Positions 1 to 41,568 of a DNA stretch of 41,568 nt are shown here, in pieces. How positions within the stretch are numbered: position 1 is the first letter of the stretch; each line of letters begins with the position of its first letter. A program made the position numbers and the translations under genes. This DNA is from Clostridia bacterium. Lineage in GTDB: Bacteria > Bacillota > Clostridia > Oscillospirales > Acutalibacteraceae. The stretch spans positions 1 through 41,568 of the forward strand of contig JAFWYP010000037.1 in the NCBI GenBank assembly GCA_017517665.1, in the 5' to 3' direction. A model generated the notes under the pieces. It did not search any database. It saw only the letters and a program-made list of their open reading frames with translations, and was not told where the DNA came from.

Positions 1-1
1 T

Positions 2-529
2 ACTCAGACTCAGCTTGCCGAGCAGATAGGTGTCAGCGATAAGGCTGTGTCAAAGTGGGAAACGGCAAAGGGTCTGCCCGATATTACGCTGATTGAACCG
101 CTTGCAAAGGCACTCGGAGTTTCGGTTATGGAGCTTATGTCGGGTGACACCGTTATCAATAAAAATATTTCGTCAAATATCCTGCGTTCAAAGTTTTATG
201 TCTGCCCCGTATGCGGTAACGTAATCCGCACAACGGGTGACACGGTTATAAGTTGCTGCGGAATAACTCTGCCGCCGCTTGAAGCGGAAGATGTTGACGA
301 AGCGCACGGAATAACCGTTGAAAAGGTTGAAGATGAGCATTTTATAACGGTCAATCACGAAATGACAAAAACTCATTTCATATCGTTTATCGCATATCTT
401 ACGTCCGACAGAGTGCAGTTTGTCAAGTTTTATCCCGAAGGCAACGCAGAAACACGCTTACAACTCCGTGGCAGAGGATATCTGTATATTTACTGCAACA
501 AACACGGACTTATGAAAAAGAAAATATAG
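2..529 (+). CDS. XRE-type regulator fused to two-iron superoxide reductase (desulfoferrodoxin), 5' truncated by window edge
   Basis: The reading frame is open from base 2 and the true start lies upstream. Counting from base 2, residues 1-50 are the recognition half of a Cro/cI-type helix-turn-helix (TQLAEQIGVSDKAVSKWE). A desulforedoxin-type iron site follows with Cys pairs 68/71 and 85/86 (CPVCG, CCG). The C-terminal SOR domain keeps a full center II ligand set: His102, His119 and His125 (NHEMTKTH), then Cys165 and His168 (CNKHG), with the usual 6- and 3-residue spacings. Known family: SOR reduces superoxide to peroxide in anaerobes, and HTH-Dx-SOR fusions have been described. Inference: a cytoplasmic oxygen/superoxide-responsive regulator or detoxifier. 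The gene ends next to a large palindrome and converges on the next gene. Confidence 0.88.
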   Translation, partial: TQTQLAEQIGVSDKAVSKWETAKGLPDITLIEPLAKALGVSVMELMSGDTVINKNISSNILRSKFYVCPVCGNVIRTTGDTVISCCGITLPPLEAEDVDEAHGITVEKVEDEHFITVNHEMTKTHFISFIAYLTSDRVQFVKFYPEGNAETRLQLRGRGYLYIYCNKHGLMKKKI

Positions 530-562
530 TCAGGACCTCCGGCTTAGCCGGAGGTCCTGACT
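528..562. terminator. Perfect 16-bp hairpin between convergent genes
   Basis: Two 16-base arms (AGTCAGGACCTCCGGC and its exact reverse complement) surround a 3-base loop. The hairpin begins inside the stop codon of the HTH-SOR gene. There is no strong T-run on either side, so it may be a bidirectional terminator, an mRNA-stabilising stem or a REP-type repeat. Confidence 0.6.
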
Positions 563-584
563 CTCAAGGAGATTGTCCTTTGTA

Positions 585-3083
585 TTAATTTTTTGATTTC
601 ATCTGCGTGAAGATTATATGGCTTATTGCTTTTACGCCTTTGGTGACGTAGTTGAGAAGATTTCCTGAAATGCCCGTCATAACAGGATTTTTCAAGTCTT
701 TCTCATTGATACCGTCTGCAGTTCCTTCTCTTACGGTTATATTGTCTTTCGAGAAAGGCGAAACATCCGAGCTTTCGGGTGCAACGGCAACCGCACCGTC
801 AGCAAAAGCGCATATTTCAGCTTTTTCTTCATCGGAAAGACCGTCTTTTGACAGCGGATAAAGACCGAAAACCGCCGTTTCACAGCTTCCGTTATATGAC
901 GGTGCAATGCTTTTTCCCTGCGATGCAACAAGGGTATAAACGTTCAGAATCTGGTCTTTTGCTCTGCTGAAATGGTGACGCTGATTGCCGTAATACGTGC
1001 CGAAAGGATTCATTCGCACGGTTTTGTCCTTTTCAAGACGCATCGAACAATGTGCCATTGAGTTGAGCACCTGACGAGCATTTGCAACAATGATACCGCC
1101 GTTTTCGTCATAAAGACCCACAAAACCGCCCGTGAGCTGATGGTTGAATGATGCAAGATAATTGTTCTTTTCATCGCATTCAGGGAAGGACTGCGTTCTG
1201 AACGATGAAACATCATCCATAAAGTTTCTTTTAATAACGGAAATATCGCCGTCAAGCATCGGGGTTAATTGGAAAGGAGCGGCTTCAATCCACTTCATAT
1301 CGCTGAATCTGCCGAGTGCCGAATTTTCGGTTGAAATTGAAGTTGTTTCGGCGGTGTAAGGATAATTGACGGTTGTTCTCACAAAAACGGCATCGGAGAA
1401 ATCTGTTTTGAAGAAATCGTAGGTAAAGCTTCCGCTGTTTATTTCTTCGGGAAGATGGATTTCGCCTTGGATGCGTATTCCGTCGCCTTCGCCTGCAAGA
1501 TCAAGCTGTGAAACGCTTGTGTTTTCAAAGTTATATCTTTTTTTGTTGTATGTTATGAAAGACTGAAGAAAATCTTTTGTACCGATAACTCTTTCATCGC
1601 ATTTGACAAATTCTATGCTGCCTTCGGGAGAGAACATAACGGAAAGACGATCTGTTTTAAGAAGATTTCCGAATACCGTTTTTTCTTTTTTGCCGTCAAA
1701 GCCGATTTCAAGCTCGTATTTGTCTTGGATTTCGCTGAATTTAATCATCAGAAATACAGAAGAACAATCATCTGCCGTCGGCACGGCTGTAAAGCTTTCA
1801 AGACCGTCAGCCTCAACTGTAAGGCAAGAAACATCGGATATTTTTCTTTTTATCTCAAGCTGAACACATTGAATCTTTGATTTGCTTGTGTTATAAACCG
1901 TCAGTTTTTCGGGTTTCGGCAATGCGGAAATTTCACTTTTGATAACTTCGTTGCTCAATTCGAGAGCTGTTTTTTCTCTTTGAATATTCAGCACGGGAGT
2001 TGCAAGACCGAAATGGGTTGTTGAAAGAAGGAGAATTCTTGAATCAAAGGACGGCGAAAGCTTGTCATCCTCACTGTTGACCTTTGCCATCGCTCTTGCT
2101 CTTTCTATTCTTGTCCAGATTTTTCTGTTGAACGGTTTTTCCGCCCACGATGCATAACCCGTGAAGTTGCCGTCTGCGGTGTCATGGGTGAAGCTGATTT
2201 CTCCTGCGGAACTGTGATTTTTCAAATATCCGCCCGGAGTATCAAAAACAATATACGGCAGGTCGGCTATTTCTTCAACAAGACCGTGAATGCCGTCTGT
2301 GTTTGCGATTTTGCCCGTGAGAGGACCGATGTCAAGAGTTTCCCAGAAAATTGCATCTGCATCCATATTGATGAAAATGAGCAAATCTTTGTTGATTTCT
2401 CCGCTTTCCTGCTTTCTGCGCAAATCCTTGACCCACGCACGCAGACAGCCTGCATCGCAGACGTCGGAGTTGCTGTAAGTCGGGATAACGGTAAGGCTTT
2501 CGCCTTTGTATGAATATGTTACGGGATTGAAAGCGATTTCATCGGGAAGCTTCGGAATGATTGTTCTGAACGCATCAAACGGCACACAGCTGTAATAAAG
2601 GCAAAGAGCTTTTACACCAAGCTTGTTATATAATGTAACCTGCGACGGGGTGAACATAACCTCCTGGGGGCGAACTATTTTTTCGCATTCGCCGAAGATA
2701 TCCTCAAGACCGCTACCGTGCTTGTTGGTGACGGCAAGATTTATGCTTTCGCAGAATTCATCCTCCGTCATTGCGGAAAGGGCACCGTTATTGAAGCCCA
2801 TGATAATATTTTCATCGCCGTATTTTTCAACACGCTCTTTCATTTTTTCAATGATATCGGGAGCGTATTCGGGCAGAATTTTCTGAAGCGAAAAGAAATT
2901 TTCCGTGTCCCACGTGCCCTTGACAGGGATACCTTTTTTATTGAATTCGGTCAGAACATCCAGAATTTTTCTGATGATTCTTATATCCGAGCCAAAGCCG
3001 AGATTATCGTTTGTGTCTCCTCTGTAAGAATGATAGCAGTTAACGTGAAAACCGTAGGCAACATGAATTTTGTTTTCGGTCAT
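585..3083 (-). CDS. Putative glycoside hydrolase with a GH38/GH57-like fold
   Basis: 832 residues. I chose the ATG at 3083 because GGGGAG lies 8 bases before it; the longer frame to 3143 has no such site. The N-terminal 300 residues begin with an IHVAYGFHVN strand, followed by a paired helix/strand region with GTWDTENFF, GFNNGALS and FINMDADAIFWE. This is the look of the (beta/alpha)7 barrels of GH57/GH38 enzymes and polysaccharide deacetylases. The rest is beta-rich, as in GH38 C-terminal domains. No signal peptide is seen, so it is probably cytoplasmic. It is divergent from the isomerase-transporter operon and near a GH38 gene, which supports a role in cleaving imported mannose-containing or related glycans. 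The exact family and substrate are not certain. Confidence 0.6.
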   Translation of the reverse strand: MTENKIHVAYGFHVNCYHSYRGDTNDNLGFGSDIRIIRKILDVLTEFNKKGIPVKGTWDTENFFSLQKILPEYAPDIIEKMKERVEKYGDENIIMGFNNGALSAMTEDEFCESINLAVTNKHGSGLEDIFGECEKIVRPQEVMFTPSQVTLYNKLGVKALCLYYSCVPFDAFRTIIPKLPDEIAFNPVTYSYKGESLTVIPTYSNSDVCDAGCLRAWVKDLRRKQESGEINKDLLIFINMDADAIFWETLDIGPLTGKIANTDGIHGLVEEIADLPYIVFDTPGGYLKNHSSAGEISFTHDTADGNFTGYASWAEKPFNRKIWTRIERARAMAKVNSEDDKLSPSFDSRILLLSTTHFGLATPVLNIQREKTALELSNEVIKSEISALPKPEKLTVYNTSKSKIQCVQLEIKRKISDVSCLTVEADGLESFTAVPTADDCSSVFLMIKFSEIQDKYELEIGFDGKKEKTVFGNLLKTDRLSVMFSPEGSIEFVKCDERVIGTKDFLQSFITYNKKRYNFENTSVSQLDLAGEGDGIRIQGEIHLPEEINSGSFTYDFFKTDFSDAVFVRTTVNYPYTAETTSISTENSALGRFSDMKWIEAAPFQLTPMLDGDISVIKRNFMDDVSSFRTQSFPECDEKNNYLASFNHQLTGGFVGLYDENGGIIVANARQVLNSMAHCSMRLEKDKTVRMNPFGTYYGNQRHHFSRAKDQILNVYTLVASQGKSIAPSYNGSCETAVFGLYPLSKDGLSDEEKAEICAFADGAVAVAPESSDVSPFSKDNITVREGTADGINEKDLKNPVMTGISGNLLNYVTKGVKAISHIIFTQMKSKN

Positions 3084-3153
3084 TGTTTTCTCTCCCCACC
3101 AACATGATATCGTCATTCTACCATAACTTTCTGTGTAAAACAATCATTTAATG

Positions 3154-3183
3154 TTGTTTTTCAGAAATAAGTGTGTTACACTT
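3154..3183 (+). promoter_or_regulatory. Promoter and candidate operator for the isomerase-transporter operon
   Basis: TTGTTT (3154-3159), a 17-base spacer and TACACT (3177-3182) form a plausible sigma-A promoter. A perfect inverted repeat AAGTGT-GTT-ACACTT (3169-3183) covers the -10 box, a good position for a repressor or activator controlling the divergent genes. The regulator is not visible in the window. Confidence 0.5.
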
Positions 3184-3211
3184 GAAACAGATTAATGTGC
3201 GGAGTGATAAT

Positions 3212-3967
3212 ATGCTCATCGGTTTCACCTCAACTTCGTTTCGTCAGATAAAAAGCATTGAAAAAATCGTAAAAATTGCCTCTCAGGCAGGTGCGGATTG
3301 CATTGAATGGGGCGGAGATATTCACGTCAAAGATTTACCCTCTGCCAAAAAGGCAAAAAAGCTTTGTGACGATGCAGGAATAAAAATATGTTCATACGGC
3401 AGTTATTACCGTGTCGGAAGCAAAAACGCCGATAAATGGCGTGAAATCTGTGAGATTGCAAGTGCATTGGGCGCGGAATCAGTGCGTGTCTGGCTCGGCA
3501 CCAAAGGCAGCGAAAAAACAGAGGCGGAAACATATGAATCCCTTGTTGAAGATGCGAAATCAATCTGCTCGGTTGCAAAAAAATATAATCTTGCCGTTTG
3601 CCCCGAATGCCACGGTAACACATTCAATAACAATACCGATGCGTTTCTGAAAATCCGCAATGACATCGGATGCGATAATTTCAAAACATATTTTCAGTCA
3701 AGATACAAACGCCTCGGATATGACCTTGACCGCATTGAACGCACAATGTCTTATATCGAAAGCATACACATTTCATATTCCGAGCAATCAAGAGAACAAT
3801 TTCCGAAAAGCAATCCTGATTACATAAACAAATTGCTTGATAAAATCATTTCTTTGAACTTTGACGGCAATCTGCTGGTTGAATATACTTATTTGTTCAG
3901 CTATGCAGGCATTCCGTCTGCAATGATAAAAGATATCACAAAACTCAAATCGAAAATAAAAAACTAA
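3212..3967 (+). CDS. Sugar phosphate isomerase/epimerase family TIM-barrel protein
   Basis: 251 residues from the ATG at 3212, chosen because GGAG sits 7 bases before it; the upstream GTG at 3173 overlaps the promoter -10 and has no ribosome site. Alternating strands and helices (MLIGFTSTSF, AGADCIEWGGDIHV, ESVRVWLG, LAVCPECHGNT, ESIHISYS, LLVEYTY) fit the xylose-isomerase-like/AP-endonuclease-2 barrel (PF01261). The conserved Glu and His in CPECHGNT and the Glu in LVEYTY are in positions that bind the divalent metal in this family. It starts an operon with a GPH symporter and a toroid-like protein, so it probably isomerises a sugar released in this locus. The substrate is unknown. Confidence 0.75.
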   Translation: MLIGFTSTSFRQIKSIEKIVKIASQAGADCIEWGGDIHVKDLPSAKKAKKLCDDAGIKICSYGSYYRVGSKNADKWREICEIASALGAESVRVWLGTKGSEKTEAETYESLVEDAKSICSVAKKYNLAVCPECHGNTFNNNTDAFLKIRNDIGCDNFKTYFQSRYKRLGYDLDRIERTMSYIESIHISYSEQSREQFPKSNPDYINKLLDKIISLNFDGNLLVEYTYLFSYAGIPSAMIKDITKLKSKIKN

Positions 3968-3982
3968 ATATGAGGTGATATT

Positions 3983-5488
3983 ATGAATAAACTCAGACAA
4001 ATTATCAATTCTTATCGTAACGACGGTACCGACCCCAGAAAAAACGATGCATGGAGAGTGCTTTTGTTCTCGCTCAACTATGCAGGCGGAGCCGCTATCA
4101 CGATAATGATGGGTAAATGGTCTTATTATACCCAGAACGTTCTGCAGCTCGGCATAATGTTTGCATCAATCCATCTTCCCATCCGCATTCTTGATGCCGT
4201 AACAGACCCGCTTATTGCAAACCTTTTTGACAAATATAATAAGCCGGGCAAATTCAGGCTGTTTATGATAGTCGGTGCGCTGATGTCGTTAGTTCCTGCG
4301 CTGGTTATTTTCTTCTATCCCGTCAATCCCGATATACCGCTGATTGCTTCGTTTGTAATTCTCGGCATATGCTATGCGATAATCATTGTCGGTAACACAA
4401 TTCTTATGACCGCAACAAGAGCGGGTCAGGCAATTATAACTCAAGACCCCAAGCAAAGACCTCTCTATGCTCTCGGTCAGACTGTTTCGGATGCCCTTGT
4501 TTCTGCATTTGTTTCAATAGTTGTAACCAGCAATCTTATCGGCAGTATGCAGGAGCCTTTTGTGTGGCGGATTTCAATTATCGTTATGTCAATCGTATCA
4601 ATTCTGTTTGTTCTCGGTGCCGCAAAGGCTATCAGCAACAGAGATAATCCGATTTATTATTCGATGCAATCAAAGAAAAGCGAAACAAAGATTACCGAAT
4701 TCTTCAGCCTCATAAAGAGGAGTAAGCCTTTACGCAGCCTTCTCTGGGCAACATGTTCGGATTCAATCGCCAAATCCGTAAGAGCAAGCCTTTCCATTTA
4801 TCTTTTTGCAAATATCATTATGAACAGAGGCCTTACATCGGCTTTTGATATTCTCAACGGCGTTGTTCTCGGTGCACCCGTCCTTCTTATCGGTATGTAT
4901 TTCGCATCGAAAAAAGGCTCGGCGGTTGTTTATCACAGAGTTTCACTTGTTCAGACTCTTGTTTCCGCTTCTGGATTCTTTATCACCATGTTTCTTCTTC
5001 CCGCAGACCCAGAGCATACATACACAGGTATAACCTTCTCTGTTATAATGGTTATTCTCATTTTCGGTTTCTATATGAGTACACTCGGCATATCAACCAA
5101 CCTCGAAAATGCGATGGTTGGCGACCTTACAGATTATGAGTATCTCCAGAGCGGAAAATTCCTTCCCGGCACAATCGGTGCTGCGCTTACGTTTGTCAAC
5201 AAAATCGCATCAAGCGGTGTCGGATTGATAACAATGGCAATTATGGCATTCTGCGGATTCAGCGGAAGCGGCGAAGCGGCGGTTGTTCCCGAAAATGTTT
5301 TTGTTAACTACAGATTCTATTACTGCGTTCTTCTTTCTGTGTTTATTCTTCCTGCGCTCGGTCATCTCATAACCTATATTTCAATGAGAAAATATCCTCT
5401 TACTGACGATGTTATGCAGGAGGTTTCAATGAAAATTGCTGCAGAAAGAGGACTCCTTGATGAAGAAGGAACAACGGAGGACGTATAA
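3983..5488 (+). CDS. GPH-family (glycoside-pentoside-hexuronide:cation) symporter
   Basis: 501 residues with about 12 hydrophobic segments. GAGGTG lies just before the ATG, 15 bases after the isomerase stop. The segment RILDAVTDPLIANLFDKYN is the GPH/MelB loop 2-3 signature in which an Asp helps bind the coupling cation. Known family: Na+ or H+ driven uptake of glycosides, pentosides and hexuronides. The stop codon overlaps the next start by one base, showing translational coupling. The second GPH gene (7696-9231) is on the opposite strand of the same locus, so two related but different sugars are probably imported. The substrate cannot be told from sequence. Confidence 0.85.
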   Translation: MNKLRQIINSYRNDGTDPRKNDAWRVLLFSLNYAGGAAITIMMGKWSYYTQNVLQLGIMFASIHLPIRILDAVTDPLIANLFDKYNKPGKFRLFMIVGALMSLVPALVIFFYPVNPDIPLIASFVILGICYAIIIVGNTILMTATRAGQAIITQDPKQRPLYALGQTVSDALVSAFVSIVVTSNLIGSMQEPFVWRISIIVMSIVSILFVLGAAKAISNRDNPIYYSMQSKKSETKITEFFSLIKRSKPLRSLLWATCSDSIAKSVRASLSIYLFANIIMNRGLTSAFDILNGVVLGAPVLLIGMYFASKKGSAVVYHRVSLVQTLVSASGFFITMFLLPADPEHTYTGITFSVIMVILIFGFYMSTLGISTNLENAMVGDLTDYEYLQSGKFLPGTIGAALTFVNKIASSGVGLITMAIMAFCGFSGSGEAAVVPENVFVNYRFYYCVLLSVFILPALGHLITYISMRKYPLTDDVMQEVSMKIAAERGLLDEEGTTEDV

Positions 5489-7608
5489 TGATTATTCTTT
5501 ATATTTTCCTTGCGTTGCTCGGGTTTGTTATAGTTTTAACGGTCATCGAAGTTCTTGTGCTTGTTTCTCAGAAACCTGCGCAAGAATTGCCTGATGACAA
5601 GGATTTTGATTATTATTCAGCCGATGTTAACGGCAAGAAGTTTGAAGATTTGTATCTGTATCTCTCGGGAGAAAAGGCGGAGCATTCATTCAGCGAAGAT
5701 GAAATATACACTATGCTTTTCAAACAGTCAGAGTATATGGGCAGACGCTTTGACTGCTCGGATTTCAGAGCACAGATGCTCTTTAAAATCTACAAAGACT
5801 GCGGAGATAAGCTTAACGAAAAATGCAGAAACCTTATCAGAAACACCTTTCTTGACTTCAAATATTTTATGGATGAACCCGGCGATGACAGCATGTGCTA
5901 CTGGTCAGAAAATCATCAGCTTTTGTTTGCGGTTGCCGAATACCTTGCAGGCCAGGAATGGCCCGATGAGATTTTCAGAAACAGCTCAATGACAGGCTCG
6001 GAACATATGGAAAAGGCAAAAATCCGCATTGATGCCTGGATGGAACAGCGATTCAATTTCGGTTTTTCCGAATATCTGAGCAACAACTATATTGCCGAGG
6101 ATATTTCGCCCATGGCAAACTACATTGCCTATTCAACGGATGAAAAATCCGTTGAGCAAATGAAGATAATAATGGATATCCTCTGGCTTGATGTTGCTCT
6201 CAACAGCGTCAACAACCGATTTGTTGCAACAAGCTCAAGAATGTACGGCAACAACAAAGCAGGCAATTTTTACGGCAACAGCATACAGGCGGCAATGAAT
6301 ATTCTCTGGGGAAAAGATGATGAGAAAGTAATATTGAGCAATCCTCATCTTTCAGATTCAGAAAAATCACTGATAAAAGTATCTCTTGAAAAAGAGCCTA
6401 ACCACATTGTTCTTTGCTTTAATGACATAGTCAAAAAAGGCATTTATGTTCTTCCGCAGGCGATAAAGGATATCGCTCTCTCAAAAGAAAGTTTTGTTTC
6501 AAAAATGGGTTGCGGACTCTCTCCTGCCGATATGAAAAGCGAAGGTCTTATCGGTCAGCAGCCTCACCAGATTATGGCACAGCTCGGTGCAGAAACTTTC
6601 ACTAATCCTGAGGTAATTGAGAACACGCTCAAATATATCAAGAACAATAAAATGTACCGCAATTCGTTTATCGGTTATTTCAAGTTTCTCAATCTCACCG
6701 TATTCAAACCGATTAACTGGAGTAAATTTGCCGCAAAAGTCAATATAATGCCCCACGGAATCGCAACGGGCAGAGGCAATGTTTATACATACCGTACTGC
6801 GCTTTATTCCATGTCAACCTCGGTTTGCAAGGATGTTGATATGTGCGGTGCGCAGGACCATGAATGGAGCGCAAACATCAGCGAAACCCCTGCGCTTTTC
6901 ACAACTCATCCTGCAGGAAACGGCAACGGAAGATACGGAGCATCTCCCGGTTACTGGATAGGCAACGGCAGACGTCCCATGAGCGTTCAGAATGAGAACG
7001 TGAATATAACAATCTATAAACTACCTTCAAAAAAGCGTCTTGGTGAAACAGGCATTGCGGATATGACCCATGCCTTTATGCCCAAAGATTTTTATGATAA
7101 GTTTGAGCTTGACGGCAACACCGTTTTCGCAAGCAAAAACGGCATTTTTGTCGCTCTGATTTCAAACGGAGAGCTTAAATTCAAGCCGTTTGATGCCGAT
7201 TCCGCAAACGGAGTTCATAAGGGCAAGAACTTCCCCGATGAATTCAAACTGAAAGGCGAGTTCGATTTGTGCAGATTCGGCGGTGATTATCATATTTATA
7301 TCACCGAGCTTTCGGATGCAGAAAAAGAAACCTTTGCCGAATTCAAAGCAAGAATAAAGAAAAATTTCGTCAATTTCTGTGATAACGGAAAAGTTGAGTA
7401 CGAAACTGAGTCAGGCACATTATCAGTTTCATATGACGGCGAGTTCAATGTGGACGGCAATCCTGCCGAAAAAGAGTTTGACCGTTACGACAGTAAATTC
7501 TGCAAAGCAAAACGCAAGCCCGATTCCATAACCGTTGACAGCAGTAAAAACCGTCTGGTTCTGGATTTTAAAAATGCAAAACGGTATTCGCAAAACATTT
7601 TTAATTGA
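5488..7608 (+). CDS. Membrane-anchored protein of unknown function, likely helical toroid plus beta domain
   Basis: 706 residues; the ATG overlaps the symporter stop by one base. An N-terminal hydrophobic helix (residues 1-27) with no clear cleavage site suggests a membrane anchor. Residues 40-420 are mostly helical with WSENHQLLFAVAEYLAGQ near residue 135, a segment like the Asn-His helix in (alpha/alpha)6-toroid polysaccharide lyases and heparinase-type proteins. Two Gly/Asn-rich stretches follow (MPHGIATGRGN, GNGNGRYGASPGY), then a beta-rich C-terminus. The fold and the operon suggest polysaccharide binding or lyase-type cleavage, but I do not recognise a characterised family and the active site is not proven. 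It ends at a shared terminator. Confidence 0.5.
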   Translation: MIILYIFLALLGFVIVLTVIEVLVLVSQKPAQELPDDKDFDYYSADVNGKKFEDLYLYLSGEKAEHSFSEDEIYTMLFKQSEYMGRRFDCSDFRAQMLFKIYKDCGDKLNEKCRNLIRNTFLDFKYFMDEPGDDSMCYWSENHQLLFAVAEYLAGQEWPDEIFRNSSMTGSEHMEKAKIRIDAWMEQRFNFGFSEYLSNNYIAEDISPMANYIAYSTDEKSVEQMKIIMDILWLDVALNSVNNRFVATSSRMYGNNKAGNFYGNSIQAAMNILWGKDDEKVILSNPHLSDSEKSLIKVSLEKEPNHIVLCFNDIVKKGIYVLPQAIKDIALSKESFVSKMGCGLSPADMKSEGLIGQQPHQIMAQLGAETFTNPEVIENTLKYIKNNKMYRNSFIGYFKFLNLTVFKPINWSKFAAKVNIMPHGIATGRGNVYTYRTALYSMSTSVCKDVDMCGAQDHEWSANISETPALFTTHPAGNGNGRYGASPGYWIGNGRRPMSVQNENVNITIYKLPSKKRLGETGIADMTHAFMPKDFYDKFELDGNTVFASKNGIFVALISNGELKFKPFDADSANGVHKGKNFPDEFKLKGEFDLCRFGGDYHIYITELSDAEKETFAEFKARIKKNFVNFCDNGKVEYETESGTLSVSYDGEFNVDGNPAEKEFDRYDSKFCKAKRKPDSITVDSSKNRLVLDFKNAKRYSQNIFN

Positions 7609-7635
7609 ACAATCAGAAAACAAACAAAATCAAAA

Positions 7636-7664
7636 AACCGCCGAGAGAATTTCCCTTGGCGGTT
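7636..7664. terminator. Bidirectional terminator between convergent genes
   Basis: AACCGCC (7636-7642) pairs with GGCGGTT (7658-7664). An A-run precedes it and TAATTTT follows, so it can end both the operon at 3212-7608 and, on the other strand, the symporter at 7696-9231. Confidence 0.75.
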
Positions 7665-7695
7665 AATTTTATATGTTATGTATTATGTCCAACTG

Positions 7696-9231
7696 TTATT
7701 TGTTGTGGTTTGATCTTATGTCCTCGAGCTCTTCAAGGATTTTTGCGTGCTGTTTTTCGTCAAGTGAATAGCCGTGGATGGGCAGCGCCTGAAGAACACA
7801 GCCGACTGCAGGAACAAAGGTGATAAGAACAAGCATTGCCGATGTGATTTCGGGATATGCCGCTGCAAAATCGAGCGTGTAATCAAGACCTTGTGCGGAA
7901 GCGTTTGCGATATTCTCGGTAAGAGTGTTGATCGTTTCCGTGTAATTAACCATTGAGAAAATAAGGTTGGTTACGATTGCGGTAATTGCTGCAGTAAGCT
8001 TTGACGTAAAATTAAGACCCGAGAAGAAAACACCATCGTTTCTTTTACCTGTTTTATGCTCCATATAGTCAACGCTGTCGGCTATCATTGTTGTATTGTA
8101 AACAGTTGAGAAGCCTGTGAGGAAGCCTGCAATGAAGAGCATAACCATAAGGAACAGAATATGCTGATAGCCGACGAAGAAAATGAGTATGTAAGGCACG
8201 GTATTGAGATATGAAGTTACAAGATAAACCCTTTTCTTGCCGAATTTTTTTGCAACCGACGTGCTGATATTCATGGCAATTATCATACCGATAAGGAAAG
8301 CGCCGCCCATTTTTATGAGCCAGAGAGTTTCGTCGCCGCCGTTACCAAGCACCCATTTACAGAAATATATACCCGCAGTCATAAGAATTGTTTTGGTACA
8401 GCCAAGGATGTTTGATGCCAGGGCACGGATGAAAAGCTTGTTTTCCCACATAAGCTTAAGGTTTTCTTTAAGTCCCGTATCCTTTTCTTTGGGAGCCTGG
8501 GTGATTCTTTCGCGGATAAACGCAAAGGGAAGGCGGAACAGAATGCCGCCAAACATAGCAATGGCAATAACTGCAAGAAGGTAACCCTGAGGCTCTGAAA
8601 AATATGCAAGGTCCGAATTGGCTTTGCCTGTGTTGGCAAACAAGCCAAGGTCAATTGCACCGAGTGCATCTTTAATCGGATAAAAACCTACGATTACAAT
8701 ACTGCCAACGCTCGAAATTGTTCTTGCGGCAGAGATAAGTTTAGCACGTTTTTGCTCATCGGGAGTCATAAGAGATGTAACGCCCCAGAGCGGAATATCG
8801 CCGAGGGTATAAAGAGTTTCCCAGAGCAGGAAGCTGATTACAACATAAGCAATTTTAACGCCCATGGGAAGGCTGTTGATGGGCATAAACATAAGAATTG
8901 TTGTGATTGCTATGGGGATGGGAACAAATTTCAGATAAGGTCTGCACTTGCCCCAACGGGTGTGAGTTTTGTCAACAACGGTACCCATAATTATATCGTT
9001 GATTCCGTCCCAGACTCTTGAAATACCCATAATCGCACTTACGGCTATTGTGGGAATAATAAGAATATCGGTATAGAACACCTGAAGCACGGAGCCGATG
9101 ATGGCGTAAATTACGTTTTGGCCGAACATACCCGCAAGGTAAACGTTGCGTTCTTTGTTGGAATAATCGCCGATGTCTTTTGTGGCATTCGGGAAAGACC
9201 AACAAAACAGTTCTTTCATTTTATTTTTCAT
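7696..9231 (-). CDS. GPH-family glycoside:cation symporter
   Basis: 511 residues, about 12 membrane segments. The ATG at 9231 follows GGGGTG at 8 bases. The family signature is clear: VWDGINDIIMGTVVD followed by RWGKCRPYL, the conserved Asp-rich loop and RWGK.RPY motif of MelB/XynB/LacS-type symporters. In an inner-membrane sugar uptake role it would bring glycosides or oligosaccharides to the divergent alpha-mannosidase starting at 9371; the two genes share a 139-base intergenic region. It is only distantly like the 3983-5488 symporter, so it is not a recent duplicate. Substrate assignment is inference from context. Confidence 0.87.
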   Translation of the reverse strand: MKNKMKELFCWSFPNATKDIGDYSNKERNVYLAGMFGQNVIYAIIGSVLQVFYTDILIIPTIAVSAIMGISRVWDGINDIIMGTVVDKTHTRWGKCRPYLKFVPIPIAITTILMFMPINSLPMGVKIAYVVISFLLWETLYTLGDIPLWGVTSLMTPDEQKRAKLISAARTISSVGSIVIVGFYPIKDALGAIDLGLFANTGKANSDLAYFSEPQGYLLAVIAIAMFGGILFRLPFAFIRERITQAPKEKDTGLKENLKLMWENKLFIRALASNILGCTKTILMTAGIYFCKWVLGNGGDETLWLIKMGGAFLIGMIIAMNISTSVAKKFGKKRVYLVTSYLNTVPYILIFFVGYQHILFLMVMLFIAGFLTGFSTVYNTTMIADSVDYMEHKTGKRNDGVFFSGLNFTSKLTAAITAIVTNLIFSMVNYTETINTLTENIANASAQGLDYTLDFAAAYPEITSAMLVLITFVPAVGCVLQALPIHGYSLDEKQHAKILEELEDIRSNHNK

Positions 9232-9300
9232 TCTTTACACCCCAAACTTTTTTGATAATTTGATAATATCATACATAATGACAATATTCAAGATTATTAT

Positions 9301-9329
9301 TTGCAATCGGAATTATTATATGTTAATAT
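9301..9329 (+). promoter_or_regulatory. Promoter of the alpha-mannosidase
   Basis: TTGCAA (9301-9306), 17 bases, TAATAT (9324-9329), about 40 bases before the ATG. The intergenic region is very AT-rich and must also hold the promoter of the divergent symporter, which I could not place with confidence. Confidence 0.45.
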
Positions 9330-9370
9330 AAAAGCATATTGGGAAAGGAAAGGCACCTTTAATGCCGTGA

Positions 9371-10612
9371 ATGATTATGGGAAAGAAAAAACATGTTCAC
9401 ACCATAGCAACTGCTCATCTTGACACCGTCTGGAATTGGGACTTTGAAAGAACGGTTAAGAATTATATTCCTCAGACTCTTAACTGGAATTTTCATCTTT
9501 TCAAAAAACTTCCCGAATATGTGTTTAACTTTGAGGGCGCATACAGATATGAGCTTATGGAAGAATATTATCCCGAGCAGTTTGAAAAACTCAGGGAATA
9601 CGTTGCAAAAGGTAATTGGTATCCTTGCGGTGCAGGCTGGGAAAACGGCGATGTGAACGTCCCCTCACCCGAAGCTCTTTTCAGGAACTTTCTTCTCGGC
9701 AATGAATATTTCAACGAAAAATTCGGTATAAGAAGCCGTGACGTGTTCCTGCCCGACTGCTTCGGTTTCGGCTATGCCTTACCTTCAATTGCAAGGCACT
9801 CGAATCTTTACGGTTTCACAACCCAGAAGCTCAGCTGGGGAAGCGCTTACGGTCAGCCTTTTGATATCGGCAAATGGTACGGACCCGACGGCAAATATAT
9901 TATTGCAAGCATTAAAATGCACAACTATGTTGCCGTTCTTGATAATCTCCGCAAAAACAAGGCAATCAAGGAAAAACTTGCGGAAAATGAAGCACACGGT
10001 ATGAACTTCACCGAAATCTTCCACGGCATCGGTGACAGAGGCGGCGGACCTCTGCCCGTTTCTATCAGAAACCTGCGCAAAAATATGAAGAAGAACGGCA
10101 AGTCTGATATTGTTGTTCATTCCTCACCGTCTGACAAGGTTTTTAAGCAGATAATGACAGAAATGACCGAAGCAGACCGCGATAAACTGCCTTCATGGAA
10201 CAATGAATTTCTTCTGACCGACCACGGCACTGCGGGTTATACCGCAAGGGCAATCAGCAAGCGCTGGAACAAACGCAGCGAAGAGCTTGCCGATATGGCA
10301 GAAAGAGCCGCTGTAACCGCAGATTGGCTCGGTACCGCAAAATATCCGCAGAAAGAATTGAATAACTCATGGAAAAGAATTATTAACCATCAGTTCCACG
10401 ATGATTTGCCCGGCACATCCGTTCAGAGAGCATATCTTCGCTCGTGGAATGACTATGGTCTTTCGCTCAATCAGCTGGCTCACGAATACGAAAAAAGTGT
10501 TTCGGCTGTTGCTTCAATGCTCGACACCTCGTTCTGCAAAGGAATTCCCGTGGTAGTCAACAATCCTATGGAATTCGGAAGAAAGAGCTGCGTCACAGCA
10601 ACTCTACGGTGA
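9371..10612 (+). CDS. Alpha-mannosidase GH38, N-terminal catalytic part (frame broken near 10600)
   Basis: 413 residues. The start is the ATG at 9371; an in-frame stop directly upstream excludes a longer form, and 9377 is an alternative. GH38 features: ATAHLDTVWNWD with the zinc ligands His16 and Asp18, LPDCFGFG with the likely nucleophile Asp129, and the HHxFHDDLPGTS-like stretch NHQFHDDLPGTS carrying further active-site residues. The enzyme hydrolyses alpha-mannosides, probably in the cytoplasm since no signal peptide is seen. The frame stops after TATLR although homology-like sequence continues in the +1 frame (10713-12578). The two parts add up to about 1069 residues, normal for GH38. It is either a true mutation or a single-base sequence error; there is no homopolymer at the site. 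Confidence 0.85.
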   Translation: MIMGKKKHVHTIATAHLDTVWNWDFERTVKNYIPQTLNWNFHLFKKLPEYVFNFEGAYRYELMEEYYPEQFEKLREYVAKGNWYPCGAGWENGDVNVPSPEALFRNFLLGNEYFNEKFGIRSRDVFLPDCFGFGYALPSIARHSNLYGFTTQKLSWGSAYGQPFDIGKWYGPDGKYIIASIKMHNYVAVLDNLRKNKAIKEKLAENEAHGMNFTEIFHGIGDRGGGPLPVSIRNLRKNMKKNGKSDIVVHSSPSDKVFKQIMTEMTEADRDKLPSWNNEFLLTDHGTAGYTARAISKRWNKRSEELADMAERAAVTADWLGTAKYPQKELNNSWKRIINHQFHDDLPGTSVQRAYLRSWNDYGLSLNQLAHEYEKSVSAVASMLDTSFCKGIPVVVNNPMEFGRKSCVTATLR

Positions 10613-10712
10613 ATTCAATCAGATTTCTGTTCACGATTATGACGGAAATGAAGTTCCGTCACAGATTTCAGCAATCAGCAACGGCAAAACGGCAATTGCT
10701 TTTGTTGCCGAT

Positions 10713-12578
10713 ATGCCGCCGCATTCATACTGCGTTTTTGATGTTAACGTTAACGAAATACCCTCTGCAATCAAAACAGAACTCAAAGTTTCCGAAAAAT
10801 CTCTTGAAAATGAGCGATATACGGTTACTCTCAATGTAAACGGCGATATCGGCTCAATATATGATAAAGAAATCGGCAAAGAGCTGCTCAAAGAGCCTAT
10901 TGTTCTCGGTATTTTTGATAATTATGCGGGCGGCTGGTTTTATCCTGCATGGGAAATCAGATATAAGCAATCAATAAGAAACCATAACAGAATCGCAAAG
11001 CTTGTTAAATCAAGAGTAATCGAAGAAGGGCCTGCAAAATGCACCATTCAGGTTGTTCAGCAATGTGACGATTCCGTTTTCACAAATAACATTTCACTGT
11101 CGGCAGGCTCCGATATGGTTGAAGTGCAGTGTGAATTTGAATGGAACAGTCAGAGAACCCTTTGCAAAAATGTTTTCAGCTTTACTTGCTCAAATGATGA
11201 GGCAACCTTTGATTTGGGCCTCGGAGCAATAAAACGAGAAAATGCAAAGCCCGAAGTTTATGAAGTTCCTGCACAGAAATGGGTTGACTTAACCGATAAA
11301 AGCGAAGAATTCGGCGTTTCCGTTTTAAGCGACTGCAAATACGGCTGGGATAAATTTGCGGACAACACGTTGAGAATGACCGTTATTCTCACTCCTCTCA
11401 ACAACTCAAGACCCGCTTCCGTACAGAGTATGATGGATCTCGGTCTTAACCGTTACGGTTATGCAATCTGCGCTCACAAGGGCGATGACATAACAAGAGT
11501 GCAGGCGGCTGCCCGTGAATTCAGCTCACCGATGGCGGCTTTTGTTACCGATAAGCATACGGGCTCTCTCGGCGCTTGTTACAGCTTTGCGAATATTTCC
11601 GATAACGAGGTTATCATCCGTGCAATCAAGAAAGCTGAAAACACGGATGAACTTGTTGTAAGAGTTAACGAAGGCTGCAACAAAGCTCACAAAAATGTAA
11701 GATTAACGCTTGGCAACGGCATTGTTTCTGCCCGTGAAATTTACGCTTCCGAAGAACATATCGGTGACGCGACAGTAAAAGACGGCTCGCTTTTATTTGA
11801 TATTAATCCTTATGAGGTAAAAAGCTATGCTTTAACTCTCGCACCTTTTGACAAAAAAGCAAAACTCGTTCCTTGCTTATCTGTTGAACTTCCGCTTAAT
11901 GCCAGAGCTTTTTCTTCAAATCAGTCGCGTTCGGGCAACGGTATTTACAACAAGAATTACACAATTCCCGAAGAACTTGTTCCCGATGTTATCACAAGCG
12001 GCGGCGTTGATTTTGCCATAACCAAAGGCAAATATGATTCTCTGCTTGCCGACGGACAGACACTCACTCTTGACGGTGGATACAACAAGCTTGTTATTCT
12101 TTGCTCAAGTCTTGACGGTGACAGAGAATACACATTCGACGTTGACGGTAAACCCGTTAAAATCAAGGTCAGCGACATTGAGGAAAGACCCTTCGCCTGG
12201 GATTTGTACGGCATGAAGCGTACGGCAAAAATCAAGACCGACGTTCTGGGCTGGGAATGCACTCACACCCATTCTGCAAAAGGCGATGATTATGCACATC
12301 AGCTCTTCTTCTTTAAATATGAAATAGAAACCAACGGTGCAAAATCAATCACGCTGCCTTGCAACAAGAATCTGTTTATCCTTGCCGCAACACAAATCAA
12401 AACCGATTTCGAATGCAAATGCGTTACATCTCTTTACGATACGGTTGAGCCGAGAGAATTCAGCTTCAGGCTTAAAACTCTGAAATCAAAGCTTAACTAT
12501 ATTTACAGAAAAGCTATCGCTTATGTTTGGAGAATCGATGATATCGGCAGAATTATTTATCTTCATTACAGACCGTAA
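10713..12578 (+). CDS. Alpha-mannosidase GH38, C-terminal part, with an AbrB-like tail
   Basis: Continuation of the GH38 gene in the next frame; coherent protein begins already near 10600 (LYGEFNQISVHDYDGNEVPSQ split by position), and the ATG at 10713 is simply the first Met. The content is the beta-rich GH38 C-terminal domain (DIGSIYDKEIGKELL, RNHNRIAKL, GLNRYGYAICAHKGD, ALTLAPFDKKAKLVP). The last 22 residues (KAIAYVWRIDDIGRIIYLHY) look unlike a GH38 end and resemble the start of the AbrB-like proteins at 16304 and 27685 (KATGIVRRIDDLGRVVIP). That suggests the original 3' end was replaced or extended by a diverged copy of that module. Whether a working enzyme is made depends on the frameshift being real. 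Confidence 0.8.
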   Translation: MPPHSYCVFDVNVNEIPSAIKTELKVSEKSLENERYTVTLNVNGDIGSIYDKEIGKELLKEPIVLGIFDNYAGGWFYPAWEIRYKQSIRNHNRIAKLVKSRVIEEGPAKCTIQVVQQCDDSVFTNNISLSAGSDMVEVQCEFEWNSQRTLCKNVFSFTCSNDEATFDLGLGAIKRENAKPEVYEVPAQKWVDLTDKSEEFGVSVLSDCKYGWDKFADNTLRMTVILTPLNNSRPASVQSMMDLGLNRYGYAICAHKGDDITRVQAAAREFSSPMAAFVTDKHTGSLGACYSFANISDNEVIIRAIKKAENTDELVVRVNEGCNKAHKNVRLTLGNGIVSAREIYASEEHIGDATVKDGSLLFDINPYEVKSYALTLAPFDKKAKLVPCLSVELPLNARAFSSNQSRSGNGIYNKNYTIPEELVPDVITSGGVDFAITKGKYDSLLADGQTLTLDGGYNKLVILCSSLDGDREYTFDVDGKPVKIKVSDIEERPFAWDLYGMKRTAKIKTDVLGWECTHTHSAKGDDYAHQLFFFKYEIETNGAKSITLPCNKNLFILAATQIKTDFECKCVTSLYDTVEPREFSFRLKTLKSKLNYIYRKAIAYVWRIDDIGRIIYLHYRP

Positions 12579-12795
12579 GAATAGCTGTACGGAAAAATGA
12601 AACCCGTTCACAAATCAAGTGGAATATTGTTGAAATCAGATGCGGTTTAAGGATTACCTGAAATCCGGGCACAGAAAATCATTTGATAATGAGCAATAGT
12701 AAAAAACCGACGTCAACTTTCTTTATGTACTCCAAGCCTGAGTCCGCATTATAAATTTCAAATATGTTTTCCATAAAAATTATTTAAAAACAGAG

Positions 12796-12835
12796 CCGTC
12801 CGACACATTAACGTATCGGACGGTGAATTTTTATT
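12796..12835 (+). terminator. Terminator downstream of the mannosidase
   Basis: CCGTCCGA (12796-12803) pairs exactly with TCGGACGG (12816-12823), followed by TGAATTTTTATTTA. Confidence 0.7.
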
Positions 12836-12917
12836 TATGCCGAAAAAGTGCAATATATTTTCGAAGGTGTAAATAATAATATAAAAATCTGCAAAAGAAA
12901 TCGGTTATGCGATATGT

Positions 12918-13020
12918 TCAACTGCCGTCAGGCTTTAAATCCCACCGTTTTTCAAGCTCAAGCATTGCTGCGCAACAGGAATCAAACTGTGTCAATGTTG
13001 TCTGTAACGGGTCAATTTTT
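12918..13020 (-). repeat. Remnant of the tail of the AbrB-like repeat module
   Basis: On the minus strand this encodes IDPLQTTLTQ followed by AMLELEKRW, matching the second half of the AbrB-like proteins at 16304 and 27685 (GDPLQTTLTQ, AMLNLEKRLE). A block of 28 bases (12986-13013, from ACTGTG to CGGGTC on the plus strand) is identical in all three copies. The DNA-binding N-terminal half is missing; unrelated AT-rich sequence and a terminator lie upstream. Confidence 0.7.
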
Positions 13021-13112
13021 TGGATCGATATGGTTAATTTATTAGTATATGTTTTCAAACACAAAATATTCACGAAACTACTTAACCTTTTAAATCCAGT
13101 TTCTGTTTTAAC

Positions 13113-13143
13113 AAAAAAGAAACCGTCTTTCGACGATTTCTTT
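13113..13143 (-). terminator. Terminator of the short-chain dehydrogenase
   Basis: A 12-bp stem (AAAGAAACCGTC on the plus strand with one G-T pair) around a GAAA tetraloop as read on the minus strand, followed by a T-run on that strand. Confidence 0.75.
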
Positions 13144-13239
13144 AGATTGATATTAAGTCTGTTTAAGATTTGCCGGCGTATATTATATGATAAACGATAT
13201 AAAAAACACTGGCGCGACACTTTAAAGTTAAACTCATTT

Positions 13240-14025
13240 TTAATCAACTTTTTTTCCGATTTTGGCGACAAATCTTTTGAACTTGCCTCTTTCAAGTGCA
13301 AGGTAAACACTTTTTATTGGTGGACAAATTGTGAAAAGCACGCCCGAAAGAGTGAAAAGGAAGCTGGGATTGACGCTCTTTTTACCCTTTTCGATACCCT
13401 TGACCATCTTCTTTGCAACCGTTTTCGGGCTCTGCACAGGGAACGGTCTTTCAAACTCAACCTCATTTGCGGTTGCGAAGAAGTTTGTGTCTGTTGCGAT
13501 GGGATAAAGGCAGGTGAGTTTCACATTCTTCGGCATTTCAAAACGGATTCCCTGCTGGAAACCCTCCATTGCAAATTTTGATGCGGAATATGTAGTAAAT
13601 CCGGGCATTGCCATTTTGCCGATTGCCGAAACGGTTATGCAGAAATGTCCCTTTCTGCCGTTGAGATGACGCACGAATTTCTGATATGAATATATGGGAG
13701 AATAAACATTGGTTTCAAACATTCTTGCCGTTCTGTCCCAATCGGTGTAATCCATCAGTTCATAGTAGGGATAACCTGCGTTGGCATAAAAAATATCAAT
13801 CTTGCCGAAAAGCTTCTTCGCCTTGTTGAATATCAGGTCAACATTTTCCTGCGATGAAACGTCACAGACAAACGGAGTAACGTTATCGGAAAATTTATCC
13901 ATATTGTTGCAGTTAATATCAACGGCAAGTATTTTATTGGATTCTTCAGCCGCAAGGATTTTGAGAACTTCAAGACCTATACCGCTGTCTGCACCCGTAA
14001 GAACGATTTTTTTATTTTTAATCAT
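13240..14025 (-). CDS. Short-chain dehydrogenase/reductase (classical SDR)
   Basis: 261 residues; the ATG has AAGGAGAG 6 bases before it. Rossmann motif TGADSGIG at residues 10-17, Asp36 (VDIN) after strand 2 suggesting NAD(H) preference, NAG at 82-84, Asn106, catalytic Ser133, Tyr146 and Lys150 (YSASK). All catalytic tetrad residues are present. The C-terminal hydrophobic stretch (FLFTLSGVLFTICPPIKSVYLAL) is unusual and could give membrane or lipid association. It is divergent from an enoate-reductase-like gene, so the pair may act on the same hydrophobic or hydroxylated substrate, for example an alcohol/ketone step next to a double-bond reduction. The substrate is unknown. Confidence 0.88.
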   Translation of the reverse strand: MIKNKKIVLTGADSGIGLEVLKILAAEESNKILAVDINCNNMDKFSDNVTPFVCDVSSQENVDLIFNKAKKLFGKIDIFYANAGYPYYELMDYTDWDRTARMFETNVYSPIYSYQKFVRHLNGRKGHFCITVSAIGKMAMPGFTTYSASKFAMEGFQQGIRFEMPKNVKLTCLYPIATDTNFFATANEVEFERPFPVQSPKTVAKKMVKGIEKGKKSVNPSFLFTLSGVLFTICPPIKSVYLALERGKFKRFVAKIGKKVD

Positions 14026-14054
14026 AATATCTCTCCTTGTCAGAGTATATATCT

Positions 14055-14083
14055 ATGATATTCTATATTCATCTCTGTGTCAA
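14055..14083 (-). promoter_or_regulatory. Promoter of the short-chain dehydrogenase
   Basis: On the minus strand: TTGACA (14083-14078), 17 bases, TATCAT (14060-14055), 30 bases before the start codon. Confidence 0.65.
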
Positions 14084-14091
14084 TAAAACGG

Positions 14092-14120
14092 TTGCGTTTT
14101 CTGAACAAAAATGATAGAAT
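14092..14120 (+). promoter_or_regulatory. Promoter of the enoate-reductase-like gene
   Basis: TTGCGT (14092-14097), 17 bases, TAGAAT (14115-14120). The two divergent promoters are back to back with only about 8 bases between their -35 boxes, so a shared regulator site is likely. Confidence 0.65.
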
Positions 14121-14143
14121 TTGGTCGAAAGGAATGATATGCT

Positions 14144-16210
14144 ATGAAATATCCGACTCTTTTTTCTCCCATAAAAATCGGAAGCATTGAAATAAAAAAC
14201 AGAATATGTATGGCACCCATGCTTATGGACTTCGGTCAGTTTGACGGACGCACAACAGAGCAACTTATGGATTACTATGAAGAAAGAGCCAAAGGCGGTA
14301 CGGGTCTTATCATAACCGAAATCACAAGAGTCAACGATGTCACCGGCGGTGCGGCTTTTGCACAGCTCGGTATGAGTCACGATTATCAGATTGAGGGTAT
14401 GACGGAGTTTGCAAAACGCATCCATTCCCACGGCTCAAAGCTTTTTGTTCAGCTTCATCATCCCGGCAGACAGAATATGGGTCTGCTTATCGGAACTCTT
14501 CCGCTGAGTATTGCGTGCGATAAAGCGATGCCGTTTTTCAAAGATATGCTCTATAAGGTTGTGCCGGCAGGTAAACTCCTTATGAAGCATCACATCGTTC
14601 CGAGAGTTGTTGCACCCTCAAAGTGCGAAAACAGTTATTTCTCCGACGGCAACAACAGAGCACTCACCAAAAAAGAAATCAAGAACCTTATAAATGACTT
14701 TATCGATGCTGCAGTCAGAGTCAAAAAATCGGGTTGTGACGGCGTACAGCTTCATGCATCCCACGGATACCTGCTTCAGCAGTTTTTATCGCCCAACACC
14801 AACAAACGTACCGATGAATACGGCGGCAGTCTCGAAAACCGAATGAGATTTATTCTTGAAATCATTGCAGGTATCAGAGAAAAATGCGGCGCTGATTTCC
14901 CGATTATTGTCCGTCTCACAGTTGACGAATGCTACTCGATGATTGGCAAAAAAGATAAGGGATACGACCTCAACGAAGGCGTTGAAATAGCAAAAAGGCT
15001 TGAAAAAGCAGGTGTTGACGCTATTGACGTTTCCTCTGCGTCTTATGACACCTTTAATTATTGGCTTGAGCCGACATCGTTCGAATGCGGCTGGAGAAAA
15101 TATATGGCTCAGGCGGTAAAGAATGCCGTCAGCATTCCGGTTATTGCGGCAAATCTTATCAGAAGTCCCGAGCAGGCTGAAAGCCAACTCAATGAGGGTG
15201 TTCAGGATATTATTTCGCTGGGCAGACCACATATTGCCGACCCCTATTGGGCAAAGAAAGCGGAAAGCGGACACGCAGAGGATATCAAGCGTTGTATCTG
15301 CTGCCTTTACTGCATCGAGAGTATGCAGAATAATGCCTACATAGGCGACCACGGCTATTGCGCAGTCAATCCCTTTGTGGGAAGCGAAAAATATGAGCTG
15401 AAAAATGACGGAAACGGCAGGAAGATTCTTGTTGTCGGTTCTGGTCCCGCAGGACTCACCGCCGCAGAGCTTCTTGCAAAAAGAGGTTTTGCCGTTACTG
15501 TTGCAGAAAAGAGCGATAAGTTCGGCGGTCAGGTTGATCTCGCAGTAAAACCGCCTCATAAAGATAAGCTTTTGTGGTGTATAGAAGATTTGCATACAAG
15601 CTGTCAGAAACTCGGCGTTGAATTTCTGATGAATACGGAAGTTACCAAAGTATTTGTTGAAAACGCAAAGCCTTTCGCCGTTATCTGTGCAACGGGTGCA
15701 TATGCTTCAAGACCGAAATTTATTGACGGCTATGACCGTGAAAATGTTTATACAACAACCGATATTCTCGATGGAAGCGTTGTGCTTGAAAACAAAAAAG
15801 TTGCCGTTATCGGCAGTGGTATGACGGGACTTGAAACCGCAGAATTGCTCACCGAAACCGGCAACAAAGTGACCATTGTTGAAATGGCTGACGAAATCGC
15901 GCCCGGCATATGGCATCAGCACATAAACGATATAATGCCCCGACTTAAAAATAAGAAAACCGAATTTCTCACCTCAAAAAAACTCACCGCAATCAAGGGA
16001 AAATCAATTGTTATTGAGGATAAAAAGGGAAATAAATCGGAAGTTGCAACAGACTATGTCGTTCTTTCTCTCGGTGCAAAGAGTGAGAATGCTCTTTATA
16101 ACGAGCTTAATAATGCAGGAATAAATACATACCTCATCGGTGACGCCGAAAAAGTCGGCAGAATCGCCGATGCAACGAGAAGCGCATTTGAATGCGTGAA
16201 GAAGATTTAA
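14144..16210 (+). CDS. Old-Yellow-Enzyme-type NADH:flavin oxidoreductase with Fe-S and FAD/NAD domains
   Basis: 688 residues, the size of 2,4-dienoyl-CoA reductase, enoate reductase and the BaiCD/BaiH bile-acid enzymes. Residues 1-370 form the FMN TIM barrel (FSPIKIGSIEIKNRI, QLHHPGRQ, GVQLHASHGYLLQQFLSP, RTDEYGGSLENR). Cysteines 384, 386, 387, 390 and 406 (CICCLYC...YCAVNPFVG) are the 4Fe-4S region; the spacing differs from the usual CxxCxxxC, so ligand assignment is unclear. A dinucleotide fold at 427 (VVGSGPAGLTAAELL) and a second at 553 (VIGSGMTGLETAELL) bind FAD and NAD(P)H. It probably reduces a C=C bond of an unsaturated acid, CoA ester or sterol-like substrate in the cytoplasm. Confidence 0.9.
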   Translation: MKYPTLFSPIKIGSIEIKNRICMAPMLMDFGQFDGRTTEQLMDYYEERAKGGTGLIITEITRVNDVTGGAAFAQLGMSHDYQIEGMTEFAKRIHSHGSKLFVQLHHPGRQNMGLLIGTLPLSIACDKAMPFFKDMLYKVVPAGKLLMKHHIVPRVVAPSKCENSYFSDGNNRALTKKEIKNLINDFIDAAVRVKKSGCDGVQLHASHGYLLQQFLSPNTNKRTDEYGGSLENRMRFILEIIAGIREKCGADFPIIVRLTVDECYSMIGKKDKGYDLNEGVEIAKRLEKAGVDAIDVSSASYDTFNYWLEPTSFECGWRKYMAQAVKNAVSIPVIAANLIRSPEQAESQLNEGVQDIISLGRPHIADPYWAKKAESGHAEDIKRCICCLYCIESMQNNAYIGDHGYCAVNPFVGSEKYELKNDGNGRKILVVGSGPAGLTAAELLAKRGFAVTVAEKSDKFGGQVDLAVKPPHKDKLLWCIEDLHTSCQKLGVEFLMNTEVTKVFVENAKPFAVICATGAYASRPKFIDGYDRENVYTTTDILDGSVVLENKKVAVIGSGMTGLETAELLTETGNKVTIVEMADEIAPGIWHQHINDIMPRLKNKKTEFLTSKKLTAIKGKSIVIEDKKGNKSEVATDYVVLSLGAKSENALYNELNNAGINTYLIGDAEKVGRIADATRSAFECVKKI

Positions 16211-16225
16211 TTACATATACAAGAA

Positions 16226-16258
16226 AAAGACTGCACGGGGTCATCCCATGCAGTCTTT
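16226..16258 (+). terminator. Terminator of the enoate-reductase-like gene
   Basis: AAAGACTGCA (16226-16235) pairs perfectly with TGCAGTCTTT (16249-16258), followed by ATTGTTT. Confidence 0.8.
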
Positions 16259-16267
16259 ATTGTTTCT

Positions 16268-16492
16268 GTATCAAACGCCTGAAACCGTTGATATGTAATG
16301 GGTTTACTCCAACCGTTTCTCTAAATTCAACATAGCGGAAATGTAGTTTTCTGACTGTGTCAATGTTGTCTGTAACGGGTCGCCTTCACGGATACGCATG
16401 GTGCGGCGGATTTCTTTAGGGATGACGACCCTTCCGAGGTCATCAATTCTTCTGACAATACCTGTGGCTTTCATTTTATATCTTTCTCCTTT
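16268..16492 (-). repeat. AbrB-like module, left copy (direct repeat with 27648-27872)
   Basis: The whole gene at 16304-16474, its ribosome site and about 35 bases after the stop (containing CGCCTGAAACCGTTGATATG as read on the plus strand) recur almost unchanged and in the same orientation near 27.65-27.87 kb. The two copies bracket the helicase/LRR island. Confidence 0.8.
16304..16474 (-). CDS. Small AbrB/SpoVT-type DNA-binding protein (left copy)
   Basis: 56 residues from the ATG at 16474, preceded by AGGAG in AAAAAGGAGAAAGATAT; a longer start at 16501 adds only MFEKGERYK. Residues 1-33 are a swapped-hairpin AbrB domain (ATGIVRRIDDLGRVVIPKEI, RREGDPL-type end). The tail is not the usual SpoVT/AbrB C-terminus but a short helical segment, DPLQTTLTQSENYISAMLNLEKRLE. 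Known family: dimeric or tetrameric transcription factors. 54 of 56 residues equal those of the copy at 27685. Because both gene and flanks are repeated, this looks like a multi-copy module rather than a dedicated regulator of its neighbours. Confidence 0.8.
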   Translation of the reverse strand: MKATGIVRRIDDLGRVVIPKEIRRTMRIREGDPLQTTLTQSENYISAMLNLEKRLE

Positions 16493-16672
16493 TTCAAACA
16501 AATTTTGATGTTATTATTTGTGAAGCAAGGAGATTTATACTTTACCAGTGTGTCAAATCATTTTTTAATATTTTTATTGCTCAAACATTCCAAAACTTTA
16601 TTTCTTAAACACCCCGTAATATGGTTTTACGAAAATAAAAGTCTGTGTGATCTTTATTAATACCCAAATGGT

Positions 16673-16870
16673 TTATTTTATGGTTTTGCCGTGAACCAAA
16701 GTTATTCCATCTTCAAAATCCCGATCTTCATCTATTGATTGAACACCAAGCACAGAGGTAACCTCCTCGTCTTTATCATCTATATGGATAAGCCCGCTCA
16801 CCGCAAACGCCTCGTGTAATATTATATCACGAGTTGTGTTCAAGTTCTCGAAAAGACTATCACGAAATAG
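16673..16870 (-). pseudogene. C-terminal remnant of an unrecognised gene
   Basis: About 66 codons open on the minus strand, ending TAA at 16675-16673, with a composition typical of a real protein (RDIILHEAFAVSGLIHIDD, then SVLGVQSIDEDRDFEDGIT). There is no ATG and no ribosome site; a stop lies directly upstream at 16871-16873. It is probably the 3' end of a gene cut when the neighbouring island formed. I do not recognise the family. Confidence 0.4.
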
Positions 16871-16901
16871 CTATTGTTTTTAAGAAATTTACATACATCC
16901 A

Positions 16902-16931
16902 TTGTTTTTTTGACGAAAGAAGTGCTATAAT
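16902..16931 (+). promoter_or_regulatory. Promoter of the XRE/exonuclease-like/helicase operon
   Basis: TTGTTT (16902-16907), 18 bases, perfect TATAAT (16926-16931), about 57 bases before the XRE start. Confidence 0.6.
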
Positions 16932-16987
16932 ATTATTCAAAACCCTGTTAATTTGCTTTTATGAGACTTTTATGTGAGGTGCAGAAT

Positions 16988-17227
16988 ATGAAAGTGAGCT
17001 ATAAAAAATTATGGATTATGCTTGCAGAACGTGAAATGAGCAAGGCTGAACTTCGCAAACTTGCCGGTATAGCTCCTGCTACATTTACTAAACTCAGAAG
17101 AAATCAAGAAGTAGCACTCTCGGTTCTTCTTAAAATTGCCGATGTTATGCACTGCGATGCTGGTGACATGATGACATTTGTAAAGGATAACAATCCGTCA
17201 GCAAATGAGGTAGTCGAAGCGGAATAA
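16988..17227 (+). CDS. XRE-family HTH_26-type regulator
   Basis: 79 residues from the ATG at 16988, chosen for GAGGTG 6 bases upstream; a longer form from 16961 has none. The protein is one helix-turn-helix domain (SYKKLWIMLAEREMSKAELR, APATFTKLRR, VLLKIADVMHCDAGDMM), the PF13443 pattern. Small proteins of this type often stand first in operons of restriction-modification and other defence genes and repress them. Here it is followed after 37 bases by the Zn-ribbon/DnaQ-like gene, and then the helicase. Its likely job is autoregulation of the island operon. Function is inferred from family and position. Confidence 0.85.
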   Translation: MKVSYKKLWIMLAEREMSKAELRKLAGIAPATFTKLRRNQEVALSVLLKIADVMHCDAGDMMTFVKDNNPSANEVVEAE

Positions 17228-17264
17228 TCCTTACAACTATAATTGCTCGAAGCGGAGACAAAAT

Positions 17265-18542
17265 ATGAAATGTTTGAATTGCGGCGTATCAGCCGACCAT
17301 TATCTTTGTGGTTGCTGTCAAACGCCAGATATATTGGATAAAATTTTTAATGAGATACGCTTTTATAAACCGGAGACTTGTGAAAATCCGTATCTGTCAG
17401 AAACTGCTTCCGGTCTTACTGAAAAGTATGCCGAGCGAGATATTATCCCGGCAATTCTCGATCTGTTTGATTTCGAGATTTCCGAGTTTTACTATTGCCA
17501 GTATTACAGGATGCGCAGAGATGCTCGGTTTGAGGATGCTGCCATTGCGTATTTGAATACGCACGAGCTGGATAATATCCGCACACAGAATGTGCTATAC
17601 GATTTGATTGAAAGCTATATTCCCAACGATTTTATCAAGCCTAAAAAGTGGTGTGAGCTTATTGCCGACTCCGAGAGTCTTTGCTGTGAACTGTATGCTG
17701 TTGCTGCAAAATATTTCGCTATGATTGGCGAGTATGAATTAGCGGATGCTGTCGCTGATAAAGGTCTTCTTCTCTGTAAATCCGAAGAGAATAGAAAATT
17801 TCTGTTCTATTCTCCGGAAAACATGATCTCAAGATTGGAAAAGCAGAAAGAGGATACAAACAGATACCGCACGAAAAAGCCTTACTGGCCTGCTACCGAG
17901 GAGCGTAGACGAGCGGTTGCTATGTTCTATGACGAGAAAGGAATCAAGTATCCACGAATTGAGAACAGACCGGAGAAGATCAAAGAAAGCGAATTTGCTC
18001 CAATCAAAGAATGCTTTGACGATGATATTGTTGACTACTGTGCTTTTTGGTGTGCTGATACTTTCAGTTTGTCGGCTGCGAAAGGTATTTACCAGATTGC
18101 AGCGGTAAAGGTTCGTGATGAGGTAGTTATAGATGAATTCCAGGAACTGGTTCGTCCTTGGGACGGTGTTGCAGACAGAAAGGATGCAGCGAAGAAAGCC
18201 GGTGTTGAGCTTTCGGTAATCGAGAGTGCAGAAGATGTGGATTTGGTAATTCCGAAGTTCTTTGCGTTTGTCGGTGATGACGTACTGATTTCGACAGGAG
18301 CACTTGGTAATCAAGCAAAGCTTATTTCTCGTGCTGCCAGATATGCCGGTATGCGTGAAATTAAGAATGAGTTTTATGATCTGCTTGACTTTGCGGCAGA
18401 CACAGATTCGGAGTTTGATCTTGCAAATAACACCCGAGAATATTTGCTTGCGCATTTTTCTGTTGCGGAAGGAAAAAGTGCACTTGAAAAAGCACAGATC
18501 AACAAGCAACTTTATGAAGCTTTGAAAAAATATGGTGAGTAA
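17265..18542 (+). CDS. Zn-ribbon/helical protein with a degenerate DnaQ-like (DEDDh) exonuclease domain
   Basis: 425 residues. Residues 3-18 hold Cys3/Cys6 and Cys15/Cys18, a Zn-ribbon. Residues 40-200 are helical with TPR-like spacing (YAVAAKYFAMIGEYELADAV). Residues 260-410 follow the order of an RNase T/DnaQ exonuclease: CADTFSLS, YQIAAVKVRDEVVIDEFQEL, LVRPWDG, GVELSVIESAEDVDLVIP, FVGDDVLISTGALGNQAKLI. Asp265 of the first motif remains, but the expected Glu is Phe267 (DTF) and the HNAxFD stretch reads TGALGNQ, so the usual metal-binding acids appear lost. It may bind DNA or RNA ends, or serve as an assembly factor for the helicase directly downstream. Codon use differs from the flanking sugar genes. 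Confidence 0.7.
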   Translation: MKCLNCGVSADHYLCGCCQTPDILDKIFNEIRFYKPETCENPYLSETASGLTEKYAERDIIPAILDLFDFEISEFYYCQYYRMRRDARFEDAAIAYLNTHELDNIRTQNVLYDLIESYIPNDFIKPKKWCELIADSESLCCELYAVAAKYFAMIGEYELADAVADKGLLLCKSEENRKFLFYSPENMISRLEKQKEDTNRYRTKKPYWPATEERRRAVAMFYDEKGIKYPRIENRPEKIKESEFAPIKECFDDDIVDYCAFWCADTFSLSAAKGIYQIAAVKVRDEVVIDEFQELVRPWDGVADRKDAAKKAGVELSVIESAEDVDLVIPKFFAFVGDDVLISTGALGNQAKLISRAARYAGMREIKNEFYDLLDFAADTDSEFDLANNTREYLLAHFSVAEGKSALEKAQINKQLYEALKKYGE

Positions 18543-18543
18543 T

Positions 18544-20673
18544 ATGGCTGACAAAGTGAGCTTAACGCCGGAGCAGCAGGAAGCGATTTCTGAAATAGAC
18601 CGCAACCTACAGATTATCGCTTGTGCCGGTTCTGGTAAGACCGAAGTTATTACTCGCAGATTAGCAAACATTCTGCAGAGCAAATCAGATATTAAACCGG
18701 AAAATGTTGTGGCATTCACATTTACTGAAAAAGCCGCAGCGTCTATGAAAAAACGCATAGTAAAAGCATTGGATGCTAAAGTGGCTACCGACATAGATCG
18801 TATGTATGTTGGTACAATTCATGGTTTTTGCTATCACTTGCTTAACAAATATACTGAACAATTCCGAGAATATAAGGTTCTCGATTCCGTAAAAAGCCAT
18901 CTCTTTGTAGCAAGATACTGCAATGAATGTGGGATGAGCGATTTGAATTTGGAACCCTACCCTCGCAATGTAAACTTGTTTCTGCAGTGTGTCGACAAGA
19001 TGATTGACGACTATGACAACGCAGATATGTGGACACAAGAACAGCGAGATGTACTTAATAAATACATCGGTTGTCTTTATAGACACAGCTATATTGACTT
19101 TGCGTTGATGATCTTTGAGACCCTTCGCCAGATCGAATCCAATCCCGAAGTGAAGGATTACTTATCTCGCATTAAATACTTGGTTGTGGATGAGTACCAG
19201 GATGTAAACGATCTGCAGGAAAAACTCATTCTGCGCATCGCAGAAACCGGTGCAAATATCTGTGTTGTCGGCGATGACGATCAGACAATCTATCAGTTCC
19301 GAGGAAGCAACGCCGATAACATGATCTCCTTCTCAGAGAGATACGCTGACGTACATCAAGTGCGTTTGGAGAAGAATTTCCGTTGCGCACCAGGTATTGT
19401 GGATGTTGCGGATTGTGTTATCGGACACAATGATCGCCGCATCGCAAAGAAAATGGTGTCCGGAGCAACGGATTTACAAGCAACTATTGAGGCAAACAGA
19501 TACTCCGATAAAAAAGAACAGTTCGATAGTATTGCTGAGCAAATTATCGAACTGCACAAAGCGGGTATTCCATATAAAGAAATGGCGATTCTTGTCCGCA
19601 AGGGAAAAGCAATCGCACCGGCATCCTACGCTCTTGATCGAGCTGGGATACCATTTGAAACGGACAGCGCAGAACACTTCTTTGCCGGTAACTATTTTAA
19701 CCGTTTCGTGGTTACGCTACAGATTTTATCCGACATTGATAAAGCAAAGCTTTATGAGTGTTGGCAAGACATTATCGAAGGAACAGCTTTTAATGTGGGA
19801 TTTAAGTTTTTGAGAAGCTGTGCAAGAGGCGGCAATCTTCCTCTCAGTGAAATCATCCGAGGTTTTTGCGAAAAAACTGCATTTATAGATGATACTGCCG
19901 AAGATGCCGATGTTCGTCGAATAGACTTGGATGGTATTGCAAAAATACTGGACGACTACGACGAAATATACGGAGATTGGCAATTATCTGCACGAATTAC
20001 CGGCGTTCTTAAGTTCCTTGGCACACAGGCTGCTGATGAGTATAAATACCATAGTTTCAAGCCGAAAGACCCCAATGCTGATGCCGTTCAGATTATGACG
20101 GTTCATAAATCCAAGGGGTTAGAGTTCAACACGGTATTCCTTCCGGAACTCACAAAACGAGAGTTCCCTGTTTCCAATATGGGCGGCAAAAAGTATTATC
20201 ATGTGCTTGGAGGCGTGTTTGAGGAAAACAAAGATAAGTATCAAAGCGATCTGGAAGATGAGCGCAAGCTGTTCTATGTTGCGGTTACTCGAGCTAAACA
20301 AAATTTGTATATGACATACGAGTTGTCTGCTCAGCCCGTATCGTGCTTTGTAAAAGAATCTTCCGGTTCTCATCACTTGAAGCTCGACAGAAGTGATTTG
20401 ACCTACAATCCTAAAGCAGATGTCGAAGATTTTGCTCCAAGTTTCAAGAACTCTTATGAGCCAAAAACTCGTGAGCCGAATCCTGAATGGGAGGAGGAAC
20501 GTAGACAATGCCAGGAGTATTGGGAAACAGTTAAGTATGCTCGTAGTCAACTATATGACTACTATGGTACTGGTGCCCATTTTTGCCCTGCGATGTACAC
20601 GATGCTTGGCGAGATTAAGCGATGGACTCCGGATCAGATTCTGCAAGAAGCAAGCAGAAATGGGTTGATATGA
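18544..20673 (+). CDS. UvrD/Rep/PcrA-type SF1A DNA helicase
   Basis: 709 residues from the ATG at 18544, one base after the previous stop; GGTGAG lies in the end of the upstream gene, so translation is probably coupled. All SF1A motifs are present: Q motif LTPEQQEAI, Walker A ACAGSGKTE (26-34), FTFTEKAAASMK, GTIHGFC, Walker B VVDEYQD (Asp216-Asp220), VGDDDQTIYQFRGS, LEKNFR, TVHKSKGLEFNTVFLPEL and FYVAVTRAKQ. It is therefore a likely active ATP-dependent 3'-5' helicase. The C-terminus is unlike the housekeeping PcrA end and carries PEWEEERRQCQEYWE and an alpha-helical tail. Many defence systems use a UvrD-like helicase with a nuclease-like partner, which fits the operon. Confidence 0.92.
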   Translation: MADKVSLTPEQQEAISEIDRNLQIIACAGSGKTEVITRRLANILQSKSDIKPENVVAFTFTEKAAASMKKRIVKALDAKVATDIDRMYVGTIHGFCYHLLNKYTEQFREYKVLDSVKSHLFVARYCNECGMSDLNLEPYPRNVNLFLQCVDKMIDDYDNADMWTQEQRDVLNKYIGCLYRHSYIDFALMIFETLRQIESNPEVKDYLSRIKYLVVDEYQDVNDLQEKLILRIAETGANICVVGDDDQTIYQFRGSNADNMISFSERYADVHQVRLEKNFRCAPGIVDVADCVIGHNDRRIAKKMVSGATDLQATIEANRYSDKKEQFDSIAEQIIELHKAGIPYKEMAILVRKGKAIAPASYALDRAGIPFETDSAEHFFAGNYFNRFVVTLQILSDIDKAKLYECWQDIIEGTAFNVGFKFLRSCARGGNLPLSEIIRGFCEKTAFIDDTAEDADVRRIDLDGIAKILDDYDEIYGDWQLSARITGVLKFLGTQAADEYKYHSFKPKDPNADAVQIMTVHKSKGLEFNTVFLPELTKREFPVSNMGGKKYYHVLGGVFEENKDKYQSDLEDERKLFYVAVTRAKQNLYMTYELSAQPVSCFVKESSGSHHLKLDRSDLTYNPKADVEDFAPSFKNSYEPKTREPNPEWEEERRQCQEYWETVKYARSQLYDYYGTGAHFCPAMYTMLGEIKRWTPDQILQEASRNGLI

Positions 20674-20674
20674 T

Positions 20675-20962
20675 ATGAAAGCTAAAAAAGAGACGCTAAC
20701 GCTTATCAATGGCTGTATAGAGGCAGCTCTTGATGAGCTATATAATACTTGGCGAAAATCGTCAGGGTGTTATAGTAAAAACGTTCACACAACAACAAGC
20801 AGAAGAAGGCGATAGTGATTAACCGTTAACTACTACTGTGCACACTTTATTGGTCGCTATGGATGTAAAGAGTACTTTGCGCACAATAAGGAATTACTGT
20901 TTTATGAACGGCAAAAGGAAATCATTCAGCAGCTTCAAGAACTTGAGCTGGAAGATTTGTAA
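20675..20962 (+). pseudogene. Decayed small gene(s) between helicase and LRR gene
   Basis: An ATG at 20675, one base after the helicase stop, begins MKAKKETLTLINGCIEAALD and is interrupted by a TAG-TGA pair near 20813-20818. Coherent coding continues in the same frame to TAA at 20962 (YYCAHFIGRYGCKEYFAHNK, then KEIIQQLQELELEDL). Another frame gives LGENRQGVIVKTFTQQQAEE across 20750-20815. The pattern suggests one or two small genes broken by frameshift and stops. I do not recognise the family. Confidence 0.4.
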
Positions 20963-21049
20963 TTTGTGGTTTCAAAAATGAACTCGGGTGCTGAGTTGGT
21001 GTCTTAGCAAAACTTGTAAACTCTCATATATTCAGAAAGGATAATTGCT

Positions 21050-24000
21050 ATGTATAACAAATATTGTGAAGAAGATCTAAGAGAATTTAGGTATGAATAT
21101 GTCGAAGATGGCGTGAAGGTTGTTGCATATTCTGGCGTAAAGGATAACGTTAGAATACCGAGTTCCGTTGATGGTGCTCCGGTTGTTGAATTGGGTATAA
21201 ATAAAGATGGATATGTAGGTATAATGCCCTACAATGTTCTGATTCCTAATACCGTTAAGCGCGTTAATGTGCATGCAATTAGCTCTCCGCAGACTCATGG
21301 TTGGTTTACAGAGTTTTCATTGGAAGAAGGAAATCCCAATTTAGCAATCATAAATGGCATGTTAATTGAGGGTGGCAAAAGGGTTGTCTATTGCATGGAG
21401 CACAGTATCACCCAGGTGATTATTCCGGACGGCATTGAGAGCATTGGAGAATATGCCTTTAGGGACTGTTCTAAGCTGAGCGAAGTTGTTTTGCCAGATG
21501 GTATTAAACGCATTGAGGACTATGCATTTGCCGGATGCCAAATCAAGAATATCACTTTGCCTGATGGATTAGAAGAAATAGGTTATTCTGCTTTTTATAA
21601 CAAATTTGATAATTATAATAGCAGATTCACCCTTGATTTGACGATTCCAACCTCTGTGAAGAAAATATCGGTATGCTATACCGTTAATCTCCTGAACATA
21701 GAAAATAATGAACACCTCACAATGTGTGACGGTTTCTTGATGACCGCTGATAAGAAAACTATCCTCTGGTATTTAGGCGAGTCCGTCCCTGAATTGTTTA
21801 TTCCAGATTATGTTGAAAACATCGCACCATATGCCTGCTCGGTATGGGCACTTTCTGAAATAAAGAAACTGGTGTTAGGCACATCGTTAAAAACTATCTC
21901 TGCGCACGCTTTTAGAGCAAACAAAGTGAAAACATTAAGAATCCCTGAGAGCTTGGTGGAGATTGATGATACTGCCTTTGACTTCTCAAATGTTACTTCC
22001 GTCATTGTTGATAAGAAAAATCCTGTAATTTATACTGATAAAACTGCTCTTTACAAAACTGTCGATTCAGGACATCTGGTATTGATGTACTGCTTCCGTG
22101 ATAAGATTGAGGAGTATGTTGTAGCAGAAAACACCGTATGTATTCTTGATGGTGCGTTTGTTAATTGTCGCCAATTGAAGGAATTAAGCCTTCCCGAATC
22201 TCTGGTAGAATTTTCCGAACGATGCCTAGGCAGCTCTGTAAAAAAAGTGAAGATTCCTGCGGCTGTCACTAATATGGATTTTCACCAAGGAGACAGTGAA
22301 ATTAAATATGAAATCAGCGATGAAAATACTGTATATGCGTGGATAGATCATGTTCTGTACAAAAAAGCAGACAATGGTCTTGTTGCTGTACGATTTGACG
22401 GAGCCGTGCAAGAGGTTGTTTTGGCATCGGAAACCATTGCGGTTGCTTCGTATGCATTCAATAAGGATGTGAAAAAAGTCACTTTTTCTGGCAACGTAAA
22501 AAGAGTCGAACACCATGCCTTCTACTCTTGCTCCATTGAAGAAGTGGTCTTTAACGAAGGCTTAGAGTTTATAGATTACGTTGCTTTCGCACGTAATCGT
22601 ATCAATGAGGTGGTGCTTCCCAGCACAATCAAATACGTTTGCACTTCTGCGTTTTATTATTGCCCTATTCAAAAATATGCTATTGCAGAAGGAGCCGAAG
22701 CGTATGCTGTACAAGACGATGCTCTTTACAGCAAAGATTTGACCACTCTCTACGATGTTCCTGAACAGTGCGCAATTACCGAATTTTGTGTTGCTTCAAA
22801 CACTACGGACATTTGCAGAGCGTTCCGGGGATGCAAGAAAATCAAGGCAATTAAACTACCTGCCAGCGTAAAGAACATTTGGAAATTTGCGATTATCGGC
22901 TGCAAGGCATTGAAGGACGTATACTTTGAAACATCTCCTGATTACATCAGCGAGGATAGTATTGATTTTGATTTCCCGATTTCTTTACACGCTGAACTTG
23001 ATTCTTCTGTGGCAAACATGATTGAAAGTTTGCGTTCAAAAACTGATGGCAGAACAAGCCTTGAGTTGGCAGTAAAAGGAATGGAAGATGTCCAAAGTCT
23101 TTGTAAAGAATTTACGTTAATGCCTAATAAAACAGGACTAACCATTCTTAAAAACAAATCCAAGGAAAAGAACATTGTTGTGCCTGCACAGATTGGTAAT
23201 TATAAAGTTACCGCTATTGGTGCATACGCATTTTCTGAGTCAAATTGGGGTAGCGAAGTGTTAGAGTCGGTAGAACTTCCCGACACCATTGAAAAAATAG
23301 GCAACGGTATTTTCGCTGGATGTAGAAAATTAACTGCGGTAACCCTTCCTAAAGGAATTACGGAAATTGTTGAAGCCATGTTCCGTTATTGTGCGGAGCT
23401 TGAAGAAGTGAGTATTCCGGACGGAGTAACAAGGATCGAGCAATGTGCGTTCTTTGGGTGTGAAAAGGTAAATAGAATTACGTTCCCGCAAAGTGTTGAG
23501 TATATTAGTGAATGGCTTTTCTCCGACAAAGCTGAAAACAGTGACGATGACAGACATAAGGATTTGTATTTGAATGCAAAAACTTTGTACGTTGTTGAAA
23601 AAGGCAGTTATGCAGAGAAGTTCTTGAGAAACTATACTCCAGATAAATATGATTGCGGACGGTTAGCTGTCGTATATGCAAATCAATTGAATGCCCCTGT
23701 CTCTGAAGAAGAAACCGAGGCACTTAAGTATTTGGATTACTCTATTGAGGAAGATGGAACGGTCTCTGTTTCTTGTCGATCCTATTGGCATGAACCTCAT
23801 CCCGTCGTGAAAATTCCGGAAACAATTCAAGGAATGCCTGTAACTAAGTTGACCGGAATGAGTTCAATCCACGGAAGTATTGAAGTTATTCACATTCCTG
23901 CAAGTATTCTTTCGATCGAAGGACTTTACTACCTCTCATTCTATTCCGGTGGACAAAATATGCGAAAAATTATTGTTGCAGAGGACAACCCGAATTATTG

Positions 24001-27000
24001 GTCTGATGGAAAAGCATTGTACACAAAAGACAAGACCACTTTGATTCATATGTTCGATTATCAAGCCGAGGAATATGTTGTTCATGAAAATACAAAAACA
24101 ATCGGCAAAGAAGCTTTCGGAAATTTCTCTAACCTGAAAAAGCTTGTTCTTCCTGATGGATTAGAGGAAATTCAGAGTGGTGCCTTTTATGATTGCAGTA
24201 ATCTCGCAGAAATTATAGGTGTGGAAAAGGTTGGTTCTATTGCGGAAGGTGCTCTCTCTCCCACCGCATATTACCGCAATATGCCCATTGTATTCAGCGG
24301 AACTGTTCTTCAAAAATACAATTCCACTACAGAAAAGAGCTATACAATCCCTAACGGCACGACCGAAATTGCGAGCAACGCTTTCTATCTATATAACGAA
24401 GACGATGCTCTTGAGGAGATTGTTATTCCCGAAACGGTAAAAATTATAGGTAAGAGTGCGTTCCAAGGAAGAAAGCATCTTGTTAAAATCAATATACCTA
24501 AAGGTGTGGAAACTATTGAAAGTAGCACCTTTAAGGAATGTGAAGCATTGACCAGTTTACATATTCCTGCGAGTGTAAGCAATATCGCTGTTGATGCCTT
24601 CCCTGTGTACGAAAAGCCGTGGAGAGGTGCACCAATTGTTCCGGCTTTTGCGGCTTTCGAAGTTGACGAAAATAATACTACATATAAGTCTGTGAATGGA
24701 ATCCTGTATTCGAAGGATGAAAGCACGCTGATCAAAGTTCCTGCAAGTTTCTCGGAGAAAGAGTTCGTCGCTGCGGATACATTGAAAATCATTGGTGAGC
24801 ACGCATTTGAAGGCAATTCTTCGATTAAGAAAGTTGTATTAACGCCAAATGTTACGTGTATATCTACGAGTGCATTTGCTCGTTGTACATCGCTTGAAGA
24901 AATCAATTTGGAAAATGTATTGACTATCGAGAAAAATGCATTTTACGAATGCGAAAAGCTAAGAAGTGTTGTTCTGAACGCAGGGGAAATAGGTTCTTCC
25001 GCTTTCTCATCCTGTAAGAAGTTGTCTTCTGTAACTTTGCAGAGCACAAAAATTATAGGGTCACATGCATTTAATGGGTGTTCTGAACTCAAAAAAATTG
25101 ATTTGCCTGACGGATTGGTCGAAATTGGCAAATCTGCTTTTGCGAAGTGTAGCCTCAATGGCGTGATTGTGCCAAAAACGGTACTCAAAACCGGCAACGA
25201 AAGTTTTTCTGGATGCAAGACAATCACTATTTATGACACAATTGACCCCGATGCAAAGCCGGCTGACACCTATATGGATGATTGTAACGGTTCTCCAAAC
25301 TCCGTTGTTGGATTCATTGGCATCGGTCCCGCATTGGCTATGTGGCAATGTGCGGCTAATCACTATTGGATTGATCACGAGATTGTTGTCCGTTCTGCAG
25401 AAACCAATGAAATCAAGTATAAGGTATGGATGGGTTCTGATCCAAAACAGAGAAAATACTATTGTACATTGACTTCCTCCTGGGGTAAAAACGCTACATT
25501 TAACTTCGGCGCATTAGATGCTGCATTTTCCGGAATCAAAGGCGTTGAGCACAAGATTAAGGTCGCATTAAACAGATTACGTTACCCTGAAAATCTTTCG
25601 GATGGGCAAAGAGATTCTTATATTGCATATCTTGTGAGATCTGCCAAAGACCTTATTACCACTTGCATTGATTCGGACGATATGGAAACCCTTCTTTATT
25701 GCGAACCGTTCGGTGTAATTAAGAAGAACAACATTGATGATTTGCTTGAGTACGCTGCCAAAGCAAAGGCAATTCAGTTCTCTGCTTACTTGATGGAGTA
25801 TAAAGCTACCCACTTTGGTGGTTCCTCAGTTAAAAAGCCGACGCTCTCCTTCAAGGAAGTCGCTCCTTGGGCAACAAGCAAATCAGCTCCAAGTAAGGTT
25901 GGTAGATATAAAGGAAATGACGTAGATGTTGTGTTCCCGACAGAGGTAAAGGGAGTAACTATTACTGGCGTTGCAGGTACTACCTCAAAGGTTCCGGAAA
26001 ACTATAGGGCTATTGTATCGGTATCCTTGCCTGAAGGCTATACAACGATTGGTGATTATGCGTTCTATGGGTGCGACAACCTTGAACGGATTAACCTCCC
26101 CAGTACAATTCAGTCTATCGGTAAGGATGCATTTAATGGATGCGTGAAGCTGAAAGAAATTCTTATGCCAGATGCGGTAACAGAAATTGGCGAAAATGCA
26201 TTCAGAAATTGTTCTGCGTTGGAAAAAGTCAAGTTTTCTAAGAATTTGACAGCTATTCCTGGATACGCATTCGCAAACTGCAGTTCTCTTAGAGAAATTG
26301 ACCTGCCAAAAAATGTAAGCCGCATATACAAGGGCTGTTTTGAAAGCTATGGCATTAGAAAAGTTACCGTACATTGCGCTAAAATGTTGTCAATGGGACA
26401 ATGTTTTGGCTCCGCGCCTGAAGTTCACGCTTATAAAGATGCGATGAAAGGTGTGTATGGAATATCTCAACGGTCTATTCACAATCTTAAACTCGTCGAT
26501 CTTTTGTCAGAAACATTTGTTACCGTAACTATTTCTTCTACAAACGAGCAAGATGCAATATTTAATTTCTATGCCGATGCCATCGACACTTCTATTCAAA
26601 AGACCGGTGCTACTGTTTTGGATGAAAAGCTGGCAGTATCTGTCGAAGGTGATTCTATCGTCGACCTGTTAACAACTGCATACGGATCAGGTTTTGTTTC
26701 GGCTGAAAACAATGCTGATGAAATTCGTCGTTTGAGCGAACTCGGTAACACAGGAACGGTGATTGCCGTTGTAATCAAGGAAGAAAAGAAGAATGATGAT
26801 GGTGCCGTAACAACAGTATATGAATACTCTACCAAAAAGCATAAGGGAACGTTAAAGGAAAAGGAAGTCGTAGGCTCTGGGTCGGAGGATGGCAATGAGG
26901 ATATCCATATATATATGGATTACTATGACTACTATCACGAAACTCACGATGACAACAGAACCGAGGAAGAACCTAATGCTGAAAGCCAAGATGATGGATT

Positions 27001-27316
27001 CGTTAATATTGAAGAACGAGATTTAAAAGGCGATAGCGGTATTTGGGACTTCTCTGCGGTTGACTCTATCGAATTTGAAGGAAAAATCTTCGTCTTAACT
27101 GGATTCGGGGCGCAAGAAGAAGAAAAAATCACACAAGAAATTCAAAAACGAGGCGGAACTGTAAAAAGCTCTACTGTTGTTAAAACCGATTATCTGATTG
27201 TTATGGAAGACTATGACCATGCAACAACTAAATATCAGAAGGCTAAGGAATTGCAGGCGCAAGGCAAGAATATTGCAATTATAAGTTCTAAGATGTTCTA
27301 CTCAGTTGTGGAATAA
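21050..27316 (+). CDS. Giant LRR_5 (BspA-like) protein with C-terminal BRCT domain, predicted cytoplasmic
   Basis: 2088 residues; AAAGGA precedes the ATG. There is no signal peptide (MYNKYCEEDLREFRYEY), unlike secreted BspA proteins. More than twenty LRR_5 repeats of the form AFxxCxxLxxVxLPxxVxxIg occur in blocks at about 100-640, 690-890, 930-1415 and 1640-1790. Residues about 1417-1594 are a non-LRR insert, with tryptophan-rich (MWQCAANHYWIDHE) and helical (LRYPENLSDGQRDSYIAYLV) parts. After an acidic linker (about 1944-1992, DYYDYYHETHDDNRTEEEP), residues 2007-2088 match a BRCT domain (GKIFVLTGFG, RGGTVKSSTVVKTDYLIV), as in the end of NAD-dependent DNA ligase. BRCT domains bind DNA ends or proteins. 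Together with the helicase this suggests a DNA-linked recognition or scaffold protein; that role is inference. Confidence 0.85.
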   Translation: MYNKYCEEDLREFRYEYVEDGVKVVAYSGVKDNVRIPSSVDGAPVVELGINKDGYVGIMPYNVLIPNTVKRVNVHAISSPQTHGWFTEFSLEEGNPNLAIINGMLIEGGKRVVYCMEHSITQVIIPDGIESIGEYAFRDCSKLSEVVLPDGIKRIEDYAFAGCQIKNITLPDGLEEIGYSAFYNKFDNYNSRFTLDLTIPTSVKKISVCYTVNLLNIENNEHLTMCDGFLMTADKKTILWYLGESVPELFIPDYVENIAPYACSVWALSEIKKLVLGTSLKTISAHAFRANKVKTLRIPESLVEIDDTAFDFSNVTSVIVDKKNPVIYTDKTALYKTVDSGHLVLMYCFRDKIEEYVVAENTVCILDGAFVNCRQLKELSLPESLVEFSERCLGSSVKKVKIPAAVTNMDFHQGDSEIKYEISDENTVYAWIDHVLYKKADNGLVAVRFDGAVQEVVLASETIAVASYAFNKDVKKVTFSGNVKRVEHHAFYSCSIEEVVFNEGLEFIDYVAFARNRINEVVLPSTIKYVCTSAFYYCPIQKYAIAEGAEAYAVQDDALYSKDLTTLYDVPEQCAITEFCVASNTTDICRAFRGCKKIKAIKLPASVKNIWKFAIIGCKALKDVYFETSPDYISEDSIDFDFPISLHAELDSSVANMIESLRSKTDGRTSLELAVKGMEDVQSLCKEFTLMPNKTGLTILKNKSKEKNIVVPAQIGNYKVTAIGAYAFSESNWGSEVLESVELPDTIEKIGNGIFAGCRKLTAVTLPKGITEIVEAMFRYCAELEEVSIPDGVTRIEQCAFFGCEKVNRITFPQSVEYISEWLFSDKAENSDDDRHKDLYLNAKTLYVVEKGSYAEKFLRNYTPDKYDCGRLAVVYANQLNAPVSEEETEALKYLDYSIEEDGTVSVSCRSYWHEPHPVVKIPETIQGMPVTKLTGMSSIHGSIEVIHIPASILSIEGLYYLSFYSGGQNMRKIIVAEDNPNYWSDGKALYTKDKTTLIHMFDYQAEEYVVHENTKTIGKEAFGNFSNLKKLVLPDGLEEIQSGAFYDCSNLAEIIGVEKVGSIAEGALSPTAYYRNMPIVFSGTVLQKYNSTTEKSYTIPNGTTEIASNAFYLYNEDDALEEIVIPETVKIIGKSAFQGRKHLVKINIPKGVETIESSTFKECEALTSLHIPASVSNIAVDAFPVYEKPWRGAPIVPAFAAFEVDENNTTYKSVNGILYSKDESTLIKVPASFSEKEFVAADTLKIIGEHAFEGNSSIKKVVLTPNVTCISTSAFARCTSLEEINLENVLTIEKNAFYECEKLRSVVLNAGEIGSSAFSSCKKLSSVTLQSTKIIGSHAFNGCSELKKIDLPDGLVEIGKSAFAKCSLNGVIVPKTVLKTGNESFSGCKTITIYDTIDPDAKPADTYMDDCNGSPNSVVGFIGIGPALAMWQCAANHYWIDHEIVVRSAETNEIKYKVWMGSDPKQRKYYCTLTSSWGKNATFNFGALDAAFSGIKGVEHKIKVALNRLRYPENLSDGQRDSYIAYLVRSAKDLITTCIDSDDMETLLYCEPFGVIKKNNIDDLLEYAAKAKAIQFSAYLMEYKATHFGGSSVKKPTLSFKEVAPWATSKSAPSKVGRYKGNDVDVVFPTEVKGVTITGVAGTTSKVPENYRAIVSVSLPEGYTTIGDYAFYGCDNLERINLPSTIQSIGKDAFNGCVKLKEILMPDAVTEIGENAFRNCSALEKVKFSKNLTAIPGYAFANCSSLREIDLPKNVSRIYKGCFESYGIRKVTVHCAKMLSMGQCFGSAPEVHAYKDAMKGVYGISQRSIHNLKLVDLLSETFVTVTISSTNEQDAIFNFYADAIDTSIQKTGATVLDEKLAVSVEGDSIVDLLTTAYGSGFVSAENNADEIRRLSELGNTGTVIAVVIKEEKKNDDGAVTTVYEYSTKKHKGTLKEKEVVGSGSEDGNEDIHIYMDYYDYYHETHDDNRTEEEPNAESQDDGFVNIEERDLKGDSGIWDFSAVDSIEFEGKIFVLTGFGAQEEEKITQEIQKRGGTVKSSTVVKTDYLIVMEDYDHATTKYQKAKELQAQGKNIAIISSKMFYSVVE

Positions 27317-27318
27317 TC

Positions 27319-27516
27319 ATGATCTCGCATGAACTTATAGAAGAGGCTTTAAGGTATGCTTCTCAAGGAATAGTGGTAACCACGACTCTGCTGAACGTAT
27401 TGCGTTCGGCGGAAGACTTATGGACAAAAGCGGTATCTATATATCGCCCGTCTACAACGGACATACTATTAAAGCACACATCATCCGTTAAAGAAGAATG
27501 GAGAAGTCATATATAG
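27319..27516 (+). CDS. Small ORF after the LRR-BRCT gene, probably frameshifted
   Basis: 65 codons beginning 2 bases after the LRR stop (MISHELIEEALRYASQG). From about 27370 a different frame reads more like protein (NSGNHDSAERIAFGGRLMDK and ISPVYNGHTIKAHIIR, stop near 27466). A single-base change could therefore have split a protein of about 50-60 residues. No family is recognised. Confidence 0.35.
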   Translation: MISHELIEEALRYASQGIVVTTTLLNVLRSAEDLWTKAVSIYRPSTTDILLKHTSSVKEEWRSHI

Positions 27517-27563
27517 TAGAATTTCATATCCAGGCCGTTCTTTTACTAACAAATATATTTTTC

Positions 27564-27600
27564 AAAATAGCTGTCTCAATGAGGCGGCTATTTTACTTTA
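27564..27600 (+). terminator. Terminator at the end of the LRR-BRCT unit
   Basis: A 14-bp stem: AAAATAGC (27564-27571) pairs with GCTATTTT (27587-27594), and the inner TGTCTC/GAGGCG bases also pair with two G-U wobbles, leaving an AAT loop. ACTTTA follows. Confidence 0.7.
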
Positions 27601-27647
27601 GAAATTCAGTCTTATATTTTCCTGATTGTTGCCAATCTTTTGGTTTT

Positions 27648-27872
27648 TATATCAAACGCCTGAAACCGTTGATATGTAAGGGTTTCAGTCAAGCCGTTTC
27701 TCCAAATCGAGCATAGCGGAAATGTAGTTTTCTGACTGTGTCAATGTTGTCTGTAACGGGTCGCCTTCGCGGATACGCATGGTTCGGCGGATTTCTTTAG
27801 GGATGACGACCCTTCCGAGGTCGTCGATTCTTCTGACAATACCTGTGGCTTTCATTTTATATCTTTCTCCTT
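27648..27872 (-). repeat. AbrB-like module, right copy (direct repeat with 16268-16492)
   Basis: Same gene, ribosome site and downstream block as the left copy, same orientation, differing at only a small number of positions. It marks the right edge of the island. Confidence 0.8.
27685..27855 (-). CDS. Small AbrB/SpoVT-type DNA-binding protein (right copy)
   Basis: 56 residues from the ATG at 27855 with AAGGAG upstream. The AbrB hairpin domain (ATGIVRRIDDLGRVVIPKEI) is joined to the same DPLQTTLTQ tail as the copy at 16304; only two residues differ (MLDLEKRLD against MLNLEKRLE). Both reading frames are intact, so both copies are probably expressed. Its promoter was not located with confidence. 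It is divergent from the TetR gene at 28111. Confidence 0.78.
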   Translation of the reverse strand: MKATGIVRRIDDLGRVVIPKEIRRTMRIREGDPLQTTLTQSENYISAMLDLEKRLD

Positions 27873-28030
27873 ATATTTTGGTTGCCCTGTTATTGTTTGT
27901 CAGAATTTGCGGTTTATGCGCAATAATTCTATCGGATATTGATTTTCTGCACGTTCGGATTACTTCACTCGCCTTAACAGAACGGTTGAATCTTTCTTTG
28001 GAAAAATTTTTACAAATTACTTTCAAAGTG

Positions 28031-28074
28031 TTGACAAATTCATAACGGATATGTATTATAGTACATGAACTATA
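28031..28074 (+). promoter_or_regulatory. Promoter and operator of the TetR gene
   Basis: TTGACA (28031-28036), 17 bases, TATTAT (28054-28059). An inverted repeat TATAGT-N6-ACTATA (28057-28074) overlaps the -10 and the likely transcription start, the normal place for TetR-family self-repression. Confidence 0.65.
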
Positions 28075-28110
28075 TAGTACACATACAATTTATGTGCGGG
28101 GGTTATTTTT

Positions 28111-28800
28111 ATCAGACGAAGAAAGGTTAACACCACAAAGCTGGAGATTATTCAGACGGCATCTGAAATGTTTATTGAAAACGGATATTCGTCAACATCT
28201 CTGCGCTCGGTTGCGGATAAGCTGGATATCAGTCCCGGACATCTTGTTTTTTATTTCCCCACGAAGGAGCATTTGCTTGCGGTTCTTATAGACAAGCTTT
28301 GTTCGTTTCAATGGAAACTGATAAAAAAAGAGGCGGAGGACGGAATAAGCACTCTTCTTGCGGTTTGCCTTGAGCTTATGACAATGGCGGCGGCAGCGGA
28401 GGAGGACGAAATTGCAAAGGACTTTTTGGTTTCTGCTTATCAGAGCAGGATGTGTCTTGAAATGATTCAGAAAAATGATATTGAAAGGGCAAAAGAGGTT
28501 TTTGCGGAGTTTTGTTCCGATTGGTCCGATGAGCAGTTCAAGCAGGCGGAAAGCCTTATTTCCGGCATAGAGTATGCAACGCTGAACACAACACGCTACT
28601 CTGCAAAGCTTGAAACACGAATTACGAGTGCGCTTGAAGCAATACTGACAATTTACAATGTGCCCGAGGAAATTCGTAAGATTAAAATTAAAAAGGTTCA
28701 GTCAATGAATTACCGTGCAATAGGCAAACGAATTTTCAAAGAATTCAAGGAATATATTGAACAGGAAAATGAGCAGGCGTTTGATGAGTTGCTGAAATGA
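28111..28800 (+). CDS. TetR/AcrR-family regulator with a non-standard start codon
   Basis: About 229 residues. The N-terminal HTH is complete only if translation begins upstream of the first ATG (28168): the frame reads RRRKVNTTKLEIIQTASEMF, then IENGYSSTSLRSVADKLDIS and GHLVFYFPTKEHLL, a textbook TetR DNA-binding domain. The codon before RRRKV is ATC at 28111, with GGGGG 8 bases upstream; ATT at 28105 is another option. No ATG, GTG or TTG is available in frame. The C-terminal ligand domain is diverse and tells nothing about the inducer. It probably represses its own promoter, and perhaps the four-helix-bundle gene and the giant secreted protein downstream. Confidence 0.8.
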   Translation: MRRRKVNTTKLEIIQTASEMFIENGYSSTSLRSVADKLDISPGHLVFYFPTKEHLLAVLIDKLCSFQWKLIKKEAEDGISTLLAVCLELMTMAAAAEEDEIAKDFLVSAYQSRMCLEMIQKNDIERAKEVFAEFCSDWSDEQFKQAESLISGIEYATLNTTRYSAKLETRITSALEAILTIYNVPEEIRKIKIKKVQSMNYRAIGKRIFKEFKEYIEQENEQAFDELLK

Positions 28801-29254
28801 GTGCAGAATGCAGAACTATGAATGCAGAACGGAGAATTTGATGGGTAGCATTATTGAAATTAAAAGCTTTGATTTTGCAGTCAGAACGGTAAATCTTTAT
28901 AAGCATCTGACTTCGGAGAAAAAAGAGTTTGTTTTATCAAAACAGCTTTTACGTTGCGGAACAAGTATCGGTGCAAATATTGCCGAAGCTGAACGAGGGC
29001 AAAGCAAGGCGGACTTCAATGCAAAACTGAACATTGCTCTTAAAGAGGCAAATGAAACATATTACTGGTTAAGGTTGTTACACGAAACAGATTATCTGAC
29101 AGATAAAGAATTTAAAAGCATTGAGAAAGATATTGATGAAATAATCGCAATACTCGTTTCAATATGCAAGAAAACAAGCTTAAAATAAACGCAGAATGAT
29201 GAATGCAGAACGAATATAACCAACTCTGTGTTCTGCACTCTGAACTCTGCACTC
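28799..29254. repeat. Inverted-repeat flanks of the four-helix-bundle gene
   Basis: GAGTGCAGAATGCAGAAC (28799-28816) and GTTCTGCACTC (29230-29240) are near reverse complements. TGCAGAAC (29204-29211) pairs exactly with GTTCTGCA (29230-29237). GAATGCAGAAC also appears as a direct repeat on both sides (ending 28830 and 29211). This resembles the ends of bacterial rRNA intervening sequences that carry S23 genes. Confidence 0.55.
28841..29188 (+). CDS. Four-helix-bundle protein (S23/rRNA intervening-sequence family)
   Basis: 115 residues from the ATG at 28841, with GGAG 6 bases upstream. The sequence fits the S23 family (TIGR02436 type): FDFAVRTVNLYKHL, LSKQLLRCGTSIGANIAEAE, KLNIALKEANETYYWLRLL and a last helix KSIEKDIDEIIAILVSICKK. 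The GxSIxANIAEA core is the hallmark. The role of these proteins is unknown; some are carried in 23S rRNA insertions and many are free genes near mobile or variable regions. It sits between inverted GCAGAAT-rich repeats, 40 bases after the TetR gene. Confidence 0.85.
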   Translation: MGSIIEIKSFDFAVRTVNLYKHLTSEKKEFVLSKQLLRCGTSIGANIAEAERGQSKADFNAKLNIALKEANETYYWLRLLHETDYLTDKEFKSIEKDIDEIIAILVSICKKTSLK

Positions 29255-29280
29255 AATAACCAAGGAGGTTTTTAAAAATT

Positions 29281-32200
29281 ATGAGAAAACGAATTATCAG
29301 TGCGGTGCTTGTTGCGGTTATGCTTATCGGAATAGCACAGATCGGAGTAACCAAATGGGACATTCAGCTCGGAAATTATGCTCAGGCTGCCGAGGGAGAG
29401 AGCCTTCTTCAGATGCTTGACATTAATGACACGGCTGTTAATGTTCCCAACGATAAGGACAACCCCTACGGACCGGGAAGCCTTAATATGTTTCCGAGAA
29501 TGGAGCTTATGTACTACGATAACGTACATAATAACAATTCTGTATATTACAGAAGAGTTTATGATTATGACCAGAGAAAGCAACCTATAATCTGGGATAA
29601 TCAGGAATTCTCCAATACACCTGCAAGGAAGTTTGAGGCTTCGCAGAGCGCGGCGTTTGACCCCACGGGCGTAGGCAAACAAAACTATGTTGCAACCGTG
29701 GGCTATGTTGCATGCGATGCTCCCAACAGCGTCAAAGGTCTGCAATATTATCTTCGGGTTGAAGACAGCTACGGCAATGTTTTTGCGGAACATGATCTTG
29801 GTATGATTTATGATTATATTAGTCCATATGACGATTATAATTTACCTGACGGATATGAGATAAATGCGTTTCTTGCCATAACAAGCGGCGACTTCAATGG
29901 CGACGGTTACGAGGAAATTGCGGTTTATGACCTTGAGCCGACCACAAGTAGTTGTGCAATAAAAATATTCTCATATAACAATAGCTCCAGAACGCTTACA
30001 CAGGGAAACAACATGCAGGTACGTAACGCTTGCTATGGCGGAACTCTTCCCATAAAAGTTACAACTAACTGGCCCATAGTTCAGCTTACTGCAAGCGATC
30101 TTGACAAGGATTTTAAAGACGATCTTATTGTTACAGCATCTTTCCCCCACAGAAGATACACCAACACAAAAAACACAGACTATGCCATGCCCAGAACTTC
30201 CATTGTTACATATAGCGGAAGCTTCAGTTATACGGTTAATGCGACATTTGAGCATGCATGGGATTATTCAGAATTCGACTCAGGTAACACAAGCGGAAAA
30301 ACCCAGATAAGCTGTTACGGCTCGGCGGCTGTAGGCGATATTGACGGCGACGGCAGAGATGAAATTGTCTATGCCGGATATGACCTTTCAACAGACGAGA
30401 GAAACAACACAGACACTTCGGGAATCAATAAGAGCTATGCCAACGTAGGTGTTATTGAGTATTCCGACGGAGTATATAAGAAGGGTGCCGGCGGAGTTTG
30501 CCAGTATGTTAAAATCAACCCGAATATTGCGGCAGGTCTTTATGAGCATAACGGTCAGTCACCCATAGCGCTTGCCTGCTTCAATCCCGTAGGCACAGGC
30601 GGTAAGGATTATGTGTTTATCGGCGGTTCGGTTTATTCCTTACGTACCGACGGCGGCAGCCAGACTCCCGTTGACCTTTCTCATAACCACCCCGCGGCGG
30701 ACTATGGCTTTAAGCTTGAATATGAAGCATCGGATTGGGATTCAATTTATTCCCAGGGCACAGAGGATTACTACGGCAACTCAAAAACAAAGCATCACAA
30801 TATCTGGATCGAATCTGTTGCAACGGGCAACTTCCTCAATGATGAAAATGCGGGTGAACAGCTTGTGTTCATCGTTGGCAGAAAGTCAAGCGAAGGTCAC
30901 AACTTCAGGCATGATGTAGTTCAGATTGCAACGGATGCAAAAGACAAGCTTATTGCATCAAGATTTGCAATCAACTACAAGACAGGCACAAGCTATAAGA
31001 GAAATATGACCTATACGGCAATGGATATTGATGATGACGGAATGATTCTTCAGTTTGTGGAAAAGGATTCATATTTCTCAGACCCGAATGTTGTTGCTGT
31101 TCTTCAGGCAGCTCCCTATTTTGAAGACCTTGTTCTTCTTAATGAGGATTACTGTGAAGACGGCTCAACCGTTTTCGGTAAATCATCAGGCTCAGGAACC
31201 TCAGAAACTCACGGCTTTAACGTTACAGCTTCAATTATCACAGGCTACGAGCAAGATATCACCTGCTTCGGAGTTAAACTCGGCGGCGTTGATTTTGAGG
31301 TTGAAGTAAGCGCTTCGGTAGGCGGTGAATGGGAAGATGCAACTGAAAAAACAACTTCAGTTGAATACTCTTCACCGAGTACGGAGGACAGAGTTATCCT
31401 TACAATGACTCCGTATATCCGCTATGTATATAATATGTGGACACCTCAGTTCACCACTCCCACAAGGGCTGAATATAATGCAACTTGTGCATCACTGAAA
31501 AACGATGCTGCAGCTCTTGAAAATTACAAGAATGAGGTTTTAAGAACTACCAATACATATGGCTGGGGTCAGACAGTTCCCGCCGGATGGTCAAAATATA
31601 TAATGTGTGTTCCCGAAACACCCAGACTTTCAATGATAACCGTAACCGAGTTTGATAAGGTAGCTGAATCAACCGGTGAATTTGAGGCTATCAGAGGCAA
31701 CGTCCTGAATCACAGCATAGGTGACCCCTCAACATATAACCACAATGAATCCAGCCTCAGAGATTTTTCGGGCGGCAGTGACGTTGTAAGTGAAGGTCTT
31801 GATATGAGCGATTCCGATTATATCTGGGTTTCCAAGGGCGGCGGTACCGTAACTCAGAGCATTGAAGAAATGTCCTCAAGCGCCTCATCGGTTACATGGG
31901 GAGCAGGAATCACAACAACCATGGTAGGTAATGCAGGCGGAGTTAAAGCCGGTGCTTCTGCCGGTGTAGAGTACACAGGCAGTTATACCACTATGAATTG
32001 TTCGTCAACCTACATTGCCGGTACCGTTGCAGGTATGCCGTCAGCAGAAAACGGCGAAACTGCAGGCTTTGATTTCCAGTGGCGTTTTGGCAGCTGGAAA
32101 GAAAGACTCAACAATCAGGATTGCCTTGTTCTCGGTTTTATAACCAAGAACGTCAAAATGCCTCTCAAATCTCCCAAGAACCTTGCAATCAAGGATTCAA

Positions 32201-35200
32201 CCGCAACAACAATTACCCTTAACTGGGAAAAGGCAGGCGGAGACTGGACTCAGGTGTATATGATAACGGATAATGAAACAAATCCGTATTTCCTGATTGA
32301 TACCATTGATTCGGATAAAAACGAATATACGGTTGAAGGACTTAACCCTAACACAAAATACACATTTGCCCTCAGATCAACAGACAGCGTCGGCTCAGAG
32401 GCAAGTATTTATACCGCCGCTGTTTCGGGCAAAACGAAATATGCCGAAGGTGTGGAGGTTCCTCATGTTGACCATATAAGCGATATTCACGCTCTTTCAG
32501 GCTCGGATGTTAATATCAAGGCTGTTGCAACAGCAGTTGACGGCGGAACCCTTACTTATCAGTGGCAGGAGCAGGTTGAGGAGAATGATGTTTACGTATG
32601 GCAGAACATAAAGAATCAAATCAACGCCATAATGCCTATAATTGATGTAACCGATGATTACAACGGTAAAAGATACCGTTGCGAGGTAGGTCAGCTTATT
32701 GACGGTAAGGTAGCTTATGTTTATTCAAACACCGTAAACCTCTATGTAGGTCAGGGCGGCACAACAACCTCTCTTGCTGTCAGCGAACCTTATGGTGCTG
32801 CAAGCGGCTCATATCAGGTTGAGAATGTAAAAATAAACACGGCGGTTACAGAACTTGTTGCAAAGGTAGGCACTGACAGCTACAGCATTGCAAAGCTCGC
32901 AGACGGTAACTATATCGTTACTCTTAAAGAACAATCGGATACTGCTGTTTATCAATATATTGCAGACGAAACAGCAAAAGCGGCTATTGAAGCGGCAATC
33001 ACAAACAAGCAGGAAACCGTTGCTCTTAATGCAGCAAATCTTGCAGAAATCATTACCTATTCAGAGTACGTAACCGAAAGCAGAGTTTCAACCGGTATAT
33101 CTGACAATGCCGTTTTTGTTCAGGTAAGCGAAGAAGACGTTGCAGCGGGCAAGAACACTTTCATTCTCAAAGAAACTGTTTATATTCCCGATCCTACCGA
33201 TCCGGAAAATGAAACTGCCGGAACAACAGAAACGATTGAGCATAAAGTAACGTACAGCAAAACATATACCGAAGGCACAAAAACTCTTTATGTTGTACCC
33301 GTTACGGAGGAAATTGAGAGTGTTGACGATGAAGGAAACGTCACAACAACCTCAAGAAGTTTCGATACGTATTACTATATCGACTCCGCTGACACAACGA
33401 TGACCGAGCCTGTTGAAGTTACCGTTCAGGTAATGGGATATGTACAGGCAGCAGATTCTTCAAAAACCTATACAATGGAAACAGAAACTGCGGTTGTTAC
33501 TTTTGAAAAGGAAATAAAAGAAACATATTACACAACAACTGTTGTTGCCGGTGATACCGTAACTCTTGCAGCTCTTGTTGAAAGCACAAGCGTTGGCATG
33601 AATATGGTTCCCACAGGCAATGTATGCTTCAAGATTTCTCTTAACGGCGATTCATCAAAAGAAACAAAATACGAAATTCCTCTCACAGAATACAGCGAAA
33701 CCAAAGGCTCTGCAGTTACAGAGTGGACTCCCTCAGAAGACGGAACCTATACAATCGTTGCAACATATTACGGCAACAGCAGACTTCTTTCATCTTCATC
33801 TGAAAGCCTGACCTATACCGCTTATGAAGTTTCGGGCGCAGGAACCAAGGAAGTAAAGAGCTTTGTTATAAATTGCAATGATACCGTTATCAATAACACT
33901 TCCATCAATCTTGCACCGGCTCTCAATGTTACTTCTGTTACATGCAATGACACGGAGCTTGAAGATGTTGTAACTACACCCTACAGCCTTGAATCTGATA
34001 ACACCATTGTTTATGAAGTAAGAATGGAATACAGCGAAGCTCCCGAGGGCAGCTATATTATTGAAAACAATGTTTTCACGGCTACCGTTAACGGTACTTA
34101 TTTCATAACCGCAACATACACAGACGGCGAAGGCGCCGATGCTCAGACCTTCACCTACACCAAGAAAATCAATGTTGTTACAACAGCGGGTGAACAGCAG
34201 CCCATCTATTTCCAGAACTCATCAATAACAGTATATACAACTCAGAAAACTGTTAAAAACGAGCTTTCAAACTTCAATGCAGGCGCAACTGTAAGATATA
34301 AGAGTACAGACGAAAGCGTTGCAACCGTTGATGAAACAGGCCTTGTCACAATTCACAAGAGCGGTGTCACAAGCATCGTTGCAACCTCCAGCGTTTCAGG
34401 TAAAGATGATGTTGAGGCAACATATCTTCTCTATATCAACAAGCAGCCCCTGACTCTCTCCGTTCCCGATGATATAGTTGTAACATACGGTCAGACACAG
34501 GAAGAAGCTCTTGAAATTATTGCTGCAAGCGGTCTTGTTGTTAAAACAAACGGCGGCGTGGTTGATAATATCAGCTATAGCGATATAACCGGCAAAGCAA
34601 ACGATGAACCCACATACAGCATCACATACAAACAGGGTTCGGGTATAGGCAGATATTCGGTAACAATCAATGAGGTTTCATCTGTTCTTTATGACGTAAC
34701 GAATATCGGCGGATATTTTGAGGTTGTTCAGAAAGAAATAGGCAACGATGATATTGAAAGTGTAAACGTCGAAACCAAGGACTACGACGGCACAACCGAA
34801 GCTGAGCTTTCAGTTACTTTCAAGGAAGGCGTGCTTGTAAGCAACGATGTTGTTGAGGCAGAGGTTGAAGGCGAATTTGACACTTCTGAAGCAGGCGAAA
34901 ATAAGCTTGTAGGTTACCAAATTACAAAGCTCACCGGTCCCAACAGCGGTAACTATGTTCTTGCGGCAAACGTAAGCGGAAATTCAACCGGAACAATAGA
35001 AAAAGCTCCTATTTCCGTAACAATGCCCAGAACTACATCAGTTGTTTATGACGGTGAAATCAAGAGCGTTAATGTTCTTGCTTATTCAAACGGTCTTTAT
35101 TACAACGACTTCACCGTTAAATATGTTGATGAAAACGGTGTTGAAACAACTGAACCCGTAAACGTAGGCAAATATAATGTTGTTATTGAGCTTGCAGACT

Positions 35201-37593
35201 CCGATAATTTCACAATCAAAAACGCATACGATGCATCTCTTGTTATAAAATCTGCAACTCAGGATGTATTTACCGTTGAAGGAATTCCCGAAACAGTTAC
35301 CTATGGTGACAGGTTTGAAGTACAGACTGCGGGTGCGCAGGAAGGCGGAACAATTACCTATACCGTTTCAGGTGTTGGAGTTGACGGCAACCCTGCCGAT
35401 ATTGCAAAGCTTGAAACCGTTGGCGGTAAGACCTATATTGAAATTACAGGTATGGGTACAGTTACTGTTAAGGCAACATCATCGCTTGCCAACTATAACG
35501 ATAAATCCGCTATGAGAACCTTCACCGTTGGCAAGAAAACTCTTGCGGTTAAAACAACTCCTGTTGCAAGAACATATGACGGCACAACAGCTGTTGACGT
35601 TGTTGTTGAGCTTGACGGACTTCTTGCAGGCGATGAAGGAATCACTGCAACCGCAAACGGAACTCTTGCAACTCCCGATGCCGGCAAGTCAAAGACTGTT
35701 TTCATCAGCGATATCACACTTTCAGACTGCAGCAAATATCAGCCTGCAATAACATCAACTCAGGCGAATGTTGACATTGAGAAGCTTGTTATCACCGGCT
35801 TTGAAATTACGGCAGAGGATAAGGTTTTTGATAAGACAACTGCTGCAAATGCTACAGTTACAAAGATTTATGATGTTCTTGATGCTGACGCGGAATATGT
35901 AAAGGTCAACGGCTCAGCAGAGTTTGACACAAAAGACAGAGGCGAAGACAAGACAGTTACATTCATTGCAACAGGTCTTTCAGGCGATTTGAGTTCAAAC
36001 TATGTTCTTGCAGATACAGCAAAAACTGCAACCTGCAAGGCAAGCATCGTAGCAGCATCTCCCAAGGATTTCTATGTAAGCGGACATCACAGCAATGTTG
36101 CTGTTTCCGAAGAATTCACACTCAGAGCCTTCTATACAAATGAGGTAACTGAAGTTGTATGGTCAAGCAGCAACGAAGCTGTTGCAACCGTAGATCCTCA
36201 GACAGGTGTTGTTAAGGTGGTCGGCGCAGGCTCGGCGATTATCTATGCAGCAATCGACGAAGGCTACGGAATTGATCCCGCTCAGTTCCCGCTTAATGCA
36301 TCCAAGAAGACCATTCAGCTTTATGCAACTCCTGAGGAGCTTATCAAAACTTATACAGGCAGAGTGCAGATTCCTGAAATTCTTTCAGCTGATTCAAAAT
36401 TTGTTCCCGATGATAATAACGTTCAGCTTAAGTTCGTTTGCGAAAGCGGCGCAGACACTGTCTTTGCAGACCCGATTAACGCAGGCAAATATAAGGTCTA
36501 TTATGAAATAATTGATACCGAGTTTGCAGGCACAGGCTACTTTGATATGGTTATCAACAAGGGCAAGATTGTTGTAAAAGCGGCAGATATTGAGAAGCTT
36601 TACGGCGCAACACCCGTTTATGCTCCCGTAATTACCGAGGGCGACCATATCGTAAATGCATATGGCGAAATCAAGGATATCGTTGTTTATACAAGTGAAG
36701 GTGAGCCCGCAACTGCACCTGTCGGCGTTTATGACATCAACGTTTCTCTCACAATTGCAGAAAATGATAACATCAGATTCTATGTTGATGAAGAAGTCGG
36801 CAAGCTTACGGTAAATCCTGCACCTCTCACTCTTTCGGTTAAGGATGCCGTTCGCGAATACGGTTTTGATAATGAAGACCCCGAATATGAATATGTCGGC
36901 TTTGTTAACGGCGAAGACTCAAGTGTTCTTGCAGGAAGCCTCACATTCAAGTATGACAGCTCCGTGACAAAGGAGTCTGCTATCGGCGAATATGAGGATG
37001 TTATAACCGCAGATTCTCTCGCAACAAGCGATAACTATACACTTACAGTCGTTTATCCGGACGGTAACGGTGCAGACCTTTCAATTATTAAGGTTTCGGT
37101 TAAAACAATCATGGCTCCGCTTGACGGCGTTACCGAAGACAACGTAACCTCGGACAACGAGGCAACAATAAACGAAGTTATTGCCGAACTCAACGAATTC
37201 ACTCCTGAGAACGAAGATGAGCAGAAGCAGCTTCAGGAAGCTCTTGATAAGTGCAACAGCCTTCTTGCGAAGATTGAAGAAGCTCAGAAGGCTCTCGGAG
37301 AAGCTGAGGAAGAATCCGCCGTGCTCGATAAAGAGAGAGCGACTGTTTTCTGGGAGGATGATATTAAAGAATTCCTTGATAAAATCAATTCTCTTCTTGA
37401 AAATCCCAATATGAGCCCTGCAGAAATTGAAAAACTTGAAGGCTACAAGGCGCAGGCAGAAGAAATACTTGAAATTATCCGTACTCCCAAAGAATACATT
37501 TCAGTCCGTTTCTTCTACCTCATTAAGGACTGCTTCACTTGGAAATACAACGGCATTGGTTGGTTGTTCTCAAATTTATTCAATATCAGCTAA
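29281..37593 (+). CDS. Giant secreted multidomain protein (FG-GAP, FN3, Ig-like, Big_2, MBG/YDG repeats)
   Basis: 2770 residues; AGGAGG precedes the ATG by 12 bases. Signal peptide: MRKR, a hydrophobic core, probable cut after AQA at residue 36. Approximate order: FG-GAP/VCBS calcium-loop segments near 200 (GDFNGDGYEEIAVYD) and 351 (GDIDGDGRDEIVY); a Thr/Ser/Gly-rich region to 950; an FN3 domain 964-1050; an Ig-like domain 1063-1158 (YQWQEQ...YRCEVG); further beta domains; Big_2-like 1645-1720 and 2264-2325 (SSNEAVATVDPQTGVVKV); MBG/YDG repeats 1720-2260 and to 2604; a charged coiled coil 2607-2734. No LPXTG is seen; the end is aromatic (FFYLIKDCFTWKYNGIGWLF). It is probably a surface or extracellular adhesin or fibre-like protein. 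Its target is unknown. Confidence 0.88.
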   Translation: MRKRIISAVLVAVMLIGIAQIGVTKWDIQLGNYAQAAEGESLLQMLDINDTAVNVPNDKDNPYGPGSLNMFPRMELMYYDNVHNNNSVYYRRVYDYDQRKQPIIWDNQEFSNTPARKFEASQSAAFDPTGVGKQNYVATVGYVACDAPNSVKGLQYYLRVEDSYGNVFAEHDLGMIYDYISPYDDYNLPDGYEINAFLAITSGDFNGDGYEEIAVYDLEPTTSSCAIKIFSYNNSSRTLTQGNNMQVRNACYGGTLPIKVTTNWPIVQLTASDLDKDFKDDLIVTASFPHRRYTNTKNTDYAMPRTSIVTYSGSFSYTVNATFEHAWDYSEFDSGNTSGKTQISCYGSAAVGDIDGDGRDEIVYAGYDLSTDERNNTDTSGINKSYANVGVIEYSDGVYKKGAGGVCQYVKINPNIAAGLYEHNGQSPIALACFNPVGTGGKDYVFIGGSVYSLRTDGGSQTPVDLSHNHPAADYGFKLEYEASDWDSIYSQGTEDYYGNSKTKHHNIWIESVATGNFLNDENAGEQLVFIVGRKSSEGHNFRHDVVQIATDAKDKLIASRFAINYKTGTSYKRNMTYTAMDIDDDGMILQFVEKDSYFSDPNVVAVLQAAPYFEDLVLLNEDYCEDGSTVFGKSSGSGTSETHGFNVTASIITGYEQDITCFGVKLGGVDFEVEVSASVGGEWEDATEKTTSVEYSSPSTEDRVILTMTPYIRYVYNMWTPQFTTPTRAEYNATCASLKNDAAALENYKNEVLRTTNTYGWGQTVPAGWSKYIMCVPETPRLSMITVTEFDKVAESTGEFEAIRGNVLNHSIGDPSTYNHNESSLRDFSGGSDVVSEGLDMSDSDYIWVSKGGGTVTQSIEEMSSSASSVTWGAGITTTMVGNAGGVKAGASAGVEYTGSYTTMNCSSTYIAGTVAGMPSAENGETAGFDFQWRFGSWKERLNNQDCLVLGFITKNVKMPLKSPKNLAIKDSTATTITLNWEKAGGDWTQVYMITDNETNPYFLIDTIDSDKNEYTVEGLNPNTKYTFALRSTDSVGSEASIYTAAVSGKTKYAEGVEVPHVDHISDIHALSGSDVNIKAVATAVDGGTLTYQWQEQVEENDVYVWQNIKNQINAIMPIIDVTDDYNGKRYRCEVGQLIDGKVAYVYSNTVNLYVGQGGTTTSLAVSEPYGAASGSYQVENVKINTAVTELVAKVGTDSYSIAKLADGNYIVTLKEQSDTAVYQYIADETAKAAIEAAITNKQETVALNAANLAEIITYSEYVTESRVSTGISDNAVFVQVSEEDVAAGKNTFILKETVYIPDPTDPENETAGTTETIEHKVTYSKTYTEGTKTLYVVPVTEEIESVDDEGNVTTTSRSFDTYYYIDSADTTMTEPVEVTVQVMGYVQAADSSKTYTMETETAVVTFEKEIKETYYTTTVVAGDTVTLAALVESTSVGMNMVPTGNVCFKISLNGDSSKETKYEIPLTEYSETKGSAVTEWTPSEDGTYTIVATYYGNSRLLSSSSESLTYTAYEVSGAGTKEVKSFVINCNDTVINNTSINLAPALNVTSVTCNDTELEDVVTTPYSLESDNTIVYEVRMEYSEAPEGSYIIENNVFTATVNGTYFITATYTDGEGADAQTFTYTKKINVVTTAGEQQPIYFQNSSITVYTTQKTVKNELSNFNAGATVRYKSTDESVATVDETGLVTIHKSGVTSIVATSSVSGKDDVEATYLLYINKQPLTLSVPDDIVVTYGQTQEEALEIIAASGLVVKTNGGVVDNISYSDITGKANDEPTYSITYKQGSGIGRYSVTINEVSSVLYDVTNIGGYFEVVQKEIGNDDIESVNVETKDYDGTTEAELSVTFKEGVLVSNDVVEAEVEGEFDTSEAGENKLVGYQITKLTGPNSGNYVLAANVSGNSTGTIEKAPISVTMPRTTSVVYDGEIKSVNVLAYSNGLYYNDFTVKYVDENGVETTEPVNVGKYNVVIELADSDNFTIKNAYDASLVIKSATQDVFTVEGIPETVTYGDRFEVQTAGAQEGGTITYTVSGVGVDGNPADIAKLETVGGKTYIEITGMGTVTVKATSSLANYNDKSAMRTFTVGKKTLAVKTTPVARTYDGTTAVDVVVELDGLLAGDEGITATANGTLATPDAGKSKTVFISDITLSDCSKYQPAITSTQANVDIEKLVITGFEITAEDKVFDKTTAANATVTKIYDVLDADAEYVKVNGSAEFDTKDRGEDKTVTFIATGLSGDLSSNYVLADTAKTATCKASIVAASPKDFYVSGHHSNVAVSEEFTLRAFYTNEVTEVVWSSSNEAVATVDPQTGVVKVVGAGSAIIYAAIDEGYGIDPAQFPLNASKKTIQLYATPEELIKTYTGRVQIPEILSADSKFVPDDNNVQLKFVCESGADTVFADPINAGKYKVYYEIIDTEFAGTGYFDMVINKGKIVVKAADIEKLYGATPVYAPVITEGDHIVNAYGEIKDIVVYTSEGEPATAPVGVYDINVSLTIAENDNIRFYVDEEVGKLTVNPAPLTLSVKDAVREYGFDNEDPEYEYVGFVNGEDSSVLAGSLTFKYDSSVTKESAIGEYEDVITADSLATSDNYTLTVVYPDGNGADLSIIKVSVKTIMAPLDGVTEDNVTSDNEATINEVIAELNEFTPENEDEQKQLQEALDKCNSLLAKIEEAQKALGEAEEESAVLDKERATVFWEDDIKEFLDKINSLLENPNMSPAEIEKLEGYKAQAEEILEIIRTPKEYISVRFFYLIKDCFTWKYNGIGWLFSNLFNIS

Positions 37594-37600
37594 ACTAAAC

Positions 37601-37645
37601 AAAAGGGGCTGTAAAAAAATGCAAGTTTTTTTACAGCCCCTTTTT
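37601..37645 (+). terminator. Strong terminator of the giant secreted protein
   Basis: AAAAGGGGCTGTAAAAAAA (37601-37619) pairs with the complementary TTTTTTTACAGCCCCTTTT (37626-37644), a 19-bp stem ending in a T-run. It is nearly symmetrical and may also work for minus-strand transcripts. Confidence 0.92.
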
Positions 37646-37653
37646 GAATTATC

Positions 37654-37836
37654 TCATATCAGATAACGGTGTGTATAGTCGGTGCTGTTTCTTAAATATT
37701 CTTCCAACTTGCCACTTAACAATAATTCAACATAGCTTATTGACTTATTGTAAATCAGATATTGTTCTGCTGTGAAATCCGCAGCATTTAAGAATACATA
37801 AAATACAAGCGTTGCATCAGGGAACTGTCCTCCCAT
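37654..37836 (-). CDS. Short ORF, possibly a TnpV-like fragment
   Basis: 60 codons. The middle, ISYVELLLSGKLEEYL, resembles the LLLSGKL..YL segment of transposon TnpV proteins, but the rest does not match and the protein is half normal size. The ATG lies inside a hairpin that looks like the terminator of the PqqD-like operon, so normal translation is doubtful. It is likely a fragment or a chance frame. Confidence 0.25.
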   Translation of the reverse strand: MGGQFPDATLVFYVFLNAADFTAEQYLIYNKSISYVELLLSGKLEEYLRNSTDYTHRYLI

Positions 37837-37852
37837 CCTGCAACGCTTTTTA
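37807..37852 (-). terminator. Hairpin after the PqqD-like operon
   Basis: AAGCGTTGCA (37807-37816) and TGCAACGCTT (37839-37848) are exact reverse complements. T-rich sequence lies beyond the stem on both strands. It stands about 40 bases after the PqqD-like stop. Confidence 0.65.
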
Positions 37853-37887
37853 CTTTTTGTTCGTCAATTTACAGATTTTTTAATGTT

Positions 37888-38157
37888 TTACTCTACAATT
37901 CCAAAATCACATAGTTTTTTGATAAATCCGTTTATATCTTCTGTAGCGGTTTTGCTGTCAATTCCGTATTCTTTCATAAGAGCCGATACAAGCTCTTCTT
38001 TTTCTGCTCCGTTTCTGATTAAATCCCATAAAAGCATTCCGCTTTCTGTCATAATAAAAAGACCGTTATATTCCGTAACCGTATCCCCGATTGGTATAAG
38101 CATATATTCACCGTTTCTCAACCTTACAACCACATTATAGCGATTTGTTTTATTCAA
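37888..38157 (-). CDS. PqqD-like peptide-binding protein (RiPP recognition element fold)
   Basis: 89 residues from a TTG at 38157 that overlaps the end of the CPBP gene; no in-frame ATG precedes the domain. The sequence follows the PqqD family: RNGEYMLIPIGDTVTEYNGL, MTESGMLLWDLIRNGAEKEE, LVSALMKEYGIDSKTATEDI, FIKKLCDFGIVE. In peptide-modifying pathways this winged-helix fold binds the leader of a precursor peptide. No radical SAM or other modifying enzyme and no clear precursor is visible here, so it is an orphan RRE, with a membrane protease as its operon partner that could process a peptide. That link is inference. Confidence 0.78.
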   Translation of the reverse strand: MNKTNRYNVVVRLRNGEYMLIPIGDTVTEYNGLFIMTESGMLLWDLIRNGAEKEELVSALMKEYGIDSKTATEDINGFIKKLCDFGIVE

Positions 38158-38863
38158 TTGGTTGCTCGACGGGTGACTTTTTGTTGATAAATACGGCGTA
38201 TAAAATCGGCACAACAATCAGAATAACCGGTGCAATATACATTGACAAAGTATTCTCTTCGTTGAAGATTGAAAGCGAATTATTAACCGAATGTGCGATT
38301 ATGCACGGAACAATTGACTTGCTTTTAACAAAAATAACAACGAAAAGATAACCGATTGACATGGCATAGCATATCTGAAGCAGGGTCGGTACAAGCTCCG
38401 CACCGTTGAATAAGTTGACGATATGCCCTATCCCGAAGGTTATCGAGCTGACCGCTATGGCGGCTTTTATGTTGTCCTTTTCCATCATTTTAAAGAGAAA
38501 ACCTCTGAAAATAATTTCCTCAATAAACCCGATGTTAAGCATAGTCAGAATGTGAAAAACAATCTCTTGCGGTGTGTTGTTTATGTTGATTCCAGACCAC
38601 AGATTAACCGAAACAATCAGCAAAAGCGGCAGAAAATATAAAAACTTTTTGGGATTACTGACCTTGGTAAGTCCGTAATACCGCACCCTTTTCAGGCTGA
38701 CTGTCAGGATTATCAGCACAACCGAAAAAGCCGTGTTGATAAGTGTGCTTCTGTAATCCTCAACTCCGAAATTCTGCATACAGAACGAATTGATTGCAAC
38801 ATAGAGAATTATCAGCAGTATGCACATAAGGGTTTCGTGCTTTTCAAATAATTTCTTAATCAT
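38150..38863 (-). CDS. CPBP-family intramembrane metalloprotease (CAAX/Abi type)
   Basis: 237 residues from the ATG at 38863, chosen because GGAG lies 8 bases upstream; the GTG at 38872 is an alternative. About 6-8 membrane helices. Motif 1 is EEIIFRG (Glu115, Glu116, Arg120), motif 2 FGIGH with His147, and motif 3 HSVNN, the full set for a zinc or glutamate-based CPBP protease. Known family members cleave prenylated proteins, take part in bacteriocin self-immunity or mature peptides. It overlaps the PqqD-like gene by 8 bases and follows an Asp-box protein after 5 bases, so the three form one operon. Confidence 0.88.
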   Translation of the reverse strand: MIKKLFEKHETLMCILLIILYVAINSFCMQNFGVEDYRSTLINTAFSVVLIILTVSLKRVRYYGLTKVSNPKKFLYFLPLLLIVSVNLWSGININNTPQEIVFHILTMLNIGFIEEIIFRGFLFKMMEKDNIKAAIAVSSITFGIGHIVNLFNGAELVPTLLQICYAMSIGYLFVVIFVKSKSIVPCIIAHSVNNSLSIFNEENTLSMYIAPVILIVVPILYAVFINKKSPVEQPIE

Positions 38864-38868
38864 ATTTT

Positions 38869-39156
38869 TCACTCCGGAATCCTGATTTTCGCAACCGTTA
38901 TTTTATAAGTTGGCTCATAACACGGAGGATTGTTGACATAGTAAAGTGTTGTTCCGTCCTCCGAGAAAAAGAGCGACGTGCTGTAACCGCATTTTTCGTA
39001 AGGGTCAAATGAACAGGGTATGGGATTGTCAATCGGAGCAAAGGTTTTGCCGTAATCAAAGCTGATGAACATATCCGCACCCGTATCGTTTCCGACTCTG
39101 ACGGGATGTTCAACCACATTTGCGTTGTTATCCGCAGGAACGTATATATCGCTCAC
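38869..39156 (-). CDS. Small Asp-box (BNR-like) protein, probably a sialidase-propeller remnant
   Basis: 95 residues from the GTG at 39156 (GGTG 6 bases before it). The longer ATG at 39219 is excluded by the promoter at 39188-39215. SFDYGKTF is an Asp-box (SxDxGxTF), and SEDGTTLYYV is a second propeller-like strand pair. Full sialidase-type propellers have about 350 or more residues, so this is one or two blades only: either the end of a lost gene or a small domain. No signal peptide. It is first in an operon with the CPBP protease and PqqD-like protein; its role is not known. Confidence 0.5.
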   Translation of the reverse strand: MSDIYVPADNNANVVEHPVRVGNDTGADMFISFDYGKTFAPIDNPIPCSFDPYEKCGYSTSLFFSEDGTTLYYVNNPPCYEPTYKITVAKIRIPE

Positions 39157-39187
39157 GGTTTCACCTCTGATTTTTCCGATTGTAATT

Positions 39188-39215
39188 ATTATACCACAAA
39201 AATATTTTTTGACAA
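39188..39215 (-). promoter_or_regulatory. Promoter of the Asp-box/CPBP/PqqD-like operon
   Basis: On the minus strand: TTGTCA (39215-39210), 16 bases, perfect TATAAT (39193-39188). Confidence 0.7.
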
Positions 39216-39219
39216 TCAC

Positions 39220-39480
39220 ATTCGTTTTTTATCAGATGAATTTTCTTTTATTCACAGAGCCTTCTGAACGGTTTTTGTATAGCCGGCAAACGATGCGGCC
39301 ATATCTGAATTTTATATGTTATTCACAATTTTTATTTAAAATAACGGTGTTTTATGTTGAAAGTAATCATATCATATGATATTATTATTTTAATTATTGT
39401 TTTCGCTTGATAATATCACCTCACACTACATTAATTTAAAGTTTATCATATTTTTATACAATGTTCAACGGTGAAAAAAC
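39220..39480. other. AT-rich intergenic stretch
   Basis: No gene or regulatory element is recognised apart from a very short minus-strand frame (39252-39302, MAASFAGYTKTVQKAL), which could be the scar of a lost gene end but is too short to support. Confidence 0.4.
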
Positions 39481-39507
39481 AACCCTCAGTTATAAAGCCT
39501 GAGGGTT
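39481..39507 (-). terminator. Terminator of the OFA-type transporter
   Basis: AACCCTCAG (39481-39489) and CTGAGGGTT (39499-39507) pair perfectly; on the minus strand a T-rich tract follows. Confidence 0.85.
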
Positions 39508-39512
39508 TTATA

Positions 39513-40739
39513 TCACGGTTTTTTAACTGAAAAGTTGAGTCCGAGGGCGCAGACGGCAAGAATGAGAAGCATAATGAACGGTGCGGTATAACTGCCGTGC
39601 TGTGCGAGCAGGGTATTGCTGAAATTTGCTATGAATGCGGCAATAATAAGGTTGAAATTCGTAAGGCTGTAGTTAACCGAAAAATATTTTTGTCCGTAGA
39701 AAGATGAGGTGAATGCCGAAGTCAGAGTCGGGCATGAACCATATGAAAGACCCGTAAGGCAAAGACCGATAATGCATATCGGCAATGAGCCGAGCTGTAC
39801 CGCGATAAGGGTTATGCCTGCGGCAACGATTGTGAGAATGTTTGCCGAAATCATTGTTGTGCGGCGTCCGAGAGCGTCATAGAGTGCTCCCGTGAGAATT
39901 CTGCCGATTCCGTTGCACACGGAAAGAACGCCTACAAGCGTAACGGCAAGAGTTTCTGTTGCTTCAACCGAAATTGCAAGGTCTCTCGCAAAACTTATTA
40001 CCGAATTGCCGACGGCGGTAATGAATGCCATGCACGCAAACGCTCTCCAGAATGTAAAGCTTCTGAGCATTTCCGCCGTTGTGAAGTCGCGGCTCTCAAA
40101 TACTTCTTTCTTAACGCTTTTTGTTGCCTTGGGTGAGGGGAGCTTATCCTTTTCCGAGGGTTTGCGGAGTATGATTCCTGCGGCAACGAGTACAACCGCA
40201 AGGATAATGCCGAGCAAAATATAGGTTTTGCTTACGCCGAATTCCGGATTTCCGAACAGAATGCTGATAACGTTGCCCATAAGCAGAGTGCTGATACCGA
40301 ATCCCATCATAAGGCATCCCGAACAAAAGCCCTTTCTGTCAGGAAACCATGAGCAAACGGTTGACACAACAACGTTATACGAAATGCCGATGCCCGTACC
40401 TGCAAGAATCGCATAGGTTATGTAGAGCAGCCATTGGTTTGACTCTGCCGTAAGCAGACCCGTTGAAACGAATCCCGCGCCGACAAGCAGACCTGATATA
40501 ATGAGCGTTATTTTAACTCCGGTTTTTTTGCAGATAAGACTGCCGAAGAATGCTCCGAGGCAGAAGAAACACATTGTAAGTGTAAAATTGAGAGAAAGCA
40601 CATCTTCGCCGAAACCAAAGTCCTCTTTAAACGGAACTTTCAGAATTGACCACGCGTAAAGAACACCTGAAAAAAGCATTGCAAAGACACCTGAGGCAAG
40701 ATAAAGCCGGCGTTTTTTAATATTGCTTTGGTTTGACAT
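39513..40739 (-). CDS. MFS transporter, oxalate/formate antiporter (OFA)-like family
   Basis: 408 residues, 12 predicted membrane helices; AAGGAGAG precedes the ATG. Features of the OFA family: an N-terminal LYAWSILKVPFKEDFG segment, GTGIGISYNVVVSTVCSWFPDRKG in the first half, and GRILTGALYDALGRR between helices 8 and 9. Known family members exchange small carboxylates such as oxalate/formate or lactate; many Clostridia members are uncharacterised. It is monocistronic, with a near-consensus promoter and its own terminator. No neighbour shows its substrate. Confidence 0.87.
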   Translation of the reverse strand: MSNQSNIKKRRLYLASGVFAMLFSGVLYAWSILKVPFKEDFGFGEDVLSLNFTLTMCFFCLGAFFGSLICKKTGVKITLIISGLLVGAGFVSTGLLTAESNQWLLYITYAILAGTGIGISYNVVVSTVCSWFPDRKGFCSGCLMMGFGISTLLMGNVISILFGNPEFGVSKTYILLGIILAVVLVAAGIILRKPSEKDKLPSPKATKSVKKEVFESRDFTTAEMLRSFTFWRAFACMAFITAVGNSVISFARDLAISVEATETLAVTLVGVLSVCNGIGRILTGALYDALGRRTTMISANILTIVAAGITLIAVQLGSLPICIIGLCLTGLSYGSCPTLTSAFTSSFYGQKYFSVNYSLTNFNLIIAAFIANFSNTLLAQHGSYTAPFIMLLILAVCALGLNFSVKKP

Positions 40740-40767
40740 AAAAATCTCTCCTTAGAAAATTATCGGT

Positions 40768-40796
40768 ATTATACCATAATTTGCCGAATGTTTCAA
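40768..40796 (-). promoter_or_regulatory. Promoter of the OFA-type transporter
   Basis: On the minus strand: TTGAAA (40796-40791), 17 bases, TATAAT (40773-40768), about 30 bases from the start codon. Confidence 0.8.
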
Positions 40797-40926
40797 CACT
40801 AATTAAAAATCAAAAAGGATACACTCCGGCTGATTCCGTGATTTTTGCAACACAACAGATTTATTGTTTTCTGCGCAATGCTCATTAAATACGGGACGCT
40901 CTCATAGAATATTGTGAGGTGAGAAT

Positions 40927-41403
40927 ATGAAGAAAGAAATAAAAACCTATGCGATCTCAATCGTTGCTGCGCTTGCCGTCGGGGGATTATCCGCCCTGTT
41001 TACCGCAGGAAACATGGATATCTATTCGCGGATAGTGAAGCCTCCGCTTGCACCGCCGTCGGTGCTGTTCCCGATAGTCTGGACAATTCTCTATATACTC
41101 ATGGGTGTCGGTGCGGCGATGGTTTATCTGCAAAAGGATAAAAACCCGCAAATTGCACGAAATGCGCTTGTCACATACGGAATAAGCCTGTTTTTCAACT
41201 TTTTCTGGAGCATTATTTTCTTCAATATGCAGGCTTATTTTTTTGCGTTTGTATGGATTATCCTGCTCTGGATATCAATTCTTGCAACAATTATTCAGTA
41301 CAGAAAAATCAATCCGCTTGCTGCCGTTTTGCAGATACCTTATCTTCTCTGGGTCACATTTGCAGCGTATCTCAATCTTGCAATATTTATTTTGAACAAA
41401 TAA
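40927..41403 (+). CDS. tspO: TspO/MBR family tryptophan-rich sensory protein
   Basis: 158 residues, normal for TspO, with five hydrophobic helices. GAGGTGAG precedes the ATG. Typical motifs: VKPPLAPPSVLFPIVWTILY in loop/helix 2, NFFWSIIFF in helix 3, and PYLLWVTFAAYLNLAI in helix 5. Known family: membrane proteins that bind porphyrins and cholesterol-like ligands and are linked to stress and tetrapyrrole handling in bacteria. It stands alone, divergent from the OFA transporter, with a terminator after it. Confidence 0.93.
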   Translation: MKKEIKTYAISIVAALAVGGLSALFTAGNMDIYSRIVKPPLAPPSVLFPIVWTILYILMGVGAAMVYLQKDKNPQIARNALVTYGISLFFNFFWSIIFFNMQAYFFAFVWIILLWISILATIIQYRKINPLAAVLQIPYLLWVTFAAYLNLAIFILNK

Positions 41404-41432
41404 TTTAATAAAAATTTGTGAAAACAAAACCC

Positions 41433-41467
41433 AAAAAATCGCTGAGATTATTTTTCGGCGGTTTTTT
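41433..41467 (+). terminator. Terminator of tspO
   Basis: AAAAAATCGCTGA (41433-41445) pairs with TCGGCGGTTTTTT (41455-41467) with two G-T pairs and ends in a T-run. Confidence 0.8.
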
Positions 41468-41522
41468 ATTTTGTTATATACACATTGGGAACAGAGGATA
41501 ATTTGTGATTGTGAGAAAAGCG

Positions 41523-41540
41523 ACCACATGATATTGTGGT
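41523..41540. promoter_or_regulatory. Short palindrome near the window end, possible operator
   Basis: ACCACA-TGATAT-TGTGGT, a perfect 6-bp inverted repeat followed by very AT-rich sequence that may hold the promoter of a gene beyond the window. The role is not determined. Confidence 0.3.
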
Positions 41541-41568
41541 GGGACATATATATTATATATACATTATA

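Follow-up and report, generated by a model that had tools for sequence, protein, structure and literature searches.

We found that, in the genome of a gut bacterium of the Clostridia, a gene for a DnaQ-fold protein that has lost its catalytic residues (EXO) directly precedes a gene for a complete SF1A helicase (UvrD), and that this gene pair recurs elsewhere in a patchy distribution. The dead domain is conserved within the pair's own branch of relatives, the helicase retains its motifs, and a relic of a MoxR gene lies between the pair and the LRR gene that follows it. The EXO-UvrD pair is rare and probably mobile, and it is probably a module that guards DNA, either against phages or by repair. 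The narrower proposal, that EXO and UvrD together with a small HTH regulator make up a small, horizontally acquired DNA-surveillance module, stands in our judgement at about even chances, and the pair may act against phages or plasmids. Pairs of a helicase and a nuclease figure prominently in bacterial immunity and repair, and a nuclease fold kept without its catalytic residues, beside a branch in which they are intact, provides a natural experiment on non-cutting roles.

Organization of the locus

The window analysed here is a 41,568-nucleotide stretch that makes up the whole of one contig (C40) of a genome of 2.77 Mb and 88.7% completeness. An initial annotation had claimed four genes, HTH, EXO, UvrD and LRR, served by one promoter, and all four are open on the + strand where it had placed them. 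The HTH gene (16961..17227) encodes an 88-residue regulator of the HTH_26 (Cro/C1) type, as first described (Pfam HTH_26, 7.6e-18), or 79 residues from ATG 16988. Its homologue at locus L041, which is 44% identical, begins at the position of ATG 16988, and by this comparison the latter may be the real start in place of 16961. At L041, too, the HTH gene lies directly 5′ of EXO, overlapping its start by 4 bases; it was seen in only two of the five loci of the window's branch (branch B, below). The claim of one promoter stands in part: an extended −10 element (TG-C-TATAAT; TGCTATAAT, 16923..16931, + strand) can be read by eye 29 bases before ATG 16961, but the consensus scan gives no + strand site upstream of the HTH gene, and its 34 sites across 15500-29000 are no excess over the shuffle mean of 32.9. 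The one-base gap reported between EXO (17265..18542, + strand) and UvrD (18532..20673, + strand) likewise depends on the start codon, since it exists if UvrD begins at ATG 18544 (709 residues) and becomes an 11-base overlap if UvrD begins at ATG 18532 (713 residues). A search of the window for structured RNA gave 0 Rfam matches at the gathering score.

EXO is a conserved exonuclease domain without its active site

The 425 residues of EXO comprise an N-terminal zinc ribbon with cysteines C3, C6, C15 and C18, a helical middle, and a C-terminal part that takes a DnaQ/DEDDh fold in the predicted structure model. EXO had zero Pfam matches at E ≤ 0.1 and weak matches to models of DEDD exonucleases, the best at 2.5e-9; structure comparison (VIA-align) barely covered residues 1-251. 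The description of a nuclease fold without the usual acids was borne out, with W262, A264, Q350, K404 and K409 standing in place of D, E, D, H and D; EXO shares the DnaQ fold of the DEDDh exonucleases but not the D-E-D-D-h catalytic residues.

The relatives of EXO fall into two branches. In branch A (L039, L074, L075, L076 and L077, the last two being short, solo EXO proteins), D, E, D, H and D are intact in all five rows. Branch B consists of five loci, the window, L040, L041, L042 and L073, and the same positions read W, A/S, Q, K/E/A and K in four of four rows (the window, L040, L041 and L073). The EXO of L042 belongs to branch B by sequence, and its 5′ piece has the first two catalytic positions replaced. 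At that locus (4354-5603) EXO is split by a frameshift beside an intact UvrD, which may reflect either an error in the MAG or decay. A tree of 25 exonuclease domains, including two very long rows (the partial L086, and L090), united the two branches with moderate support (80/72), B forming a long branch. In all six branch-B pairs the dead domain is better conserved than the N-terminal part, which argues that it is maintained and not decaying; dS was saturated in most pairs.

The helicase is complete, and its closest outside relatives carry a nuclease

UvrD is the complete SF1A helicase that had been claimed (Pfam UvrD-helicase, 1.6e-55; UvrD_C, 5.2e-36). Seven helicase motif blocks are present in the motif columns of all five branch-B UvrD proteins, and the lengths of the remaining four (694 to 716 residues) are close to that of the window UvrD. 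The C-terminal PD-(D/E)XK domain that would mark an AddA/RecB helicase-nuclease is absent from the window UvrD at E ≤ 0.1 in Pfam. The branch-A UvrD of L039 carries this domain (5.7e-24), and the UvrD of L075, also of branch A, aligns with that of L039 along its full length. Gene order differs as well, being UvrD-EXO-WYL at L039 and L075 versus EXO-UvrD at all five branch-B loci. The window genome encodes two more UvrD-family frames of 794 and 1175 residues, PcrA-like and AddA-like by size.

Searching viral contigs with UvrD gave eight loci, six of which were read. In a 21-row tree, from which one long paralogue (L105) was omitted, branch B was joined by the prophage protein L107 (100/97) and then by L108-L112 (99/94), and branch A grouped with the paralogues on the opposite side, the separating branch being very short. 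A smaller tree of 16 rows, built earlier and lacking the prophage proteins, had A and B as one group (98/99) and carried a long-branch warning. Since A and B are sisters in one tree but not in the other, the helicases of the two branches need not be sisters, and an exchange of partners is possible on these sequences. A PD-(D/E)XK domain was present in all five proteins scanned among the six prophage relatives.

The surroundings of these viral genes may be noted in their own right. At L107 (7235-15874) the UvrD-PD-(D/E)XK helicase, which in the tree is the nearest relative of the window UvrD outside its own branch, adjoins a gene for a Sacsin/NOV-domain protein, and both come after two genes that look by eye like serine recombinases. 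The UvrD-family protein of L108 lies beside Vsr (Pfam) and those of L109-L112 beside genes that by eye resemble C5 cytosine methyltransferases, all possible restriction-modification partners.

The EXO-UvrD pair is patchily distributed

A contig scan for EXO relatives gave three loci (L040, L041 and L042). Among the matches listed, the whole EXO query was matched in 6 of 394 genomes of the order, the window's own included; the other rows listed cover the exonuclease part only, many of them in PolC-sized frames. Loci seen twice were counted once (L072, from G286, is the same contig as L040 with identical neighbours; G889, G803 and L041 share coordinates). No full-length homologue was found in 36 genomes of the same genus, where two weak matches were exonuclease parts of 1467- and 1480-residue frames. 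The EXO family was found in 2 of 280 genomes of the taxonomic family and in 2 of 391 of the class, own genome included in each, the second class member being L086, a solo protein whose active site is intact; of 20 genomes in the family of G286, only G286 itself had it. Neither the viral contigs, searched with the EXO alignment, nor 50,697 phage records gave any EXO match, and matches of branch-A EXO in viral contigs (three loci) and of EXO in plasmids (five records) covered the exonuclease domain only.

What surrounds the pair differs from locus to locus. At L040 the neighbours are genes for an NYN protein, a DruE-like helicase (1.7e-171), an alphaCTD-domain protein and an actin-like (ParM-type) protein, and farther along the contig lie LRR, DUF4132, SbcD and SbcC genes. 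L041 reads, in order, a YpsA/SLOG-like gene (below cut-off), HTH, EXO-UvrD, a 199-residue protein, VWA (DUF2201), MoxR and LRR, and this set adjoins prophage head, tail and methyltransferase genes. At L042 an LRR gene is followed by an integrase and a retron RT-Protease_XI gene (1.2e-159). L073 has an integrase and a WYL regulator upstream and SbcD, SbcC, a SPASM protein and LRR downstream; its SbcD, which scores above the SbcD cut-off, starts 13 bases past the UvrD stop, and its SbcC match lies below the SbcC cut-offs. Known defence genes occur near only two of the five branch-B loci (L040 and L042), and the window's surroundings showed none. Drawn from five loci and set against no background rate, the defence-like surroundings of branch B are suggestive only. 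EXO and UvrD are, then, a recurrent adjacent pair of patchy occurrence with relatives in mobile or defence-like settings, so that the expectation that the large genes would be neighbours elsewhere was upheld for these two and failed for the LRR-BRCT gene as such.

The LRR-BRCT gene is probably a remnant of another cassette

The LRR gene (21050..27316, + strand) encodes 2088 residues with LRR_5 repeats in 11 stretches (Pfam, 3.6e-183) and a C-terminal BRCT domain (residues 2009-2069, scoring 25.0 bits where the cut-off is 21.3), both as first annotated; its top 19-residue mean Kyte-Doolittle value of 1.45 fits the cytoplasmic location proposed. What did not hold up was the four-gene unit with LRR-BRCT as its sensor, and we rejected a unit with a conserved LRR-BRCT protein: among 295 genomes of the order, just one other matched the C-terminal 299 residues, with a weak match confined to the BRCT, and a relic separates the genes. 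This relic (20825..20926, + strand), missed at first, is a remnant of the C-terminal end of a MoxR AAA+ ATPase gene and lies in the 376 bases that precede the LRR gene. It is identical at 29 of 34 residues to the MoxR of a second locus in the same genome (G000:C42; 65.1 bits, best of 500 shuffles 26.6 bits), at 23 of 34 to that of L041 and at 24 of 34 to that of G043. It is the one short MoxR match in the window, where VWA gave zero matches at E ≤ 0.01. The LRR protein also carries, at residue 1579, a short helical post-LRR motif that it shares with LRR proteins of MoxR-VWA-LRR sets; among proteins with at least three LRR signatures this motif had 6 matches in 216 scanned. Because relic and motif are shared with the cassette, we read the LRR-BRCT gene as its remnant: judged by these alignments, it is probably the leftover LRR component of a MoxR-VWA-LRR cassette that would here have lost VWA and most of MoxR. 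It is at most a candidate member of the EXO-UvrD unit.

LRR genes nonetheless recur near the pair. A same-strand LRR gene lies within ~5 kb downstream of UvrD at four of the five branch-B loci (the window, L041, L042 and L073), where ~0.017 would be expected per 5 kb from own-genome frames, a figure to be read with the clustering of LRR genes and with the counting of matches (15 to 92 per genome), not frames, in other genomes. The LRR proteins at these loci vary in length and domain content, and at L040 the first LRR frame comes ~10 kb beyond UvrD, on the opposite strand. The window's own genome has 67 LRR_5 matches, and the window LRR protein finds matches in 19 frames, itself included. An LRR-BRCT protein is also found near the G043 pair.

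The cassette itself is seen at G000:C42, which carries SbcD, SbcC, LRR, VWA (DUF2201), LRR and MoxR, together with relatives of the Swt1-HEPN, alphaCTD and 162-residue proteins of G043. The stretches L126 and L127 of C42 show the set as LRR-VWA(DUF2201)-LRR-MoxR-HEPN(Swt1)-alphaCTD-162aa after SbcD-SbcC; its VWA-LRR-MoxR-HEPN-alphaCTD-162 part recurs at G043, where SbcCD was unseen, and LRR, DUF4132, SbcD, SbcC and alphaCTD genes recur in G286. The open-licence literature yielded no description of a MoxR-VWA-LRR(-HEPN-alphaCTD) set in Clostridia.

Comparison with known systems

The PADLOC matches listed are generic helicase matches and two weak PDC-S48 domain matches, in keeping with the remark that the set fits no named defence system. 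PDC-S48, the only match of EXO (0.004, exonuclease part) and also a match of the LRR protein (2.2e-4, BRCT part), was rejected as an identity because both matches are to generic domains. The closest UvrD-containing defence pair is Gabija, which likewise couples a UvrD-family helicase to a DNA-acting partner in one operon, and UvrD matches PADLOC GajB at 8.4e-70. NCBIfam PcrA matches at 2.4e-77, below its cut-off, so the GajB match is a generic likeness. In Gabija, GajA, an ATPase-TOPRIM nuclease, adjoins GajB; here GajA is missing and the partner has the predicted dead DnaQ fold. Membership was rejected, since EXO had no GajA-like match in Pfam or PADLOC.

Hachiman consists of the HamA nuclease and HamB, an SF2 helicase that is not UvrD-like. 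The window helicase is SF1A by Pfam, and neither HamA nor HamB is among the best 25 of the 58 PADLOC rows of UvrD. The likeness lies in the proposed logic and not in homology: the Hachiman helicase recognises 3′ ssDNA ends and serves as the sensor (PMC12278908), by analogy the closest described logic, although HamA is an active effector nuclease. The closest repair analogue is MrfAB of Bacillus subtilis, also a gene pair of a helicase and a DEDDh-fold partner. There MrfA belongs to the YprA helicase family, and MrfB, a catalytically active DEDDh exonuclease, acts together with a helicase (PMC11194089, PMC12458937). Its membership was rejected as well, the window sequence predicting an SF1A UvrD helicase and a catalytically dead partner in place of an SF2 YprA-family helicase and active DEDDh residues. 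The viral-contig helicase-nucleases L107-L112, the closest relatives of the window helicase outside its branch in the tree, differ by the nuclease domain found in the five tested, and EXO had no match in their flanking stretches examined. MoxR-vWA ternary conflict systems (PMC7159879) combine a MoxR ATPase, VWA and a variable third component, as do the cassettes of C42, G043 and L041; those seen here bring LRR, BRCT or DUF4132 proteins in Clostridia, and the window, with its relic, lacks the intact MoxR and the VWA. BRCT, UvrD, DUF2201 and LRR as a whole word do not occur in the accessible text of that paper. Open-licence literature, searched with some combinations of the components, gave no description of an EXO-UvrD pair.

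A proposed mechanism and its alternatives

In the surveillance module that we favour, UvrD would be an active 3′-5′ SF1A motor and EXO a partner without catalytic activity. Through its zinc ribbon and helical middle EXO would bind UvrD or some other protein, and in its dead DEDDh domain it would retain a cleft for 3′ ends or ssDNA that holds without cutting. EXO would load, restrain or steer UvrD at DNA ends, gaps or ssDNA from infecting phages or plasmids, and unwinding could then upset their replication or repair or pass the DNA to host nucleases (SbcCD, AddAB), with the HTH protein holding expression low. Against this proposal, the HTH gene and the defence genes are each found at two of the five branch-B loci, the window's surroundings have none of the latter, phage, plasmid and viral collections hold generic exonuclease domains and no EXO, and the helicase partners may have been exchanged. 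The SbcCD neighbours at L073 and L122 suit repair as well as defence. One alternative is an accessory, MrfAB-like repair pair, in which the dead exonuclease would bring the helicase to sites of damage or stalling and leave the cutting to SbcCD or other nucleases. The closeness of SbcD to UvrD at L073 and the working partnership of MrfB with a helicase speak for it, but SbcCD directly adjoins the pair at one of five loci, the helicase is SF1 and not of the SF2 YprA type, and both the patchy distribution and the mobile or defence-like neighbours of the relatives fit it poorly; we think it rather unlikely. A nuclease-free immune motor, in which both nucleases of a helicase-nuclease defence pair have been lost and the dead domain reads DNA ends, sensing invading DNA together with a MoxR-VWA-LRR-BRCT remodelling machine supplied partly by C42, seems to us unlikely.

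The recurrence of LRR genes bears on the proposal that all four genes form one sensor system, with LRR-BRCT detecting phage products or DNA ends and signalling to EXO-UvrD. BRCT is a DNA-damage adaptor domain, and the four of five loci, set against the own-genome expectation, and the LRR-BRCT protein near the G043 pair count in its favour. Yet the other LRR proteins share no non-LRR part with the window's, apart from the short helical motif in some, the expectation carries the limits given above, and the distant LRR of L040 and the MoxR relic between UvrD and LRR stand against it, so that we consider it improbable. The integrases close to L073 and L042, the prophage genes adjoining L041, the ParM-type gene beside L040 and the nuclease-bearing UvrD relatives in viral contigs would fit a factor of mobile elements themselves (prophages or integrative elements), acting in replication or against host nucleases and not in host defence. 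EXO is absent from the phage records and the viral-contig scan, however, and its DruE and retron neighbours are defence-type cargo; we hold this reading to be very unlikely.

Flanking genes

Upstream of the HTH gene, a flavin oxidoreductase gene (14144-16210) is present in nine genomes of the same genus (E ≤ 1e-100). In the four same-genus contigs read (L115-L118, three of at least 16 kb and one short), the sequence 3′ of this gene was different each time and gave zero matches to the window at E ≤ 1e-5, marking the region as variable; a clean empty site was not found. A short-chain-dehydrogenase-like gene (13240-14025) adjoins the flavin oxidoreductase gene and is kept in all four contigs. Farther upstream, two consecutive frames (9371-10612 and 10713-12578) correspond to the N- and C-terminal parts of a glycosyl hydrolase 38, whose gene is apparently split. 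Downstream, directly 3′ of a gene for a 23S rRNA intervening-sequence protein, 29281-37593 encodes a 2770-residue protein with YDG, MBG, Big and fn3 repeats.
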